Position numbers and translations under genes: made by a program. The notes beneath the pieces are model-generated. The model was not told where the DNA came from and did no database searches. It worked only from the letters and a program-made list of their open reading frames with translations. Of a stretch of DNA of 64,000 bases, positions 1 to 64,000 are shown in pieces (the stretch's first letter is position 1; every line of letters starts with the position of its first letter). The DNA is from Labrys monachus (GTDB taxonomy: Bacteria; Pseudomonadota; Alphaproteobacteria; Rhizobiales; Labraceae): contig NZ_JAUSVK010000001.1 in the NCBI RefSeq assembly GCF_030814655.1, forward strand, positions 2,003,501 through 2,067,500, read 5' to 3'.

Positions 1-90
1 CAGAAATTACTTCTCTAATGCTGGATATTCTACAGTCTGAACAATTTCGCTCTAATTTTCCGGCATGCCGGCCCCGTTTCGGCGTTACCG

Positions 91-171
91 CCGGGTGCGG
101 GGACGTCTCGTCCGCTCTTTTCAACCGCAGCCGCTGCGTTCCCCGGCGCGAACGAGACGTCCCGCGCCGGG
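91..171. repeat. Inverted repeat downstream of the amidase gene, related to the 39.2-39.6 kb hairpin repeats
   Basis: Two 12-nt arms, GGGACGTCTCGT (100-111) and ACGAGACGTCCC (152-163), are exact reverse complements, and the similarity extends outward with a one-base gap. Positions 91-119 match the reverse complement of the hairpin module at 39339-39367 at about 26 of 29 positions, so this is probably a diverged member of the same family. It lies 3' of the amidase stop (226) and could act as a transcript-end structure. There is no T-run typical of an intrinsic terminator. The 60 bases to its left are AT-rich, and I see no gene in them. Confidence 0.6.
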
Positions 172-225
172 AAAACACCTCCGATCAGCCCTCATAAGGG
201 CGGCAGGCATCCGGGAGGGCGCCCT

Positions 226-1572
226 TCACAGCGCCGGCCTGGCCGTGAAGCCCAGCACGGCTTCCACCGCCGCGGCGGCCGAGAGCAGTCCGGCATCGTC
301 GCCGCGGCGGCCCATGAGCTGGAGGCCGACGGGCAGGCCCTCGCTCAGGCCGCAGGGGAGGCTGATGGCGGGCTGGCCGGTCATGTTGGCGAGGCCGGAG
401 GACAGGCCTTCGGCGTCGCCGTCCTCGCCGCCGATCGCTGGATCCTCGATCGGGGAGACGAAGGCGACGGAGGGGCTGAGCAGGACGTCGAATTCGGCGA
501 AAAGGGCCTCGATCGTCTCGGTGAGCCCGGCGCGGAAGCGCTGCGCCCGCACATAGTCGGTCGCCGGCACCCCGAAGCCGGCCTCGACCTGCGCGCGCGT
601 GCCGGGCGCATAGCCTTCCGGACGCCGCGCGAGGATCGGCTCGTGGATGAGGCTGGCCTCCGGATGCAGGATGGCGATCAGCTCCGCCGATACCCGCTCA
701 TGGCCTTCGAAGGAGACCGGCCGGGCCGTGGCGCCGGCCTCGACCAGGCGCGCGACCGCCGCCTCGACCGCGGCCGAGACGCCGGGCCTGACCAAAGGCG
801 AGGCGAGATGCGGTTCGAGGAGGCCGATGCGCAGCCCCTCGATCCGGCGCGGCGCCAGCGCAACAGGGCTGCCGGTCAGGCCGCCGAGCAGGAAGGCGGC
901 GTCCGCCACGCTGCGGGCGAGGGGGCCGGCATGGTCGAGCGACCAGGAGAGCGGGAACACGCCCTGCGTCGAGACGGCGCCGTAGCTCGGCTTGAGGCCG
1001 ACGATGCCGCAATAGGCGGCGGGAATGCGGATCGAGCCGCCGGTGTCGGTGCCGACGGCGAGCGGCACGATGCCGGCGGAGACCAGCGCCGCCGAGCCGC
1101 CGCTCGACCCGCCCGAGGTGCGGCCGGTGTCGAAGGGATTGTTGGTCTGGCCGAGGGCCGGATGGGCGATGCCATAGGCGAATTCGAGCAGGTTGGTCTT
1201 GCCGAGGAAGACGGCGCCGGCTGCGCGCAGCCGCGCGACCAGGGCTGCATCCTGCTCGGGCAAAGCGGGATCGAGCGCCCGGGTGGCATAGCCGGTCGGC
1301 ACGCCCTCGATGTCGATGATGTCCTTGATGGCGACGGGGATGCCGTGCAGCGGCCCGCGGTCGCGGCCGGCCTTCAATTCATCCTGCGCCCGGGCCGCCA
1401 TGGCGAAAGCGAGGTCGCGCAGCGGATCGATCACGGCGTTGAGCCGCGGCTCCAGCCGGTCGAGGCGCGCCAGCGCGGCCTCGACGAGCGCGCGCGGCGA
1501 CAGCGAGCCGTCCCGGAAGGCGGCCCCGATGGCGGCCACGCCGGCATAGGCGAATGCGGATGCGTCAGCCAT
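226..1572 (-). CDS. Amidase signature family hydrolase
   Basis: A 448-residue cytoplasmic amidase (GatA/AtzF-like fold) that hydrolyses an amide or related C-N bond. The family triad is visible: Lys83 in AIKDII, the cis-Ser in the [11 protein letters not shown] glycine/serine loop (Ser157), and nucleophile Ser180 in GTDTGGSIR. Length is normal for the family. It is the last gene of a minus-strand operon, and its ATG overlaps the end of the upstream M20 peptidase gene by 8 bases, implying translational coupling. There is no signal peptide. The substrate cannot be read from sequence. The neighbouring creatininase-like and M20 genes suggest a small amide, cyclic amide or N-acyl/carbamoyl compound (inference). 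Confidence 0.9.
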
Positions 1573-2962
1573 GGCCCTTGAGCTCCTTCAGCCGGTCGAT
1601 GAGGCGGGCCCAGGCGACGAGCCCAAGGCGGAAATTGGCGAGGCGGAAGAACTCGTTGGGGGCGTGATAGTCCTCGTCCGAGGTCGAGAAGGAGAAGAAC
1701 ACGGTGGGCGCCCCCAATCGGCTCCGGAAGACCGCGCCGATCGGGATGGTGGCGCCCATGGCGACGCGCAGGGGCCGGCGCCCGAGCAGTTCGCCGAGGA
1801 TGTCCTGCGTCATGCGCAGGCCGCGGTCGTCGGGATCGAGCGCGAAGGCCGGCGAGCCCGGCCCGTGCTCGACCGTTTCGAGCCGATAGCCGCTCGGCAG
1901 CCGCGCCTGCAGGTGGCGTCGGATCGCCTCCCGCACCGCCGCCGGATCCTGCCCGGCGACCAGGCGGCAGGTGATCTTGGCCTGGGCCTGCGAGGGGATC
2001 ACCGTCTTGGTGCCGGCACCGGCATAGCCGCCGCTGATGCCGTTGAACTCCAGCGTCGGCTCCAGCCATTGGCGGATCAGCAGGTCGCGGCCGGCGGGCA
2101 GGGGCTCCGGCGCCGGCGCGCCGATGCCCTCGAAATAGGCGCGGGCGTCGAAATCCACGGCGTCGATCGCCTCGACGATGGCTGGATCCGGCGGGACGAT
2201 GCCGTCATGGAAGCCTTCGACGGCAACCTTGCCGTCCTCCTCGTGCAGGCTCGCCAGCAGGCGAACGAGCGCCCGGACCGGATTGGGGGCGCTGCCGCCG
2301 TGCCGGCCCGAATGCAGGTCCTTCGCGGCGCTGTGGACGATGACGTCGAGCGCCGTCATGCCGCGGCTCGCGACCGTCACCGACGGCAGGTCGGCGCGCC
2401 ACATGGCGCCGTCGGCGGAGACGACGAGGTCGCAGGCGAGTTCCTCGGCGAGCGCCGCCACCGCCGCCTCGAAATGCGGGCTGCCGGATTCCTCCTCGCC
2501 CTCGATCAGGAATTTGAGGTTGACTGGCAAAGAGCCGTGCTGCCTGAGCCAGGCCTCGGCCGCCAGGATCGGGATGAGCAGGGGGCCCTTGTCGTCGGAA
2601 ATGCCGCGGGCATAGAGGCGGTCGTCGCGCAGGGTCGGCTCGAAGGGCGGGCTGGTCCAGCGCTCCAGCGGATCGGGCGGCTGGACGTCGTAATGGCCGT
2701 AGACGAGCACGGTGGGGGCGCCGGGCGCCCGGCACCACCCGCCCGTGACGACGGGGTGGCCGCCGGTGGGAACGATGGCCACGTCGTCGAAGCCGGCGCG
2801 TTCGAGCCGGCCGGCGACGAAACGGGCGGCCTCGGCGATGCCGTCGCGATAGGCCGGATCGGCGCTCACGCTCGGGATGCGGCAGAAGGCCATCAATTCC
2901 TGGATGAAGCCGGCCTCGCCCGCGGCGAGCGCGGCTTCGATGGCTGCGAGATCCCCGCTCAT
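1565..2962 (-). CDS. M20 family metallopeptidase (dipeptidase/carboxypeptidase type)
   Basis: A 465-residue zinc hydrolase of family M20, close to the CNDP-like dipeptidases. The metal-site signatures are in order: YGHYDVQPPD (His90, Asp92), the bridging Asp in SDDKGP (near 123), IEGEEESGS with the catalytic Glu pair near 157-158, and a C-terminal His in DYHAPNEFF. The chosen ATG at 2962 forms an ATGA overlap with the preceding SDR stop. A longer in-frame extension upstream is low-complexity Arg/Pro and is only SDR antisense coding. It probably cleaves a peptide or N-acyl amino acid made available by the importer or by the other hydrolases of the operon. Confidence 0.9.
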   Translation of the reverse strand: MSGDLAAIEAALAAGEAGFIQELMAFCRIPSVSADPAYRDGIAEAARFVAGRLERAGFDDVAIVPTGGHPVVTGGWCRAPGAPTVLVYGHYDVQPPDPLERWTSPPFEPTLRDDRLYARGISDDKGPLLIPILAAEAWLRQHGSLPVNLKFLIEGEEESGSPHFEAAVAALAEELACDLVVSADGAMWRADLPSVTVASRGMTALDVIVHSAAKDLHSGRHGGSAPNPVRALVRLLASLHEEDGKVAVEGFHDGIVPPDPAIVEAIDAVDFDARAYFEGIGAPAPEPLPAGRDLLIRQWLEPTLEFNGISGGYAGAGTKTVIPSQAQAKITCRLVAGQDPAAVREAIRRHLQARLPSGYRLETVEHGPGSPAFALDPDDRGLRMTQDILGELLGRRPLRVAMGATIPIGAVFRSRLGAPTVFFSFSTSDEDYHAPNEFFRLANFRLGLVAWARLIDRLKELKGHG

Positions 2963-3717
2963 TTGCCGCCGTCCACGCTGAGGACCTGGCCGGTGATCCA
3001 GCCGGCGAGGTCGGAGGCGAAGAACAGCACGGCGTTGACGATGTCCTGCGGCGAACCGAGCTTCTTCAGGGCGATGTTGTCGATCAGCTTGCGCTGGCCG
3101 GCCTCGCCCATCGCCTCCCATTGGCGCTCCGTCGTCGGATTGGAGCGCACGAAGCCCGGCGCGACATTGTTGACGGTGATACCGAACGGCCCGAGCTCAT
3201 GCGCCAATTGCCGGGTGAGGCCGATCTGGCCGGCCTTGGCGCTGGCATAGGCCTGGATGCCGGTCAGGCTGATGCCGAGCCCGGCGCCGGAGGAGATGTT
3301 GACGATGCGGCCCGAGCCCTTGCGCTTCATGGCCGGCGCCACCGCCTGCGTCATCAGGAAGGCGCCGGTCAGGTTGACGTCGAAGATCGCCTGCCAGTCG
3401 GTCGGCGTGATCGCCTCGATCGGCCGCCCGACCTGGCCGAGCACGCCGCCGGCATTGTTGACGAGGATGTCGACGCCCGAGGTCAGGGTTTCGATCTCGG
3501 CCACCACGGCTTGGACGGCTTCATGCTTGGAGACGTCGAGCCTGCGCGCCTCGCAGTTCGGGCCGGCGAGCCGCGCCGTCTCCGGCAATTCGTCCGCCAG
3601 GATGTCGCAGGCGAACACCCGGCAGCCCTCCCGGGCGAGCGCGACGGCGATGGCGCGGCCGAAGCCGTGCGCCGCGCCGGTGACGAGGGCGGTCCGGCCG
3701 GACAGGTCGATGTTCAT
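2959..3717 (-). CDS. Short-chain dehydrogenase/reductase (SDR)
   Basis: A 252-residue classical SDR: dinucleotide-binding TGAAHGFGRAIA near the N-terminus, NNAGG near residue 90, and the YASAKAG catalytic Tyr/Lys motif near 155. Acidic Asp (ACDI) after beta-2 favours NAD over NADP. The C-terminal GQVLSVDGGK ending is typical of 3-oxoacyl-ACP reductase-like SDRs used in small-molecule catabolism. ATGA overlaps link it to the genes on both sides (3714-3717 and 2959-2962). Substrate unknown. By context it oxidises a hydroxyl of the compound handled by this operon. Confidence 0.88.
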   Translation of the reverse strand: MNIDLSGRTALVTGAAHGFGRAIAVALAREGCRVFACDILADELPETARLAGPNCEARRLDVSKHEAVQAVVAEIETLTSGVDILVNNAGGVLGQVGRPIEAITPTDWQAIFDVNLTGAFLMTQAVAPAMKRKGSGRIVNISSGAGLGISLTGIQAYASAKAGQIGLTRQLAHELGPFGITVNNVAPGFVRSNPTTERQWEAMGEAGQRKLIDNIALKKLGSPQDIVNAVLFFASDLAGWITGQVLSVDGGK

Positions 3718-4751
3718 GCGGCGGCTCCTGCGTCGGCGATGGCGTCGAGTTCGTCGAGCCAGGCGAGGTCGAGCTGGCGCCGGCCCTCCTCGATGTCGTG
3801 GATGCGCTCGATCACGCCCTCGACGATCGGCGTCGCGACGCCGTGCCGGCGCCCGAACTCGATGATCGGCCCGAGCTGCGCGTCGACCTCGGTGCGCCGC
3901 TTGCGGACGGCGAGATCGCGCCAGATGCCGGAATGCGACTTGGCGGATTTCCGGTTGTGGGCGACCATCTCGTCGAAGGAGCGTGCGGCCACGGCGTAGG
4001 GGGCGTCGGGGGCGAAGGCCGCGGGATCGAAGCCGTTGAAGGCTTCGAGCCGGATGCCTTCAGCCGCCGCCACCGCCTGGATCTCATGGGCGAGCTTCAC
4101 CAGCATCGGCCGGTGGCGCTCGATGGCGAGGACGTCGGCGATGCTGTCATTGGTCAGCGCGGTGGCGAACAGCATGGCTCCGTAGACGAGCTTGGCCCAC
4201 AGATAGCCCCAGATGTTGGCGGTACGGATGGCGTCGCGGTCGAATTTGCGGAACAGGGCGAAGACCTCGTCGAGGCGCGGCGTCAGCCGGCCGTCGATCT
4301 CGCCGACCACGACGGCGCCGCGCCCGCCATAGAGCACGACGCCCGGTTCCATGTAGTCGGCGCCGAAATTCACGAAGCAGCCGACGGTGCGTTCCGCTCC
4401 GATCGCCGCGGCGATGCGATGCTCCTCGAGGCCGTTCTGGGCCGAGACGACGAAGCCGCCGGGCGCGAGGTGCCGGGCGACGCCGCCGAGGGTGGCGGCG
4501 GTGTGGTGCGACTTCACCGCCAGCACGATGCGGTCATAGGTGCCTTCCACCGCCTCGGGTACGAAGGCACGTGCCGTGACATGGTGCGGATCGACCGGGC
4601 CGGTGATGGCGAGGCCCGCCGCGTTGATCGCCGCGACATGGTCGGCGGCGGCGTCGACGAAGACGACCTCCTCGCCGGCACGAATGAAGGCGGCACCGAG
4701 GGTGGCGCCGATGGCGCCCGCGCCCCAGACCAGGATGGGGCCGCCGCTCAT
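3714..4751 (-). CDS. Ketopantoate reductase (ApbA/PanE) family NAD(P)-dependent reductase
   Basis: 345 residues. The N-terminal Rossmann motif VWGAGAIGATLGAAF and the conserved Lys in VLAVKSHHTA identify the 2-dehydropantoate 2-reductase fold, and the C-terminal all-helical domain contains AKLVYGAMLFATALTN. The usual KLW motif is altered. Given its place inside a catabolic operon, it is more likely a 2-oxoacid or imine reductase paralogue than the pantothenate enzyme. The start at 4751 gives an ATGA overlap with the creatininase-like gene. A longer frame upstream is antisense coding and was not used. Confidence 0.8.
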   Translation of the reverse strand: MSGGPILVWGAGAIGATLGAAFIRAGEEVVFVDAAADHVAAINAAGLAITGPVDPHHVTARAFVPEAVEGTYDRIVLAVKSHHTAATLGGVARHLAPGGFVVSAQNGLEEHRIAAAIGAERTVGCFVNFGADYMEPGVVLYGGRGAVVVGEIDGRLTPRLDEVFALFRKFDRDAIRTANIWGYLWAKLVYGAMLFATALTNDSIADVLAIERHRPMLVKLAHEIQAVAAAEGIRLEAFNGFDPAAFAPDAPYAVAARSFDEMVAHNRKSAKSHSGIWRDLAVRKRRTEVDAQLGPIIEFGRRHGVATPIVEGVIERIHDIEEGRRQLDLAWLDELDAIADAGAAA

Positions 4752-5449
4752 TGCCAGGGCCCCTCGATGAGGCCGCGCGTCTCCGCCACGGCGAGCGACC
4801 AGATCGCCAGCATGTCCTCGTCGGGACGCTCGTAATAGCCGCCGAAATTGCCGTCGCCGAGATAGGCGCGCACGCCTTCGGGGCTGAGCACGCGCAGGCG
4901 CTCGAAATCGATCATCGGCTTCTGCTGCGTCGGCAGGACGGCATCCTTCAGCCGCGTCCACGGAAAATTCTCCATCCAGGAGGCGTGCGAGGCGACCGGA
5001 TCGATCTCCTTGACCTTGCCCATCGTCGCGGGGGCCGCCCACCAATTGTGGAACTTCACCGCTGCGTCGGGATGGTCGGCCATCCATTCGATGGCGAGGC
5101 TGCCGGCCGGCTGGTTGCCGCCATGGCCGTTGACGAGGAGGATGCGGCGGAAGCCCTGATGATAGAGGCTGTCGAGGACGTCGCGGACGATGGCGACATA
5201 GGTCGCCACGCGCAGGCTCACCGAACCGGGATAAGCGAGGAAATAGGGCGTGACGCCATAGGCCAGCACCGGGAAGACGGGGATGCCGAGCGGCTCGGCC
5301 GCCTCGATCGCGACGCGCTCGGAGAGGATCGAGTCCACCGACAGGCTCAGCCAGGCATGCTGCTCGGTGCTGCCGAGCGGCAGGATGGCGCGGTCGTCGT
5401 GCTTCAGATATTCCTCGACCTGCGGCCAGTTCATATCGCTGATCTTCAT
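4748..5449 (-). CDS. Creatininase family amidohydrolase
   Basis: 233 residues. LPLGSTEQH near residue 25 supplies the Glu/His metal ligands, followed by an Asp (SVDS). NGHGGNQ near 115 is the family hallmark, and SHASWMEN replaces the usual AGHAGE segment while keeping His and Glu. Creatininase-fold enzymes open cyclic amides such as creatinine, or hydrolyse amides in cofactor pathways (MftE and FAPy deformylase are relatives). It is second in the operon, coupled by ATGA overlaps to the GntR gene upstream and the reductase downstream. True creatinine activity is not demonstrated by the sequence. Confidence 0.85.
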   Translation of the reverse strand: MKISDMNWPQVEEYLKHDDRAILPLGSTEQHAWLSLSVDSILSERVAIEAAEPLGIPVFPVLAYGVTPYFLAYPGSVSLRVATYVAIVRDVLDSLYHQGFRRILLVNGHGGNQPAGSLAIEWMADHPDAAVKFHNWWAAPATMGKVKEIDPVASHASWMENFPWTRLKDAVLPTQQKPMIDFERLRVLSPEGVRAYLGDGNFGGYYERPDEDMLAIWSLAVAETRGLIEGPWQ

Positions 5450-6432
5450 GACGCCTTCCTGTCTGCTGCGGCCGGAGCGCTCCCGGCATCGATGAGCGGC
5501 CGGACGAGCCGCTCGATGTCGCCCGGATCGGGCATGTGCCTGTATTCGATGGCCGTGCGCTGCGGCCCCAGTCGATCGAGCACGGACTCGGCGCCGGTGG
5601 CATAGACCACGACGTCATGCGCGCCGATCAGCCCGTCGAGATCCGGCGCGTCGACCACGGTCGCCGCGATCGAGTTCACATGCGCGGCGAAGCGCTGCAC
5701 GCCCGGCTTCATCATCGGCAGGAATTCGGGAAAGCGCGAAACGCACAGGACGCTGGCGAGCGGCGCGATCGAGGCGAGGGCGCGCCGCGTCGCCTCCGAG
5801 GGAATGAACCGGATGGCGATGACGCGCTGGCGCGGCAGCAGGGCGGCGACGTCGCGCCGGCGATGTGCCATGGTGAGCACGAGATCGGCGCTCATCGCCC
5901 GCCGGCGGGCTTCCTCGCTTTGTTCGAGCGCGTCGATGGTGACCGCCTCGACCGTTGCGAGCGAGCCCAAATTTTCGGCAACGGCCTGGGCGTAGCCGGC
6001 AGTCGCCGCCGCAAAGATGCCGACCAGCACGATGTGCTGCACCCGGGCGCGGGCATGGCGGTTCGACAGCCTCGCCCCGATCAGACCCGCAATGTCGCTG
6101 AGGCGCAGCCCGAGCGCCAGCCCCTCGTCGATGAGCGCATCGATGCTGCGGTGGAGGTCCGTCACGCGGCTGTCGGTGCTGCTCACGCCGAAATCGCGCT
6201 GCGCCACGAAGGTGCCCGATCCCGCCCGCGTCTCGATCAGGCCGGCCTCCTTGAGATCCCGATAGACCTGGCTGACCGTCATCGGGGCGACGCCGGCTTC
6301 CTCGGCGAGCTCGCGCACCGAAGGCAGGCGCGCGCCCGGCGACAGCTCCCCGCAGGTGATGCCGTATTCGATGAGGCCGCGCAGCTGTGCGCTCAGCGGG
6401 ACGGGAAGGTCGCGGTCGACTGTAAGGGCCAT
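5446..6432 (-). CDS. GntR family transcriptional regulator with an unusual C-terminal domain
   Basis: 328 residues. The N-terminal winged helix (about residues 8-78) carries the GntR signature LPSVRELAEEAGVAPMTVSQVYRDL and a GSGTF wing. The remaining 240 residues do not read as FCD, UTRA or an aminotransferase domain; the segment starting HIVLVGIFAAATAGYA suggests an alpha/beta Rossmann-like effector domain that I do not recognise. It is the first gene of the amidase operon and diverges from the peptide-type ABC operon, so it probably controls both through the CTAG sites at 6445-6591. Confidence 0.85.
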   Translation of the reverse strand: MALTVDRDLPVPLSAQLRGLIEYGITCGELSPGARLPSVRELAEEAGVAPMTVSQVYRDLKEAGLIETRAGSGTFVAQRDFGVSSTDSRVTDLHRSIDALIDEGLALGLRLSDIAGLIGARLSNRHARARVQHIVLVGIFAAATAGYAQAVAENLGSLATVEAVTIDALEQSEEARRRAMSADLVLTMAHRRRDVAALLPRQRVIAIRFIPSEATRRALASIAPLASVLCVSRFPEFLPMMKPGVQRFAAHVNSIAATVVDAPDLDGLIGAHDVVVYATGAESVLDRLGPQRTAIEYRHMPDPGDIERLVRPLIDAGSAPAAADRKAS

Positions 6433-6444
6433 GGCATGCTTTAT

Positions 6445-6591
6445 CCGTTCTAGATGGCTAGCACAGTTTTTCCCGGCGCTTCAATTGGATGCATTGCTCA
6501 AAAAAGGCGCAGAACCTGCCGAAATTTCTGCCAATCCCGTGAATTGACAGGTCGCCGGAGCGGGGTCTAGCGTACTGGGAAACTAGAACGG
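6445..6591. promoter_or_regulatory. Divergent control region with paired CCGTTCTAG sites
   Basis: CCGTTCTAG at 6445-6453 is repeated in inverted orientation as CTAGAACGG at 6583-6591. Each is accompanied by a second CTAG (6458-6461 and 6567-6570), giving CTAG-N4-CTAG next to the regulator gene and CTAG-N12-CTAG next to the ABC operon. A TTGACA at 6544-6549 is a possible -35 for the importer, which would place the 6567 CTAG over its -10. Binding by the adjacent GntR protein is inferred. Confidence 0.5.
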
Positions 6592-6612
6592 TTGGCATTT
6601 GAGGGGATGACG

Positions 6613-8214
6613 ATGAAGAGCATTGTACGATTCGCGGCCGCCACGACGCTCATGGCCGGCATCAGCCTGGCGGCCATGGCGGCCAGCCTCGCTCCCGCCG
6701 CGGCGGCGCCGCGAGGCGGCACGCTCGTCTATGGCCGCTATGCCGACAGCCTGTTCCTCGATCCCGTGCTCAACGACGCCAATGTCGACATCTGGATCCT
6801 GTCCAACCTCTACGATACCCTCCTGCTGCCCACCGACGACGGCAAGGACGTGCAGCCGGGCCTCGCCACGGCCTGGAGCCTTTCGCCGGACGGCAAGGCG
6901 GTGACCCTGACTTTGCGCGAGGGCGCCAAATTCTCCGACGGCTCGCCGATCACGGCCGACGACGTCAAATGGTCGCTGGACCGGGCGCGCGACCCCAAGA
7001 ACGGCATATGGAGCTTTCTCGTCGCCTCGGTAGGCTCGGTCGACATCAAGGACCCCAAGACGGTCGTGCTGAACCTGAAGAACCCGGATCCGGCCATCAT
7101 CCATGCGCTGACCGTGTTCAACACCGCCATCCTGCCCGAAAAAGTGTTCGAGGCGCAGCCGGGAGCCACGGACGCCGACAAGGCCAAGGCGTTCGGCGAG
7201 CATCCCGTCGGGTCGGGCGCCTTCATGCTGCAGTCCTGGAGCCACGGCTCCGAGATGACGCTGGTGAAGAATCCCTATTACTGGCGCATGGGCGACGACG
7301 GCAAACCGCTGCCCTATCTCGACGGCATCAAGTTCGAGGTCATCCCCGACGACGCCACCCGCATCCTCAAGGTGCAGTCGGGAGAACTGGACGCGTCCGA
7401 ATTCGTCCCATTCAGCCGCGTCGAGGAATTGAAGGCCGACGACAAGCTCAACATGGAGCTGTTTCCCTCCACCAAGGTGACCTACGGCAATCTCAACGTC
7501 CGGCCCAAGCTGAAGAACGGCTCCGACAATCCGCTCTCCAGCGAGAAGGTGCGGCTCGCGCTCAATTATGCCGCCGACAAGGATGCGATCATCGCGATCG
7601 TCACCCATGGCGTGGGCACGCCGATGAGCAGTTTCATGTCCGCGGCGACGCCTCTCCATGTCGGGCAGGGCACCTGGTTCCCCGTCGATGTCGACAAGGC
7701 CAAGGAACTGATGAAGGAGGCCGGGTTCGAGAAGGGGTTCAGCTTCTCCTGTCTGGTCATCGCCGGCAATGTCGACGAGATCGGCATCGCCACCGCTCTG
7801 CAGCAGATGTGGGCACCGATCGGCGTCACCCTCAATATCGAGCAGGTCGACAACGCTACGCTGGAAAGCCGCTACCGCGACGGCGATTTCTCCATGCGCC
7901 TCGGCTACTGGACCGACGACATCGCCGATCCCAACGAGATCACCTCCTATTTCGCCTATTCGCCGACGATCGAGTCCCAGCATTCGGGCTGGAAGAACGA
8001 AGAGGCCGACAAGCTGTTCGAGCAGTCCCAGCAGGAACTCGATCCGAAGAAGCGCGCCGACGAATATGCGCGCATCCAGGAGCTCTACAAGAGCGGGCCG
8101 ATCATCGCGCTCTATGAGGCGCCCTATCCGGTGGTGCTGAAGAAAGACGTGAAGGGATTCCTGCAAATCCCGCTCGGAAACAACATTTTCTCCGGCACCT
8201 ATATCCAGAAGTGA
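6613..8214 (+). CDS. ABC transporter substrate-binding protein, peptide/opine type (SBP_bac_5)
   Basis: A 533-residue periplasmic binding protein. The first about 30 residues form a Sec signal (charged start, Leu/Ala-rich core, AAAAP cleavage region). The mature start GGTLVYGRYADS, the NLYDTLL segment and the GVGTPM region are typical of DppA/OppA-like proteins. The ATG at 6613 is preferred because GAGGGG (6601-6606) lies 6 bases upstream; an ATG at 6607 is possible. It captures the substrate for the permease/ATPase genes that follow, probably a small peptide or peptide-like amide given the divergent amidase/peptidase operon. Confidence 0.92.
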   Translation: MKSIVRFAAATTLMAGISLAAMAASLAPAAAAPRGGTLVYGRYADSLFLDPVLNDANVDIWILSNLYDTLLLPTDDGKDVQPGLATAWSLSPDGKAVTLTLREGAKFSDGSPITADDVKWSLDRARDPKNGIWSFLVASVGSVDIKDPKTVVLNLKNPDPAIIHALTVFNTAILPEKVFEAQPGATDADKAKAFGEHPVGSGAFMLQSWSHGSEMTLVKNPYYWRMGDDGKPLPYLDGIKFEVIPDDATRILKVQSGELDASEFVPFSRVEELKADDKLNMELFPSTKVTYGNLNVRPKLKNGSDNPLSSEKVRLALNYAADKDAIIAIVTHGVGTPMSSFMSAATPLHVGQGTWFPVDVDKAKELMKEAGFEKGFSFSCLVIAGNVDEIGIATALQQMWAPIGVTLNIEQVDNATLESRYRDGDFSMRLGYWTDDIADPNEITSYFAYSPTIESQHSGWKNEEADKLFEQSQQELDPKKRADEYARIQELYKSGPIIALYEAPYPVVLKKDVKGFLQIPLGNNIFSGTYIQK

Positions 8215-8254
8215 TCGGTCTCCGTCCCGTGTGGCGTGCCTTCCGCTTCGGCTG

Positions 8255-8272
8255 CGGCCCTCTCCGGGGCCG
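8255..8272 (+). other. Intercistronic hairpin between binding protein and permease
   Basis: CGGCCC (8255-8260) and GGGCCG (8267-8272) form a 6-bp GC stem with a 6-nt loop, 40 bases after the binding-protein stop. A structure here could protect the binding-protein mRNA or lower read-through into the permease genes. There is no U-run. Confidence 0.35.
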
Positions 8273-8317
8273 TTGCGGGGGGCGGGCCATCACCCGAACA
8301 TTCCGGAGGTCGAGCCC

Positions 8318-9256
8318 TTGCTGAACGCCGGCTTCGTGATCCGCCGCCTTCTCCAGGTCATCCCCACCTTCATCTTCATCCTGGTGGTGACGTTCCTGAT
8401 CGTCCGCCTGCTGCCCGGCGATCCGCTCAGCGCCACGGCGGGCGACCGGGTCACCGATGCGCAGGTGGCGCAGTCGAAGGCCGAACTCGGCCTCGACCAG
8501 CCGGTCCTCGTCCAGTTCGTCGACTTTCTCCGGCGGGTGGCGACCGGCGATCTCGGCCGGTCCTATGTCGTGCGCATCCCGGTCTGGAGCCTGATCGGCC
8601 AGCGCCTGCCGCCGACATTGCTGCTCAGCGCGATGGCGACGGCGATGGCGATCCTCCTCGCGGTGCCGCTCGCCTTCGTGTCCGCCCTCCGGCGGGACCG
8701 GGCCGCCGACATGGTCATCCGCGGCGCCTTCCAGGTGGGGCTGTCGATGCCGGTCTTCTATATCGGCCTCGTCCTGCTGACGGTGTTTTCGGCGCAACTG
8801 CAATGGTTCCCGGTGGGCGGCTACGGCGACAACTGGCCCGACAGGATCTACCATCTCCTGCTGCCGGCCTTTACGCTCGCCGTCAGCCTGGCGGCGGTGC
8901 TGATGCGCAACCTGCGCTCGGCGATCGTCGACGTCCTCAATGCCGAATATGTCGATTTCGCCCGGGCCAAGGGATTGATGCCGCGCGTCATCCTCGGACG
9001 CCATGTCCTGCGCAACGCCCTGATCTCCACCGTCGCGCTGCTCGGCCCGATGGTCGGCACCATGCTCGGCGGCGCCGTCATCACCGAATCCGTCTTCGCC
9101 ATTCCCGGCGTCGGCCGGCTGATGATCGACAGCATCTACGGCCGCGACTATCCGGTGATCCAGGGGCTCACCATGGCGCTGGCGGTCGTCGTCTCGCTGA
9201 TCTTCCTGGCGACCGACCTCCTGCAGGCGGCGCTCGATCCGCGGGTGGCGAAATGA
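8318..9256 (+). CDS. ABC transporter permease, DppB/OppB type
   Basis: 312 residues with about six membrane helices. FVIRRLLQVIPTFIFILVVTF is the N-terminal helix, and LLPGDPLSA is the DppB-family loop. The EAA-like loop DFARAKGLMPRVILGRHVLRNAL contacts the ATPases. The start is placed at TTG 8318 because GGAGGT (8305-8310) lies 7 bases upstream and the protein then begins at the conserved first helix; a longer upstream frame lacks a ribosome site. ATGA overlap with the next permease at 9253. Confidence 0.92.
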   Translation: MLNAGFVIRRLLQVIPTFIFILVVTFLIVRLLPGDPLSATAGDRVTDAQVAQSKAELGLDQPVLVQFVDFLRRVATGDLGRSYVVRIPVWSLIGQRLPPTLLLSAMATAMAILLAVPLAFVSALRRDRAADMVIRGAFQVGLSMPVFYIGLVLLTVFSAQLQWFPVGGYGDNWPDRIYHLLLPAFTLAVSLAAVLMRNLRSAIVDVLNAEYVDFARAKGLMPRVILGRHVLRNALISTVALLGPMVGTMLGGAVITESVFAIPGVGRLMIDSIYGRDYPVIQGLTMALAVVVSLIFLATDLLQAALDPRVAK

Positions 9257-10118
9257 CGGCGATCGAGCCCGTGAGCCCTGTGGTGGCGGCCGTTCCGGCC
9301 AAGGCGGCGAGGCGCCGCATCCGCCTTTCCCTGACCTTCCTGGCCGGTGCGGCGATCCTGGCGCTGTCGCTCCTGCTGGCGGTCTTCCCGCAGCTCTTCG
9401 CGCCCTACAACCCGACCGCCTTCGACTACAAGGCCATCCTCAAGGGGCCCTCGGCCGCCCACCTGTTCGGCGCCGACAATTTCGGCCGCGATATCCTGTC
9501 GCGCACCATCTGGGCCTATCGCGTCGACCTGCAGATCGCCCTGTTCGGCACGCTGTTCCCGGTTGTCTTCGGCACGCTGGTCGGCGCGGTCGTCGGCTAT
9601 GTCGGCGGCTGGCTGGAAGCCGTGTTCGGGCGCATCGTCGATGCGGTCGTCACCTTTCCCTTCCTGGTGCTGGTGATCGCCATCGTCGCCGTGCTCGGGC
9701 CGGGCCTGCTCAATCTCTACATCGCCGTCAGCCTGGTGGGGTGGATCTTCTACGCCAAGCTGATCGTGGCCGAATTCAAGGTCCAGAAGCGCCTTGACTA
9801 TGCTGCCGCGGCGCGGGTGATGGGCTACGGCACCGGCCGCATCGTGCTGCGTCATCTGCTGCCCAACGCGGTGACCGGCGCCATCGTCTACTGGATGACC
9901 GACATGGCCCTGTGCATCCTGCTCGGCTCCAGCCTCGGCTATCTCGGCCTCGGCGCGCAGCCGCCGACCGCCGAATGGGGCGTGCTGATCGCCGACGGCA
10001 AGAACTACATGAAGACGGCGTGGTGGATCTCGATCTTCCCCGGTGCGGCGATCGTCCTGACGGGGCTCGGCTTCAGCCTGCTGGGCGACGGCCTCGCCGA
10101 CATGCTGAGGGTGAAGCG

Positions 10119-10122
<4 letters not shown>
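9253..10122 (+). CDS. ABC transporter permease, DppC/OppC type
   Basis: 289 residues. N-terminal cytoplasmic tail, first helix near residues 25-45, then the periplasmic loop FGADNFGRDILSRTIW characteristic of DppC/OppC and five more helices. The EAA loop YAAAARVMGYGTGRIVLRHLLPN couples to the ATPases, and the ending LLGDGLADMLRVKR is a family hallmark. Coupled by ATGA overlaps to both neighbours, so it is part of one five-gene import operon. Confidence 0.93.
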
Positions 10123-12151
<2,029 letters not shown>

Positions 12152-12194
12152 GGCCGGCACGTCTCGACAGGGATGCGCAGCCCCTCATTTCTAT

Positions 12195-12218
12195 CCTCTC
12201 CCCGCAAGCGGGGCGAGG
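12195..12218. terminator. Hairpin between convergent genes
   Basis: CCTCTCCCCGC (12195-12205) and GCGGGGCGAGG (12208-12218) are nearly perfect complements with one mismatch, giving a strong GC stem. It lies 44 bases after the DppF stop and before the convergent aldo/keto reductase gene. A related but imperfect CGCCCCGCTTGCGAGG lies near 12300. No T-tract, so termination is only probable; it could equally be a short dispersed palindrome. Confidence 0.4.
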
Positions 12219-12373
12219 AGACATCGGCGTCGGGACAGATCCGCCACGCTTGCGTCTCGCAGCCCGCTTCTTATGACGCAACGCCGCCATTTCCTTCGCC
12301 CCGCTTGCGAGGACTCTTCCTGGGGAAATGCTCGGGGTGAGGATCAGGGGCGGCGCGGCCCTCGCCGGGTCGT

Positions 12374-13399
12374 CTATGCCGGCACCGGTGCGTCCTTGTC
12401 GATCAGGCCCTCGGTCCGCAGGTCGGCCCACAGCGCGACGGGGATCGGCACCTGCAGGGAGGCGATGTTGTTCGCCACTTCCTGGGGCCGGGCGGAGCCG
12501 GGGATGATCGAGGCGACGGCGGGGTGGGCGAGGGGGAACTGCAGCGCCGCCGCCTGCAGCGACACGCCATGCGCGCGGCAGACCGCCTCGATGCGGCGGG
12601 TCTTGTCCTGGATCTCCTCCGGCGCGATGCCGTAGCGATAGCGCGCGGTCGGCCCGGGGCCGGTCGCGAGGATGCCGGACGCGAAGGGCGCGCCGATGAC
12701 GACGCCGATGCCGCGGTCGACGCAACGCCTCAGGCCGGTATGGAGGACGCCCTGGTCGAGCAGCGTATAGGGCATGGCGACCAGCACGAAATCGAGATCG
12801 ACCAGGGGCGCGATGTTGTCGAGGGATTCCTCGACATTGATGCCCATGCCGATCGCCTTGATGTCGCCGGAGCGCTTCAACTCCTCAAGCGCCTTCATGC
12901 CGCTGTCGGTCAGGTCCTTCAGCCGGCCGGCGAATTTGTCGCCATGCGAATGGGCGTCGAGATCATGGATCAGCAGGGCGTCCACCGTATCCAGCGCCAG
13001 CCGCATCAGGCTCTGCTCATAGGCCCGCATGAAGCCGTCATAGGAATAGTTGAACTCGATCTCGAAATTCAGCCCGCCGCCCCAGGGCGTGCGGTCGAAA
13101 TGCCGGGGATCGGCCGGGCGGTGCAGGACGCGGCCGACCTTCGTCGTCACCAGGAATTCGTCGCGGGGCTTGTCGATCAGGAAGCTGCCGACGCGGTGCT
13201 CGCTCAGGCCGAGGCCGTAATAGGGGGCGGAATCATAATAGCGGACGCCGCCGTTCCAGGCCGCCTCGAGCGTCGCATGGGCGACATCCCCGCCGACCCG
13301 GTTGTACATGCCGCCGAGATGGGCGGAGCCGAAGCCGAGCACCGGCAGTTTCAGCCGGCTCGATCCAAGCTGACGATAGTCGGATAGATTGACGGGCAC
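12374..13399 (-). CDS. Aldo/keto reductase (aldose dehydrogenase-like)
   Basis: 341 residues forming an AKR TIM barrel. Catalytic tetrad segments: Asp/Tyr in YYDSAPYYGLGLSE near residue 55, Lys in LVTTKVGRVL near 80, His in LLIHDLDAH near 130. The long insert around PWGGGLNFEIEFNYSYDG resembles D-threo-aldose/L-fucose dehydrogenase and pyridoxal 4-dehydrogenase relatives. The GTG at 13399 is chosen because GAGGAG (13407-13412) lies 7 bases upstream. It stands alone between convergent and divergent neighbours. Confidence 0.88.
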   Translation of the reverse strand: MPVNLSDYRQLGSSRLKLPVLGFGSAHLGGMYNRVGGDVAHATLEAAWNGGVRYYDSAPYYGLGLSEHRVGSFLIDKPRDEFLVTTKVGRVLHRPADPRHFDRTPWGGGLNFEIEFNYSYDGFMRAYEQSLMRLALDTVDALLIHDLDAHSHGDKFAGRLKDLTDSGMKALEELKRSGDIKAIGMGINVEESLDNIAPLVDLDFVLVAMPYTLLDQGVLHTGLRRCVDRGIGVVIGAPFASGILATGPGPTARYRYGIAPEEIQDKTRRIEAVCRAHGVSLQAAALQFPLAHPAVASIIPGSARPQEVANNIASLQVPIPVALWADLRTEGLIDKDAPVPA

Positions 13400-13835
13400 G
13401 GGGGGTCTCCTCACGACGGTGCGATTTTGAGACGCCGGCATTGGCTCCTCGCCGCCGTCGTCCTCGCTTGCCCGCCGATTGTATCCGGCAGCGCGCGGGC
13501 GGAAGCAATCCCGTTCGAGCGCGAGGCGTCAGCCCGGGCCCCGGTCGGGCCGAGAACCGATCCGACCGGTGCCTTGCGGCCTGCGGGGATTCACTGTTTC
13601 AAATGAACAGGAAGGCCTTGCCTCAACGGGGTTGGCTGGGCTTCGGCCTTGGCAGCATCCGAGCAGGAGTGCGGATCCGGCCGGTGGCGCTCATCTCCGA
13701 TACATTATCGCCTTCGTCGGGCGGCCGGCGAAAACAACAGGCCAAAGGGGATGGCTATGCCACCTCTTCGGCCATGAAGCCAGGCATCCGGTATGATATC
13801 GCTGATGGTCGGCAGGCGCCGCCTTGCGGAGCCCG
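13400..13835. other. About 435 bases without a recognisable gene
   Basis: Sequence between the divergent aldo/keto reductase and glycosyltransferase-like genes. Short open frames here encode Arg/Pro-rich products with no family resemblance and no ribosome-binding site. It must contain the two divergent promoters, but I see no clear -35/-10 pair or palindrome. Confidence 0.5.
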
Positions 13836-14633
13836 ATGACGAGGCCGGGGGAGTTCGTGATAGCGCTATCGTTCGTTATTCCAGGCAGAGTGGCCGGCGC
13901 ACCCGAGCCCGAAAGCTATTGGCAAGCCGTCAGAAGGTTTTCCGATTCATATTCGCGATTTCCTCCGGGCGTGGATCACGAGCTTGTCCTGGTCAATTCC
14001 AACAACGGATTGACGAGCAGCCTGGCCGAGGCCTTCTCGGGCCTGAAATACAGGGTCATCGACTATGACGGCGGGGGCCGGGATATCGGAGCGCACCAGC
14101 GGGCGTCGCTTTCCCTCGGTGACGACGATTGGATCATGTGCCTTTCATCCACCTCTTATGCGAGGAGCCCCTCCTGGCTGAAAGCATTCGTGGCGGCCCG
14201 GGACGAGAACGGGGACGGTCTGTATGGGTCGACATCGTCATTCGAGTATTCCGCGCATATTCGAACCACCGGCTTCTTCATGCGCGTCGCCCGGCTGCGT
14301 GAATATCCGCGCATCTGCACCACTCGGGAGGAGTGCCTGGCGTTCGAGTCGGGTCAGGACTCCATCACGAATTCGGTGCGCGCGCGCGGGCTCGGCGCAT
14401 GGGTGGTGACGCCCGACAGCGGCACTCTGCGCCTCGCGGAGTCGCGGCGCGTGCCCCATGTGTTTCGGAAAGGAAACCAGTCCAATATCTGGATCTATGA
14501 CGGCCAGACCGATCTCTATGACAGCCTGGCGCCGAAGCAGCGGGACATCTTGCGCTGGCGGGCCGAGGATATCGCCGTTCCCGGCGGATGGCGGCGGAGC
14601 CTGCGTCGCTTCAGGGAACGGATCTGGCGCTGA
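13836..14633 (+). CDS. Glycosyltransferase-like protein (uncertain)
   Basis: 265 residues, not confidently recognised. The order of segments resembles a GT-A nucleotide-sugar fold: a beta-strand start ([12 protein letters not shown]), [25 protein letters not shown], then [13 protein letters not shown] and a late acidic/Asp pair in [10 protein letters not shown]. The C-terminus is basic ([13 protein letters not shown]). ATG 13836 is used, with GGAG at 13828-13831. The acetyltransferase gene starts 38 bases after its stop and is probably co-transcribed, pointing to surface-polysaccharide decoration. Codon use looks slightly less GC-biased than in neighbouring operons. Confidence 0.55.
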
Positions 14634-14671
14634 AACCGCGGTGGCGCGGGCAGCGGGAGCGGGGGGAGACG

Positions 14672-15274
14672 ATGTCCATTCTCAAGCGTTTTCTGCGCAA
14701 GAGGGACTTGCGAAATCGAGAGAAGGTCCGCAGTGCGCAAATGCGCGAGCTGCAGAAATACGTGACGATCGGACGGCATACTTACGGGATCACGCCCGAA
14801 TCGGTTTTTCTTCCATCCTTCGAATCCCGTCTGACGGTCGGGGCGTTCTGCTCGGTCGCGGCGGAAGCACTGATCATGTGCGCCGGGCATCATTTCACCG
14901 ACAGGGCGACGACCTTCCCGATCCGTGAGTTGCTCATGGGCCACAAGCACGGCGTGACGGTGTTCGGAAAGCCGGTCGGCCGCCGGATCGGCAACGATGT
15001 CTGGATAGGCCAGCGAGCGCTGGTGCTGCCCGGCCTCGTTATCGGCGATGGCGCCGTCGTCGGTGCGGGCGCGGTGGTGACAAGAGACGTGCCGCCCTAT
15101 GCCATCGTCGCAGGCAACCCGGCCCGGGTGATTCGCTATCGTTTTCCCGACGCCGTCATCGCCGCACTGTCGCGGATAGAGTGGTGGAACTGGGAGGACG
15201 AGAAGGTCGTGAGAGAAAGCGAGAGCCTCTACGGGCCCGTCGATGCGTTCATCGCCCGGCACGCCGTGGCGTGA
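14672..15274 (+). CDS. CatB-like hexapeptide-repeat acetyltransferase
   Basis: 200 residues. The C-terminal half is a left-handed beta-helix: [37 protein letters not shown] and the xenobiotic/sugar acyltransferase ending [18 protein letters not shown]. His in AGHHFTD is the likely catalytic base. Such enzymes O-acetylate sugars or small molecules with acetyl-CoA. ATG 14672 has a strong GGGGGAG site just upstream. A longer frame would overlap the glycosyltransferase-like gene. Probable partner of that gene in glycan modification. Confidence 0.85.
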
Positions 15275-15275
15275 C

Positions 15276-15303
15276 GGCTGGAGCGCCAGGTGCCGCTCCA
15301 GCC
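15276..15303. terminator. Bidirectional stem-loop between convergent genes
   Basis: GGCTGGAGCG (15276-15285) and CGCTCCAGCC (15294-15303) form a perfect 10-bp stem with an 8-nt loop. It starts directly after the acetyltransferase stop and ends 12 bases before the oxidase stop on the other strand, so it can serve both transcripts. Confidence 0.7.
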
Positions 15304-15314
15304 TCCGGAACGCG

Positions 15315-16448
15315 TCACGCCGCGCGGGCAAACCGTGCGGGACGGAAGGGAGCCAGGAGGGGATGGGGCGTTCCGCTGGCGATCTCGCCGGCCAGCAATT
15401 CGCCGGCGATCAGGCCGAGCGTCGCGCCGCTGTGGCTGAAGGCGACATGGTAGCCGGGAATGGCTTCCAGCGGTCCGAACACCGGTTCGCCGTCTCCCGG
15501 AATGGGCTTGGGGCCGGCCCCGTAGGAATCGAGCTCCAGCGTCGGATTTCCCGCCAGGACCTTCGAGGCCTCCGCGAGGAGGCCGCGTATGGTCGCGTCC
15601 CTGACCTCGAAGCTTCCGTCCGGGTGACGGGTGATTTCCTCCTCCGACCAGGCCGAATCGAGGACCAGGGCTCCCGTCGGCGTTGGCCGGATCGCGACCC
15701 GGGGCGTGTTCAGGACGGCGCGCAAGGCGTGCGCGACCGGCCGGGTGCGCACGAGCAAGGAGATCGGCGTGCCGTCCGCGATATGCTGGCCCTCCCGGGC
15801 GACGATGGCGGGAACGTCGGCGCCGGCGGCCAGCAGGACGGCGTCGGCCTCGAACCGCCGGCCGTCCGCCATCGTCACGCCGCCGGCGCGTCCCGCCGTG
15901 ACGGTGACGGTCGCCTTGCCGGCATCGGTGACCAGCGCGCCACCCCTGTCGTGGAATTCCGCGAGCAGCAGGTCGATCAGGGAAGGCAGGTCGACCCAGC
16001 CTTCACCCGGGTTGAAGATCGCTCCCCGGGCGGCGATCGAACCGGCGTCGACACCCGGCGTCACCGCGCCGACCTCCTCTGCCGACAGGAAGGCGGCATC
16101 ATAACCGAGGGCCTTCTCATGGGCGTAGATCCCGGCGATGTCGTTGTCGTCGTCGTCCGCATCCCAGGTCAGGCCACCGTCGAAGCGCAGCCAGGCGGCA
16201 TCCGGATGCCTGGCGGCCAGGCTGCGGTAGCGGTCGATGCCGATCATGCGCAGGCGATGATAGGCATCGGAGCGCCGGCGCGAGGAATTCAGCCAGGCGA
16301 GCGATCGCCCCGATGCGCCGTTCGCGGGCCGGCCGTCCGTCACCAGGATCGTCGAGACGCCGAGGCGCGCCAGATGCACGGCGGACGAGACGCCGAGAAT
16401 GCCGCCGCCGACGACGACGACGCGTGAAACGGGAGGGGATGCGGTCAT
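15315..16448 (-). CDS. FAD-dependent amine/amino-acid oxidase (DAO family)
   Basis: 377 residues. The N-terminal FAD-binding motif VVVVGGGILGVSSAVHLARLG and the following NGASGRS segment are typical of the DAO/glycine oxidase/DadA fold, and a C-terminal GATLGLIAGELLA segment closes the FAD site. It is expected to oxidise an amino acid or N-substituted amino acid imported by the adjacent amino-acid type transporter. It lies 49 bases downstream of the permease/ATPase gene in the same orientation, so probably the last gene of a three-gene operon. Confidence 0.86.
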   Translation of the reverse strand: MTASPPVSRVVVVGGGILGVSSAVHLARLGVSTILVTDGRPANGASGRSLAWLNSSRRRSDAYHRLRMIGIDRYRSLAARHPDAAWLRFDGGLTWDADDDDNDIAGIYAHEKALGYDAAFLSAEEVGAVTPGVDAGSIAARGAIFNPGEGWVDLPSLIDLLLAEFHDRGGALVTDAGKATVTVTAGRAGGVTMADGRRFEADAVLLAAGADVPAIVAREGQHIADGTPISLLVRTRPVAHALRAVLNTPRVAIRPTPTGALVLDSAWSEEEITRHPDGSFEVRDATIRGLLAEASKVLAGNPTLELDSYGAGPKPIPGDGEPVFGPLEAIPGYHVAFSHSGATLGLIAGELLAGEIASGTPHPLLAPFRPARFARAA

Positions 16449-16497
16449 ATCAGGAGCTTTCAGGTCTTGGAGAATGGAAGAGAGGGGGAGCGCTCGG

Positions 16498-18042
16498 TCA
16501 GAGCATTTCCGAAAGGAAGCGCTGGAGGCGCGGGCTCCGGGGATTGCCGAAGATCGCGTCGGGCGGGCCGGCCTCGACGACCTTGCCCTCGTCCATGAAC
16601 ACCACCTGGTCGGCGACCCGCCGCGCGAAGTTCATTTCATGGGTGACGACCACCATGGTCATGCCGCTCCTGCCGAGATCGGCCATCAGGTTGAGGACGC
16701 CCTTGACGAGCTCGGGATCGAGCGCGCTCGTCACCTCGTCGAAGAGCATCAGCTCCGGCTCGAGGGCGAGCGCCCGGGCAATGGCGACGCGCTGCTGCTG
16801 GCCGCCGGACAGATCGATCGGGCGATGGCGCATGCGGGTCGCGAGCCCGACCTCGGCGAGACGCTGCTCCGCGATCCGCCGGGCCGCGGCGGCCGGAAGC
16901 CCCTGGACCTTGCGCAAGGCGAGCTGGACATTGCCGATCGCGGTATGGTCCGGGAACAGGTTGAACTGCTGGAACACCATGCCGACGCGGCGGCGCAGCA
17001 GGTCGGCCTTCATGCGCAGGATGCTGCGTCCGTCCAGGCGGATATCGCCGGCCGCGGGCTCGGCGAGGCGGTTGAGGCAGCGCAGCAGCGTCGACTTGCC
17101 GGACCCCGACGGTCCGATCACGCAGGTGATGCTGCCTGCCTCGGCCTTCAGATTCACGCCGCGCAGGACCTTGAAGTCGCCATAGGCCATGTCCAGGCCG
17201 ACGACCTCCAGCGAGGCGCCCTTGCGCCTGGTGCCGCTGTCTTCGGAAGCGCGTTCGGGAAGAGGGGCGCCCTCGGCCGCCCGCGTGGCGTCGGCGAGTT
17301 CCCTCACCTCGTCGAGGCCGCTGGTGACCGTGGTGATGCGGCGGCCGGACCGCAACTGGCGGTCGACGGCGTTGACCACATGGGTCAGGGGCACGGTGAT
17401 GGCGAGGTAGAAAAGGCCGGCGAGCATCAGCGGCGACAGATTGCCGGACACCACGGCCTGGTCCTGGCCGACGCGGAACAGCTCCCGCTCCGATGCCAGC
17501 AGGCCGAGGAAGTAGACGAGGCTGGAATCCTTGATGTTGCCGATGAACTGGTTGACCAGAGCCGGCAGGACGCGGCGCACGCCCTGGGGAATGACGATCA
17601 GGCGCATGCCCCTGGGATAGGTCATGCCGAGGGCGCGGCACGCTTCCAGCTGGCCGCGTTCGACGCTCTGGATGCCGGCGCGGAAGATCTCGCCGATATA
17701 GGCGCCCGCGATCAGGCTGAGCGCGAGGATGCCGAGCGGATAGGGCGAGGGCCCGAAGATCTGGCGCCCGATACCGGCAAAGCCCTGGCCGATCAGCAGG
17801 ATGGTGACGATCGCCGGCAGTCCGCGAAAGATGTCGGTGTAGACGCGGGCCGGGGTCCGGATCCAGATCGAACGGGAAATGCCCATGACCGCGAGGATCA
17901 TGCCGATGACGATGCCCAGCACTGTGGAGGCGAAGGCCAGCAGCAGCGTGTTCTTCAGGCCGACCATCAGCATGCTCGGCAAGACGGCCGCCATGGAGTC
18001 CCAGTCGAAGAAGCTGCGTTGGATGATGTCGAACCAGCTCAT
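16498..18042 (-). CDS. Polar amino acid ABC transporter: permease and ATPase fused in one protein
   Basis: A 514-residue fusion. Residues 1-230 are a His/Glu/Gln-type permease (helices near 20-50, 68-90, 103-120, 160-180, 203-225; EAA loop EACRALGMTYPRGMRLIVIPQG near 133-154). Residues 231-276 are a charged linker. Residues 277-514 are a GlnQ-type ATPase with Walker A GPSGSGKST (310-318), signature LSGGQ (411-415), Walker B LMLFDE (431-436) and THEM switch. Both domains are complete and the reading frame is continuous. Only one permease gene is present, implying a homodimer. It sits between the binding-protein and oxidase genes. Confidence 0.93.
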   Translation of the reverse strand: MSWFDIIQRSFFDWDSMAAVLPSMLMVGLKNTLLLAFASTVLGIVIGMILAVMGISRSIWIRTPARVYTDIFRGLPAIVTILLIGQGFAGIGRQIFGPSPYPLGILALSLIAGAYIGEIFRAGIQSVERGQLEACRALGMTYPRGMRLIVIPQGVRRVLPALVNQFIGNIKDSSLVYFLGLLASERELFRVGQDQAVVSGNLSPLMLAGLFYLAITVPLTHVVNAVDRQLRSGRRITTVTSGLDEVRELADATRAAEGAPLPERASEDSGTRRKGASLEVVGLDMAYGDFKVLRGVNLKAEAGSITCVIGPSGSGKSTLLRCLNRLAEPAAGDIRLDGRSILRMKADLLRRRVGMVFQQFNLFPDHTAIGNVQLALRKVQGLPAAAARRIAEQRLAEVGLATRMRHRPIDLSGGQQQRVAIARALALEPELMLFDEVTSALDPELVKGVLNLMADLGRSGMTMVVVTHEMNFARRVADQVVFMDEGKVVEAGPPDAIFGNPRSPRLQRFLSEML

Positions 18043-18166
18043 GCGGCTGTCTTTCCGGCACGCTTGAAGGAAATAAGGGGGCCGATCGCCACGGGGATGC
18101 GGGAGCGGGGGGATTCCTGCCCGCTCCCGGCCGTGGCCCGGCCGCGACGACGCCTGTCGAGCGGCG

Positions 18167-18985
18167 CTATTTGGGAAGATACTGCTCGGGCATCGGCGAG
18201 CCCGGGAACCATTTGATGTAGAGCCTCTTCCAGGTGCCGTCCTGCATGGCCTCGTGCAGGGCCTTGTTCAGCGCCTCGCGAAAGGCATCATTGCCTTTCC
18301 TGACCACGAAGCCCGCGGGCGCGTCGAAGGAGGGGATGTTGATGGCGAGCCTCAGCCCCTTGAAGCGCTCGCCATATTGCTTGGCCGCCTCGTAATCGAG
18401 GAAATGCGCGTCCACGGTGCCGCTGTTGAGCGCCGATATGGCCGAATTGTTGTCGGGGAAATCGACGATGTCCGACTTGGTGAAGTGAGCCTTTGCATAG
18501 GTTTCCTGCAGCGTGCCCTGCACGGTGCCGACACGCTTGCCGGCGAGGTCGTCGGCGTTCTTGATCGCCGGATCGGCGGTGATGACGGTCAGGTAGCCGG
18601 CAAGATATCCGTCGGAGAAATCGACCGTCTTCTTGCGCGCCTCGGTGGTGCCGATCGCGGCAACCGCAACATCGAAGCGGCCGTTGGCGACCGACGGCAT
18701 CAGCGCCGAGAAGTCCTGCCCGGTGAACGTCACGTGATCCTTGTCGAAGCCGAGCCGGCGGGCGACGTCCCGGAACAGTTCGACATCGAAGCCGCCGAAT
18801 TCGCCATTCGCATCGGTGAAGGTGTAGGGCTTGGCGTCGCCCATGCTGCCGACGCTGATCATCGTCGGGTCGATGAGGTGATAGGGGTTGGCGACCTCCG
18901 CCGCGAAGCCGCGTCCCGTCGCAACGCCTGCCAGCACGCCGAACGCCGCAGCCGCCATCAGCTGGCGCCGATTGAGCTTTTTCAT
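18167..18985 (-). CDS. Amino acid ABC transporter substrate-binding protein (SBP_bac_3)
   Basis: 272 residues. The start [20 protein letters not shown] has a twin-arginine-like RRQLM before the hydrophobic core, so Tat export is possible; the mature region begins near [37 protein letters not shown] and [18 protein letters not shown] are standard segments of the GlnH/ArtJ family. The ATG at 18985 is chosen because GAGGG lies just upstream. First gene of the amino-acid operon, divergent from the LacI gene. Confidence 0.92.
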
Positions 18986-19010
18986 GCAGATACCCTCTGG
19001 TCTTGTTATT

Positions 19011-19044
19011 GAGAGCGGTCTCATACCACGGTGAGACCGGTCTC
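19011..19044. promoter_or_regulatory. Two LacI-type operators
   Basis: GAGACCGGTCTC at 19033-19044 is a perfect 12-bp palindrome, and GAGAGCGGTCTC at 19011-19022 differs from it by one central base. The centres are 22 bp apart, about two helical turns. They lie between the divergent binding-protein gene and the LacI family gene, so the adjacent regulator probably binds both and represses in both directions. The CG centre is typical of LacI-family sites. Confidence 0.75.
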
Positions 19045-19098
19045 TTCAATCCGGAATCGGCATTGACGCTCCCGCATCAAACGAGATAGTGGCGGGGC

Positions 19099-20202
19099 AT
19101 GGACAACGAATTCACTGCCAGGCGCGCGGTTACCGTGGCGGATGTGGCGCGGGCCGCCCAGGTATCGAAGGCGGCGGCGGCCCGGGCGCTGGGCGGCTAT
19201 GGCTCCGTCAGCGATGCCGTGAAGCAGCGGGTGCTGGAAGCGGCAGGCCGTCTCGACTACCGCCCGAACGAACTTGCCCGCACCATGGCCACGGGGCGCT
19301 CGGGCACCATCGGCGTGATCGTCGGCGACATCGAGAACCCTTTCTTCGGCTCGGCGGTGCGCGGCATCAGCGACCTGGCGGCGGCATCCGGCTTCGACGT
19401 CATCCTGTCGAACTCGAGCGAGACGCCGTCAGCCGAAAAGGCGTCCACGCGGGTTTTCCTGGCCAAGCGCGTGGACGGGCTGATCGTGGCGCCGGCCACG
19501 ATGCATGACGGCGCCCATCTGGCGGACGCGCTCGGGCAGGGATGCCCGCTCGTGCTGCTCGACCGCGACGTGCCCGGGCTGCCGGTCGACGTCGCGCTCA
19601 TCGACGACCAGGCGGCCGCACGCGAGGCGACCGGCCTGCTGATCGCTTCGGGGCACCGGCGCCTCGCCTATATCACCGCGACATCCGTGGTCGACGGGCG
19701 ATACAGTGACACCGGGCAGATCGTGCTGACCACCGTCCAGAATCGCATCGCCGGCTTTCGCGAGGCCGCCGCAGCCGCGGGATTGGCCGAATCCGACCTG
19801 CGGATCCGCCTCGGCGCCTCCACGACCGCGCAGTCGCAGGAGATCCTGCTCGAACTCCTGCGCGCGCCCGACCGCCCCACCGCCATCCTGTCGTCCGACA
19901 GCAAGATCGCCCTCGAAGTCTTCCGGGCGGCGAGGGCGGTCGGCCTCGCAGTGCCCCGGGACCTGTCGCTGATCACGTTCGACGATGCGGGTTGGACGAG
20001 CGCCGTTTCGCCGACGGTCACGGTGGTGTCGCAGCCGTCCTACCGGCTCGGCTACGCGGCCGCGCGCATGCTGATCGAGCGCATCGGCGGCGACAAGTCC
20101 GCGCCGCGGCGCTGCGTGCTGGAGACGGCGCTCATCCGCCGCGAGTCGGTTTCCCCGCCGATTGCCGCCGATGCCGTCGAAGGGCGAGCCCGGACCCCGT
20201 AG
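19099..20202 (+). CDS. LacI family transcriptional regulator
   Basis: 367 residues. N-terminal helix-turn-helix VTVADVARAAQVSKAAAARALGG (about 11-33) and hinge helix YRPNELARTMATG, then a periplasmic-binding-protein-like effector domain starting TIGVIVGDIENPFFG and containing LITFDDAGWTSAVSPTVTVV. It probably represses the divergent amino-acid importer/oxidase operon through the GAGACCGGTCTC sites and responds to the imported compound. LacI control is less usual for amino-acid than for sugar uptake, so the ligand could be a sugar-amine conjugate such as an opine (inference). Confidence 0.92.
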   Translation: MDNEFTARRAVTVADVARAAQVSKAAAARALGGYGSVSDAVKQRVLEAAGRLDYRPNELARTMATGRSGTIGVIVGDIENPFFGSAVRGISDLAAASGFDVILSNSSETPSAEKASTRVFLAKRVDGLIVAPATMHDGAHLADALGQGCPLVLLDRDVPGLPVDVALIDDQAAAREATGLLIASGHRRLAYITATSVVDGRYSDTGQIVLTTVQNRIAGFREAAAAAGLAESDLRIRLGASTTAQSQEILLELLRAPDRPTAILSSDSKIALEVFRAARAVGLAVPRDLSLITFDDAGWTSAVSPTVTVVSQPSYRLGYAAARMLIERIGGDKSAPRRCVLETALIRRESVSPPIAADAVEGRARTP

Positions 20203-20333
20203 GAATCGCCCGCCCGCCATCCGCAGGCCGGCCTTGCGCTCGCCGCAACCGGGGCGAGGCGCTTTCCGGGAAACGCCGTCTTGCTCCGGCGGTCTGGCCC
20301 GCGGCGTCCCGGTCCGGCAAACCGCAAAGGGCT

Positions 20334-20516
20334 TCAGCGGTTCAGCACATCGCAGTTCGTCCGTCCGGAGGCGATGCAGTTCAGGGTGTCGTTGGCGTTC
20401 TGCAGGCTGGTGAACACCCAGACGCCGCCGATGACCAGGAGCGCGATGAAGACGAGGGCGGCGATCTTCGGCCCGTCGCCATGTCGCCTCGGTGGCGTGC
20501 TTTTGCCCGTCGTCAT
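20334..20516 (-). CDS. Small single-pass membrane protein of unknown function
   Basis: 60 residues with a basic N-terminus, one transmembrane helix (KIAALVFIALLVIGGVWVFTS, roughly 17-37) and a short tail with two Cys (LNCIASGRTNC). The tail resembles small hypothetical proteins I have seen in Hyphomicrobiales that end in a C-x-SGR-NC pattern, so I think it is real despite its size. It is convergent with the LacI gene and divergent from the GntR gene. No function can be assigned. The Cys pair would lie outside the membrane if the basic end is cytoplasmic. Confidence 0.65.
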   Translation of the reverse strand: MTTGKSTPPRRHGDGPKIAALVFIALLVIGGVWVFTSLQNANDTLNCIASGRTNCDVLNR

Positions 20517-20662
20517 GCCCGATCGTCTCCTGCGGGAGGCCGAGGCTTAGCAGGTCAGGACCCCGATGGCACTGCGTCGATTCGGCCGTGGGCCGGCCAT
20601 CCGCCGCGGCTTCCCTTCCTACGTTCTTTGGAACTGTGCCGAACGATCCGACGCACCGCTTG

Positions 20663-20703
20663 TTGACAGGATGCTGAATTCTAACTACCGTACTCTGTAT
20701 ACA
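20663..20703 (+). promoter_or_regulatory. Promoter and GntR-type operator upstream of the FadR-like regulator
   Basis: TTGACA at 20663-20668 is a good -35; the candidate -10 17 bases later (TACCGT) is poor. TGTATACA at 20696-20703 is a perfect palindrome of the kind bound by FadR-subfamily GntR proteins. It lies just upstream of the regulator's start, suggesting autoregulation. Confidence 0.45.
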
Positions 20704-20720
20704 AAATTGAGTGCGCGAGA

Positions 20721-21395
20721 TTGCCGGTACAAACCATCCTCTCTTCCGACGATTCAGGCTTCCTGCCGGTCAGCTCGGCGACGTTTGCCGATCAGGTCGC
20801 CGACCAGATCGTCGATGCCATCGCCGCGCGGCGCCTGGTATCCGGCGAGCGGCTGATCGAGACGGAACTGGCGGCGGCGCTCCATGTCAGCCGGGTGCCG
20901 GTGCGCGAGGCGATCCGCATCCTCACCAGCCAGGGCATCGTCGTCGCCACCCCGCGGCGCGGCGCGCGCGTCGCCACCTTCGATGCGCCCTGGGCGCGCC
21001 AGCTTCATGATGCGCGCGTGGCGATCGAGCGCCTCGGCGCCCATCTCGCCGCCGATATCGTCAAGAGCGACCCCGCCGCCCTGGCGCGCCTCGAGGTCTG
21101 CGTGACCGCCATCGAGCAGGCGAGGGGCAATTGGCTTTCGGTCAACCGGGCCGACATCGCCTTTCATGCGGCCGTGTTCGAGATTGCCGGCAGCCCGCTG
21201 ATGATCACGCTGTGGAACGCCATTTCCCGGCATGTGCTGATCATGTTCTCGATCGAGACCTATCGCGACGTCGATTTCGACCGCGTGGTCAAGGAGCATC
21301 GCGACTATATCGATGCTCTCCTGCACAAGACGCCCGAAGGTATCGACAAGGAGATAGACCTGCATGTCGCGGGCCTGAAGACGTTCGATCTTTGA
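20721..21395 (+). CDS. GntR family regulator, FadR subfamily
   Basis: 224 residues. Winged helix near residues 22-90 with ERLIETELAAALHVSRVPVREAIRIL and an RRGARV wing, then an all-helical FCD-type ligand domain with metal-binding-type residues (RADIAFHAAV, ISRHVL, EHRDYIDALL). The start is uncertain: the first in-frame codon is TTG at 20721 and no strong ribosome site is visible. It stands 40 bases before the binding-protein gene and in the same direction, so it probably controls the sugar-acid importer and dehydratase genes downstream. Confidence 0.88.
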   Translation: MPVQTILSSDDSGFLPVSSATFADQVADQIVDAIAARRLVSGERLIETELAAALHVSRVPVREAIRILTSQGIVVATPRRGARVATFDAPWARQLHDARVAIERLGAHLAADIVKSDPAALARLEVCVTAIEQARGNWLSVNRADIAFHAAVFEIAGSPLMITLWNAISRHVLIMFSIETYRDVDFDRVVKEHRDYIDALLHKTPEGIDKEIDLHVAGLKTFDL

Positions 21396-21435
21396 AAAAC
21401 AACAATCGTTCCATCCATCCAGAAGAGATAAGACG

Positions 21436-22494
21436 ATGACACGGCTTTCCGATACTTCGTTTACCCTGACCCGTCGCGCCGCCGTCGCCGGCGGCCTGGC
21501 CGCCCTGGCCACACCCTTCGTGTCGCGCATGGCCTCGGCCAAGGCGGATGAACTGCGCATCCTTACCTGGGAGGGCTATGCGGAGCCCGATTGGGTGAAG
21601 CCGTTCGAGGAAAAGCACGGCGTCAAGGCGTCGGTGGTCTACACCGGTTCCGTCGACGAGATGTTCGCCAAGATGCAGGCTTCGAAGGGCGCCGATTTCG
21701 ACGTCGTCGCCTTCGATACGTCGAGCTTCAAGCGCTATATCGACGGCGGGCTGATCCAGGTGCTCGACCTCGCCAAGATCCCGAATGCCGCCAATCTCGC
21801 TCCGGCTTTCAAGAAGGTCGCGCCGCTGATGCGCGGCGACAAGCAATATGGCCTGCCCTTCGCCTGGGGTTCGCTGCCGCTGGTCTACGACAAGGCGGCA
21901 TTCCCGACCGCGCCCGACAGCTGGTCCGTGATGTGGGACCCGGCCAATGTGCAGAAGCTGATTGCGCTCGACGACGCCAACAACAATATCGTGCTCGCCG
22001 CTATCGTGCTCGGCTTCAAGGACCCCTTCAACCTGAGCGACGACCAGTTCGCGCAGGTCAAGCAGAAGCTGATCGACCAGAAGAAGCTGCTGCTCACCTA
22101 TTATGCCGGCTTCGACGACGGCGTCAGCATCTTCGCCCAGTCCGGCATCAAGGCGATGTTCTCGATGGGCGAGCCGCAGGTGCCGAGCCTGAAGGCCAAG
22201 GGCGTCGATGCCGCCTTCGTCATCCCGAAGGAGGGGGCCATCGGCTGGCTCGACTGCTGGGTGGTCTCGGCCGGCGCCCGCGACGTCGATCTCGCCAATG
22301 CCTGGCTCGACGCCTGCCTCGACAAGAAGGTCGGCGGCTTCCTCTCCGACAAGAAGAGCTACGGCAACACCACCGACGAGGACGCCAACAAGCGCAACGG
22401 CTTCACTTATGCCGACAAGCTGACCTTCCTGCAGACGCCTGAGAATTTCGACAAGCGTGTCGCGCTCTGGAACGAGGTCAAGGCCGCGCCCTGA
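21436..22494 (+). CDS. ABC transporter substrate-binding protein, spermidine/putrescine type
   Basis: 352 residues. Residues 1-35 hold a probable Tat signal (FTLTRRAAVAGGLAALATP). The mature chain begins ADELRILTWEGYAEPDWVKPF, typical of PotD-like proteins. Segments VYTGSVDEMFAKM and GLPFAWGSLPLVYD follow the family. The downstream genes include enolase-type dehydratases and an SDR, so the natural ligand may be an acidic sugar or other organic acid and not a polyamine (inference). A cluster of hairpin repeats lies immediately after the stop. Confidence 0.9.
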   Translation: MTRLSDTSFTLTRRAAVAGGLAALATPFVSRMASAKADELRILTWEGYAEPDWVKPFEEKHGVKASVVYTGSVDEMFAKMQASKGADFDVVAFDTSSFKRYIDGGLIQVLDLAKIPNAANLAPAFKKVAPLMRGDKQYGLPFAWGSLPLVYDKAAFPTAPDSWSVMWDPANVQKLIALDDANNNIVLAAIVLGFKDPFNLSDDQFAQVKQKLIDQKKLLLTYYAGFDDGVSIFAQSGIKAMFSMGEPQVPSLKAKGVDAAFVIPKEGAIGWLDCWVVSAGARDVDLANAWLDACLDKKVGGFLSDKKSYGNTTDEDANKRNGFTYADKLTFLQTPENFDKRVALWNEVKAAP

Positions 22495-22526
22495 GGCCGT
22501 TCCGAAACCGCGGGCCTGGGGGGCGG

Positions 22527-22707
22527 GGCGGGTCGGGGGACCCGCCCACCGGTGTGCCGGTCCCCCGACCGGCACGGAACCGCGCCGCCTGCCGGATGTC
22601 GCTCGGCCTCGCCAATCCCGTTCGGCGCGGTCCGGGACAGGCGGGTCGGGGACCCGCCCACCGGTGTGCCGGTCCCTGACCGGCACGGAACCGCGCCGCC
22701 TGCCGGA
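22527..22707 (+). repeat. Two copies of a double-hairpin repeat
   Basis: Copy 1 (22527-22596) and copy 2 (22640-22707) each contain hairpin A, GGCGGGTC...GACCCGCC (8-bp stem, GGG or GGGG loop), then hairpin B, GTGCCGGTC...GACCGGCAC (9-bp stem), then the shared tail GGAACCGCGCCGCCTGCCGGA split as GGAACCGCGCC and GCCTGCCGGA. The same A-B pair recurs at 39260 and 39464. The block starts 33 bases after the binding-protein stop and ends before the dehydratase ribosome site, the position of REP elements that stabilise upstream mRNA. Confidence 0.85.
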
Positions 22708-22783
22708 CGAGTCAGTCCGGAGACCTGACAATCTCCATCCGTCGGGCGCTGCCCGGCGCACCGTTTTTCCAAGCAGGATGCCC

Positions 22784-23995
22784 ATGCGTACGATTTCGCC
22801 CGTCATCGACGGATCCCGGCCCAAGCTCAAGATCACCAAGGTCGAGTGCCACACGCTGCTCGCGCCCGATTTCGATCCCCGTTTCACCTCCTCGGCGCAG
22901 GACAGCCTCGTCGTCGTGATCTCGACCGACGGAGGCGTCGTCGGTGTCGGCGAATGCGACGCCAATCCGTGGATGGCCAAGGCCTGCATCGAGGCGCCGG
23001 GCACCCACACCATGGGCCTGAGCATCCGCGATCTCCTCATCGGCGCGGATCCGTTCGAGATCGGTCCGCTCTGGCAGAAGATCTATCTGGGCACCGCCAT
23101 GAACGGGCGGCGCGGCATGGTCATCCATGCCATGAGCGCCGTCGACATGGCGCTGTGGGACCTCTGCGGCAAGGCGCTCGGCAAGCCGGTGCACGCCCTG
23201 CTGGGCGGGGCGACGCGTGACCGCATCACGCCCTATGCCTCGCTGCAGCCCGCCGGCCATCGCTTCGAGGAATATCGCGACGCCCTGGTGCAGTCCGCCC
23301 TCGACGCCAAGGCGCTCGGCTTCAAGGCGATGAAGAGCGAAGTCACCATGAACGGGCCCTATGCCCATGGCGGCATGCGCGAGAGCTATGAGAGGCATAC
23401 GGAGGTCGTCGCCGCCGTGCGCAAGGCGATCGGGCCCGACATCACCCTGATGATCGACGTCCAATATCTGTGGGAGGACGCGGAAACCTGCCTGTCCGTC
23501 GTCAGGGACTGGAAAGAGTTCGACATCTTCTTCCTGGAGACGCCGATCTGGTCCGACAACATCGCCGATATCGCCCGGGTGGCCGAAGAGGCGCCGATGA
23601 AGGTCGCCGTCGGCGAATGGCTCGCCACCCGCTACGAATTCGCCGAACTGCTCGACGCCGGCAAGGTGCAGGTGGCCCAGCCCGATGTCGGCCGCGTCGG
23701 CGGCATCGGCGAGGCGAAGATCGTCTGCGACATGGCGGCCGAGCGCGGCCGGCTCATCGTGCCGCATTGCTGGAAGACCGGCATCTCCATCTCGGCGACG
23801 GCACATCTGGCCTTCGTCACCGACCATTGCGCCTTCATCGAATATCTGCCGCCGCAGCTCTGCCATGAAAGGCTCCGGCGCGAGCTCGCGGCCGAGGAAC
23901 TCCTGCTCGAGGACGGTACCATCCCGCTGCCCGTGAAGCCAGGTCTCGGCGTCGAGGTCGACTGGGACATCGTGCGCCGCTACCAGGTCGCCTGA
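22784..23995 (+). CDS. Enolase superfamily (mandelate racemase type) dehydratase-like protein
   Basis: 403 residues. N-terminal capping domain, then a TIM barrel with metal ligands Asp225 (LMIDVQ), Glu252 (FFLETP) and Glu278 (VGEW), the KxxK-like pair Lys181/Lys184 (FKAMK), and an Asp301/His328 dyad (QPDVGRVGG, VPHCWKTG). This layout fits sugar-acid dehydratases of the mandelate racemase group; the substrate is unknown. ATG 22784 is preferred (AGGA 5 bases upstream); ATG 22778 is possible. A much longer frame runs back through the repeat block and is rejected. Two bases separate it from the ATPase gene. Confidence 0.88.
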   Translation: MRTISPVIDGSRPKLKITKVECHTLLAPDFDPRFTSSAQDSLVVVISTDGGVVGVGECDANPWMAKACIEAPGTHTMGLSIRDLLIGADPFEIGPLWQKIYLGTAMNGRRGMVIHAMSAVDMALWDLCGKALGKPVHALLGGATRDRITPYASLQPAGHRFEEYRDALVQSALDAKALGFKAMKSEVTMNGPYAHGGMRESYERHTEVVAAVRKAIGPDITLMIDVQYLWEDAETCLSVVRDWKEFDIFFLETPIWSDNIADIARVAEEAPMKVAVGEWLATRYEFAELLDAGKVQVAQPDVGRVGGIGEAKIVCDMAAERGRLIVPHCWKTGISISATAHLAFVTDHCAFIEYLPPQLCHERLRRELAAEELLLEDGTIPLPVKPGLGVEVDWDIVRRYQVA

Positions 23996-23997
23996 CC

Positions 23998-25050
23998 ATG
24001 GCGTTCGCGTTCGAGGCCATCACCAAGAGCTACGGCACGGTCACGGTGCTCGAACCGACCTCGTTCGAGGTGGCCGACCGGGAGTTCCTGACCATCCTCG
24101 GCCCCTCCGGCTCGGGCAAGACGACGATCCTGCGCCTCGCCGCCGGCTTCACCCAGCCGACCTCCGGCCGGCTGCGCTTCGCCGGGAAGGACATCACGGC
24201 GATGCCGACGAACCGGCGTCCCTTCAACACCGTGTTCCAGGACTATGCGCTCTTCCCGCACATGACGGTCGAGCAGAATGTCGGCTACGGCCTGATGGTG
24301 CGGGGACGGCCCAAGGCGGAAATCCGCCGCAAGGCCGCCGAAACGCTCGACATCGTCGGCCTCGGCGCCATGCTCGACCGCTATCCGGCCCAGCTCTCGG
24401 GCGGCCAGAAGCAGCGCGTGGCGCTCGCCCGCGCCATCGTCTGCGAGCCGCAGATGATCCTGCTCGACGAGCCCCTCGCCGCGCTCGACGCCGAGATGCG
24501 CCGGCACATGCAGATCTTCCTGAAGGACCTGCAGAAGCGCATCGCCATCACCTTCCTGTTCGTCACCCACGACCAGGACGAGGCGATCACCATGTCCGAT
24601 CGCATCGTGGTGATGAATCGCGGCCGCATCGAGCAGATCGGCGCGCCCAAGGAAATCTACTACGCCCCGCACACGCCGTTCGTCGCCCGCTTCTTCGGCG
24701 ACAACAACCTCATCGGCGCGGTCCTGCGCGACGGGGCGATCGACAGCGAACTCGGATCCTTCCCGGCAGATGCCGCGGCGGGCGAGGGGCCGGTGCACCT
24801 CGCGGTCAGGCCGGAGAAGCTTTCCTTCGGCGCCCGGCCGGACGCCCTGGCGGTCGAATGCCGGATCGAGGACGTGATCTTCGTCGGCGCCACCACCCAT
24901 GTCCGGCTGCGGCCGGAGCGCGCCCCTGCGCGCCTGCTCCTCGCCAAGGTCACCAGCGATCGCGGGCGCGACGGGCTTTCGCCCGGCTCGGCCGTGACCG
25001 TTTCGATCGCGGCGGCCGACATCGCCGTCGTGCCGGCGGAGAGACGGTGA
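23998..25050 (+). CDS. ABC transporter ATP-binding protein, PotA type
   Basis: 350 residues. Walker A GPSGSGKTT, Q-loop VFQDYALFPHMTV, signature LSGGQKQRVALARAI, Walker B MILLDEPLAALD and switch THDQDEA, followed by a TOBE-type regulatory domain after about residue 240. It energises the importer made of the adjacent permeases and the binding protein upstream. Placement of the dehydratase gene between binding protein and ATPase shows that enzyme and uptake are expressed together. Confidence 0.93.
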   Translation: MAFAFEAITKSYGTVTVLEPTSFEVADREFLTILGPSGSGKTTILRLAAGFTQPTSGRLRFAGKDITAMPTNRRPFNTVFQDYALFPHMTVEQNVGYGLMVRGRPKAEIRRKAAETLDIVGLGAMLDRYPAQLSGGQKQRVALARAIVCEPQMILLDEPLAALDAEMRRHMQIFLKDLQKRIAITFLFVTHDQDEAITMSDRIVVMNRGRIEQIGAPKEIYYAPHTPFVARFFGDNNLIGAVLRDGAIDSELGSFPADAAAGEGPVHLAVRPEKLSFGARPDALAVECRIEDVIFVGATTHVRLRPERAPARLLLAKVTSDRGRDGLSPGSAVTVSIAAADIAVVPAERR

Positions 25051-25889
25051 TGCGCCTTCCCCTCCGCATCCTCGCCTTCGTCGCGGTGATGGCCGCACCC
25101 GTGCTGTTCGTGCTGGTGCCGATCGTCGCCTTCCTGGTGATGTCGTTCTGGCGCATGGACGGCCAGCAGATCGTTCCAGCGGCGACATTGGCCAATTATG
25201 CCGCCTTCTTCGGCAACGAGGCCTATCTGCGCACTTTCCTGCTCACCCTCGTCCTGTGCGCGGAAGTGACGGCGATCGATCTCCTCGTCGGCTATCCCAT
25301 CGCCTATTTCATCTCGCGCCGGCACGGGCGCAGCCGCTACGTCCTGCTGCTGCTCTTCATCATGCCGCTGTTCATGAGCTATATCGTCAAGATCTACACG
25401 ATGCGCTCGATCCTCGGCCTCGACGGCTTCCTCAACAAGATCCTGGTCGGCAGCGGGCTCCTGGCCCGGCCGAGCCTGCTCTTCCTCTACAACCAGACGG
25501 CCATCCTGATGACCATGGCGGTGATCTTCCTGCCCTTCGTCATCCTGCCGATCTTCCTGTCGCTGGAGCGCATCCCGCGCAATCTCATCCAGGCCTCGTC
25601 CGATCTCGGGGCGGGGCTGGCGGCGACGTTCCGCCATGTCATCCTGCCGCTCTCGTTGCCGGGCACCATTGCCGGCGCTCTCTTCGCCTTCGTCCTCGCC
25701 CTCGGCGACTTCATCACGCCGCAGATGGTGGGCGGCCCCTCGGGCTTCACCTTCGGGCGGGTGATCTGGTCGCAGTTCGGCCTCGCCTATAACTGGCCGT
25801 TCGGCGCCGCCATGGGCGTGACGCTGTTCGCTGTCTCGCTGGTGGCGATCGTGGCGGGCGGCTATGCCTCCCGGCGCCAGAGGGTGTAG
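25050..25889 (+). CDS. ABC transporter permease, PotB type
   Basis: 279 residues with six predicted helices. The first helix is RILAFVAVMAAPVLFVLVPIVAFL; the family segments YPIAYFISRR and LFIMPLFMSYIVKIYTMRSILG follow, and the EAA loop is QASSDLGAGLAATFRHVILPLSLPG. The ATG at 25050 overlaps the ATPase stop (TGATG). Works as a heterodimer with the following PotC-like protein. Confidence 0.92.
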   Translation: MRLPLRILAFVAVMAAPVLFVLVPIVAFLVMSFWRMDGQQIVPAATLANYAAFFGNEAYLRTFLLTLVLCAEVTAIDLLVGYPIAYFISRRHGRSRYVLLLLFIMPLFMSYIVKIYTMRSILGLDGFLNKILVGSGLLARPSLLFLYNQTAILMTMAVIFLPFVILPIFLSLERIPRNLIQASSDLGAGLAATFRHVILPLSLPGTIAGALFAFVLALGDFITPQMVGGPSGFTFGRVIWSQFGLAYNWPFGAAMGVTLFAVSLVAIVAGGYASRRQRV

Positions 25890-25892
25890 CCG

Positions 25893-26696
25893 ATGCATTC
25901 GCGCGCAGAACGCCTCACCGATGTCGCGCTCGGCCTGATCGCCGGCGCCGCGCTCTTCGTCCTCTATGCGCCCGTGCTGATCGGCGCCCTGTTCTCCGTG
26001 GTGACCGTCGACCGCGCCGGCATCCATTGGGAGACGGTCTCGTTCCAATGGTACGGCAAGCTTCTCGACAACCAGTCGATCCTCGACGCCATCCGCACCA
26101 CCGCGATCGTCGGCGGCATCGCGGTATGCCTCGCCGCCATCCTCGCCGTGGTGCTCGCGCTCTATGTCGAATGGGAGGGCGCGCTGTTCCGGCGGCTGGT
26201 CGAACTCGTCGTCTACCTCCCCTTCCTGCTGCCGCCGATCGTGACGGGCCTCTCGATGCTGATCTTCTTCGTCGGCGCCGGCGTGCAGCGGGGCTTCACG
26301 ACCCTGATCATCGGGCACACGGTGTTCGTGCTGGCGGTGATCTTCCGGCTGGTGCAGACGCGGCTGCAATCCCTGGCGAAATCCCTCGTCGAGGCGTCGG
26401 CGGATCTCGGCGCGTCGCGCTGGCAGACGCTGCGCTGGGTGCTGTGGCCGCAGCTGCGCCCGGCGGTGGCGACGGGCGCCATCCTCGCCTTCACGCTTTC
26501 CTTCGACGAGACGCTGATCTCGGTGTTCGTGGCCGGCGACACCACGACGCTGCCGCTGCGCCTGTGGGCGATGATGCGCGTCGGCTTCTCGCCTCAGATC
26601 AATGCCCTCGTCACCATCGTGCTTCTCGTCTCGATCATGCTCACCATCGTGATCGGCATGCGCCTGAAATCGACCGACCAAAGGGATGAAGAATGA
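25893..26696 (+). CDS. ABC transporter permease, PotC type
   Basis: 267 residues with six predicted helices. First helix VALGLIAGAALFVLYAPVLIGALFS, central LPFLLPPIVTGLSMLIFF, EAA loop EASADLGASRWQTLRWVLWPQLRPA and FDETLISVFVAG near the last third, as in PotC/YdcV proteins. It begins 3 bases after the PotB-like stop, and its own end overlaps the SDR start (ATGA at 26693). Confidence 0.92.
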   Translation: MHSRAERLTDVALGLIAGAALFVLYAPVLIGALFSVVTVDRAGIHWETVSFQWYGKLLDNQSILDAIRTTAIVGGIAVCLAAILAVVLALYVEWEGALFRRLVELVVYLPFLLPPIVTGLSMLIFFVGAGVQRGFTTLIIGHTVFVLAVIFRLVQTRLQSLAKSLVEASADLGASRWQTLRWVLWPQLRPAVATGAILAFTLSFDETLISVFVAGDTTTLPLRLWAMMRVGFSPQINALVTIVLLVSIMLTIVIGMRLKSTDQRDEE

Positions 26697-27472
26697 ACGG
26701 CCGGAGACTTGTGGACCGGGTTGCCGTCGTCACCGGCGCCGCGCGCGGCATCGGGCGCGCCATCGCCGAACGGCTCGCGGCGGAAGGCGCCAGGCTCGTC
26801 GTCGCCGATATCGACGAAGCCGAGGCGGAACGGGCGGCGAAGGCGATCGGCGGCGGCGCGATCGCCGCCCGCGTGGACATCGGCAGCGAGGCTTCGGTGG
26901 CGGCGCTCGCCGACCTCGTTCGGGCACGGCACGGGCATTGCGAGATCCTGGTCAACAATGCCGGGATCCTCGACATGACCGGCATCGCGACGATGACGAT
27001 GGATCGCTACCGCAAGGTGCTCGACATCAACCAGGACGGCGCGGTGCGGGTCACGCTCGCCATGCTTCCGCTGGTCAAGGCGGCGCCCGGGCCGCGCCGG
27101 ATCCTCAACATCGCCTCGATCATGGGTCTGCGGGGCGCGCCGGATTCCATACCCTATTCCACCGCCAAGGGCGCGCTGGTCAATTTCACGCGGGCGCTCG
27201 CCTGCGACCTCGCCCCGGACGGCATCCTGGTGAACGCCCTCGCGCCCGGCTTCATCGACACGCGCATGGCGCTGCTGCCGGACGGATCGGGCCATGAGCA
27301 CGACACCGACTGGTTCAAGGATATCTACATCAAATATGGCCGCATTCCCTTGCGGCGGGCCGGCAGTCCCGAGGATATCGCCGGGCCGGCCTTCTTCCTG
27401 TGCTCGGACGATGCGACCTACGTCACAGGGCAGATCCTGCCCGTCGACGGCGGCGTGTCGGCCACCTTCTGA
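26693..27472 (+). CDS. Short-chain dehydrogenase/reductase (SDR)
   Basis: 259 residues. TGAARGIGRAIA cofactor motif, Asp at the end of beta-2 (VVADID, NAD-type), NNAGI, the catalytic triad Ser (NIASIMG) and YSTAK, and a GQILPVDGGVSATF C-terminus. Translationally coupled to the PotC-like permease, so it acts on the transported compound or a product, probably oxidising a hydroxyl of a sugar or sugar acid. The exact substrate is unknown. Confidence 0.88.
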   Translation: MNGRRLVDRVAVVTGAARGIGRAIAERLAAEGARLVVADIDEAEAERAAKAIGGGAIAARVDIGSEASVAALADLVRARHGHCEILVNNAGILDMTGIATMTMDRYRKVLDINQDGAVRVTLAMLPLVKAAPGPRRILNIASIMGLRGAPDSIPYSTAKGALVNFTRALACDLAPDGILVNALAPGFIDTRMALLPDGSGHEHDTDWFKDIYIKYGRIPLRRAGSPEDIAGPAFFLCSDDATYVTGQILPVDGGVSATF

Positions 27473-27556
27473 AACGGCGCAGCGACGCGCCGGTCCCGTT
27501 GCATCCTTCAATCCGGAAAGCCGAGGCTTCTCCGGACCGTGTCGAGTGAGGTTACC

Positions 27557-28708
27557 ATGTCTTCGAAAGTCACCATCCGGTCCATCCATGCCGCGCCTCT
27601 GCTCGGGGAAAGCCCGAAGGGCGGCTGGTCGGCCGAGATCAAGCCGGAGGATTCGATCCACGCCATCATCGCCGTGCACACCGACGCCGGCGTCACCGGT
27701 TATGGCTCGGTGTTCACCGACGGGCGGCTGGCAAAGGCCGGCCTCGACGTGCTGGAGCCGCTCTGGCGCGGCGAAAACGCCCTCGAGCCCGAGCGGGTGA
27801 CGGAGAAGCTCCACCAGAACACCTTCTGGATGGGGCGCGGCGGCACGCTCACCCATGTGATCAGCGGCATCGACATCGCCTTGTGGGACATCCTCGGCAA
27901 GATCACCGGCCAGCCGGTGGGCAGGCTTCTCGGCGGCACCTATCGCGAGCGGGTCAGGCCCTATTGCTCGCTGCTGATGGAGGAGCCCGGCCTGATGCGC
28001 GAGGTCGTCGCCTCCTATCGGGACCGCGGCTTCCGCGCCTTCAAGATCGGCTGGGGGCCGTTCGGCCGGCGGGGCGACACCAAGCTCGACGAAGCCATCG
28101 TGCGGGCCGCGCGCGAGGGCATCGGCGCGGAGTCCCAGCTCTTCGTCGATGCCGGGGCGAGCGACGCCCAATGGCCGCAGGGCCTCAAATGGGCGATGCG
28201 CACCGCCGAGATGCTGGCCGATTACGATGTCGGCTGGTTCGAGGAAGCGCTGGTGCCCGATGCGCTCGAGGATTTCTGCCATCTGCGCCGCGTCAGCCCG
28301 GTGCCGATCGCGGGCGGGGAGGTGCTCACCCGCCGCCAGAGCTTCATCCCCTTCCTGACGCGCGGCGCCTTCGACATCGTGCAGCCCGACGCGACCAAGG
28401 TCGGCGGCATCAGCGAGCAGCGGCGCATCGCCTGGATGGCGCAGGATTTCGGCGTGCGCTATGTCGGCCATGGCTGGAACACGGCGCTCGGCGTCGCTGC
28501 CGACCTGCAGATCGCCAACGCCCTGCCGAATGTCGACCTGGTCGAGTTCATCGGCGGCAGCCCCTATGTCGACGGCATCCTCGCCGAGCCCTTCACCCTC
28601 GATGCCGAAGGCTATCTGCCGATCCCGCAGGCCCCCGGCCTCGGCGTCGCCATCGACCGCGACAAGCTCGCCCGCTACACGCCGGACCCGGCGCCGCTGT
28701 TCGCATAG
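27557..28708 (+). CDS. Second enolase superfamily sugar-acid dehydratase-like protein
   Basis: 383 residues. Metal ligands Asp198 (LFVDAG), Glu229 (WFEEAL) and Glu255 (AGGEVL), base Lys163 in FRAFKIGWGPFGR, and the Asp278/His305 dyad (QPDATKVGG, VGHGWN) match the mandelate racemase subgroup. It shares little beyond the motifs with the enolase-type gene at 22784, so the two probably act on different acids. ATG 27557 follows GTGAGG by 5 bases. It lies 84 bases after the SDR and is convergent with the next SDR, with only 20 bases between the stops. Confidence 0.88.
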   Translation: MSSKVTIRSIHAAPLLGESPKGGWSAEIKPEDSIHAIIAVHTDAGVTGYGSVFTDGRLAKAGLDVLEPLWRGENALEPERVTEKLHQNTFWMGRGGTLTHVISGIDIALWDILGKITGQPVGRLLGGTYRERVRPYCSLLMEEPGLMREVVASYRDRGFRAFKIGWGPFGRRGDTKLDEAIVRAAREGIGAESQLFVDAGASDAQWPQGLKWAMRTAEMLADYDVGWFEEALVPDALEDFCHLRRVSPVPIAGGEVLTRRQSFIPFLTRGAFDIVQPDATKVGGISEQRRIAWMAQDFGVRYVGHGWNTALGVAADLQIANALPNVDLVEFIGGSPYVDGILAEPFTLDAEGYLPIPQAPGLGVAIDRDKLARYTPDPAPLFA

Positions 28709-28728
28709 GGAGCTGTCCGCGGCGGCCC

Positions 28729-29502
28729 TCACAGCAGGCCGGCGTCGGCCACGAAGGTCTGGCTGGTGATGGCGCGGCTGTCGTCGGCCGCCAGGAACAG
28801 CGTGAGAGGCGCCATATCCTCCGGGACCAGCTTGAACTTGAGGCACTGGTCCTCGAGAAGGCGCTTCTCGCTCTCCGGCGTGAGCCAGAGGCTGACCTGC
28901 CGCTCGGTCATTACCCAGCCCGGCGCGACGGCGTTGCAGCGGATGCCGAAGGGGCCGAGATCGCGGGCAAGGCTGCGCGTCAGGCCGATCACGCCCGATT
29001 TGGCGGCCGTGTAGGCCGCCATCCCGCCGACGCCGACCATCCAGGAGGTCGAGGTGAAGTTGATGATGGAGCCGCCGCCGTCCGCCTTCATGTCGTCGAT
29101 CACCGCCTGGGCCGCAAAGAACTGGTGGCGCAGATTGACGGCGAAGCGCTCGTCCCAATAGGCCGGCGTGACATCCGCCCAGTCATGCCGCTCGTCATGC
29201 GCGGCATTGTTCACCAAGACGGAGATCGGCCCGATCGCCGTCTTCATCGCCGCGACCGCCTGCCGGAGGGCATCGATGTCCCGCAGGTCGCATGGCATGA
29301 AGACGGGCGGCGGCAGGCCGTCGCCGGCGATGGCCCGTACGAGGCTTTCGGACGGCGCGGCGGCGATGTCGAGAAAGCCGACCCGGGCACCCTGCTCGCA
29401 GAAGGCGCGCACAAGGGCCGCACCGATGCCGGACCCGCCGCCCGTGACGAGGACCGCGCGGGCCCGAAGGCTGGCGTAGCGGGTGGTTTCGCTCGGCTCC
29501 AT
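28729..29502 (-). CDS. SDR resembling aldose (xylose/arabinose) 1-dehydrogenases
   Basis: 257 residues. TGGGSGIGAALVRAF cofactor motif, LVNNAAHDERHDWADVT and AVNLRHQFFAAQAV segments, the INFTSTSWMVGVGGMAAYTAAKSG active-site region, and a WVMTERQ loop. The NNAAxDxRH segment is, as I recall it, characteristic of the SDRs that oxidise D-xylose, L-arabinose or galactose to the lactone. The ATG at 29502 has GGAGGA about 8 bases upstream. Divergent from the HpaI-type aldolase gene, with a shared AT-rich control region. Confidence 0.82.
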   Translation of the reverse strand: MEPSETTRYASLRARAVLVTGGGSGIGAALVRAFCEQGARVGFLDIAAAPSESLVRAIAGDGLPPPVFMPCDLRDIDALRQAVAAMKTAIGPISVLVNNAAHDERHDWADVTPAYWDERFAVNLRHQFFAAQAVIDDMKADGGGSIINFTSTSWMVGVGGMAAYTAAKSGVIGLTRSLARDLGPFGIRCNAVAPGWVMTERQVSLWLTPESEKRLLEDQCLKFKLVPEDMAPLTLFLAADDSRAITSQTFVADAGLL

Positions 29503-29540
29503 GGCGCTGTTCCTCCGGCCCGCGGGGGCGCTCCCCGCTT

Positions 29541-29574
29541 TCATATAATTTGTATTGATTGAAAAATTGTATTG
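29541..29574. promoter_or_regulatory. AT-rich divergent control region with two TTGTATTG boxes
   Basis: TTGTATTG occurs at 29550-29557 and again at 29567-29574, 17 bases apart, in the short interval between the divergent SDR and aldolase genes. The same octamer occurs at 36153-36160 upstream of the sugar-binding protein, suggesting one regulator for both loci. The best candidates are the GntR/LacI hybrid at 30560 and the GntR at 36487. Confidence 0.5.
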
Positions 29575-29659
29575 TCAAGTTGTGCCCGACTTTCTTACAT
29601 GGGCCATCCGGTGCCGACCCGGTTGGAAGAGCGAGGCCGGCCGATTGGGGAGGGTGGTC

Positions 29660-30475
29660 ATGGCTATTTCGAATCCGCTCAGGCAGGCGCTGCAGCGCGA
29701 AGCGCCGGTCCTCGGCGTGTGGCTGCAGCTCGCCCATCCCGGTATCGCCGAGATGATGGGCCTGCTGGGATACGACATCGTGCTGATCGACATGGAGCAT
29801 GGGCCGGGCAGCCTCATGGATACGGCCAATATGATGCGGGGAGTCCAGCGCTCGGGTGCCGGCGCCATGGTGAGGGTGCCCTCCGCCGACCCCGCCTTCC
29901 TCAAGCCGCTGCTCGACCAGGGGCCCGACGGCGTGATGATCCCGATGATCGAATCGGCGGAGGAGGCGCGGCGCGCCGTCGCCGCCTGCCGCTATCCCCC
30001 GCTCGGCACGCGCGGCTGGGCCGCCAGCTCCGCCCGGGCATCGCGCTACGGCATCGACCAGGACTACACGCTGGGCACGGCGAGGGGCCTCGTCATCGCC
30101 TGCCAGATCGAATCGGTCCGGGCCGTGGAGGCGATCGAGGCGATCTGCGAGGTCGAGGGGATCGATATCGTCTTCATCGGCCGCAACGATCTCGCCGCCG
30201 ATGCCGGGCATACGCTTGGGCTCGACCATCCGGACGTCAACAGCATGGTCGATCACGTCCTCGCCGTGGCCAGGAAGGCCGGCCTGAAGACCGGCACGGT
30301 GCCGAGCGCCGGCCGCGGCTGGCCTGACCTGTTCCGCGACGGCTTCGACGTCGTCCTGCCTTCCGGCGACGTCTCGCTGCTGCGGGAGGCCGCGAAGACC
30401 GAATTGTCGGCCTTCGCGGCGTTCCGCGGCGGCGGCGCCGGGCTGCAGGTGCGCGAACTGTCCCATGGCTATTGA
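29660..30475 (+). CDS. HpcH/HpaI family 2-keto-3-deoxy acid aldolase
   Basis: 271 residues. Class II pyruvate aldolase: His47 in DMEHGPGS (general base), metal ligands Glu151 (CQIES) and Asp177 (IGRNDLAAD), and phosphate/carboxylate-loop arginines. The usual GPxDL is here GRNDL. It is expected to split a 2-keto-3-deoxy sugar acid or 4-hydroxy-2-oxoacid to pyruvate and an aldehyde. The ATG at 29660 has GGAGGG 5 bases upstream. A longer in-frame start at 29555 would begin inside the control region. Confidence 0.86.
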   Translation: MAISNPLRQALQREAPVLGVWLQLAHPGIAEMMGLLGYDIVLIDMEHGPGSLMDTANMMRGVQRSGAGAMVRVPSADPAFLKPLLDQGPDGVMIPMIESAEEARRAVAACRYPPLGTRGWAASSARASRYGIDQDYTLGTARGLVIACQIESVRAVEAIEAICEVEGIDIVFIGRNDLAADAGHTLGLDHPDVNSMVDHVLAVARKAGLKTGTVPSAGRGWPDLFRDGFDVVLPSGDVSLLREAAKTELSAFAAFRGGGAGLQVRELSHGY

Positions 30476-30559
30476 ACGCCGCCGCCTGCGCCAGGGCGGG
30501 GCGGCGAGATGCAGGCTGGACACCGGCCGGGAGGTGCGGCAAGGGGGATCGTCGAGGGA

Positions 30560-31657
30560 ATGAGGCAGGGTTTGTCGGTCGGGGCCAATGTGAATATCGT
30601 CGAGGAGCTGCGGCGCATGGCCGACGGCCTGCCCGTGGGCTCCCGTCTGCCGACGGTGCGTGACCTCGTCGCCCGCTACGGCGTGAGCCAGCATGTCGTC
30701 CAGCAGGCTTTGCAGGCCCTCAGCGCCGACGGTGTGGTCGCCACCCATGTGGGACGCGGCACCTTCGTCGGCCCGCGCATGGCGCAGCCGGGGCGCGTCG
30801 CGACGAGGCAGGTCCTCACCTTGCTGCACCATTCGCAATATGAGCGCGGCGACATCATCGCGCAGACCATCCATCAGCGGCTGACAGCCGACGGGCATAC
30901 CTCGGTCGTGCTGACCTACAACGACGCCGAACATGCCATGGCGATGCTGCGCGACGGGCCGCGCTACGACAGTTGCATCCTGCAGCCGCGCACTTCGGTG
31001 ATCCCGGTCCGGCTGCTGGGGCTGCTCAGGGAGATCAGCAACGGCGTGATCATCGAGAACCGCGCCGTCGACCAGATCGATGTGGATGCGATCTCCAACG
31101 ATCCGAGCATCCTGTCCCGCCTCGTGCTGGAGCATCTGACCGAACTCGGCCACCGCCGGATCGCCTGGGTGGTCGAGGACCGCCCGGACTATTTCTACGA
31201 GCGCGTCGGGCGCCTGTTCGAGGCGTTCCGCTTCTGGCGCGGCCTGTCCCAGAGCGAGGCACCGCTCGTCTTTTCGCCGTCGCGGGGCGGCTATTTCGGC
31301 TTTGCCGATCTCGTCGGCACGCTCTCGGCGCTGTTCCGCGGGGAAGGCGGGCCGCACCCGACGGCGGTGGTGCTGCTGTCCTTCGAGACGGGCGCCCGGA
31401 TCCTCGAAGCCTTCGAGGCCGTCGGGCTGTCCATGCCCGGCGACGTCAGCGTCGTCCGCATCGGCACCCCCGATATCGAAAGCGAGCATCTCGGCAAGCT
31501 CGCCGTCGCCGGCCGCCCCAGCCGCCAGGCCGCTGAGACCGTGCTGAAACGCCTCTATTGGCGCTGGCAGAACCCGGCCGACCCCTACGGTACCGTCTAC
31601 GATCCCCCCGTGCTCGATCTCCACGACAGCACCGGCCCGGCGCCGCAGGAGGGATAG
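30560..31657 (+). CDS. GntR-type DNA-binding domain fused to a LacI-like sensor domain
   Basis: About 365 residues. A GntR winged helix (roughly the first 75 residues; RLPTVRDLVARYGVSQHVVQQALQAL and GRGTFVG wing) joins a periplasmic-binding-protein fold usually found in LacI regulators (LEHLTELGHRRIAWVV, PGDVSVVRIGTPDIE). Similar hybrids include AraR-like sugar regulators. ATG 30560 is chosen, but ATG 30509 is also possible; neither has ideal spacing to a ribosome site. It sits between the aldolase and the convergent importer genes and probably senses the imported sugar. Confidence 0.82.
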   Translation: MRQGLSVGANVNIVEELRRMADGLPVGSRLPTVRDLVARYGVSQHVVQQALQALSADGVVATHVGRGTFVGPRMAQPGRVATRQVLTLLHHSQYERGDIIAQTIHQRLTADGHTSVVLTYNDAEHAMAMLRDGPRYDSCILQPRTSVIPVRLLGLLREISNGVIIENRAVDQIDVDAISNDPSILSRLVLEHLTELGHRRIAWVVEDRPDYFYERVGRLFEAFRFWRGLSQSEAPLVFSPSRGGYFGFADLVGTLSALFRGEGGPHPTAVVLLSFETGARILEAFEAVGLSMPGDVSVVRIGTPDIESEHLGKLAVAGRPSRQAAETVLKRLYWRWQNPADPYGTVYDPPVLDLHDSTGPAPQEG

Positions 31658-31726
31658 GCCTTCCGACATTCCGGACGCGCCTTCTCGGGCAGCGGCGCCT
31701 CGTGCGGCCGGCACGGCGGATGAGGT

Positions 31727-32521
31727 TCAGGACACCGCTTCCCGCCCTTCCGCCTCGTCGGCCGAGAGCCGCGTCTCGGGCGTTCCCGAGACGATCAGCT
31801 CCAGGACTTCCTTTTCCGAGGTGTTGCGGATGTAGCGCTCCCCGACGTTCTGCCCGCGCTTGAGGACCATGATGCGGTCGCCGACCTCGAAAATGTCGGT
31901 GAGGCGGTGGGAGATGATGATCTGCGCCACGCCCTGGCGCTTGAGCTCCGCCATGGTCTCGAGCAGGCGTTCCGTCGCCATCACGGAAAGGTTGGCGGTG
32001 GGCTCGTCGAGCACGACCACCTTGGGGTTGAACGAGATCGCCCTGGCGATGGCGACCGATTGCTGGCGCCCGCCCGACAGGCTCTCGACCTTCTGGTAGA
32101 CGGAATTGACGTCGACCTTGAGGCGCCTGAGCACCTCGCCGGCATTCGCATACATTTTCTCGCGGTCGACGAAGAGCCCCATCCGCCGCGGCCAGCGGCC
32201 GAGGAAGATGTTCTGGCCGATGTCCATGTTCCCGCACAGGGCGAAGTCCTGGTAGATCATCTCGACGCCGAGGGCCCGGCTGTCCTGCGGACTGCGGAAA
32301 TGCGTCTGCTGTCCGCCGACGAGGACCTCGCCGGCATCGCGGAGATAGGCGCCGGTCATCACCTTCATCAGCGTGGACTTGCCGGCCGAATTGTCGCCGA
32401 CCAGGCCAAGGATTTCGCCGGGCATGAGATGGAGGCTGACGTTCTTCAGGGCCTGCACGGCGCCGAAGCTCTTGTTGATATCCCGCATCTCGATGATGGG
32501 CGTGGTGCCGGCCGTCGTCAT
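31727..32521 (-). CDS. Sugar ABC transporter ATP-binding protein (single-domain, FrcA-like)
   Basis: 264 residues, one ATPase domain only, unlike the double-domain RbsA/XylG proteins. Walker A GDNSAGKST (Ser where the family has Gly), Q-loop IYQDFALCGNMDIGQNIFLG, signature LSGGRQQSVAIARA, Walker B VVVLDEPTANLSV and switch ISHRLTDIF. The GDN variant and length match fructose-type FrcA. The start at 32521 follows a GGGAGA ribosome site. Third gene of the binding protein-permease-ATPase operon. Confidence 0.9.
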   Translation of the reverse strand: MTTAGTTPIIEMRDINKSFGAVQALKNVSLHLMPGEILGLVGDNSAGKSTLMKVMTGAYLRDAGEVLVGGQQTHFRSPQDSRALGVEMIYQDFALCGNMDIGQNIFLGRWPRRMGLFVDREKMYANAGEVLRRLKVDVNSVYQKVESLSGGRQQSVAIARAISFNPKVVVLDEPTANLSVMATERLLETMAELKRQGVAQIIISHRLTDIFEVGDRIMVLKRGQNVGERYIRNTSEKEVLELIVSGTPETRLSADEAEGREAVS

Positions 32522-32556
32522 GGGCGTCTCCCGCTCGTTCTGTTGCTTTCGGGTCT

Positions 32557-34851
32557 TCAGTCCTGCGTCACGGCGACCGGCTCGACGGCATGCTTCGCCG
32601 GGGATCGCCGCCATCGGCCGAGCCAGAGGTCGAGAATGCCCTGCTGGCGTATCCAGATGTCGCCCAGCACCGCCACGATGAGGATGAGGCCGATGAAGAC
32701 GTTGACCCAATGCTGCGGCATGACGAAAGAGGAGCCGTCGGGCAGGAAGATCTGCAGCGAGAGCAGGCCCCGGATCAGCGTGATCACCAGCGCGCCGGCG
32801 AGCGAGCCGATGACGGTGCCGTAGCCGCCGAACACCGAGCCGCCGCCGATGATCACCGAGGCGATGCCGTCGAGCTCACGGCCCTGGCCGGCTGTCGGGT
32901 TGAAGCTGCGCAGATAGGCGACGTAGATGACGCCGGCGACCGCGGCGCAGAAGGCGGAGAAGACCAGGCTCAGGAAACGAACCCGGTCGACATTGATGCC
33001 GGCGTAGCGCGCCGCGCGCAGGTTCCCGCCGGTGGCGTAGATCATCTGGCCGATGGTGGTGCTGCCGAGCACGATGCCTGCGAGGGTCGCGATCACCGCC
33101 ATGATCACCGTCTGCACGGATATCGCGTCGGCGAGGTTGTGCAGCAGGCCGGGCGCCGGCTCCATCCTGACATAGATGAAGAGTTCGATGATCTTGCGGC
33201 CGAGCAGCGTGAAGCCGGCGTCGAACCCGGAAAGCTGCCGCCCCGCCGACAGCCACGCGCCGACGCCGCGCGCCATGTAGAACATGCCGAGCGTGGCGAC
33301 GAAGGCCGGCATGCCGAAGCGCACGGTGAGGGCGCCGTTGAGGACGCCGGCCAGCGTGCCGACGACGAGGGCGGCGAGCACGGCGAAGACCGGATCGGCG
33401 CCGAACTCGTGCATCAGGAAGGCCGCGGTCGAGGCCGACAGCGCCAGGACCGAACCGACCGAGAGGTCGATGTCGCCATTGGCGATGACATAGGTGAGGC
33501 CGATGGCGAGCAGCGCGATCTCCGTGAAGGCGAGGGCGAGATTGAAGGTGTTGTCGAGCGAGCCCCAGAAATCCGGCCGGAGATAGAGACCCACCAGCCA
33601 GAGCCCGACCGCGAGCATGACGGCGGCGGCATCCCGCCGATGGAAGAGGGCGCGCAGGCCCTTGGCGCCGACCCCTCGCGACTGCGCCCGCGTGCCCTTC
33701 GTCGCCGGCTGGGCGATGGCGACGCTGCCGGTATCGAAGGACAGCGGCAGTGGCCGGCCGGTCAGATGCGCGAACAGGCGGACGAGCACGCGCCGCTGCA
33801 CCACATAGGGCTCGATCGTCACCGCGAGCAGCAGGATCAGGCCGAGAAAGGCGGGTACCGCGCCGGGCGGGAGTTGCGCCAGCTGCTGCACCTTCATCTC
33901 GATGTCGCCGACCTTGATGATCCGGGTGATCGGCACGCCCTGGCGCAGCACGATGTCGATGAGTTCGACCAGGATGGCGCCGAGGCAGGCGCCGAGGACG
34001 CGTCCGCGGCCGCCGGCGATGGCGGCCCCGCCGACGATGGTGGCGGCGATGACGATCAGCTCGGCGCCGGCACCGAAGCTCGAATCCACGCCCTTGTTCT
34101 GGGCGACGTTCATGAGGCCGGCGAGCGTCGCGCCCATCGCCGAAAACACATAGGCGCGGATCCGCACCCAGCGCGAGGGGATGCCGGCATAGATCGCCGC
34201 CTGTTCATTGCCGCCGACGGCGTAGGTCTCGTAGCCGATGCGGGTCTTGGCGAGGGTGATCGCCGCCAGGGTCGCCACCGCGAAGAAGATCAGGATCTGG
34301 TTGTTGAAGCCCCAGCCATTGCTCTCGCCGAGGTGGAAAAACCAGGCATCGCCCACCGCCTTGCTGTCATAGGCGATCGTCTTGCCGCCCGTGAAGCCGA
34401 GCACGAAGCCGCGCCCGATGAAGAGCATGGTCAGGGTGGCGATGAAGGAGGGCACCTGCATGATGGTGACCAGCCAGCCGTTCAGGAAGCCGATGAACAC
34501 GCCGATGGCGACCGCGGCGAGGATGGCGGTGGTCACGTCGGAATCGAAGAAGCTCTGCCCGTAGCTGATCGAGAAGATGGTGGCGACGAGGCCCAGCGTC
34601 GAGCCGACCGAAAGGTCGAGGTCCCTGTCGACGATGACGAAGGTCATGCCGCAGGCCATGACGCCATAGCGCGCGGCATCGCGCAGGACCGAGCCGACGG
34701 CGCTGCCGCTGCCGAAGAAGCTCGGATTGGTGAAGACGCCGATGGCGTAGATCAGCACCATGAACAGGAGGAGGCCGACCTCCCATCCTCCCGCGATCTG
34801 TGCGGCGGGGCGGCCTGCGCGATGGTCCGAGGCGGCGGCGTGGCGGTTCAT
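32557..34851 (-). CDS. Double-length sugar ABC permease (two RbsC-type domains in tandem)
   Basis: 764 residues, about twice the usual 320-340. Domain 1 (about 20-345) contains DRDLDLSVGSTLGLVATIF, NGWLVTIMQVPSFIATLTML, GGNEQAAIYAGI and IVGGAAIAGGRGRVLG. Domain 2 (about 395-750) repeats the pattern: NGDIDLSVGSVLALSAS, NGALTVRFGMPAFVATLGM, GGNLRAARYAGI and IIGGGSVFGGYGTVIG. A cytoplasmic linker of about 50 residues with RVLVRLFAHL and RALFHRR lies between. No frameshift is visible. The fusion fixes two non-identical permease halves in one chain, matched to a single-domain ATPase that would dimerise. Confidence 0.92.
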   Translation of the reverse strand: MNRHAAASDHRAGRPAAQIAGGWEVGLLLFMVLIYAIGVFTNPSFFGSGSAVGSVLRDAARYGVMACGMTFVIVDRDLDLSVGSTLGLVATIFSISYGQSFFDSDVTTAILAAVAIGVFIGFLNGWLVTIMQVPSFIATLTMLFIGRGFVLGFTGGKTIAYDSKAVGDAWFFHLGESNGWGFNNQILIFFAVATLAAITLAKTRIGYETYAVGGNEQAAIYAGIPSRWVRIRAYVFSAMGATLAGLMNVAQNKGVDSSFGAGAELIVIAATIVGGAAIAGGRGRVLGACLGAILVELIDIVLRQGVPITRIIKVGDIEMKVQQLAQLPPGAVPAFLGLILLLAVTIEPYVVQRRVLVRLFAHLTGRPLPLSFDTGSVAIAQPATKGTRAQSRGVGAKGLRALFHRRDAAAVMLAVGLWLVGLYLRPDFWGSLDNTFNLALAFTEIALLAIGLTYVIANGDIDLSVGSVLALSASTAAFLMHEFGADPVFAVLAALVVGTLAGVLNGALTVRFGMPAFVATLGMFYMARGVGAWLSAGRQLSGFDAGFTLLGRKIIELFIYVRMEPAPGLLHNLADAISVQTVIMAVIATLAGIVLGSTTIGQMIYATGGNLRAARYAGINVDRVRFLSLVFSAFCAAVAGVIYVAYLRSFNPTAGQGRELDGIASVIIGGGSVFGGYGTVIGSLAGALVITLIRGLLSLQIFLPDGSSFVMPQHWVNVFIGLILIVAVLGDIWIRQQGILDLWLGRWRRSPAKHAVEPVAVTQD

Positions 34852-34963
34852 CGAGGCGCTTCTCCGGCATGGCGTGATGCGGGTGCGAAGACCGGCGCCG
34901 TCCCCGCCGGCGCGGCGGGAACGGCAGGCGCGGACGGGGGCGAACCGCCGCGCCCCTTGCGGC

Positions 34964-36055
34964 TCAGTTTTCGTAGCGCTTGCCGACGTTGCCGAGACTG
35001 TCCTTGGTCACCAGCTGCGCGCGGGTGTCGAGGTTGGCGGCCGCGATGCCGCGATCGATCTGCAGATAGAGCTGCATCACCGGCCAGAAGCCCTGCAGGA
35101 AGGGTTGCTGGCCGAGCGATCCGGTCAGGGCGCCGGTCTTGATCTGTTCCTGCTGCTTGGGACCGAGGTCGAAGCCGAATGCGCAGATCTTGTTGTTGAG
35201 CTGCTTCTGCGAGATGGCGTCGCCCAGGGCCGGCGTCACGCCGCCATTCGCCGCGAAGGCGCCGACGACGTCGCCGCGGCTTTCGATCAGGCGGATGATC
35301 GAGCCGCTCAGGTCGTTGGTGTCGACGTCGATGCCGATATTCTTCGGTCCGGCGTCGACCTTGAAGTTCTGGAGCACGCCGGCGGCGTTGAGCGCCTTCA
35401 CCGTCGCTTCGAAGGCGGCGGTGACCCGGCGGTTGACCTCTTCGTTGCCGGCCTGAGTCATCGACGGGAAGATCACCGATCCGCCGCTGACCTTCTTGTC
35501 GATCAGGCATTTGGCGAGAGCCGCGCCGCCGATGGCGGCTGCCGAGGAGTCCTGGCCGGTGTGGGAAATGTTCAGCCGATCGTAGAGGTTGGGATCGTAG
35601 GAATTCGTGGTGGCGACCGGCACGCCCTTGGCTTCGAGCTTCTTGACGAGGTCGTCATAGGCGCCGGATTGCGGCGTCGTCATGATCACGCCGTCGATCG
35701 TCGGGTCCTGCACGACCTGATTGAGGATTTCGATCTCGCGCGGGATGTCGTCGAGCGGCGCCTCCGAGCCGAGCATCACGAGGTTGATGCCGAAGGCGTC
35801 GGCCGCGACCTTGGCGCCGACATAGGTCGGGTCGAAGAAGCCGTTGCCGGCGGTATGGGTGATGATCGCGAAGGTGAGCTTGCCGTCCTTGGAATGGAAA
35901 TCCTTGGTGGCCGGCGCTTCCTTGGCCGCATCCTCGAACGTGTAGCCGCCGACCGCCTTGGACAGGACGCCCGTGCCCGCGGCCTGTGCTCCTCCGGAAG
36001 ACGCCGACCACACGGTCGTCGCCAGCAGCATCAGGGCGCATGTTGCGTACTTCAT
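34964..36055 (-). CDS. Sugar ABC transporter substrate-binding protein (ribose/fructose type)
   Basis: 363 residues. Signal peptide about 1-26 (MKYATCALMLLATTVWS to AQAAG). Periplasmic-binding fold with LTFAIITHTAGNGFFDPTYVGAKVAA at the start of domain 1, GVIMTTPQS, NSYDPN and a C-terminal GSLGQQPFLQGFW motif typical of RbsB/FrcB proteins. The ATG at 36055 has GGAGGA just upstream. First gene of the importer operon; the control region at 36145-36183 lies about 90 bases upstream. Confidence 0.92.
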   Translation of the reverse strand: MKYATCALMLLATTVWSASSGGAQAAGTGVLSKAVGGYTFEDAAKEAPATKDFHSKDGKLTFAIITHTAGNGFFDPTYVGAKVAADAFGINLVMLGSEAPLDDIPREIEILNQVVQDPTIDGVIMTTPQSGAYDDLVKKLEAKGVPVATTNSYDPNLYDRLNISHTGQDSSAAAIGGAALAKCLIDKKVSGGSVIFPSMTQAGNEEVNRRVTAAFEATVKALNAAGVLQNFKVDAGPKNIGIDVDTNDLSGSIIRLIESRGDVVGAFAANGGVTPALGDAISQKQLNNKICAFGFDLGPKQQEQIKTGALTGSLGQQPFLQGFWPVMQLYLQIDRGIAAANLDTRAQLVTKDSLGNVGKRYEN

Positions 36056-36144
36056 GGTTTCCTCCGTTGTTTCTCTTCTTTCCGGCGAGCCCGCCCGAGC
36101 GAGGGAAGGCCGCTTCGCGCCGCTATTTGGCCTGCGGCGATCAG

Positions 36145-36183
36145 CAATCATTTTGTATTGTATGATTGACATGAATGTCAATC
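36145..36183. promoter_or_regulatory. Overlapping palindromes upstream of the sugar-binding protein
   Basis: CAATCAT (36145-36151) and ATGATTG (36162-36168) are inverted repeats with a 10-nt spacer that contains TTGTATTG. Overlapping them, GATTGACAT (36164-36172), GA, ATGTCAATC (36175-36183) is a perfect 9-2-9 palindrome. Two nested operators are typical of GntR or LacI control of a sugar operon. The rest of the 36056-36486 gap holds no gene I can support. Confidence 0.65.
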
Positions 36184-36418
36184 GAACGGCTGGCGCTCGG
36201 CCATGCCGACGGCCATCCGTGCCGGCGCCCACGCGCGGCACTCTCCCGTCGCGACGCCTGTCGGCAGGGCGGGGCGCCCGAGCCGGTTCGGCAAGTCCTT
36301 GGCGAGGGAGGATCGGGGGCCGTTTCAGTCGGACAGGGAGCCGATGGACCAGACGTCCCGCGCTTGAGCAAATGGCGCTTCCATCGAAACGCAATTTTTC
36401 TCAAACGATTATTGCGAC

Positions 36419-36462
36419 GCATTTTCCTGATCGAAAAGCCGATCGACTTTTCTGGAAAATGC
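36419..36462 (-). terminator. AT-rich stem-loop after the GntR gene
   Basis: GCATTTTCC (36419-36427) and GGAAAATGC (36454-36462) are perfect 9-nt complements enclosing GAAAAG (36433-36438) and CTTTTC (36447-36452). It begins about 24 bases beyond the GntR stop on the minus strand, where a terminator for the whole uxuA-to-gntR transcript would be expected. The flanking U-run is weak, so termination is inferred. Confidence 0.4.
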
Positions 36463-36486
36463 TCCGGCGGTGAAATTTCGGCCGTG

Positions 36487-37266
36487 TCAGGCGACGGCGT
36501 CCTTCTCGCCGCGGCCTCGACGCGGGCGGGCGAGCTGGGGTTGCTGATCCTCGTCGCTGAAATATTCGGGGTGGCGCTGCTGGACGATGCCGATCACGCT
36601 GAAGATGCGGCGGAGATGTTCCCGCATCGCCTCCTCCGCGCGGCGGGCTTCGCCGATCTCGATGCTGTCGACGATGGCGCGGTGCTGGTCGATCACCGTC
36701 TTCATGCTGTCGACGCGCGGGAAGGTCAGGAAGCGGAAGCGGTCCATATGGAGCTTGGCGGCGCTGATCTCCGCCCACAGGCCCGGAAAGCCGGCATGAT
36801 TGGCGATGTGCTGGTGGAAGAGTTCGTCGGACTTGAAGAAGCGCCGGTCGTCCGAGATCAGGGAGAGCGCCTCCTGCAGCACGAGCTCGTCCTTGAGCTT
36901 GTGCAGGAGATGCGGCCGGTTCGGGCTGGCGACGGCGCGCCCGACGAGGCCGACTTCGAGCGCCTCGCGCAGGAACTGCGACTTTTCGAGATCCGCCAGT
37001 CGCAGCGGCGCGACCACGCTGCCGCGCTGGGGATAGATGTCGATCAGGCCCAGGCCGGCGAGGCGGGCGAGCGCCTCCCGGACCGGCGTGCGGCTGATGC
37101 CCAGCGCCTCGGAGATCGCCTTTTCCGACACGAGCTCGAACGGCTTCAGCCGGAAGGTCATGATCTGGCTGAGCAGGATGCCGAAGGCGCGCCCCGCCAC
37201 CGAGGTACCGGCGGAAAGAACCGGCGAGAGGCCGAACGGAGTATCTGCCTGGGGATCGATGTCCAT
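36487..37266 (-). CDS. GntR family regulator, FCD type
   Basis: 259 residues. Winged helix near 25-95 (ELVSEKAISEALGISRTPVREALARL, QRGSVVAPL wing) and an FCD ligand domain with DELFHQHIANHAG, FRFLTFPR and EHLRRIFSVIG, which carry the usual His/Asp metal-site residues. It is the last gene downstream of the uxuA/MalK-type operon (74 bases after the permease), so it is a likely UxuR/ExuR-like regulator of that operon through the CTACCATGGTAG sites. It could also act on the neighbouring sugar importer. Confidence 0.88.
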   Translation of the reverse strand: MDIDPQADTPFGLSPVLSAGTSVAGRAFGILLSQIMTFRLKPFELVSEKAISEALGISRTPVREALARLAGLGLIDIYPQRGSVVAPLRLADLEKSQFLREALEVGLVGRAVASPNRPHLLHKLKDELVLQEALSLISDDRRFFKSDELFHQHIANHAGFPGLWAEISAAKLHMDRFRFLTFPRVDSMKTVIDQHRAIVDSIEIGEARRAEEAMREHLRRIFSVIGIVQQRHPEYFSDEDQQPQLARPRRGRGEKDAVA

Positions 37267-37340
37267 CTTGATGTCCTAGGAGCAGGCTGCCATCGCCCTC
37301 ATGGGTGAAACAAGGCGTTCAACCCGATTGCAACCGATTC

Positions 37341-38225
37341 CTACAGGTTCTGCAGCCGCAGGCCCTGCATGAAATGGCGCCGCAGCACGAAGAACAAGGC
37401 GAGCGTCGGCAGGCTCGCCAGCAGGGTCGCCGTCATCACCACATTGGGCGTTTCCGCAGCATAGCTGCCCTGCAGCACCATCAGCCCGTTCATCAGCGAA
37501 CGGACGTCCTCGCGCGTCGTCAGCACCATCGAGAAGAGGAGGTCGTTCCAGATCCAGGTGAACTGGATCAGGAACAGGGCGGTCATCGGTCCCCAGCAAT
37601 TGGGCAGGATGATCGACCGGAAGATGCGGAACTCCGAACAGCCGTCGATGCGCGCCGCCTCGTCGATCTCCCGCGGCAGGCCGGCCATGTGGTTCTGCAG
37701 CACGAGCACCGGGAAGGGAATGCAGATCGCAGTGTAGAACAGGATCATGCCGAGCCTTGAATTGGTCAGGCCGAGCTTGTTGTAGGCCATGAACAGGGGG
37801 ATCAGATACATCTGCAGGGGAAAGATCGTGCCCGAGAAGATGAGCATGAACCAGAACCCCTTGCCGCGGAAATCGATGCGGGTGAGGCCGTAGCAGGCGA
37901 GAGCGGCGATGAAGACGGCGGCACTGCCGCCGACCAGCCCATAAAGGGCCGAATTGAACATGCCCGAGCCCATGCGGGTCTTGATCCAGGCCTCGTGGAC
38001 ATTGTCGATGAAGGGGGCGAAGGATTGCGGCAGCGCCAGAGGCTGGCCCTGACCATATTCGGCGCTCGTCTTGAACACCGAGACGGCGAGGTAATAGAAC
38101 GGCGTCACCCAGGCGAGTGCCAGCAACGCCACCATGGCGAAGCCGAGAATGCGGCCCTGGTCCGCGTTGCGGCTCCGGCGGGCGATGGCGTCGAAATCGA
38201 GGGCGCCGGCGTCGGTCGCGGTCAT
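37341..38225 (-). CDS. Sugar ABC transporter permease, MalG/UgpE type
   Basis: 294 residues with six helices. First helix near 28-50, the periplasmic region up to NSALYGLVGGSAAVFIAAL, and the EAA loop EIDEAARIDGCSEFRIFRSIILPNCWG. The C-terminal segment LMNGLMVLQGSYAAETPNVVM and RRHFMQGL ending are typical of MalG-like subunits. The gene starts 9 bases after the stop of the MalF-like gene. Confidence 0.92.
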   Translation of the reverse strand: MTATDAGALDFDAIARRSRNADQGRILGFAMVALLALAWVTPFYYLAVSVFKTSAEYGQGQPLALPQSFAPFIDNVHEAWIKTRMGSGMFNSALYGLVGGSAAVFIAALACYGLTRIDFRGKGFWFMLIFSGTIFPLQMYLIPLFMAYNKLGLTNSRLGMILFYTAICIPFPVLVLQNHMAGLPREIDEAARIDGCSEFRIFRSIILPNCWGPMTALFLIQFTWIWNDLLFSMVLTTREDVRSLMNGLMVLQGSYAAETPNVVMTATLLASLPTLALFFVLRRHFMQGLRLQNL

Positions 38226-38234
38226 TTGATCCTC

Positions 38235-39182
38235 CTATCGCTTGTCGAGACGGCGCTGCAGCATGCCGAGCGACCAGCTGATGCTGAAGGCGAGCAGCCC
38301 GAGCACCACGGCGATGGCGGCGCCATAGGCCCAGGATCCGGCCCGGAAGGATTCCCAATATTGGTTGACCGCCAGCGTCAGCGTCGAGCGGTTGGGGAAA
38401 TCGCGGCCCATCACCCAGACGAGATCGAAGGAGGTGAAGCCCGCGAGCACCGAGATCGTCACCACCACCAGCAGAGTGGGCATCAGCAGCGGCAGCACGA
38501 CGAAGCGGAAGACCTGCCAGCGCGAGGCGCCGTCGACCTTGGCCGCCTCGATCGGGTCGGTCGGCACGGCGTTGAGGCCGAGCAGGAGCAGGACCATCAT
38601 CAGCCCCATCTGCTGCCACAGATGGGTGACGATCATCGCAGGCGTCGCCAGGTTCTCCTCGTAGAGCCAGCGGCTTGCCAGATTGCCGAGCCCGAGCGCC
38701 CGCAGGGCCGAATTGACGATGCCCTGATTGGCGTAGACGTAATACCAGATCACGCCGATCGCCGTGGCCGAGAACATGCGCGGGATGAAGAAGATGCTCT
38801 TGAAGCTCTCCTCGGCGCGCACGCCCCTGACCAACAGCGCCAGGCTGAGGCCGAAGACGGCCGGCAGGATGAAGGAGGCGAGAATCCACAAGGCCGTGTT
38901 GAAGGCGGCCGCGGCGAAATTGGGATTGGAGAGCAGACGCCGGTAATTGGCGGTGCCCGCAAAGGCGTCGAGGCCCGAGAACTTCGCCCATTGCGTCAGC
39001 GAGGCGTAGACGTTGAACAGGACGGGCAGCAGCAGGAACACCGTCACGAAGAAGATCGCGGGCGCCATGAAGGCGAGGGCGGTCCACAGGCGCCTGCGCT
39101 GGCGGCGGCGCTCGAGCGCGATCATCGCCTCGATCGGCGGCGCGCCGGCCGGCAGCCGGAGGGTGGCGGATGTCTGCGTCAC
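38235..39182 (-). CDS. Sugar ABC transporter permease, MalF/UgpA type
   Basis: 315 residues. First helix LWTALAFMAPAIFFVTVFLLLP near 35-56, then FNVYASLTQWAKFSG, IFFIPRMFSATAIGVIWYYVY and the EAA loop PIEAAKVDGASRWQVFRFVVLPLLMP. The start is uncertain. GTG 39182 keeps the protein free of repeat-derived sequence; an ATG at 39125 is the alternative. The frame continues upstream through the tandem hairpin repeats but yields Arg/Gly-rich sequence with no homology, so I exclude it. Confidence 0.87.
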   Translation of the reverse strand: MTQTSATLRLPAGAPPIEAMIALERRRQRRRLWTALAFMAPAIFFVTVFLLLPVLFNVYASLTQWAKFSGLDAFAGTANYRRLLSNPNFAAAAFNTALWILASFILPAVFGLSLALLVRGVRAEESFKSIFFIPRMFSATAIGVIWYYVYANQGIVNSALRALGLGNLASRWLYEENLATPAMIVTHLWQQMGLMMVLLLLGLNAVPTDPIEAAKVDGASRWQVFRFVVLPLLMPTLLVVVTISVLAGFTSFDLVWVMGRDFPNRSTLTLAVNQYWESFRAGSWAYGAAIAVVLGLLAFSISWSLGMLQRRLDKR

Positions 39183-39199
39183 GGCGTACGCCTTTTCCC

Positions 39200-39574
39200 G
39201 GGCGCGCGGACGGCCCGTCCGCCTCTCCCGACAACGGAGAACCAAGTGTATTCGCGACAGGCGGGTCGCGGACCCGCCCACCGGTGTGCCGGTCCCCCGA
39301 CCGGCACGGTCCATGCGCGTCGCGGCCGGCGGGCGGGAAGAGCGGACGGGACGTCCGCGCTCCCGGGAAGGAGCGCCTGGAACGGCCCGGTGTCCGCCGC
39401 CTCGGGCGCGCGGACGGCCCGTCCGCCTCTTCCGACAACGAAGAGCCAGGCGGATTCGCAGCAGGCGGGTCGCGGACCCGCCCGCCGGTGTGCCGGTCCC
39501 CCGATCGGCACGGTCCATGCGCGTCGCGCCCGGCGGCCAGGAAGAGCGGACGGGACGTCCGCGCTCCCGGGGAA
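39200..39574. repeat. Tandem 204-bp repeat containing multiple GC hairpins
   Basis: Two roughly 170-bp units begin at 39200 and 39404 and are about 90 percent identical. Each holds hairpin D (GCGGACG GCC CGTCCGC), hairpin A (GGCGGGTC GCG GACCCGCC), hairpin B (GTGCCGGTC CCCC GACCGGCAC, with one G-T wobble in unit 2) and hairpin C (GCGGACG GGA CGTCCGC). Hairpins A and B are the same as at 22527-22707, and module C is the one related to 91-119. The block lies between the sugar-binding-protein stop and the MalF-like permease start on the minus strand. Confidence 0.85.
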
Positions 39575-39619
39575 GAGGCCGGGCAGATTCGTATGGTCAG
39601 GCCTCACCGTTTCCATCCC

Positions 39620-40864
39620 TCAGCCGCCATGTGCCGCCCAATATTGCGAGGCGATCGCGTCGATGTTCTTCATCGCGGTCTCGGCCGCCTGCGGCGAGGG
39701 GTTGGTCATGAAGCGGTTGAACTCCTCCACCGCCGGCAGCACGATCTCCGAGGGCGAGGCCTCCCAATAGCGGACCATCGAACGGTAATGCTCGTCCGAG
39801 GCGACCTTGGCGATCTGCTGGACGATGGAATTGGGGGCCTTGGCCTTGTTGTTGCCGGCATAGAGGCCGGGAACGGTCGCCCAGGAGTCCATGGCGGCCG
39901 GGCTCATATACCATTCCATGAACGCCTTGATCTCCGGCTTGTCGGCAGCGGCCTTGCTGATCAGGAGCGGCGCCGCCTCGACGATGACCACTTTGGGCAC
40001 CTTCGGATCGACATTCGGCATGATGAAGCCGTCGAAGTCCTGGCCCGCCTTCAGGCCGCCCTTCTCGATGAGGCCGATGTTCCAGTCGCCCGCCAGATAC
40101 ATCGCCGCCTTGCCGCGTGCGAAGTCGAGCTGTTCCTCCTGGCTGGCGGGGTCGGTGAAATAGCCCTTGGCGTAGAGGTCGCCCCAGATCTTGAAGACAT
40201 TGCGGACCGGCTCGTCCGTATATTTGAGCTTGCCCTGGTTGAGGGCGACATAGGCGTCCGGATCGGTGCGGATCAGCAATTCCTCGAACCAGATAAAGCC
40301 GCGCCAGCCTTCCTGCAGCGAGGCGTTGAACGGCGTGATGCCGGCGGCCTTGAGCTTGGCGCAGCTCGCCATCAGCTCGTCCCAGCTCGTCGGCACCTTG
40401 TCGATGCCGGCCTTCTTGAACAGCGCCTTGTTGTAGAAGACGACCCAGCGGTTGAGGCCGGTCGGCATGCCATAGATATGGCCGTCGACCTTGAAGGGCT
40501 CGGCGGAACTGGCGTCGTATTCGCCCGCGGCGATCTTCCTGGCCCAGAGGTCGTCGAGCGGGGCGATCTGGCCGCTGTCGACGATCTCCTTGAGCTTGGT
40601 GCCATTCCACCAGGTGAAGGCTTCCGGCGCATCGCCCGATTGCAGGCTCGACTGGATATAGGCCTGGAACTGGTCGGTGGCATAGGCGCTGAACTGCAGG
40701 TCGATGCCCGATTTCTTGGCAGTCGCCGTCAGCCCGTCCCAGCCCGCCTGGTAGAAGGGCTTGTCGTGGAAGACGGTCACCGTCTGGGCTCGGGCGGCCG
40801 CGCCGAAGGTCATCAGCGCTCCCGCAAGTGCGAGCGCCAGCACGCTCTTCGTTCGTTTCAGCAT
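39620..40864 (-). CDS. Sugar ABC transporter substrate-binding protein (MalE/SBP_bac_1 type)
   Basis: 414 residues. Signal peptide about 1-27 (KSVLALALAGALMTFGAAARAQ). Family segments: FQAYIQSSLQSGDAPEAFTWWNG, GMPTGLNRWVVFYNKALFKKAGI, TSWDELMASCAKLKAAGITP and MYLAGDWNIGLIEKGG. Binds the oligosaccharide or glucuronide/aldonate used by the uxuA operon. Located between the MalK-type ATPase and the permeases, with the tandem hairpin repeat directly after its stop. Confidence 0.92.
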   Translation of the reverse strand: MLKRTKSVLALALAGALMTFGAAARAQTVTVFHDKPFYQAGWDGLTATAKKSGIDLQFSAYATDQFQAYIQSSLQSGDAPEAFTWWNGTKLKEIVDSGQIAPLDDLWARKIAAGEYDASSAEPFKVDGHIYGMPTGLNRWVVFYNKALFKKAGIDKVPTSWDELMASCAKLKAAGITPFNASLQEGWRGFIWFEELLIRTDPDAYVALNQGKLKYTDEPVRNVFKIWGDLYAKGYFTDPASQEEQLDFARGKAAMYLAGDWNIGLIEKGGLKAGQDFDGFIMPNVDPKVPKVVIVEAAPLLISKAAADKPEIKAFMEWYMSPAAMDSWATVPGLYAGNNKAKAPNSIVQQIAKVASDEHYRSMVRYWEASPSEIVLPAVEEFNRFMTNPSPQAAETAMKNIDAIASQYWAAHGG

Positions 40865-40897
40865 GGTCGTTCCTCCTGGTCGTCTGTTATGGTCGGC

Positions 40898-42001
40898 CTA
40901 TTGGCGCAGCGACCGGCCGGTCTCCTGGTCGAAGAGATGCAGCCGGTTCTTGTTGAGCGAGAAGCTCAGGGTCTCGCCGTCCCTGACGATGCGGGGCTGT
41001 TGCATCCGGCTCGTCACCTCCTGTCCGGCGAATTGCGCGAACAGCAGGGTTTCGTTGCCGAGTGATTCCGTCAGCACCACCGGTGCCGAAAAACCGTGCC
41101 CGTTCGCCGGCATCACGCCATGGCCCTGCGGGACGATGTCCTCGGGCCGCACGCCGAGCGTGACGGGCCGGCCGGCAGGAAGATCCCCGAACACGCCGGG
41201 CGGCAGGCTGATCGCCTGGTCGGCCGTCAGCCGGATGGACGGATCGCCCTGCGCGTCGGGCTCGATGCGTCCCGGCAGCATGTTCATCGCCGGCGAACCG
41301 ACGAAGCGCGCGACGAACTCGTTCGCCGGCTGCTCGAAGACATCGAGCGGCGCGCCGGCCTGCTCGATGAGGCCGTCGCGCATGATGACGATCTGGTCGG
41401 CCAGGGTCATGGCTTCCGTCTGGTCGTGGGTGACATAGATCGCGGTGGTGCCGAGCCGCTGGTGCAGGCGCTTGATCTCGACGCGCATGGCGCTGCGCAG
41501 CTGCGCGTCGAGATTGGACAGGGGCTCGTCGAACAGGAACACCTGGGGCTCGCGGATGATGGCGCGCCCCATCGCCACCCGCTGGCGCTGGCCGCCGGAA
41601 AGCTGCGACGTGCGGCGCTGGAGATAGGGCTCGAGCTGCAGGATGCCTGCCGCGCCGCGCACCCGCCGGTCGATGTCCGCCCGCGGCACCTTCGCCACCT
41701 TGAGGGCGAAGGCCATGTTCTCGTAGACGGTCATATGCGGGTAGAGGGCGTAGGACTGGAACACCATGGCGATGCGCCTGTCGCGCGCCGGCACCTCGTT
41801 GACGAGCCGCTCGCCGATGCGGATCTCGCCATGGGAGACGCTTTCGAGGCCGGCGATCATCCGCAGCGTCGTCGACTTGCCGCACCCGGAAGGGCCGACG
41901 AAGGCGACGAAGCTGCCGGCGGCGATCTCGAGATCGATGCCTTTCACCGCCACCTGGTGGCCATACACCTTCACGAGCTGCCTCAGGCTGACATGCGACA
42001 T
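40898..42001 (-). CDS. Sugar ABC transporter ATP-binding protein, MalK/UgpC type
   Basis: 367 residues. Walker A GPSGCGKSTTLRM, Q-loop VFQSYALYPHMTVYENM, signature LSGGQRQRVAMGRAI, Walker B VFLFDEPLSNLDA and THDQTEAMTLAD; the C-terminal OB/TOBE domain (from about 240) contains LGVRPEDI. Such ATPases can serve several importers in one cell. It begins 6 bases after the SDR stop. Confidence 0.94.
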   Translation of the reverse strand: MSHVSLRQLVKVYGHQVAVKGIDLEIAAGSFVAFVGPSGCGKSTTLRMIAGLESVSHGEIRIGERLVNEVPARDRRIAMVFQSYALYPHMTVYENMAFALKVAKVPRADIDRRVRGAAGILQLEPYLQRRTSQLSGGQRQRVAMGRAIIREPQVFLFDEPLSNLDAQLRSAMRVEIKRLHQRLGTTAIYVTHDQTEAMTLADQIVIMRDGLIEQAGAPLDVFEQPANEFVARFVGSPAMNMLPGRIEPDAQGDPSIRLTADQAISLPPGVFGDLPAGRPVTLGVRPEDIVPQGHGVMPANGHGFSAPVVLTESLGNETLLFAQFAGQEVTSRMQQPRIVRDGETLSFSLNKNRLHLFDQETGRSLRQ

Positions 42002-42007
42002 CGGCCG

Positions 42008-42793
42008 CTACTCCTTCCGGGGCGAGCCGCCGAGGCGTGCGAGGAGACCCCCGTCCACCCGCACGACGTCACCCGTCACGAAGGAGGCACGCTCCGACAA
42101 GAGGAAGGCGACGACCTCGGCGATCTCCCCGGGCTTCGCCGGCCTGCCGATCGGATGCATGGCGTCGATCGCCCGCCAGACGGCGTCCGGATCGGGATTG
42201 AGCCGGACCGCCTCCCGCAGCATGGGAGTGTCGACCGAACCCGGCGCGACGGCGTTGACCCTGACGCCGAACGGCGCGTAGTCGACCGCCATGGAGCGGG
42301 TCAGGCCGATCAGGCCGTGCTTGGCGGTGGAATAGGCAAGAACGCCTTCCTGGCTGGCGAGGCCCTGCACGGAGGCCATATGCACGACGGCGCCGCGACT
42401 TTCGCGCAGCATCGGCATCGCCGCCTGCGAGATGAGATAGGCGGCCTTGAGGTTGACGTTCATCACCTCGTCCCACAGCTCGTCCGCCGTGGTCTCGACC
42501 GTGCCGTAGCGCTGGATGCCGGCATTGTGGGAGAGCATGTCGAGGCCGCCGAGCTCGCGCCTGGCCGTCTCGGCGGCGCGGGCGCAGAGGGCACGGTCCG
42601 CCACCGAGCCCACGACCGCATGCACGATGGCGCCGGCGGACCGGAGGGAGCGGGCGACGGCGGCCAGTTCCTCCTCCGCGATGTCGACGAGCACGAGGGC
42701 GCAGCCCTCCTCGGCCAGCCTCTCGGCCACCGCCCGCCCGATGCCCATCGCGGCTCCCGTCACCAGGGCTCTTTTCCGCCCTTCCTGGCTCAT
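42008..42793 (-). CDS. SDR of the uronate/aldonate operon
   Basis: 261 residues. TGAAMGIGRAVAERL cofactor motif, LVDI Asp (NAD-type), HNAGI in place of NNAG, catalytic YSTAKHG, and the C-terminal DVVRVDGG. Preceded by GGGAGAA and by a CTACCATGGTAG palindrome. With uxuA and a KDPG/KDG aldolase upstream, plausible roles are fructuronate-to-mannonate type reduction or oxidation of a sugar alcohol/aldonate (inference). Confidence 0.86.
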   Translation of the reverse strand: MSQEGRKRALVTGAAMGIGRAVAERLAEEGCALVLVDIAEEELAAVARSLRSAGAIVHAVVGSVADRALCARAAETARRELGGLDMLSHNAGIQRYGTVETTADELWDEVMNVNLKAAYLISQAAMPMLRESRGAVVHMASVQGLASQEGVLAYSTAKHGLIGLTRSMAVDYAPFGVRVNAVAPGSVDTPMLREAVRLNPDPDAVWRAIDAMHPIGRPAKPGEIAEVVAFLLSERASFVTGDVVRVDGGLLARLGGSPRKE

Positions 42794-42818
42794 GGCCGTC
42801 TTCTCCCGTTGTTCAATG

Positions 42819-42830
42819 CTACCATGGTAG
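42819..42830. promoter_or_regulatory. CTACCATGGTAG palindrome, copy 1
   Basis: A perfect 12-bp palindrome, centred about 30 bases upstream of the SDR start and 16 bases from the aldolase stop. It is identical to the site at 44831-44842 in the uxuA promoter, so an internal control point inside the operon is likely. The adjacent FCD-type GntR protein is the obvious candidate ligand-responsive binder. Confidence 0.65.
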
Positions 42831-42845
42831 AAAGCCGAGCGCCGG

Positions 42846-43502
42846 CTATGTCGTCGATATCGCGAAAGCCCCGCGCATCGCCTCCCGCGACCGGCGCATG
42901 CGCGCGACGATTTCCGCCCGTTCGAACGGCCGGTCGCCGTTCATGTACATCCAGCTGCCGCCCACCGAGACGATGTTGGCGAGGCTGCCATAGTCGGGCA
43001 GGTCGTCGAGGCCGATCTTGCCGCTCGGCATGAAGCGGGCCTTCGGGAAGACATTGCCGTAGTCGCCGAGCGTGGCCGTGCCGCCGGACGGCCCGGAAGG
43101 ATAGAATTTGAGGATGTCGAAGCCGGCGCGCTGCGCGGTCATGACCTCGGTGGGGGTGACCGTACCGGGGACGAACGGAATCGGCCCGGACCGGCGGACA
43201 TGCTCGGCGAGGACCGGCGGAAAGCCGGGACAGATGGCGAAGGCCGCGCCGGCCGCGACGGCGGCGTCATATTGTTCGGGCGTCATCACCGTGCCGACGC
43301 CGATCAGGAGATCGGGGAAAGCCTTGCGCGCCGCCTCGACCGCCGGCAGGGCCTCGCGCGTGCGCATGACGATCTCGATGCCCTCTGCGCCGCCTTCGGC
43401 CAGGGGGCCGATGACGTCGAGGCAGAACGCGACGGAGCGCGGCACGATGATCGGCACCACCCCGACCCGCCTGAGGCGCGCTTCCATGTCCTGGGACGTC
43501 AT
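42846..43502 (-). CDS. KDPG/KDG aldolase family protein (Eda-like)
   Basis: 218 residues forming a class I aldolase TIM barrel: Glu43 in IEIVMRT, VGVGTVMTPEQ near 68-78, Schiff-base Lys132 in LKFYPSGPSGG (the family usually has KFFPAE), and MPSGKIGLDDL. Splits 2-keto-3-deoxy-6-phosphogluconate or 4-hydroxy-2-oxoglutarate, or here perhaps KDG or a related deoxy acid, to pyruvate. No KDG kinase gene is present in the window. It is 75 bases downstream of uxuA, so co-transcription is expected. Confidence 0.87.
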   Translation of the reverse strand: MTSQDMEARLRRVGVVPIIVPRSVAFCLDVIGPLAEGGAEGIEIVMRTREALPAVEAARKAFPDLLIGVGTVMTPEQYDAAVAAGAAFAICPGFPPVLAEHVRRSGPIPFVPGTVTPTEVMTAQRAGFDILKFYPSGPSGGTATLGDYGNVFPKARFMPSGKIGLDDLPDYGSLANIVSVGGSWMYMNGDRPFERAEIVARMRRSREAMRGAFAISTT

Positions 43503-43577
43503 GCCGTCTTCCTCCCTGCAATCGGTTTCCGCAAGCTGTCCGTCGGGCGGGATGCCGGCGCTCGGCCGGCGCGCGCC

Positions 43578-44771
43578 CTACAGCTGGTATCGGCGCTGCT
43601 GCGCCAGGGTCGTCATCACGCCCCGCAGTTCCGCCAGCCCCCTGAGACGGCCGACGACCGGATAGCCCGGATGGGTCGGCCGCGCGGCATCGTCGATGAG
43701 GTCGTGTCCGTGGTCGGGCCGGAACGGCAGCCGGAAATCCGGCTCTCCCTCCCGCCGGCGCTGCTGCTCGTCGAGGAGCGTCCCGACGACCGAAACCATG
43801 TCGACATCGCCGCCGAGATGGTCGGATTCCATGAAGGAGCCGTCCGCATCCTTCCGGACGTTGCGCAGATGGACGAAATGGATGCGGTCCGCGAAACGCC
43901 TGGCGATGGCCGGCACGTCATTGGCCGGATTGGCGCCCAGCGAGCCGGTGCACAGCGTCAGGCCGCTGAAGGGAGACGGCACGGCATCAAGAATGAAGGC
44001 GATGTCGTCGGCATCCTTGACGATGCGGTTGAGGCCCGCGAGGTTGCGCGGCGGGTCGTCGGGGTGGATCGACATCACGACGCCGGCTTCTTCCGCCGCC
44101 GGCAGGATCGCCCGGAGGAACTGAACGAGATTGGCCCGCAGCTGCGCGTGGGTGATGTCCGACTGCTCGGCGATCACCTCCCGCAACTCCTCCGCCTCAT
44201 AGCGCCTGAAGGCCCCCGGCAGGCCGGCCATCACATTGGCGAGCAGCCGGCGCTTGGCGTCGGCGGGCGTGGTGTCGTGCCACTCGGCGGCGCGCTGCAT
44301 CACCTCCGGCGCATAGTCGCGCTCGGCGCCCTCGCGGCGCAGGATGAAGCAGTCGAAGGCGGCGAATTCGTGGATGTTGAACCTGAGCGCGCGCCCGCCC
44401 CCGGGCAGGGGCACGGCGAGGTCGGTGCGCGTCCAGTCGAGGATCAGCATGAAATTGTAGCAGACGCGGCGGATGCCGCAGGCGCCGAGATTGCGCAGGG
44501 TCTGGCTGAAATTGCCGTAGAGGCGGTCGAGATCGCCGCGGCCGAGCTTGATGTCCTCGTGGACGGGAACGCTCTCGACGACGCTCCAGCGTAACCCCAT
44601 GGCGGCATCGGCCTCGATCAATCGCTGCCGTTCGCGGATCGCCTCGAGCGGCCAGGCCTCGCCATAGGGAATGTCATGGAGCGCCGTGACGATGCCGGTG
44701 GCGCCGGCCTGGCGCGCATGGCCCAGCGTTGCCGCATCGCCGGGACCGAACCAGCGCCAAGCCTGCTCCAT
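43578..44771 (-). CDS. uxuA: Mannonate dehydratase
   Basis: 397 residues. Starts MEQAWRWFGPGD and contains the UxuA metal-site segments CYNFMLILDWTRTD, MSIHPDDPP, LCTGSLGANP, IHFVHLRNV and FRPDHGHDL. Converts D-mannonate to 2-keto-3-deoxygluconate in the hexuronate pathway. First gene of an eight-gene transcript that also encodes an Eda-like aldolase, an SDR, a MalK-type importer and a GntR regulator, so imported uronates or glucuronides are the likely source of mannonate. The promoter carries a CTACCATGGTAG palindrome. Confidence 0.94.
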   Translation of the reverse strand: MEQAWRWFGPGDAATLGHARQAGATGIVTALHDIPYGEAWPLEAIRERQRLIEADAAMGLRWSVVESVPVHEDIKLGRGDLDRLYGNFSQTLRNLGACGIRRVCYNFMLILDWTRTDLAVPLPGGGRALRFNIHEFAAFDCFILRREGAERDYAPEVMQRAAEWHDTTPADAKRRLLANVMAGLPGAFRRYEAEELREVIAEQSDITHAQLRANLVQFLRAILPAAEEAGVVMSIHPDDPPRNLAGLNRIVKDADDIAFILDAVPSPFSGLTLCTGSLGANPANDVPAIARRFADRIHFVHLRNVRKDADGSFMESDHLGGDVDMVSVVGTLLDEQQRRREGEPDFRLPFRPDHGHDLIDDAARPTHPGYPVVGRLRGLAELRGVMTTLAQQRRYQL

Positions 44772-44830
44772 GATTTGCTTCCCCCTTGATGTCGCCGCGC
44801 GGCTGCCGTGCGATTGCTATTTCTTTTAGA

Positions 44831-44848
44831 CTACCATGGTAGGAAACA
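44831..44848 (-). promoter_or_regulatory. uxuA promoter with CTACCATGGTAG palindrome, copy 2
   Basis: The palindrome occupies 44831-44842. On the minus strand it lies between a possible -35 TTGTTT (44848-44843) and a possible -10 TAAAAG 16 bases further, so a bound protein would block RNA polymerase. The remaining 44849-45053 sequence holds only short unconvincing open frames. Confidence 0.6.
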
Positions 44849-45053
44849 AGGAGATGGAAAGCAAGCCTCTTCCTGGCGCGGCTTCATCTCCTCGCAGGCT
44901 CATGTTGGAGGCCGATGACCGGCTGCGCGTGGGCAGGGCTGGCACGGACAACCTCCCCATGACCGGCGAACTCGAAGCGGCGCTGGAAGCGCAGGGAGCG
45001 CAATGCCGCGATGCAAGCACGGCTGCGGATGCCACAAATTTTTCGCCGCGGCC

Positions 45054-45081
45054 CTTGAAACGCCTCGGCGCTCTCCTAATT
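45054..45081 (+). promoter_or_regulatory. Heat-shock (sigma-32 type) promoter
   Basis: CTTGAAA at 45054-45060 and CCTAATT at 45075-45081. The CTTG-N17-CCTAAT arrangement fits the alphaproteobacterial RpoH consensus (CTTG, 17-18 bases, CYTATNT). It is followed by the thermometer leader and the Hsp20 gene, so transcription would start near 45087. Confidence 0.7.
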
Positions 45082-45085
45082 CCTT

Positions 45086-45177
45086 GCGCGCCGGGGTCGC
45101 GCTTGACCCGGCGCGGGCGCCGGCGGCGTCTGGCGTGCCGCTTGTAACCATGTTGCTTCTTGGAGGATGTGGCTATG
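45086..45177 (+). ncRNA. ROSE-type RNA thermometer in the Hsp20 5' leader
   Basis: The leader folds into a GC-rich 5' hairpin, GCGCCGGG (45088-45095) to GACCCGGCGC (45105-45114) with one bulged G, then further GC-rich pairing, then the hallmark 3' hairpin where TTGCTTC (45153-45159) faces the ribosome site GGAGG (45162-45166), closed by CCA/TGG. The string TTGCTTCTTGGAGGAT closely matches the conserved ROSE element of rhizobial small heat-shock genes. At low temperature it hides the ribosome site; on warming it opens and translation begins. Confidence 0.85.
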
Positions 45178-45639
45178 AGAACCTATGACTTCAGTCCGTT
45201 TGCCCGCTCGGCCATCGGCTTCGAGCGCCTGTTCGATCTCCTGAACGCCCAGGTGGCGGAAACGCCGGACAATTTCCCGCCCTATGACATCGTCAGGACC
45301 GGCGAGGACACGTTCCGCATCAGCGTGGCGCTGGCGGGCTTCGCGGCGTCCGAGATCGCGGTCACGGCGAAACCGAACCTTCTGGTGGTGACCGGCCGCA
45401 AGGCCGCCCCGGAAGGCGGGCAGCATTATATCTACCAGGGCGTCTCCAACCGGTCCTTCGAACGCCGCTTCAATCTCGCCGACTATATCGTTGTCGAGGG
45501 CGCCGCGTTCGAGAACGGCATGCTGCATATCGACCTCGTGCGCCACGTGCCCGAGGCGATGAAGCCCCGGCGCATCGACATCGTCTCGTCGGCTCCTCCC
45601 CGGGAGGACAAGCGGCTGGAAGGCGCGAAGGCGGCCTGA
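45175..45639 (+). CDS. Small heat shock protein (Hsp20/IbpA family)
   Basis: 154 residues. Starts MRTYDFSPFARSAIGFERLFDLL, the class A rhizobial Hsp20/IbpA N-terminus, followed by the alpha-crystallin domain (about 35-130) with YDIVRTGEDTFRISVALAGF and ASEIAVTAKPNLLVVTG. ATP-independent chaperone that holds unfolding proteins. The ATG at 45175 is set by GGAGG 8 bases upstream, which is part of the ROSE hairpin. The C-terminal tail is Lys/Glu-rich; the usual IxI motif is represented by RRIDI near 137-141. Confidence 0.93.
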   Translation: MRTYDFSPFARSAIGFERLFDLLNAQVAETPDNFPPYDIVRTGEDTFRISVALAGFAASEIAVTAKPNLLVVTGRKAAPEGGQHYIYQGVSNRSFERRFNLADYIVVEGAAFENGMLHIDLVRHVPEAMKPRRIDIVSSAPPREDKRLEGAKAA

Positions 45640-45704
45640 CGCGGGCGGAGAGGGCGAGGGCGGTGCGGCCCCGCGCCGCCCTCGCGGACGCAAGGGAGAT
45701 ATCG

Positions 45705-46052
45705 ATGAAGGATGGTGTGGGAAAGCAAGATTTCGACCTCGGTGCCCTGCTGCACCCCGCCCGGGCTTTCGAACATCCGCTGGAGGTCGTCGAGGACCCG
45801 GACCTGACCCTGAACGAGAAGCGCGCGATCCTGGCGTCCTGGGCCTCGGATGCCTGCGCGATGGAGGCCGCGCCCCAGCTGCGCGTGCTCCCGAGGGGCA
45901 GAACCGTCGCGTTCGACGACATCATGGACGCGCTTCGTTCGCTCGACAGGGAGGATGCGGTGGCGTCGCATCGCTTCCGGCGGCTGGAGCGCCGGCGGCG
46001 CATCTTCGCACGGGCTCGAAGACCAGCGGATCGCAGCGCGCCGCTCCAGTGA
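45705..46052 (+). CDS. Conserved hypothetical protein downstream of Hsp20
   Basis: 115 residues. The recognisable segment LHPARAFEHPLEVVEDPDLTLNEKRAILASWASDACA occurs, as I recall it, in a widespread rhizobial family of unknown function often found next to small heat-shock genes. Its basic C-terminus (RRLERRRRIFARARR) suggests nucleic-acid or membrane-surface contact. The ATG at 45705 has AAGGGAGA just upstream. It is 65 bases after Hsp20 and likely part of the same heat-shock transcript. Confidence 0.75.
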   Translation: MKDGVGKQDFDLGALLHPARAFEHPLEVVEDPDLTLNEKRAILASWASDACAMEAAPQLRVLPRGRTVAFDDIMDALRSLDREDAVASHRFRRLERRRRIFARARRPADRSAPLQ

Positions 46053-46083
46053 GGGGCGCGCCGTTGCCGAACCGGGCGGAAAG

Positions 46084-46109
46084 GCCGATCCCGACTGCTC
46101 GGGATCGGC
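46084..46109. terminator. Stem-loop between convergent genes
   Basis: GCCGATCCCGA (46084-46094) and TCGGGATCGGC (46099-46109) form a perfect 11-bp stem with a CTGC loop. It lies between the heat-shock locus and the convergent molybdenum hydroxylase operon, 12 bases before the latter's stop, and can terminate both transcripts. Confidence 0.75.
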
Positions 46110-46121
46110 TCTCGGCGGCCC

Positions 46122-48431
46122 TCAGACCAGCTTCTCCAGCGTGATCGGCAGGTCGCGGATACGCTTGCCGGTGGCGTGGTACACGGCGTTGGCGATGGCC
46201 GGCGCCACGCCGACGATGGGCAGTTCCCCGACCGCCTTGCCGCCCAGGACGGAAGCGTGCGGATCGGGAATGCCGACCGAGATCACCTCGATGTCGGGAA
46301 TGTCGGCATTGGTCGCGATCAGATAGTCGCCGAGATTGTTGTTGACGATGCGCCCGTGCCGCCGGTCGACGATGCCTTCCTCCAGCAGCGCCTGGCCGAT
46401 GCCCATGATGATGCCGCCCTTCCACTGGCTCTCCGCCAGCTTGGGATTGTAGAGGCGCCCGGAATCGAGGGCCGACACCACGCGCGACACCCGCACGGTG
46501 CCGAAATCCTCGTCCACCCGCACTTCGATGAAATGGGCGCACCAGCTATGGAGCGAATAGTCGCCGTCGGTCGGCGAGAGCATCGTGGCGATCGTGGTGT
46601 AGTTCTTGTAGCGGTCGGCGGCACTCCGCGCGCCTTCCGGCAAGGTGTCGCGCAGCACCTCGATCCGCTCCCGGCCGATGCGGCGCAGGAACTCGCCGAT
46701 CGGCAAGGCCGGCCCCTCTCCACGGGGTGAGGATATCCGGCCGTCGGAGACGAGGAGGGTATTGGCCTGCAAGGTGCGGAAGGGCGAACGCGGGTCGTTG
46801 ATCGCCAGGCCCACCAGTTCGTCGCGTGCGGCGAGGGCCGCCTTGTGCACGGCGCCCGTCATCAGGTTGGCAAGCTGGGATCCGCCGGCCACCGGCGCCC
46901 GCGGCAGCGAGGAATCGCCGAGCCTGACGGCGACGTTCTCGACCGCGACGCCGACCGCCTCCGCTGCCGTCTGCGCCAGGATGGTATAGGTGCCCTGGCC
47001 CATGTCGATGCTGCTGCTGGTGACTTCGAGCGTGCCGTCGGCGAGGATGCTCACCTTCGCCTCGCCGGGCGTGCGGCGCACCGGATAGGTCCCCGCCGCC
47101 AGGCCCCAGCCGATCAGGTCGTGGCCGTCGCGCATCGAGCGCGGTTCGGGGCTGCGCCGCGACCAGCCGAAAGCGTCCGCTCCGGCGGCGAAAGCTTCCC
47201 GCAGGCGGCGCGTCGACCACGGCTTGCCGGCCTTCGGATCCTCTTCCGCATAGTTGCGCAGGCGGATCTCGAGCGGGTCGATGCCGAGTTCGCAGGCGAG
47301 TTCATCGATGGCGCATTCGATGCCGAAGGCGCTGGGGTTCTCGCCCGGCGCGCGCAGGGGGCCCGGCCTCACCGTGTTCACGCGGACGACGTTCTGGTGC
47401 GAAGACAGGTTGGGCGTGGCGTACATGATCGTGGTCACGGAGCCCAGCGGCTCCACGGCGACCCCTTCCATCGAGGTCTCGTTGGCGCCGCGATGGACGA
47501 TCGACAGCAGCTTTCCCTGGCGGGTCGCGCCGAGCGCGATCGTCTGGCGGGTGGCCGGGCGCCCGCCGAAGGCGGTGAAGCTTTGCGGCCGCGTGATCGC
47601 CAGCTTGACGGGCCGGCCGAGCATCCTGGCGGCCATCGCCGCCACTGCGCCGTGGCCGAGCGCCAGCGCCTTCGATCCGAAGCCACCGCCGATATAGGGC
47701 GCGATGATGCGCACATTCTCGAAGGGAACGCCGAACCATTCCGCATAGGTGCGGGCCATGCCGTCCAGCCACTGGCTCGGCTCCCGCAAGGTGAGGCTGT
47801 CGCCATGCCATTCGGCGATCAGTCCATGCGGCTCGATCGGCACATTGTATTCGCGCGGGGTCCGGTATTCCGCCTCGATGCGGACCGGGGCCGCGGCGAG
47901 CGCGGCATCGGCGTCCCCCCATTGCGCGGTGAGCATGCCGATCGGCATGCCGTCCCCGGCGGCCGGGTCGTCGAGATCGACAATGGCGGGCGCCTCGTCA
48001 TAGGCGATGTCGAGGAGGCGGGCCGCCTCCGTCGCCTGCTCGAAAGTCTCGGCGACGACGGCGGCCACGTGCTGCCCGTTGAAGGCGACGTCGCGCGCCA
48101 GCGGATTGTAGGGACGATCGGGCGGCGGCGCCCCGGTCCAGTCCGAGGCGGTGGCCAGGTGCAAAGCGTTGTCGGCCGTCAGGACCAGCAGCACGCCGGG
48201 CGCGGCTTCTGCCGCCGCCTTGTCGATGCTGCGTACCCGGCCGGCGGCGACGGTGCTCTGCACCATCACGGCGTGGACGAGGTTTTCCGGCCGATGCTCG
48301 AGCGCGTAGCGCGCGGCGCCTTTGATCTTGGCGGGGCCGTCCATGCGCACCAGGCGAGCGCCGAGGACCGCGCCCGCCATCGCCCCGTCGGAGGCGTCCC
48401 CATGCTTGCGCGGCGATTCCAGAGATTTCAT
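46122..48431 (-). CDS. Molybdenum-cofactor subunit of an aldehyde oxidoreductase (PaoC/XdhA-like)
   Basis: 769 residues. Contains the aldehyde oxidase/xanthine dehydrogenase domains: the N-terminal a/b hammerhead region ARYALEHRPENLVHAVMVQSTVA, Moco-binding segments GGGFGSKALALGHGAVAAMAA and DMGQGTYTILAQTAAEA, and catalytic Glu736 in GGKAVGELPIVG. Uses a molybdopterin cytosine or guanine dinucleotide cofactor to hydroxylate an aldehyde or N-heterocycle. No signal peptide, so it is cytoplasmic. ATGA overlap joins it to the FAD subunit. The longer upstream frame is antisense-like and rejected. Confidence 0.9.
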   Translation of the reverse strand: MKSLESPRKHGDASDGAMAGAVLGARLVRMDGPAKIKGAARYALEHRPENLVHAVMVQSTVAAGRVRSIDKAAAEAAPGVLLVLTADNALHLATASDWTGAPPPDRPYNPLARDVAFNGQHVAAVVAETFEQATEAARLLDIAYDEAPAIVDLDDPAAGDGMPIGMLTAQWGDADAALAAAPVRIEAEYRTPREYNVPIEPHGLIAEWHGDSLTLREPSQWLDGMARTYAEWFGVPFENVRIIAPYIGGGFGSKALALGHGAVAAMAARMLGRPVKLAITRPQSFTAFGGRPATRQTIALGATRQGKLLSIVHRGANETSMEGVAVEPLGSVTTIMYATPNLSSHQNVVRVNTVRPGPLRAPGENPSAFGIECAIDELACELGIDPLEIRLRNYAEEDPKAGKPWSTRRLREAFAAGADAFGWSRRSPEPRSMRDGHDLIGWGLAAGTYPVRRTPGEAKVSILADGTLEVTSSSIDMGQGTYTILAQTAAEAVGVAVENVAVRLGDSSLPRAPVAGGSQLANLMTGAVHKAALAARDELVGLAINDPRSPFRTLQANTLLVSDGRISSPRGEGPALPIGEFLRRIGRERIEVLRDTLPEGARSAADRYKNYTTIATMLSPTDGDYSLHSWCAHFIEVRVDEDFGTVRVSRVVSALDSGRLYNPKLAESQWKGGIIMGIGQALLEEGIVDRRHGRIVNNNLGDYLIATNADIPDIEVISVGIPDPHASVLGGKAVGELPIVGVAPAIANAVYHATGKRIRDLPITLEKLV

Positions 48432-49411
48432 GCCGGCTCTCCCATGCTGAGGATGGCTCGCGCCACGACGCGTGGCGCGAGTTCGATCTTGTAGCGGTTG
48501 GCGCCATGGTCGACGGCGCCGTCCATGGCGAGGGCGCTGGCGGCGCGGACGGTTTCCGGGTCCAGCAGCCTGCCCCGCAGCGCATCCTCGACCGCCCGCG
48601 CCCGCCATGGCCGCGTCGCGACGCCGCCCAGGGCGACGCGGATGTCGCGGATGGTCCGGCCGTCGGACGCCAGTTCCAGGCCCACGGCCGCGCTTGCCGC
48701 CGCGAATTCATAGGACTGGCGATCGCGGATCTTGAGATAGGTCGAGCGGTGTGCCGCCGGCGAGGCGGGGAGGCTGACCGCCGTGATCATTTCGCCCGGC
48801 CGGATCGCCTGTTCGCGATGCGGGGTGTCGCCCGGCAGGAGGAAGAAGTCCTCGACGCCGACCGTCCGCTCGCCGAGATGGACGACGGCGTCGAAGGCGA
48901 CGAGCGCGACGGCCAGATCGCCCGGATAGGCCGCGATGCAGGCCAGGCTGGTGCCGAGCACGGCGTGATTGCGGGTGATGCCGCCGATCGCCGAGCAGCC
49001 GCTGCCCGGCGCCCGCTTGTTGCAGGCCGGGAAGGCCGCGGGATCGCGGAAATAGGCGCAGCGCGTGCGCTGCATCAGATTGCCGCCGATGGTCGCCATG
49101 TTGCGGATCTGGGCCGAGGCGGCCTGCCACAGCGCTTCGGAGACGGCGGGAAAATGCCGCCTGATGTCGGCGTCGTCGGCCACAAGGCTCATTTTCGCCA
49201 GGGCGCCGATGCTGGCGCGGCCGCTCTCGACGGTCACCGCGTCCAGGCCCGGGAGGCGGGTGATGTCGACGAGGTGCTCGGGTTCGGTCACGCCGCATTT
49301 GGCGAGGTCGAGCAGGGTGGTTCCCCCGGCGAGCAGCATGGCGCCGGGGAGGGCGGCGCTTCGGCGCGCCTCGTCGGCGGAGCCGGCGCGGTGATAGGAA
49401 AAATCCCTCAT
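48428..49411 (-). CDS. FAD subunit of the aldehyde oxidoreductase (PaoB-like)
   Basis: 327 residues. FAD-binding medium-subunit fold with LLAGGTTLLDLAKCG and ATIGGNLMQRTRC. The segment RCAYFRDPAAFPACNKRAPGSGC, here split as RCAYFRDPAAFPAC and NKRAPGSGC, carries Cys spaced like the ligands of the extra [4Fe-4S] cluster known in E. coli PaoB, with a further Cys in LGTSLACIAAY. CO-dehydrogenase flavoprotein C-terminal domain follows. ATGA overlaps link it to both other subunits, so the three are made as one set. Confidence 0.9.
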   Translation of the reverse strand: MRDFSYHRAGSADEARRSAALPGAMLLAGGTTLLDLAKCGVTEPEHLVDITRLPGLDAVTVESGRASIGALAKMSLVADDADIRRHFPAVSEALWQAASAQIRNMATIGGNLMQRTRCAYFRDPAAFPACNKRAPGSGCSAIGGITRNHAVLGTSLACIAAYPGDLAVALVAFDAVVHLGERTVGVEDFFLLPGDTPHREQAIRPGEMITAVSLPASPAAHRSTYLKIRDRQSYEFAAASAAVGLELASDGRTIRDIRVALGGVATRPWRARAVEDALRGRLLDPETVRAASALAMDGAVDHGANRYKIELAPRVVARAILSMGEPA

Positions 49412-49884
49412 GACGCCATCTCCGCGGCCTGCCGCACGGCGGCGACGATGTGGGGATAGGCGCCGCAGCGGCAGAGATTGCCGGACATGTATTCCCGGAT
49501 CTCGTCGTCGGAGCGGGCATGCCCCTCGCGGATGCAGGCGATGGCGGACATGATCTGCCCGGGGGTGCAATAGCCGCACTGGAAGGCGTCCTGCTCCAGG
49601 AAGGCGGCCTGCACGGGATGGAGCCGGCCCTCCGGCTCGAACAGGCCTTCGATGGTGGTGACGGCCTGGCCCTCGGCCTGGGCCGCGAGCGTCAGGCAGG
49701 CCAGGACGCGCCGGCCGTCGACATGGACCGTGCAGGCGCCGCATTGTCCCTGGTCGCATCCCTTCTTCGTCCCGGTCAGGCCGAGATGGTCGCGCAGGGC
49801 GTCGAGCAGCGTCACGCGGGGCTCGAGCGCCAAGGCATGCTCGCGCCCGTTGATGCTGAGGTGGAGGGTGGTTCGGCTCGTCAT
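49408..49884 (-). CDS. Two [2Fe-2S] cluster subunit of the aldehyde oxidoreductase (PaoA-like)
   Basis: 158 residues. Plant-type ferredoxin domain with Cys43, Cys48, Cys51 and Cys63 (CDQGQCGAC, LAC) and a C-terminal four-helix domain with QCGYCTPGQI and NLCRCGAYPHI. It passes electrons from Moco to FAD. E. coli PaoA has a Tat leader of about 50 residues; this protein begins directly at the ferredoxin domain and is therefore cytoplasmic. First gene of the operon, with the TetR gene and a 26-bp palindrome upstream. Confidence 0.93.
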   Translation of the reverse strand: MTSRTTLHLSINGREHALALEPRVTLLDALRDHLGLTGTKKGCDQGQCGACTVHVDGRRVLACLTLAAQAEGQAVTTIEGLFEPEGRLHPVQAAFLEQDAFQCGYCTPGQIMSAIACIREGHARSDDEIREYMSGNLCRCGAYPHIVAAVRQAAEMAS

Positions 49885-50047
49885 GCGTCAGACTCCGCAA
49901 GCCCTTGCAGGCAGTGATTTGAACGGGTGCAGGCGGCGGCACGGTCGGCGCGCTCGGGCCCTTCACCGCGGGGAACCGCCGGTCTCCTGCGGAATCTTGC
50001 GCGCTCGAAGCACATGGCGTACTCGGCTTGCAGACAAGAATTTTCCA

Positions 50048-50073
50048 CACAAACGGAGGCGCCTCCGTTTGTG
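50048..50073. promoter_or_regulatory. 26-bp perfect palindrome, TetR operator
   Basis: CACAAACGGAGGC (50048-50060) is followed directly by its exact reverse complement GCCTCCGTTTGTG (50061-50073). It lies in the 49885-50128 interval between the divergent aldehyde oxidoreductase operon and the TetR gene. Length, symmetry and the AAACGGAG half-site are what TetR-family dimers bind. Confidence 0.8.
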
Positions 50074-50128
50074 CAGTTTAGAGACTTGCCGTTTTCGGTT
50101 CAAGTCCGAATCCGCATGGGAGTGCCCA

Positions 50129-50773
50129 TTGGCGACCAGGCCACCCGCCGACCCCGCGAACGTCCCCGCCGCCGACGAGACGGCGAGGCCCCTGCGCGCG
50201 GATGCCCGCCGCAACCGCGACAGGCTGATCGAGGCTGCCGCCGCCGCGTTCGCCGAACATGGCGTGGACACGTCCCTGGAAGAGATCGCGCGCCGAAGCG
50301 GTGTCGGCATCGGCACGCTCTACCGCCATTTTCCGACACGCGAGCATCTCGTCGAGGTGGTCTACCGACGGGAGGTGGAGGGGTTGTGCGCGGCGGCGGC
50401 GGAGCTGCTGCGCAGCCATCCGTCAGACGTAGCCCTGGAACTGTGGATGCTGCGCTTCGTGGACTATATCGCCACCAAGCGCGGCCTCGCGAAGAGCCTG
50501 CGCATCCTGCTCACCGCGAATGCCGGTCTGTTCGCGGACACGTCGGGCATGGTCATGCAGGCCGTGCAGCGCCTGGTCGAGGCGGGCGTGGCCGACGGCG
50601 CCATCCGTCCGGATATCGAAAGCACCGACCTGATCCACGCATTGTCCGGCATCTATTCGACGCCGGAGACACCGGAATGGCGCGAACGGTCGCGCCGGCT
50701 CGTCGGGCTGCTGATGGCTGGGCTTCGCTGGGGCGCACAGCAGGCGCCGGCAGGCGCGGGCCGGCCGCGCTGA
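50129..50773 (+). CDS. TetR family transcriptional regulator
   Basis: 214 residues from a TTG start. N-terminal helix-turn-helix near 25-75 (RLIEAAAAAFAEHGVDTSLEEIARRSGVGIGTLYRHFPTREHL); helical ligand domain behind it with LRILLTANAGLFADTSGM. TTG 50129 is chosen because GGGAG (50118-50122) lies 6 bases upstream and the protein then has the normal TetR length; no ATG or GTG fits. Divergent from the aldehyde oxidoreductase operon, which it probably represses through the palindrome at 50048, responding to an aldehyde or aromatic compound. Confidence 0.88.
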   Translation: MATRPPADPANVPAADETARPLRADARRNRDRLIEAAAAAFAEHGVDTSLEEIARRSGVGIGTLYRHFPTREHLVEVVYRREVEGLCAAAAELLRSHPSDVALELWMLRFVDYIATKRGLAKSLRILLTANAGLFADTSGMVMQAVQRLVEAGVADGAIRPDIESTDLIHALSGIYSTPETPEWRERSRRLVGLLMAGLRWGAQQAPAGAGRPR

Positions 50774-50796
50774 ACCGGGAGGACAGCGCAGGAGCG

Positions 50797-51645
50797 CTAT
50801 CGCTGCGACGCCCGCTTCACGCTCCGGATGTCGGCGAGGACCGCGCCGTCGCTCTTTCTCTCGATCCGGCAATGGTGCCGCCAGCCGGTCGGGCCGCTGC
50901 ACGCCTCCAGGAGGCGGACGAGGATCGCCTCGCCCGGATCGAGATTGGCGTGATAGGCGACCTCGCGCCGGACGGTGATGGCGTGGCGGGCGAACGCGGG
51001 ATCGAGCTGCCATTCGGCCCGGTCCGCGAAGGCGACGAAGCTGGTGAAATAGAGGAAGCCGGCGCCGTTGAAGTCCTGCGACGGGCAGGGCGTGCATTCG
51101 AGGATGACCGGTGCGCCCGGTGCGGCGACGGGCCGGGGGTGGCCGGTCCCGCCAGGGGGCGCGGCGTCGTCGGCCATGGGCTCGATCGCCGGCAGCCCGT
51201 CAATCTCGACCCGCGCCACGGTATGGTTCGAAGCGCCGTCCCGCCGGTGGACGAACACCGACACCATCGTCACCTCGCCGAGGGGCGCGCCGCCGGCGAA
51301 CAGCAGGTGCCGGCTGCGGATCTGCGTGCGCGAGATGCGCGACAGCGACGTCACGATTTCCAGCACGTCGTTTTCCCCGACGCGATCGAATGCGGCATCG
51401 GCGATCGCCACCGAGCGGAACGCGGCATAGACCGCGTGGCCCTGGCGGTCCCGGAAATCCGGCACCCGGCGGCCGGCCATGCGGGCGAGCAGCAGCCAGT
51501 GCCGATGACCGAGTTCCCGCAGAAGCCAGGTTTCGGACAGGCCGTTCAGCGCCAGATGCGGCATGCCGAGCAGCACCGGCCCGAGCCCGGCCTCCATCGG
51601 CGCGTCGCGGGTTCCGGGCGGGTCGATGCGCAGAGCGACATTCAT
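50797..51645 (-). CDS. LnmK-like protein of the Pnap_2097 type (Nit1C-associated)
   Basis: 282 residues. MNVALRIDPP start, then LGPVLLGMPHLALNGLSETWLLRELGHRHW and DVLEIVTSLSRISRTQIRSRHLLFAG, which match the hot-dog type family related to the bifunctional acyltransferase/decarboxylase LnmK. I recall Pnap_2097 family proteins as optional members of Nit6803-type clusters. It is the last gene of the minus-strand cluster, 14 bases after the flavoprotein. The role is unknown; an acyl- or malonyl-thioester substrate is likely by family. Confidence 0.72.
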   Translation of the reverse strand: MNVALRIDPPGTRDAPMEAGLGPVLLGMPHLALNGLSETWLLRELGHRHWLLLARMAGRRVPDFRDRQGHAVYAAFRSVAIADAAFDRVGENDVLEIVTSLSRISRTQIRSRHLLFAGGAPLGEVTMVSVFVHRRDGASNHTVARVEIDGLPAIEPMADDAAPPGGTGHPRPVAAPGAPVILECTPCPSQDFNGAGFLYFTSFVAFADRAEWQLDPAFARHAITVRREVAYHANLDPGEAILVRLLEACSGPTGWRHHCRIERKSDGAVLADIRSVKRASQR

Positions 51646-51659
51646 GGCCTGCGTCCGCT

Positions 51660-52949
51660 TCAAACGGCGAGGCGCGCGGGTACCGGCGCGGCGCGGTCGC
51701 GGCCGCGCGCGGCGAGGTGGTCGACGACGAAGCCGGCATCGCGGCCGACGCTCAGGAAGCGGCCGGAACCCCAGGTCCACAGCCAGGGCATGCCGACGAC
51801 ATAGACGCCGTCGACGCCGGTGACGCCGCGCCGGTGGCTCGGATAGCCGTTCTCGTCGAGGAGGGGCAGGTCGACCCAGGACCAGTCCGACCGGAAGCCC
51901 GTGCTCCAGACGATGCTGCCGATGCCGCTTGCGGCAAGGTCGAGGCGGCGCGCAGGCTCGCCCGGCTGCCACACCGGCTCGTAATGCGTGCCCTCGGGCG
52001 CGGCGATGGCATTGTCGGCGATATGCCGGTCGATCAGCCCGCAAATGCCGTTATAGACCGCATCGGCGGCATCGAGGTTGCGCGCGAGGTCGTCGGCGAG
52101 CGTCAGGCTTCCGTCGTCGATGCCGGTGAGCCGGCCGTGCAGCACCATGCCTTCGGCCGCGAAGCGGCGCAGATCGATGTCGCGGCCGCCGTCGCGCCCG
52201 GTGAGATAGTGGTTGGCGTTGCGGCGCACCTTCTCGCCGAGCGGATGCTGCTCGACCGTCATGTCGTACTGGCCGAGATCGTCGAGCCAGTCGACGGCGT
52301 CGCGGCCGCGATAGAAGCGCGGGCAGCGCGGCGCGCTGCCGACGACGAGATGGACCTTGCGGCCGGCGAGATGGAGGTCTTCGGCGATCTGGCAGCCGGA
52401 CTGGCCGGAGCCCACCACCAGCACCGCGCCCTCGGGCAGCTGCTGCGGGTTGCGGTAGGCGGAGGAGTGGATCTGTACGATCGCGTCCGGAACCGATTCC
52501 GACATCCGCGGCGTGTTGGGCAGGTGGTAGGCGCTGACGGCGAGGATGACCGCATCGGCGGTCACCGCGCCTTCGCTCGTCTCGACGAGGAAGACGCCGT
52601 TCCGGCGCGACACGCGCTCGACCGCGACGCCCTCGCGGAGGGGGGCGTCGATATGGCGGGCGAAGGCCTCGACATAGGCGACGATCTCGTCGCGCGGCAT
52701 GAAGCCGTGCGGCTCGGGGCCGGCATAGGGGAAGTCCGGCAGCTGGCACTGCCAGTTCGGCGTCACCAGGCAGAAGGCATCCCAGCGCTGGCTGCGCCAG
52801 GCATGGGCGATGCGGTTCCTTTCGAACACGACATGATCGATGCCGTGGCGCTTGAGATGATGGCTGGCCGAGAGGCCGGCCTGGCCGCCGCCGACCACGA
52901 CGGCGGGGTGGTGCGGGAGGGAAGGGGCACGCATGGATGTCTCCGTCAT
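51660..52949 (-). CDS. nitH: Nit1C flavin-dependent oxidoreductase (MSMEG_0569 family)
   Basis: 429 residues. N-terminal FAD motif VVVGGGQAGLSASHHLKRHG, NADPH motif LVVGSGQSGCQIAEDLHLAG near 170 and DAFCLVTPNWQCQLPDFPY: a monooxygenase-like flavoprotein resembling CzcO/FMO enzymes. MSMEG_0569 family members are a fixed part of Nit1 nitrilase clusters; the symbol follows the nit1C naming for the flavoprotein. The ATG at 52949 overlaps the preceding gene stop (ATGA). The reaction is not established. Confidence 0.85.
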   Translation of the reverse strand: MTETSMRAPSLPHHPAVVVGGGQAGLSASHHLKRHGIDHVVFERNRIAHAWRSQRWDAFCLVTPNWQCQLPDFPYAGPEPHGFMPRDEIVAYVEAFARHIDAPLREGVAVERVSRRNGVFLVETSEGAVTADAVILAVSAYHLPNTPRMSESVPDAIVQIHSSAYRNPQQLPEGAVLVVGSGQSGCQIAEDLHLAGRKVHLVVGSAPRCPRFYRGRDAVDWLDDLGQYDMTVEQHPLGEKVRRNANHYLTGRDGGRDIDLRRFAAEGMVLHGRLTGIDDGSLTLADDLARNLDAADAVYNGICGLIDRHIADNAIAAPEGTHYEPVWQPGEPARRLDLAASGIGSIVWSTGFRSDWSWVDLPLLDENGYPSHRRGVTGVDGVYVVGMPWLWTWGSGRFLSVGRDAGFVVDHLAARGRDRAAPVPARLAV

Positions 52950-53233
52950 TCGATGAAGGCGGTGCAGATGACCTGCGCGGCGGGCTGGTCGGCGAAATGC
53001 GCGGCGCGGGTCTCGATGTCGCCGAGCTGGCGCAGAGCGCGCGAGCAGGGCACGCCGTATTTCGCCCGCACGCGCTCGCTGGCGATGCCGAGCGCGGTGC
53101 GGCTGCGGTCGAGGAAATCGGTGAGCGGATAGGCCGTGCTGGGCGCGAAATAATCCCTGATGACGAGCGAGGGCGAATAGCAGGTCACCTCCTCGCCGTC
53201 GGGCCAGCGGATGACGAAGCGTATTTCAGGCAT
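52946..53233 (-). CDS. Nit1C small conserved protein (MSMEG_0570 family)
   Basis: 95 residues. MPEIRFVIRWPDGEEVTCYSPSLVIRDYF and the mid-region YPLTDFLDRSRTALGIASERV are characteristic of the MSMEG_0570 nitrogen-starvation family. It has no recognised catalytic motif. The start lies inside the end of the glycosyltransferase gene (8-base overlap) and the end overlaps the flavoprotein start, so it is tightly coupled. It may be a scaffold or a small substrate-carrier-like partner (inference). Confidence 0.82.
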   Translation of the reverse strand: MPEIRFVIRWPDGEEVTCYSPSLVIRDYFAPSTAYPLTDFLDRSRTALGIASERVRAKYGVPCSRALRQLGDIETRAAHFADQPAAQVICTAFIE

Positions 53234-54389
53234 GCTGGCGGGCTCCCAGGGCAAGATAGACGGGCAGATGCGCGCGGGCGGTGTCGGCCCAGTTGTGGCG
53301 GGCCGCGACGGCGAGGCCCCGCGCGGCAAGGCGTTCGCGCTGCGGCGAGCGCGTCGCCGCGACCATGGCGTCGGCGATCGACCCCGGCGATGCCGGATCG
53401 CACCAGAGCGCGTCGCCGTCGGCAAGGTAGTCGGTGAACGGCTCGATATGAGAGGTCACCACCGGGATGCCGCAGGCCATCGCCTCGATCACGGCGAGGC
53501 CGAAGCCTTCCTTGACCGAAGGGAAGACGAGGGCAGCGGCGATGCGGTAGAGCGCCGCCATCTCGGCCTGTGGAACCGGCCCGGTGATGCGCAGGGCGGC
53601 CTCGGGCAAAGCGAGCCGGTCCAGCGCGGCCTCGAATTCGGCGCGATAGGCGGAATGGTCGAGCACCGAGGCGCCGCCGGCGACGACGAGCTGCGCCGAG
53701 GGCATCAGCACATGCACCTGGGCGAAGGCTTCGAGGATCCGGACGCTGTTCTTGCGTTCCTCGATGCCGCCGATGCTGAGGAAGACCGGACCCTTGCCGA
53801 TGCCGAGCCGGCGGGCGAGGGCGCTTTCGCCGCCGTCGGCGCGCGGCGTGAAGAAGCCGGTGTCCACGCCGTTGCCGACGATGGTGGCGTCGAGGCCCAT
53901 ATCCCGGGCGAGCCGGTCGCGCCACAGCCGGCTGACGACGAAATGCCGGTCGGCCAGGCGGATCGAGCGCGCCTGGAGGGCGGCGATGCGCGCGTCCTCG
54001 AACCGATCCACGTGATGCACCGTGCGGGCGAACGCCTCGATGCGGCCCGCCTGCCGCAGGGTAGCCAGCGCATTGCCCGAAATGCCGTCATGCGCATGGT
54101 AGACATCGAAGCGGCGGTTGGTGGCGTCCTGGAAATGGCGGACATAGTCGGCGATGCGGGTCTCGACCATCGCCAGCGTGCCGTCCCCGGCCGGCGCGGC
54201 GCGAACGCAGACCGTCTCGCAGGCCGCCTTGCGGAAGAAGCCGCCGCCCTTCGCGTCGGGGGCGTGCACCACCGCCTCGTGCCCGAGCGCCGTCAGCGCC
54301 TCGCCCAGCGCCAGGGCATGCACGACGCCGCCGCGCGGATTGGTCGAATGGGAGAGGATGGCGATCCGCAGCCGCTCGTTCGTTCTCAT
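53226..54389 (-). CDS. Nit1C glycosyltransferase (MSMEG_0565 family, GT4)
   Basis: 387 residues. GT-B fold: N-terminal IAILSHSTNPRGGVVHALALGEAL, YHAHDGISGNAL, and the C-terminal donor site SIGGIEERKNSVRILEAFA, PSVKEGFGLAVIEAMACGIPVV (E-x7-E motif). Transfers a sugar from a nucleotide donor to an unknown acceptor. Its presence in a nitrilase cluster argues that the cluster makes a glycosylated product. ATGA overlap with the AIR synthase-like gene upstream. Confidence 0.85.
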   Translation of the reverse strand: MRTNERLRIAILSHSTNPRGGVVHALALGEALTALGHEAVVHAPDAKGGGFFRKAACETVCVRAAPAGDGTLAMVETRIADYVRHFQDATNRRFDVYHAHDGISGNALATLRQAGRIEAFARTVHHVDRFEDARIAALQARSIRLADRHFVVSRLWRDRLARDMGLDATIVGNGVDTGFFTPRADGGESALARRLGIGKGPVFLSIGGIEERKNSVRILEAFAQVHVLMPSAQLVVAGGASVLDHSAYRAEFEAALDRLALPEAALRITGPVPQAEMAALYRIAAALVFPSVKEGFGLAVIEAMACGIPVVTSHIEPFTDYLADGDALWCDPASPGSIADAMVAATRSPQRERLAARGLAVAARHNWADTARAHLPVYLALGARQHA

Positions 54390-55360
54390 GCCGCAACCTC
54401 CCGTCCGGTCATGGCGAGGAGGGGAAGGGCGGCATGGTCGCGGATCACCTCGCGGCGATCGCCGTCGGTGATGGCGACTTGCGACGAGGCGTCGATCGTG
54501 CCGATGGCGGCGGCGGCGATGCCGCGCCCGGTGAAGCGCGCGACGACCGCCTCCACGTCGCCGGCCTTGACGGCGAGGAGGTAGCCGTAGCTCGGAAAGG
54601 TCGCCAGCCAGCGTTCGAGCGGCACGGCCGGCGGCCTCGGGATCAGGGTGACGTCGATGTCGATGCCGACGCCGGAACATTCGGCGAGCATGACCGCCGT
54701 GCCGACGATGCCGCCCTGGCTGATATCCTTGGCGGCCCGGGCGAGACCGGCTTCCGCGAGCGCCGGCAGGATCTCGATGTCGCCGCGCAGCCGGTCGGGC
54801 GGCGCATCCGTCGCGGCCTCCCAGTTGGAGAAGGGTTCGCGATAGCGGCCGCGCAGATCGATCGCGGCGACGAGACGGTCACCCGGCCGTGCGTCGAAGC
54901 TCGTCAGCAGGCGGGTGGCGCGGCCTAGGATGGCGACGGAGAGCTGGCTGCGGTCGGTGCGGACATTGGTATGGCCGCCGACGATCGGCACGCCGAAGGC
55001 CTGCGCCGCGGCGCGGAGGCCGGCGAGGACCGGTCCGGCCCCCTCTTCGCCGTTCGCCCACACCGCGTCGACGATGGCCAGCGGCCGTCCGCCCATGGCG
55101 GCGACGTCGGAGATGTTGACCATCACGCCGCACCAGCCGGCGAACCACGGATCGCCGGCGACGAACTCGTTCATGAAGCCCTCGATGGCGAAGAGCAGGT
55201 GGCCGTCGCCGTCGGGGATCGCGGCGCAATCGTCGCCGACCGGCACCGCGCCGTGCCCGGATAGGCCGAGCCGCTCGGCGACGATGCCGATGTCCTGCTT
55301 GGCGGCGATGCCGCGGTTGGCGCGCAGCGTGCCGGCGAGGGCGGCGAGATCGATGGCCAT
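54386..55360 (-). CDS. nitF: Nit1C AIR synthase-like ATPase (Sll0787 family)
   Basis: 324 residues. The PurM/ThiL/SelD fold: Gly/Asp-rich VGDDCAAIPDGDGHLLFAIEG, then NISDVAAMGGRPLAIVDAVW, GGHTNVRTD and AKDISQGGIVGTAVMLAE. Family members activate a carbonyl oxygen with ATP for amine attack or phosphorylate a small molecule. It is not the purine-pathway PurM, which differs in flanking motifs and context. ATG 55360 follows GAGGGGA. Nit1C nomenclature uses nitF for this member. Confidence 0.83.
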   Translation of the reverse strand: MAIDLAALAGTLRANRGIAAKQDIGIVAERLGLSGHGAVPVGDDCAAIPDGDGHLLFAIEGFMNEFVAGDPWFAGWCGVMVNISDVAAMGGRPLAIVDAVWANGEEGAGPVLAGLRAAAQAFGVPIVGGHTNVRTDRSQLSVAILGRATRLLTSFDARPGDRLVAAIDLRGRYREPFSNWEAATDAPPDRLRGDIEILPALAEAGLARAAKDISQGGIVGTAVMLAECSGVGIDIDVTLIPRPPAVPLERWLATFPSYGYLLAVKAGDVEAVVARFTGRGIAAAAIGTIDASSQVAITDGDRREVIRDHAALPLLAMTGREVAA

Positions 55361-55370
55361 GCCGTTCCCC

Positions 55371-55913
55371 TCACGCGGCTTTCCGAGCGAGGGCGACGAA
55401 GCCCTGCTCGGCATTGGCGATGGGACGGTAATGGTCGAGGTCGGCCGCCATCAGATGATGCCTGCGGCCGTGCAGCTCGATCTCCTCGACGCTGCGCCAG
55501 TGCAGGCGGCGGAAGAGCAGGACGTTCTGTTCCTGCACATGGGCGAGGAAACGCCGGCAGCCACGGGCGTGGGCCGAGCAGACCGCGAGGCGGATCAGCG
55601 ACGTCCCGAGCGCGCCGACCTTGCGGTAGTCGGCGGCGACCGCGAGGCGCGAGCCCCACCACAGACCATCTTCCGCCTCGTGGATGCGCACAGTGCCGAC
55701 CACCCGGTCGGCAGCGACGCCGAGCATCGACAGCGCGACGATCGGGATAGCGTGCCCGTCGATCGCGTCGATGTCGCTGCGGTCGAAGAGGCCCTGCTCG
55801 CTGCAGAAAACATCGCGGCGCAGCGCGAGGGCACCGGCCCGTTCCCATGGATCGGTCGCGAACTTGACCTGGAATTCGCTGGCGGTGAAGGGCTTGAACG
55901 GTTCGAAGATCAT
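55371..55913 (-). CDS. nitE: Nit1C GNAT N-acetyltransferase (MSMEG_0567/Sll0786 family)
   Basis: 180 residues. GNAT fold: LRRDVFCSEQGLFDRSDIDAID at the front, VVGTVRIHEAEDGLWWGSRLAVAADYRKVGALGTSLIRLAV with the acetyl-CoA pyrophosphate loop, and FLAHVQEQNVLLFRRLHW. Resembles autoinducer-synthase-like GNATs in the VFCSEQ segment. It probably acylates an amine in the pathway. The start overlaps the radical SAM stop (55910-55913). Confidence 0.84.
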   Translation of the reverse strand: MIFEPFKPFTASEFQVKFATDPWERAGALALRRDVFCSEQGLFDRSDIDAIDGHAIPIVALSMLGVAADRVVGTVRIHEAEDGLWWGSRLAVAADYRKVGALGTSLIRLAVCSAHARGCRRFLAHVQEQNVLLFRRLHWRSVEEIELHGRRHHLMAADLDHYRPIANAEQGFVALARKAA

Positions 55914-57028
55914 TTCGCCAGCGTCCTTTCATAGGTCGCGAGGGCGGAGCAGGCGCCGCATCTGCCGCAGCCGGCCTTGATGTCCACCGCCTTCAGCCCG
56001 CTCGCCACCAGCATCGAGGAGAGCGGCGCGAGGATCGCATGCATGAAGGCGGGCGTCGGCCCGGGGTGGCTTTCGAGCGGCGTGCCGGAGATCGGCACGA
56101 AGGGCACGACGAAGGGATAGACGCCGAGCGCGACCAGCCTGGCGCAGATGTCGAGGATCGCCTCCGGCGTGTCGCCGAGCCCGGCGAGGATATAGGTCGA
56201 GACCTGGCCGCGGCCGAACACCGGCACGGCGGCGGCGAAGGAGGCCATGTATTTCTCGATCGGGACCTGCGCCTTGCCGGGCATGATGCGCTGGCGGACC
56301 TCGGGCGTGACCGCCTCCAGATGCATGCCGAGCGCATCGACGCCCGCCTCGCGCAGGCGCCCGAACCAGGCGTCGTCTTCCGGCGGCTCGCATTGGGCCT
56401 GGATCGGCAGGTCCACCGCGGCCTTGATCGCACGCGCGCTGTCGGCGAGGACGGCGGCGCCCCGGTCCTCGCCCTTCGGCGTGCCCGTCGTCATCACCAT
56501 ATGCCTGACGCCGTCGAGCTCGACCGCCGCCTTCGCGACTTCCGCCAGCTGCGCCGGTGTCTTGTGGGCGACGGTGCGGCCGGCGGCGAGCGACTGGCCG
56601 ATCGAGCAGAACTGGCAGGTCCTGGTACGGCTCTGGTAGCGGATGCAGGTCTGCAGCACCGTCGTCGCCAGCACGTCCCGCCCGTGCAGCACGGCGATGT
56701 GGGAATAGGGGATGCCGTCGGCGGTGGTGAGGTCGTAGAAGCGGGGCCGCAGCGGAAAGGTGACCTCGCCGACCGGACGTCCCTCGCGGCTGATGCGGCT
56801 CTTGCCGAAGGCGTCGGGCTTCTCGACGAGATAGGGGCTGTCGAAGGCCGGGGCAGTGTGGACGGGCACCATCACCGTCATGCCGTCGACGGTCATGGCC
56901 TTGTGGTCGGACGGTCCCGCCCCGCCGCGGCGGCTTTCGAGCCCGGCCTTGGGATCAACCAGCCGCGCTCCGAACGACTGCAATTCGTTGATCAGCTGCG
57001 CGGTCGGCAGGATCGCTGCGTTCTCCAT
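55910..57028 (-). CDS. nitD: Nit1C radical SAM protein (MSMEG_0568 family)
   Basis: 372 residues. Cys128, Cys138 and Cys141 ([15 protein letters not shown]) form a CX9CX2C variant of the radical SAM [4Fe-4S] motif, spaced differently from the canonical CX3CX2C. A C-terminal CGRCGAC (354, 357, 360) suggests an auxiliary cluster. [12 protein letters not shown] and LQVHLEA-like [11 protein letters not shown] belong to the TIM barrel. Reaction unknown. The first 74 bases of the gene overlap the end of the nitrilase gene in another frame, so the start is not certain. Confidence 0.86.
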
Positions 57029-57998
57029 CGGGAAGGCTCCTGAGGTCGGGTTGTGCGGCGGGTTCGCGGGCGAATTCCATCGGGCCGGCGGCGCGGCCGT
57101 CGAGCACGAGGTGGAGGAGTTCCGGGCGGGCGTAATGGCCGACCGAATCCATCATCCGCTTGCGCTTGAGGATGAGGCTCATGTCGAGATCGGCGACCAG
57201 GATGCCCTCGCCCTCGGTGAGCGGGGGGACGAGATGGCGGCCCTCGGGCGAGACGATCGCCGTCATGCAGCCGCCGCGCAGGCCGCGCTGCAGGCCCTCG
57301 TCCGGCGTGATCGAGGCAATCTGGCTCTCGGTGAGCCAGCCCGTGGCGTTGACGACGAAGCAGCCGCTCTCGAGCGCGTGGTGGCGGATGGTCACCTCGA
57401 TCTGCTCGGCGAAGATCGGGCCGACCAGCGATCCCGGAAATTGCGCGACGTGGATTTCCTCGTGCTGGGCCATGAGGGCGTAGCGCGCCAGCGGATTGTA
57501 GTGCTCCCAGCAGGCGAGGGCGCCGAGCCGGCCGACGGCGGTGTCGACGACCCGCAGCCCGGATCCGTCGCCCTGGCCCCAGATCATGCGCTCATGGAAG
57601 GTCGGCGTGATCTTGCGGCGCCTGAGCTTGAGGGAACCGTCGGCGTCGAAGACGAGCTGGGTGTTGTAGAGCGTGCCGTGGTCGCGCTCGTTGACGCCGA
57701 GCACGACCACGACGCCGTGGCGGCGCGCGGCGCCGGCGACGGCGTCGGTCGCGGGGCTGGGGACCGTGACGGCATGCTCATAGAGCCGCAGATGCTCCCT
57801 GCCGGTCAGCACCGGCGGCAGCACGAAGGAGAAATAGGGATACCAGGGCACGAAGGTCTCGGGGAAGACCACGAGATCGGCGCCCTTGCCGGCGGCCTCC
57901 GCGATGGCCGCCAGCACCTTGTCCACCGTGCCCTCGCGCGAGGCCAGGTCCGGCGCGATCTGCACCGCCGCCGCCCTGATCGATGTCTTTGCGGTCAT
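56955..57998 (-). CDS. nitC: Nit6803/NitC family nitrilase
   Basis: 347 residues. Full nitrilase triad: Glu47 ([12 protein letters not shown]), Lys129 ([17 protein letters not shown]) and Cys163 ([10 protein letters not shown]), with the CWEH motif diagnostic of true nitrilases. Hydrolyses R-CN to the acid and ammonia. The ATG at 57998 is well supported: upstream residues are unrelated. The Nit6803 lineage is always found with the genes that follow here, and in Pseudomonas the cluster is linked with growth on cyanide. The product here is likely an intermediate of a longer pathway. Confidence 0.93.
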
Positions 57999-58057
57999 TT
58001 GGGGGTCTCCGTTCGATCCTCCGATGCCGGCGGGACAAGGCCCGCCGGCCTGCGGGA

Positions 58058-58540
58058 TCACAGGGTCCAGGTGTCCAGGATGAAGGCGTTGTCCCGGCGG
58101 TGCAGCAGGATGAGGTCGAGCACGTCGAGCGGGCTGATCGGCTGGATGCCGGGAATGAGCGAGGGCTCGCCATGGCCGTAGAGCGCCTGCAGGGCGAAGC
58201 GGCAGGCATAGACCTTGCCGCCCTCGGCGATGAACTTCTCGATCTGGTTGTTGAAGTTGAGATGGCCCGGAAAGGCCTCGTCGCCGATCTTCGGAAAGCC
58301 GCGCTGCACGCCGAGCGTCACGCCCGGCCCATAGAGCAGGATCGAGGTCTCGAAGCCCTTGCGCTTGAGGCGGGTCGCCTGCAGCAGGTTGACGAAACCG
58401 ATCGATCCTTCGAAGGCGACGGTGTGGAAGGTGACGAGCGCCTTCTCGCCGGGCTCGGCTTTGACGTCCTCGAACAGCTTCTGCTCGTAGTCGACGAAAT
58501 AATCGCCCTTCTGGTGCGCGGGCTGGGTAACGGCGGGCAT
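58058..58540 (-). CDS. nitB: Nit1C nitrogen-starvation protein (MSMEG_0572/Sll0783 family)
   Basis: 160 residues. [52 protein letters not shown] and [35 protein letters not shown] are characteristic of the Sll0783 family, whose fold recalls DsrE-like proteins. Sll0783 is induced by nitrogen starvation in Synechocystis and affects polyhydroxybutyrate. The start is set by AGGAG about 8 bases upstream. First gene of the cluster; a consensus sigma-54 promoter lies about 54-70 bases upstream. Confidence 0.87.
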
Positions 58541-58593
58541 GCTGAAGCTCCTGTATGGGCAGGACACGCTCTGGGCGGTCGCATCTCCATCAA

Positions 58594-58610
58594 AGCAATC
58601 AACGTGCCAA
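58594..58610 (-). promoter_or_regulatory. Sigma-54 (RpoN) promoter of the Nit1C cluster
   Basis: Read on the minus strand, 58610 to 58594 is TTGGCACGTTGATTGCT, a full match to the sigma-54 consensus TGGCACG-N4-TTGCW (-24 GG and -12 GC with the correct 10-base interval). Transcription would start about 58584, some 44 bases before the nitB ATG. Sigma-54 promoters need an enhancer-binding activator such as NtrC, which fits nitrogen control; no activator gene lies in the window. A weak NtrC-like pair, TGCAGACAAGGTGCG, lies at 58750-58764. Confidence 0.8.
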
Positions 58611-58620
58611 CATTAAAACG

Positions 58621-58822
58621 GTCAATATTGCTTATATATCTCATAAAATCCAGTCAATCGAGTCGGCAATTTTCGGTGATTTGGTCGAAAATGCTCCGCA
58701 TCGTGCAGAGATGGGCAAGCATTCTGCCGTTAAATCAGTCAGCGCGGCTTGCAGACAAGGTGCGGTCAATTTTATCGCGATGGACCGGTGACAAAGGGTT
58801 CCTGCGACAATATACAGTCAAT
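58621..58822. promoter_or_regulatory. Four GTCAAT repeats between nitB and the MocR gene
   Basis: GTCAAT occurs in the same orientation at 58621-58626, 58653-58658, 58765-58770 and 58817-58822 within the 305-base, locally AT-rich divergent region. MocR-type regulators typically bind direct repeats, so these are candidate sites for the adjacent regulator. The spacings (32, 112, 52) are irregular, so the assignment is tentative. Confidence 0.4.
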
Positions 58823-58845
58823 CCACGGTATGGACGGAGGGTGGC

Positions 58846-60228
58846 ATGAAGGGCTGGCGGCCGGATCTGAGCGCGAATGAGGGGCCGCTCTACCTCTCGA
58901 TCGCCGATGCGATCGCGCGCGACATCGCACGCGGCGTGCTGACGCCCGGCGATCGCCTGCCGCCCCAGCGCACGCTCGCCGCCGCGCTGGAGGTGGACTT
59001 CACCACGGTGGCGCGCGGCTATGTCGAAGCCGGCAAGCGCGGGCTGATCGAATCCACCGTCGGGCGCGGGAGCTTCATCCGCAGCAACGCGTCCCTGCGC
59101 GAGGACGGCGATCCCCGGCGCCAGCAACTCGCCGACTTCTCGATGAACATGCCGCCCGAGCCCGACGATCCCGAACTGATCGCGCGCATGCAGGACGGCT
59201 TCGCCAGCGTGGCGCGCGACCTGCTGCCGCTGCTGCGCTATCAGGGCTTCGGCGGCGCCGCGGTCGACAAGGACGCCGCCTCGGCCTGGCTCGGCCGGCG
59301 CGCGCTCGTCCCGGCGCAGGAGCGCATCTTCGTGACGCCGGGCGCCCACACGGCTCTGGTCGGCATCTTCTCGCTGCTGGCGAAGGCCGGCGACACCCTG
59401 TTGTCCGAGGCGATCACCTATCCCGGCGTGCGCTCGATCACCGCGCAGCTCGGCCTCAACCTCGTCGGGCTCGAAACCGACAATGACGGCATCCTGCCGG
59501 AGGCGCTGGAAGAGGCGGTCAAGCGCCACAAGCCCAAGGCGCTCTATCTCAACCCGACCCTGCAGAATCCGACGACGGTCACCATCCCGGAGCGGCGACG
59601 TACCGCGATCTGCGCCGTCGCCCGCCGGCACCGCCTGCCGATCGTCGAGGACGACGCCTACGGCTTCATTCCGAGCTACGGGCCGCCGCCGCTGGCCGCG
59701 ATCGCGCCCGACATCTGCTGGCACATCGCCGGCCTCGCCAAATGCATCGGGGCCGGCCTGCGCCTCGCCTTCGTGGTCGCGCCGGACGCGCGTTCGGGAT
59801 GGTCCTTCAGCGCCGCGATGCGGGCGATCTCGGTGATGGCCTCGCCGGTGACGGTGGCGGTGGCGACGCGCTGGATCGAGGACGGCACGGCGGACACCAT
59901 CCTGCGCTTCATCCGCGCCGAGGCGGCGGCGCGGGAAAAGCTCGCCTCGCAATTCTTCGAGCCGGGAACCTATCTGTCCGACCCGCTCAGCTTCAACATC
60001 TGGCTGCCGCTCACCAATGGCTGGACGCGCTCGGCCTTCGTCGGCCATGTCCGGCGCACCGGCATCGGCGTGGTCGCCAGCGACGTCTTCACCGTCGGCG
60101 GCAATCCCGGCGAGGCGGTGCGCGTCGGGCTGGGCGGCCCGATCACGCGCGAACGGCTGCGGACCGGCCTGGAATTCATGGCGCATGCGCTGGAAGGTTC
60201 GCCGGAGACTGCCGCGGCATTCTTCTGA
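58846..60228 (+). CDS. MocR-type regulator (GntR domain fused to an aminotransferase-like domain)
   Basis: 460 residues. Winged helix 14-80 (GDRLPPQRTLAAALEVDFTTVARGY, GRGSFIR) followed by a fold-type I aminotransferase-like domain from about 120 with VTPGAHTALVGIFSLL, YLNPTLQNPTTVTIPE, VEDDAYGFIP and the PLP Lys299 in HIAGLAKCIGAGLRL. It senses PLP or an amino compound and is divergent from the Nit1C cluster, so it probably regulates it. Pseudomonas nit1C clusters are associated instead with a sigma-54 activator (NitA). Confidence 0.9.
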   Translation: MKGWRPDLSANEGPLYLSIADAIARDIARGVLTPGDRLPPQRTLAAALEVDFTTVARGYVEAGKRGLIESTVGRGSFIRSNASLREDGDPRRQQLADFSMNMPPEPDDPELIARMQDGFASVARDLLPLLRYQGFGGAAVDKDAASAWLGRRALVPAQERIFVTPGAHTALVGIFSLLAKAGDTLLSEAITYPGVRSITAQLGLNLVGLETDNDGILPEALEEAVKRHKPKALYLNPTLQNPTTVTIPERRRTAICAVARRHRLPIVEDDAYGFIPSYGPPPLAAIAPDICWHIAGLAKCIGAGLRLAFVVAPDARSGWSFSAAMRAISVMASPVTVAVATRWIEDGTADTILRFIRAEAAAREKLASQFFEPGTYLSDPLSFNIWLPLTNGWTRSAFVGHVRRTGIGVVASDVFTVGGNPGEAVRVGLGGPITRERLRTGLEFMAHALEGSPETAAAFF

Positions 60229-60231
60229 ACC

Positions 60232-60250
60232 GCGCCGGCCGGCCCGGCGC
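60232..60250. terminator. Stem-loop between convergent MocR and ABC-F genes
   Basis: GCGCCG (60232-60237) and CGGCGC (60245-60250) form a short GC stem with a GCCGGCC interior, in the 45 bases between the two convergent stops. There is no U-run, so the assignment is tentative. Confidence 0.4.
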
Positions 60251-60273
60251 CTGCGCAGGGCGGCGGGGCCGTC

Positions 60274-61896
60274 TCAGCTGTGAAGGCCGGGAGCCTCCTG
60301 GCCGGTGCGGGCGACATATTCGGTGTAGCCGCCGCCATATTGATGGATGCCGTCCGGTGCCAGTTCCAGCACGCGGTTGGACAGCGCAGCGAGAAAGCGC
60401 CGGTCATGCGAGACGAACAGCATGGCGCCTTCATATTGCGCCAGGGCGGCGATGAGCATCTCCTTCGTCGCCATGTCCAGATGGTTGGTCGGCTCGTCCA
60501 GCACCAGGAAGTTCGGCGGGTCGTAGAGCATCTTGGCCATCACCAGCCGTGCCTTCTCGCCGCCCGAAAGCACGCGGCAGCGCTTCTCGACGTCGTCGCC
60601 GGAAAAGCCGAAGCAGCCGGCGAGGGCGCGCAGCGATCCCTGCCCGGCCTGGGGGAAGGAATCCTCCAGCGACTGGAAAACGGTGTGCTCGCCATCGAGC
60701 AGATCCATGGCGTGCTGCGCGAAATAGCCCATCTTCACGCTGCCGCCCTGGGCGACGGTGCCGTCGTCCGGCGCCGTGGAGCCGGCGACCAGCTTCAGCA
60801 GGGTCGACTTGCCGGCGCCGTTGACGCCCATCACGCACCAGCGCTCCCGGCGGCGCACCTGGAAGTTCAGGCCCTCATAGATGCTCTTCGCGCCGTAGCG
60901 CTTGTGCACGTTCTTCAGGCTCACCACGTCATCGCCCGAGCGCGGCGGCGGCTGGAATTCGAAGGCGACGGTCTGGCGGCGCCGGGGTGGCTCGATCTTC
61001 TCGATCTTGTCGAGCTTCTTGACGCGGCTCTGCACCTGCGCGGCATGGGACGCGCGTGCCTTGAAACGCTCGATGAACTTGATTTCCTTGGCGAGCATGG
61101 CCTGCTGGCGCTCGAATTGCGCCTGCTGCTGCTTTTCGTTCAGCGACCGCTGCTGCTCGTAGAACTCGTAGTCGCCCGAATAGGTGGTGAGCGTGCCGCC
61201 GTCGATCTCCACCACCTTGCCGACGATCCGGTTCATGAATTCGCGGTCATGCGAGGTCATCAGCAAGGCGCCCTCGTAATTCTTGAGGAAGGCCTCCAGC
61301 CAGATGAGGCTTTCGAGGTCGAGATGGTTGCTCGGCTCGTCCAGGAGCATGGCATCCGGGCGCATCAGAAGGATGCGCGCCAGCGCGACGCGCATCTTCC
61401 ATCCGCCGGACAGGGCGCCGACGTCGCCGTCCATCATCGCCTCGGTGAAGCTCAGGCCGGCCAGGACTTCGCGCGCACGGCCTTCCAGCGCGTAACCGTC
61501 GAGTTCCTCGAAGCGCGCCTGCACCTCGCCGTAGCGCCCGACGATCTCATCCATGTCGTCGGCGCGGGCCGGGTCGGCCATGGCGGCCTCGAGTTCCTTC
61601 AGCTCGGCGGCCACCACGCTCACCGGGCCGGCGCCGTCCATCACCTCGGAGACGGCGCTGCGGCCTGCCATCTCGCCGACATCCTGGCTGAAATAGCCGA
61701 TGGTGACGCCCCGGTCGACCGAGACCCGGCCCTCATCCGCCTGCTCCTGCCCGGTGATCATCCGGAAGAGGGTGGTCTTGCCTGCGCCGTTCGGGCCGAC
61801 CAGGCCGACCTTTTCCCCCTTCAGCAGCGCCGCCGACGCTTCGATGAAGAGAATCTGGTTGCCGTTCTGCCTGCTGATGTTTTCGAGACGAATCAT
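60274..61896 (-). CDS. ABC-F family ATPase (ribosome-associated, YbiT/Uup type)
   Basis: 540 residues with two ATPase domains and no membrane part. Domain 1: Walker A GPNGAGKTT, signature LSGGWKMRVALARIL, Walker B AMLLDEPSNHLD. The inter-domain arm (about 235-310) is rich in Gln/Lys (NEKQQQAQFERQQAMLAKEIKF). Domain 2: GVNGAGKST, LSGGEKARLVMAKML, NFLVLDEPTNHLD. ABC-F proteins act on the ribosome E site to control translation or relieve stalling. The C-terminal tail is short, unlike Uup. Housekeeping type, with no drug-resistance context. Confidence 0.93.
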   Translation of the reverse strand: MIRLENISRQNGNQILFIEASAALLKGEKVGLVGPNGAGKTTLFRMITGQEQADEGRVSVDRGVTIGYFSQDVGEMAGRSAVSEVMDGAGPVSVVAAELKELEAAMADPARADDMDEIVGRYGEVQARFEELDGYALEGRAREVLAGLSFTEAMMDGDVGALSGGWKMRVALARILLMRPDAMLLDEPSNHLDLESLIWLEAFLKNYEGALLMTSHDREFMNRIVGKVVEIDGGTLTTYSGDYEFYEQQRSLNEKQQQAQFERQQAMLAKEIKFIERFKARASHAAQVQSRVKKLDKIEKIEPPRRRQTVAFEFQPPPRSGDDVVSLKNVHKRYGAKSIYEGLNFQVRRRERWCVMGVNGAGKSTLLKLVAGSTAPDDGTVAQGGSVKMGYFAQHAMDLLDGEHTVFQSLEDSFPQAGQGSLRALAGCFGFSGDDVEKRCRVLSGGEKARLVMAKMLYDPPNFLVLDEPTNHLDMATKEMLIAALAQYEGAMLFVSHDRRFLAALSNRVLELAPDGIHQYGGGYTEYVARTGQEAPGLHS

Positions 61897-62039
61897 GTGC
61901 CTGCGGGTGTCGATAGGAGATGCGGCGCGTTTACGCCATGTGCCGCGCCGGCGGAAGCATCTAGCAGACGGCCGGCGCGTCCTTGTGACGGATGCGGACA
62001 GGCCCGGCGGTCATCGGCGGCCGGTTGGACGGAATGCTC

Positions 62040-63371
62040 TCACGGCACCCGCCTGACGCCGAAGACGAGACGCATGGCCGTCTCCTTTCCGGGCACGACA
62101 TGCTTTTGAAGCTCTCCGCGATGGAGGGCCATGATGCGCCGCACGATTTCCAGGCCGATGCCGAGCCGATCGGTGCTGTTGGAAAATTCGATGCCGCCGC
62201 CGTCGCGAAGCAGCCCGGCATCGTCCACGACCGAGACCTCCAGGCCCGGACCGGCCACCACCTCGATGCCGGTGCCCGCCGGCGTGTGCTTCACCGCGTT
62301 CTCGACGAGATTGCGGATGGCATCGTAGAGAAGCGGGGCATGGCCCTGGACGGTGCCCGCCCCCCTGTCGTCGAAGGCGATCCTGTCCTTGCGGTCATAG
62401 ACATAGGGGGCGATGTCGATAACCACGCGCCGGGCGATCTCGGCGATGTCGATCGGCTGCAATGTGGTGCGGTCCACGCTTTCGAGGCGCCCGAGCGCGG
62501 TGATCTGGGCGATGAAGCGCGTCAGCGCGTTGATATCCCCCTCGATCTTGCGGGCCCTCGGGTGGTCGATATAGCTGAGCTCGAGCTGCATCATGGCGAG
62601 CGGCGTTCTGATTTCATGCGCGACCGCGGTGGTGAACACGCGCTGCGACGACATCAGCGAGCGGACGCGCGACAGCGTCCGGTTGATGGCGGCGCCGAAA
62701 TCCGCGATTTCGCGAGGCATGCCGGCGACGTCGATCGTCTGCTTGGGATCGAGCGGATCGATGCTCTCCGCCAGATGCGCGGCCTGCCTTACGGGACGCA
62801 GCGCGAAATGAATCGACAGCAGCGTCCCGCCCAGCAGAAGCAGCAGCATGATCGACATGGGGATGGCGAGATGGTCCTCGAACTCCTGCTCGAGGACACC
62901 CCACAGGACGTGGTCATGGTCGTCCAGCACGGCGATTTCGATGAAGATCCTCTGGCCCTCGACGGTGAAGGTCTTGCCGCCGGCGACCTTGATCGGCTTT
63001 CCCGATCCGATGAGCCTTGACCACACGTCCGGCGGATTGACTTCGAGGGGCAAAAGGTGGCGTTCGCAATTGACGTCGCAATCGCTGTAGATCACCTCGC
63101 CCGTCGGCGTTCTGATGCGGGTCACATAGGACGGGTCGGTCGAATCGTAGCGCGCGAGATCGTCCGGCAGCCGGTAGCGCCAGCCGGACTGCTCGCGCCG
63201 GATTCCCTCGACCAGTAGGCCGGTCTCGCGCTGGACCATGAGGTCGGCGAGCTTGGTGTCGTCGAAATAGTAATCCGCGAAGATCACGAAGGCCTGCAGC
63301 GTCGCCGCCAGTGCGGCAAAGATCACGATGCGCCAGGCAACGATGCGGGCGAGTGTCTTTCGGCTGGTCAT
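62040..63371 (-). CDS. Membrane sensor histidine kinase without an adjacent response regulator
   Basis: 443 residues. TM1 about 13-35, a periplasmic sensor domain about 36-165 containing two Cys (SDCDVNCERH), TM2 about 168-190, HAMP-like linker, HisKA with phosphoacceptor His252 (AVAHEIRTPLAMMQLEL), N box Asn358 (LVENAVKHT) and a G2 box DRLGIGLEIVRRIM. The G1 box is reduced to VVDDAGLLRDGGG. The start at 63371 (GGGGGAT ribosome site) excludes an unlikely upstream extension. The ABC-F gene lies downstream and no response regulator is present within the window. Confidence 0.88.
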   Translation of the reverse strand: MTSRKTLARIVAWRIVIFAALAATLQAFVIFADYYFDDTKLADLMVQRETGLLVEGIRREQSGWRYRLPDDLARYDSTDPSYVTRIRTPTGEVIYSDCDVNCERHLLPLEVNPPDVWSRLIGSGKPIKVAGGKTFTVEGQRIFIEIAVLDDHDHVLWGVLEQEFEDHLAIPMSIMLLLLLGGTLLSIHFALRPVRQAAHLAESIDPLDPKQTIDVAGMPREIADFGAAINRTLSRVRSLMSSQRVFTTAVAHEIRTPLAMMQLELSYIDHPRARKIEGDINALTRFIAQITALGRLESVDRTTLQPIDIAEIARRVVIDIAPYVYDRKDRIAFDDRGAGTVQGHAPLLYDAIRNLVENAVKHTPAGTGIEVVAGPGLEVSVVDDAGLLRDGGGIEFSNSTDRLGIGLEIVRRIMALHRGELQKHVVPGKETAMRLVFGVRRVP

Positions 63372-63531
63372 CGATCCCCCGATACCCGGTGCGCATCGTT
63401 CCCGAGAGCAAAATGCGTTCAAGCAGGTGCGGATCACCAATTGAACGCAGTGGTGCCAAAAGAATTTTGCGGTTCATGGTGGTTCGATCTGAAGGCAGGG
63501 CGTCCCACGAGGCCTCAGCCTATCCGATCGA

Positions 63532-63550
63532 CCTGTCAAATGCCTGTCAA
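63532..63550. promoter_or_regulatory. CCTGTCAA direct repeat, possible response-regulator site
   Basis: CCTGTCAA occurs at 63532-63539 and 63543-63550, 11 bases apart (one helical turn), in the 363-base gap between the kinase gene and the divergent exported-protein gene. Tandem half-sites one turn apart are typical of OmpR-family response regulators. No other gene is apparent in the gap. Confidence 0.45.
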
Positions 63551-63734
63551 GGTTGAGCGAAAGCCGGGCCACAGCCGTGGCGCATGACGGCTTTCGCCGC
63601 ATTCGGACAGTCCTATGCGAGCCGATCCGCGGCGGCGGCAACGGCCTTGGATATCGAGCCCTTCGTGATTCCTGGCTTCAATTGCCGCTGCTTCGCGACG
63701 TTCGTGTTTATCTCTACTCAACAAGACGGTCAGA

Positions 63735-64000
63735 ATGCAGAAACATCATGGTCTCCTCGGCAAATATCGACCCTACACCATCGCCGGTCTCGCGGTCCTC
63801 GCCTTGACCGGACCTGCCCTGGCGCTGTCGCTCAAGGGCCTCATGCGGCAGATGTCCGACAATACCAGCGCGGCCAAGGCGGCCTTGTCCAGCTTCGACG
63901 CGCGGACCGCGGAAGCCGTTCTGCGCCGCTACGCGGCCGATGCCCGCGAAGGCAAGACTCTCTTCGCCAGCGGCCAAAGCGCAAGGGATCAGGACATGCG
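63735..64000 (+). CDS. Exported protein, 5' part only (continues beyond the window)
   Basis: The first 88 residues are visible before the window ends. A hydrophobic segment IAGLAVLALTGPALALS (about 16-32) after a basic start is a Sec signal peptide. The mature part is helical and charged (SDNTSAAKAALSSFDARTAEAVLRRYAADAREGKTL, read as two stretches SDNTSAAKAALSSF and DARTAEAVLRRYAADA). It resembles the N-terminal helices of small periplasmic cytochrome c556/c-prime type proteins, but no CxxCH is visible in this part, so I leave the function open. Divergent from the kinase gene, which may regulate it. Confidence 0.6.
   Translation, partial: MQKHHGLLGKYRPYTIAGLAVLALTGPALALSLKGLMRQMSDNTSAAKAALSSFDARTAEAVLRRYAADAREGKTLFASGQSARDQDM

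Follow-up and report, generated by a model that had tools for sequence, protein, structure and literature searches.

A nine-gene extended Nit1C cluster in Labrys monachus and its conserved upstream region

Introduction

A nit gene cluster in Labrys monachus, lying in a window of 64,000 nucleotides (the whole stretch of DNA analysed), raises the question of what such clusters make and how they are switched on. The product of Nit1C, named in 2005, is not established in the literature consulted for the cluster, and its reported phenotypes (cyanide assimilation, NADPH and peroxide resistance, PHB storage) point to no single function. The seven-gene core and a glycosyltransferase insertion in Burkholderia and Rubrivivax were published in 2005 (PMC1199592). 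Pseudomonas CECT5344 requires NitC to assimilate cyanide, 3-cyanoalanine induces nit1C proteins in Pseudomonas (PMC11049912, PMC8567248), and Pseudomonas NitA is a divergently encoded sigma-54-dependent activator (PMC11049912). The gpr operon of Mycobacterium smegmatis (MSMEG_0565-0572) is the namesake of most of the families, the glycosyltransferase included; its induction without nitrogen is given as >500-fold or ~100-fold, the values differing within the same paper, and its phenotypes are peroxide resistance and an NADPH shift (PMC6039565).

Gene content and layout of the locus

All nine nit genes lie on the minus strand between 50797 and 58540. Read from the upstream end, they encode NitB (58058-58540; MSMEG_0572/Sll0783 family, TIGR04044, 284.8 bits against a curated NCBIfam cut-off of 109.85); NitC, a Nit6803-type nitrilase (56955-57998; TIGR04048, 573.3 against 502.6); NitD, an MSMEG_0568 family radical SAM enzyme (55910-57028; TIGR04043, 609 against 303.7; PF04055); NitE, a GNAT acyltransferase (55371-55913; TIGR04045, 237.8 against 68.45; Acetyltransf_1); NitF, an sll0787 family AIR-synthase-like ATPase (54386-55360; TIGR04049, 462.3 against 321.3; AIRS and AIRS_C); a GT4-type MSMEG_0565 family glycosyltransferase (53226-54389; TIGR04047, 489.9 against 259.85; Glycos_transf_1 and Glyco_transf_4); NitG, an MSMEG_0570 family protein of 95 aa (52946-53233; TIGR04042, 122.8 against 79.85); NitH, an MSMEG_0569 family flavin-dependent oxidoreductase (51660-52949; TIGR04046, 647 against 498.35; Pyr_redox_3); and a LnmK-like protein of the Pnap_2097 family (50797-51645; TIGR04099, 281.3 against 125). 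A MocR-type regulator with GntR and Aminotran_1_2 domains is encoded divergently on the plus strand (58846-60228). All ten genes were found where the initial annotation had placed them, and the Nit1C-type content and order that it proposed were confirmed. Chance open reading frames were ruled out, each of the nine nit proteins exceeding its own cut-off; because the scores are so high, chance is of no concern.

Starts shorter than the listed ORFs, picked by hand from each ORF's listed start codons, are likely for the LnmK-like gene (ATG at 51645), MSMEG_0570 (53233), the glycosyltransferase (54389), the AIR-like gene (55360), the nitrilase (57998) and MSMEG_0572 (58540). With these starts, seven of the eight gene junctions overlap or are separated by no more than 14 bases and the eighth has a gap of 59, and a one-operon layout therefore fits.

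Nit1C as described by Podar in 2005, and as nitBCDEFGH in Pseudomonas, has the same seven genes in the same order and on the same strand, with the flavoprotein last (PMC1199592, PMC11049912). In contrast, the window adds the glycosyltransferase and LnmK-like genes, and its divergent gene is, by NCBIfam and Pfam, of the MocR type, where Pseudomonas has NitA. The M. smegmatis operon has features of its own, namely GlnR control, a SoxR box and a putative amidase, and neither MocR nor a LnmK-like gene is named in the available part of its description (PMC6039565). The GNAT and AIR-like families share the number MSMEG_0567, which suggests that the two are fused in M. smegmatis.

Distribution among relatives

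Eighty related loci were compared, and the nine cut by contig ends were dropped before counting, leaving 71 complete loci; since these are close relatives, the counts are not independent events. All nine genes occur in 38 of the 71, the glycosyltransferase without the LnmK-like gene in 14, the LnmK-like gene without the glycosyltransferase in 13 and neither in six; Azorhizobium doebereinerae (L075) is one carrier of the full set. The co-occurrence of both genes with nitC elsewhere, on which the initial annotation had staked its reading, was thus borne out, and a unique assembly is ruled out: the nine-gene cluster is a widespread extended form of Nit1C, common in Alpha- and Betaproteobacteria. 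In a sample of 15 clusters spread evenly over the phylum, MocR accompanies 14, the glycosyltransferase nine and the LnmK-like gene three.

The core genes stand together across loci. In Hansschlegelia plantiphila the cluster is in two pieces that keep all nine families, with MSMEG_0569 in both halves, the LnmK-like gene in the first and the glycosyltransferase in the second. This locus (L079) counts among the 13 above, as its glycosyltransferase sits at the second locus; four genes are missing in place, and loss of function was ruled out by their presence elsewhere in the genome.

The LnmK-like protein and the MocR regulator had been taken to set this copy apart from the Pseudomonas type; this stands insofar as the Pseudomonas type has NitA, but neither is special among relatives. 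The glycosyltransferase likewise loses its status as a special feature to the insertion reported in 2005, and MocR to its divergent and adjacent position in 73 of the 80 relatives. In one locus (L106), the match scored as MocR is only 23% identical and not an orthologue.

Control region and MocR regulator

What is new here is the control region at 58541-58845, with its sigma-54 promoter element and direct repeats. The element, TGGCAC-N5-TTGC, lies at 58595-58609 on the minus strand and reads into nit. Counted with a looser form of the pattern that, like the operator patterns below, was picked after sites had been seen, it points at nit in 61 of 78 intergenics (60 of 77 when the identical L003 and L105 are counted once), is absent from 17 and occurs on the other strand in one, as against a mean of 0.63 and a maximum of 4 in 100 dinucleotide shuffles. 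It lies 40-100 bases before MSMEG_0572 as mapped in 59 of the 61. The window's genome encodes sigma-54 and holds 23 such sites, compared with two for the reversed pattern. A sigma-70 scan gave 0 (shuffles 0.4), and a terminator scan gave 1 (shuffles 3.1). The link to nitrogen limitation proposed earlier is strengthened by the conservation of this element.

Direct repeats of the form ATTGA[ACT]TG[CGT]A number 146 in 67 of the 78 intergenics (shuffles: mean 2.0, maximum 5), most commonly at spacings of 12 (55 pairs) and 11 (34 pairs). From their pattern they look like a MocR operator, with four candidate sites in the window on the minus strand: 58613-58626, adjoining the -24 element; 58645-58658; 58757-58770, less than 90 bases from the mocR start; and 58809-58822, less than 40 bases from it.

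The scan for NtrC-type sites showed no clear enrichment in the 53 loci initially scored as sigma-54 positive: with a 7-base spacer, the count was 23 at two mismatches against 13.1 (maximum 24), and four at one mismatch against 1.2 (maximum 3). A 5-base spacer gave 36 against 12.8 in the same loci, an excess attributed to frequent overlap of the pattern with the promoter element. Among the remaining 25 loci, eight of which later scored positive with the looser form, TGCAC-N7-GTGCA was present at one mismatch in seven, against 0.4 (maximum 2). The word 'nitrilase' is absent from a paper on the Burkholderia NtrC regulon (PMC5491218).

The MocR-type protein is nearest to EhuR, with which it shares GntR and aminotransferase domains; because its 426.5 bits fall below the EhuR cut-off of 480, it is not filed as EhuR, and it differs also in that a sigma-54 promoter element lies between its gene and the nit genes. 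A simple pattern found in 66 of 74 MocR proteins a lysine motif characteristic of aminotransferase folds that bind PLP. The gene is 4 kb away in L038 and downstream in L110. Four loci of the Rhizobium leguminosarum type lack MocR beside nit; an unlinked orthologue of 67-70% identity is present in all four genomes, which rules out that MocR is dispensable there, and their nit upstream regions retain operator-like repeats. Around one unlinked copy (L151), three of 14 ORFs were assigned by Pfam (LacI-type, AraC-type, DUF983) and the others viewed by eye, with no biosynthetic link seen. A MocR protein acting at a sigma-54 promoter would, if true, be an unusual pairing, and no description of it was found among the literature matches listed, judged by title and the start of the abstract.

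Core and accessory proteins

The catalytic triad assigned to the nitrilase, E47-K129-C163, is present and invariant in all five aligned sequences, the window's included. In NitF, G42-D43-D44 and G128-G129-H130 are invariant in 18 sequences. NitD carries a variant CX9CX2C motif in 80 of 80 loci and an additional C-terminal CX2CX2C in 78, the exceptions being L041 and L068, where the contig ends within the gene. A single-sequence PDB search with NitD gave nothing at 0.01, and a profile search gave marginal RlmN matches only. NitB, in which C113 is invariant in 18 sequences, has no Pfam DsrE match, and its single-sequence PDB search gave nothing meaningful; an hhalign comparison with the DsrE profile gave 92.6% over 77 columns, against 0.1% for one unrelated control, which supports a distant relationship to DsrE. 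The predicted structure of NitG is confident (mean pLDDT 97); because Foldseek found no solved structure for it at E <= 0.001 (best 0.43), the modelled fold may be new.

The LnmK-like protein scores 240 bits on TIGR04098, the LnmK family (cut-off 100), and its profile matches solved LnmK (4HZN) at E 5e-17 in two stretches; a single-sequence PDB search gave nothing at 0.01. Relatives are 25-49% identical to it, and N140, N193 and N234, invariant in 24 sequences, align with LnmK asparagines. LnmK, an acyltransferase/decarboxylase, uses a catalytic asparagine (PMC8666670). A difference from the LnmK system is that no carrier protein or polyketide synthase was recognised among the window's ten proteins by NCBIfam and Pfam. 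None of the papers found in our literature search names the LnmK-like family.

Proposed function and alternatives

We consider it somewhat more probable than not that this extended Nit1C is a nitrogen-starvation operon of nine genes, started by sigma-54 and gated by MocR, that makes a small metabolite. Sigma-54 RNA polymerase would start the operon at 58595-58609 under nitrogen limitation, presumably through NtrC, and MocR would bind the direct repeats next to the -24 element and those close to the start of its gene, so that an amine or amino-acid ligand would control both the operon and MocR. Together, the seven core proteins would most probably assemble a single small metabolite instead of just breaking down nitriles: the GNAT may acylate an amine, the AIR-synthase-like protein may spend ATP on activating the amide (for cyclisation, or to form an amidine or a nitrile), the skeleton may be modified by the radical SAM enzyme, the DsrE-like protein and the flavoprotein, and the nitrilase may hydrolyse a nitrile intermediate and so release ammonia. 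Optional decorations would come from the glycosyltransferase and from the LnmK-like protein, the latter through acyl supply or transfer. The genes present would be better explained by the biosynthetic role suggested in the initial annotation than by the simple breakdown of a nitrile. Against this proposal count the catabolic cyanide role of Pseudomonas NitC, the lack of a clear enrichment of NtrC-type sites, the absence of the sigma-54 element from 17 of the 78 intergenics and the presence of the LnmK-like gene in three of the 15 evenly sampled clusters. The conserved control region predicts a condition (nitrogen limitation) and regulators (rpoN, mocR) to examine, and the optional genes predict differences in product mass corresponding to a sugar and an acyl group.

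A catabolic operon using cyanide or nitriles as nitrogen, in which the nitrilase performs the main step, on cyanohydrins, while substrate formation or protection falls to the other proteins, is rather unlikely but has the Pseudomonas requirement for NitC and induction by 3-cyanoalanine in its favour. Sigma-54 control suits nitrogen scavenging, and a MocR-type gene of Pseudomonas CECT5344 is a putative repressor of the nitrilase nit4, partly on unpublished data (PMC8567248). However, nitrile hydrolysis should need no acyltransferase, glycosyltransferase, LnmK-like protein or radical SAM enzyme; the M. smegmatis phenotypes concern NADPH and peroxide; and no transporter holds a fixed position beside the cluster in the 80 loci, although ABC ATPases, mostly of low similarity, occur somewhere in 25.

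Within the biosynthetic proposal, the metabolite may be a sulfur-containing, glycosylated or acylated redox compound, with NitB delivering sulfur and NitD inserting it from an auxiliary Fe-S cluster in the manner of lipoyl and biotin synthases; as a special case of the preferred explanation it shares likelihood with it, and we regard it as doubtful. The DsrE-profile match and invariant cysteine of NitB argue for it, as do the extra CX2CX2C of NitD, a NitD model nearest to lipoyl and biotin synthases in Foldseek, and the M. smegmatis phenotypes. Against it, a DsrE fold does not always mark a sulfur carrier, and the NitD model also matches NifB, ThiH, RlmN and HydG, with moderate TM-scores (at most 0.47 by query length and 0.66, for NifB, by target length) and a pLDDT <50 in the SAM-cluster loop; NitD also falls far under the LipA and BioB cut-offs (TIGR00510, 22.8 against 310.25; TIGR00433, 19.5 against 225). 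Also in favour of this reading, the glycosyltransferase weakly resembles MshA (75.2 bits, far below cut-off) and the flavoprotein YpdA (54.4 bits, likewise far below), but the latter matches ArsO better (120.9 bits, also below cut-off). The fullest version, a redox cofactor or protectant that contains sulfur, bears acyl and sugar groups and is made via a nitrile solely under nitrogen shortage, with a nitrilase step that releases ammonia and a MocR-gated sigma-54 promoter, is improbable as a whole.

Passenger status for the LnmK-like and glycosyltransferase genes, with no tie to the seven-gene core, would agree with their absence from 20 and 19 of the 71 complete loci, respectively, but is hardly probable, as their position is conserved in many genera, each stays with one half of the split Hansschlegelia cluster, and TIGR04099, over cut-off in only three of 385 genomes of the class, lies beside nit-cluster genes in two of those three, the window's own genome being included in both counts.

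Organization of the operon

The nit genes occupy positions 50797-58540 of the minus strand, and nine genes were read and scored there. By profile scoring, each of the nine proteins matched one NCBIfam family above its curated cut-off; these families are MSMEG_0572, the Nit6803 nitrilase, the MSMEG_0568 radical SAM protein, the MSMEG_0567-type GNAT, the sll0787 AIR-synthase-like (AIR-like) protein, the MSMEG_0565 glycosyltransferase, MSMEG_0570, the MSMEG_0569 flavoprotein and Pnap_2097 (TIGR04099, LnmK-like). With gene starts that we picked from the listed start codons, seven of the eight junctions overlap or have gaps of at most 14 bases and one has a gap of 59 bases, a tightness compatible with a single operon. 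The divergent gene at 58846-60228, opposite to nit, encodes a MocR-like protein with GntR and aminotransferase domains, which scored below the EhuR cut-off. The seven nit genes and the glycosyltransferase insertion have been published since 2005 (PMC1199592). Pnap_2097 had no mention that we found in the open-access literature, and among the open-access matches listed, mainly titles and abstract beginnings, we found no description of the extended nit form or of its control by MocR with sigma-54.

Distribution and co-occurrence of the nit genes

Relatives were sampled by scanning genome contigs with a five-sequence nitrilase alignment. At least 582 stretches matched, of which the best 80 were kept, and this sample is therefore skewed to close relatives. 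Ten window proteins were placed on the 80 loci by tblastn and verified with profiles made from the hits; by these profiles the LnmK-like protein was present in 51 of the 80 (lowest score, 246 bits). After exclusion of nine loci truncated by contig ends, all nine nit genes were found in 38 of 71 loci, and MocR accompanied them in 34 of these 38. The LnmK-like gene alone was absent from 14 loci, the glycosyltransferase alone from 12 and both from six, and in one, that of Hansschlegelia plantiphila (L079), four genes were missing in place. A second locus of this species (L156) carries the GNAT, AIR-like, glycosyltransferase and MSMEG_0570 genes together with a second MSMEG_0569; nit is thus split over two loci with one MSMEG_0569 copy in each, and because the missing four genes are found elsewhere in the genome, the split cluster retains all nine families. 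The nit genes belong together.

MocR was divergent and adjacent in 73/80 loci; of the seven exceptions, four had no MocR in the locus, L038 had it 4 kb off, L110 had it downstream and L106 gave only a 23% match. In a less biased sample of 398 genomes drawn evenly across the phylum, the nitrilase exceeded its cut-off in 16, the window's own counted, and the 15 other clusters contained, within 17-18 kb, MocR in 14 cases, the glycosyltransferase in nine, and the LnmK-like gene and all nine genes in three each. TIGR04099 exceeded its cut-off in three of 385 genomes of the class: the window's, one with the gene beside those for MSMEG_0570 and the glycosyltransferase (L111), and one with zero nit genes within 19 kb (L150). 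The LnmK-like gene of L150 lies at 9157-10074, and a neighbouring protein without a Pfam match looked GNAT-like by eye.

Further shared families were sought among proteins of at least 120 aa present in at least eight of the 80 loci, a search that smaller or rarer partners escape. Three groups emerged: ABC ATPases (25/80 loci, with no constant distance and identities mainly of 24-43%), short-chain dehydrogenase-like proteins (13/80, named by eye), and a small DUF983-like gene directly adjoining the nit cluster or past MocR (9/80: L031, L032, L033, L038, L039, L044, L048, L065 and L087), named from the Pfam match of a similar gene adjoining the unlinked MocR of another locus (L151).

Control region

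Between MocR and MSMEG_0572, TGGCACGTTGATTGC at 58595-58609 is oriented into nit and has the sigma-54 promoter form. We compared 78 intergenic regions (73 loci, the window and four further genomes; L003 and L105 are identical). Exact TGGCAC-N5-TTGC occurred in 42/78, with 0/78 on the opposite strand and a mean of 0.14 (maximum 2) in 50 dinucleotide shuffles. A looser pattern, TGGCA[CT]-N5-NTGC, chosen after a betaproteobacterial variant was seen at the same place (16 loci inspected), occurred in 61/78 (60/77 distinct) and in 1/78 on the opposite strand; 100 shuffles gave a mean of 0.63 and a maximum of 4. In 59 of the 61, it lay 40-100 bases upstream of MSMEG_0572. The element was found in 47/49 loci with the glycosyltransferase and in 5/20 without it, an association that follows lineage. 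Eleven of the 17 loci lacking the element belong to Rhodobacteraceae or Rhodobacterales; the other six are L036, L072, L077, L082, L090 and L108. The window's genome encodes sigma-54 and contains 23 exact elements vs two for the reversed pattern.

A motif near AATTGAATGCATATT is repeated in each intergenic region, with 292/354 sites on one strand and a spacing most commonly of 12 bases (55 pairs), then 11 (34 pairs). Detection in 73/73 regions is circular, since these same regions served to train the motif model; five untrained regions, one of which (L003) is identical to a training region, each had at least three sites above 9 bits. A simpler pattern, ATTGA[ACT]TG[CGT]A, gave 146 sites in 67/78 regions, against a mean of 2.0 (maximum 5) in 30 shuffles. 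A tight form, fitted to these very sites, occurred four times in the window's genome, three of them in this intergenic region, and once as the reversed control. In loci having the sigma-54 element, 122 of 218 nit-strand repeats start 20-80 bases before it. In the window, one repeat overlaps the -12 element, and two others are no more than 90 bases away from where mocR starts. We read the repeats, from sequence, as a candidate MocR operator through which MocR would gate both nit and mocR itself.

Four Rhizobium leguminosarum-type loci (L034, L040, L047 and L050) lack a linked mocR, yet the repeats upstream of nit are retained. Each of these genomes encodes an unlinked MocR with 67-70% identity, whereas other long matches reach only 31-33%.

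Conserved residues and predicted folds

The nitrilase catalytic triad is intact. CX9CX2C is present in the radical SAM protein of 80/80 loci and a C-terminal CX2CX2C in that of 78/80, the exceptions (L041, L068) running into the contig end. The predicted model of this protein (mean pLDDT 87; loop 129-149 below 50) was closest to lipoyl and biotin synthases; NifB, ThiH, RlmN and HydG ranked lower. The AIR-like protein retains GDD and GGH, and 66/74 MocR proteins carry a PLP-enzyme-like lysine motif by a simple pattern. The LnmK-like profile matched LnmK (E 5e-17), and three asparagines that are invariant in the LnmK-like sequences align between the two; the nearly invariant tyrosine Y73 would, by our count, correspond to LnmK Tyr62. 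LnmK decarboxylation is reported to use a loop asparagine (PMC8666670). MSMEG_0572 matched a DsrE profile of 12 proteins at 92.6% over 77 columns (one unrelated control, 0.1%); its cysteine C113 is invariant, and a Pfam scan gave zero domains. The DsrE assignment and a tentative YchN-like one were already published (PMC6039565, PMC1199592). The predicted MSMEG_0570 model was confident and had zero solved-structure matches at E <= 0.001.

Proposed pathway

The nit families are probably those of a short biosynthetic route. In the order, substrates and product that we infer for it, the GNAT would form an amide, which the AIR-like protein would, by analogy, activate; as the next step, the nitrilase would open a nitrile, with ammonia freed. 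In AIR synthetase and HypE, ATP activates an amide oxygen, and in purine synthesis acyl transfer precedes cyclisation. The GNAT and AIR-like families are both numbered MSMEG_0567, which suggests that the two are fused in mycobacteria. Judging by GabR and EnuR, MocR ligands would be amines or amino acids. The published phenotype in Pseudomonas is the assimilation of cyanide (PMC11049912, PMC8567248). In M. smegmatis, the genes are reported to be strongly induced when nitrogen is absent, and a higher NADPH ratio and resistance to peroxide are described (PMC6039565); in Synechocystis, Sll0783 is reported to be required for PHB formation (PMC9716671, PMC3901256).

Flanking genes

A sensor histidine kinase gene lies at 62040-63440 on the minus strand, its protein exceeding no cut-off among the matches listed (25 families). 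Molybdenum hydroxylase genes (xanthine/aldehyde oxidoreductase-like; 46122-49884, minus strand) adjoin the operon; PaoC and PaoA were the best matches for their Mo and 2Fe-2S subunits, both below cut-off, and the middle subunit was assigned by eye. A convergent TetR-like gene (ORF 49652-50773, identity read by eye) ends just past the operon. An ABC-F type ATPase gene at 60274-61896, minus strand, scored 471.5 against a cut-off of 380 with a ribosomal-protection-like ABC-F model, and its end lies 45 bases from that of mocR.
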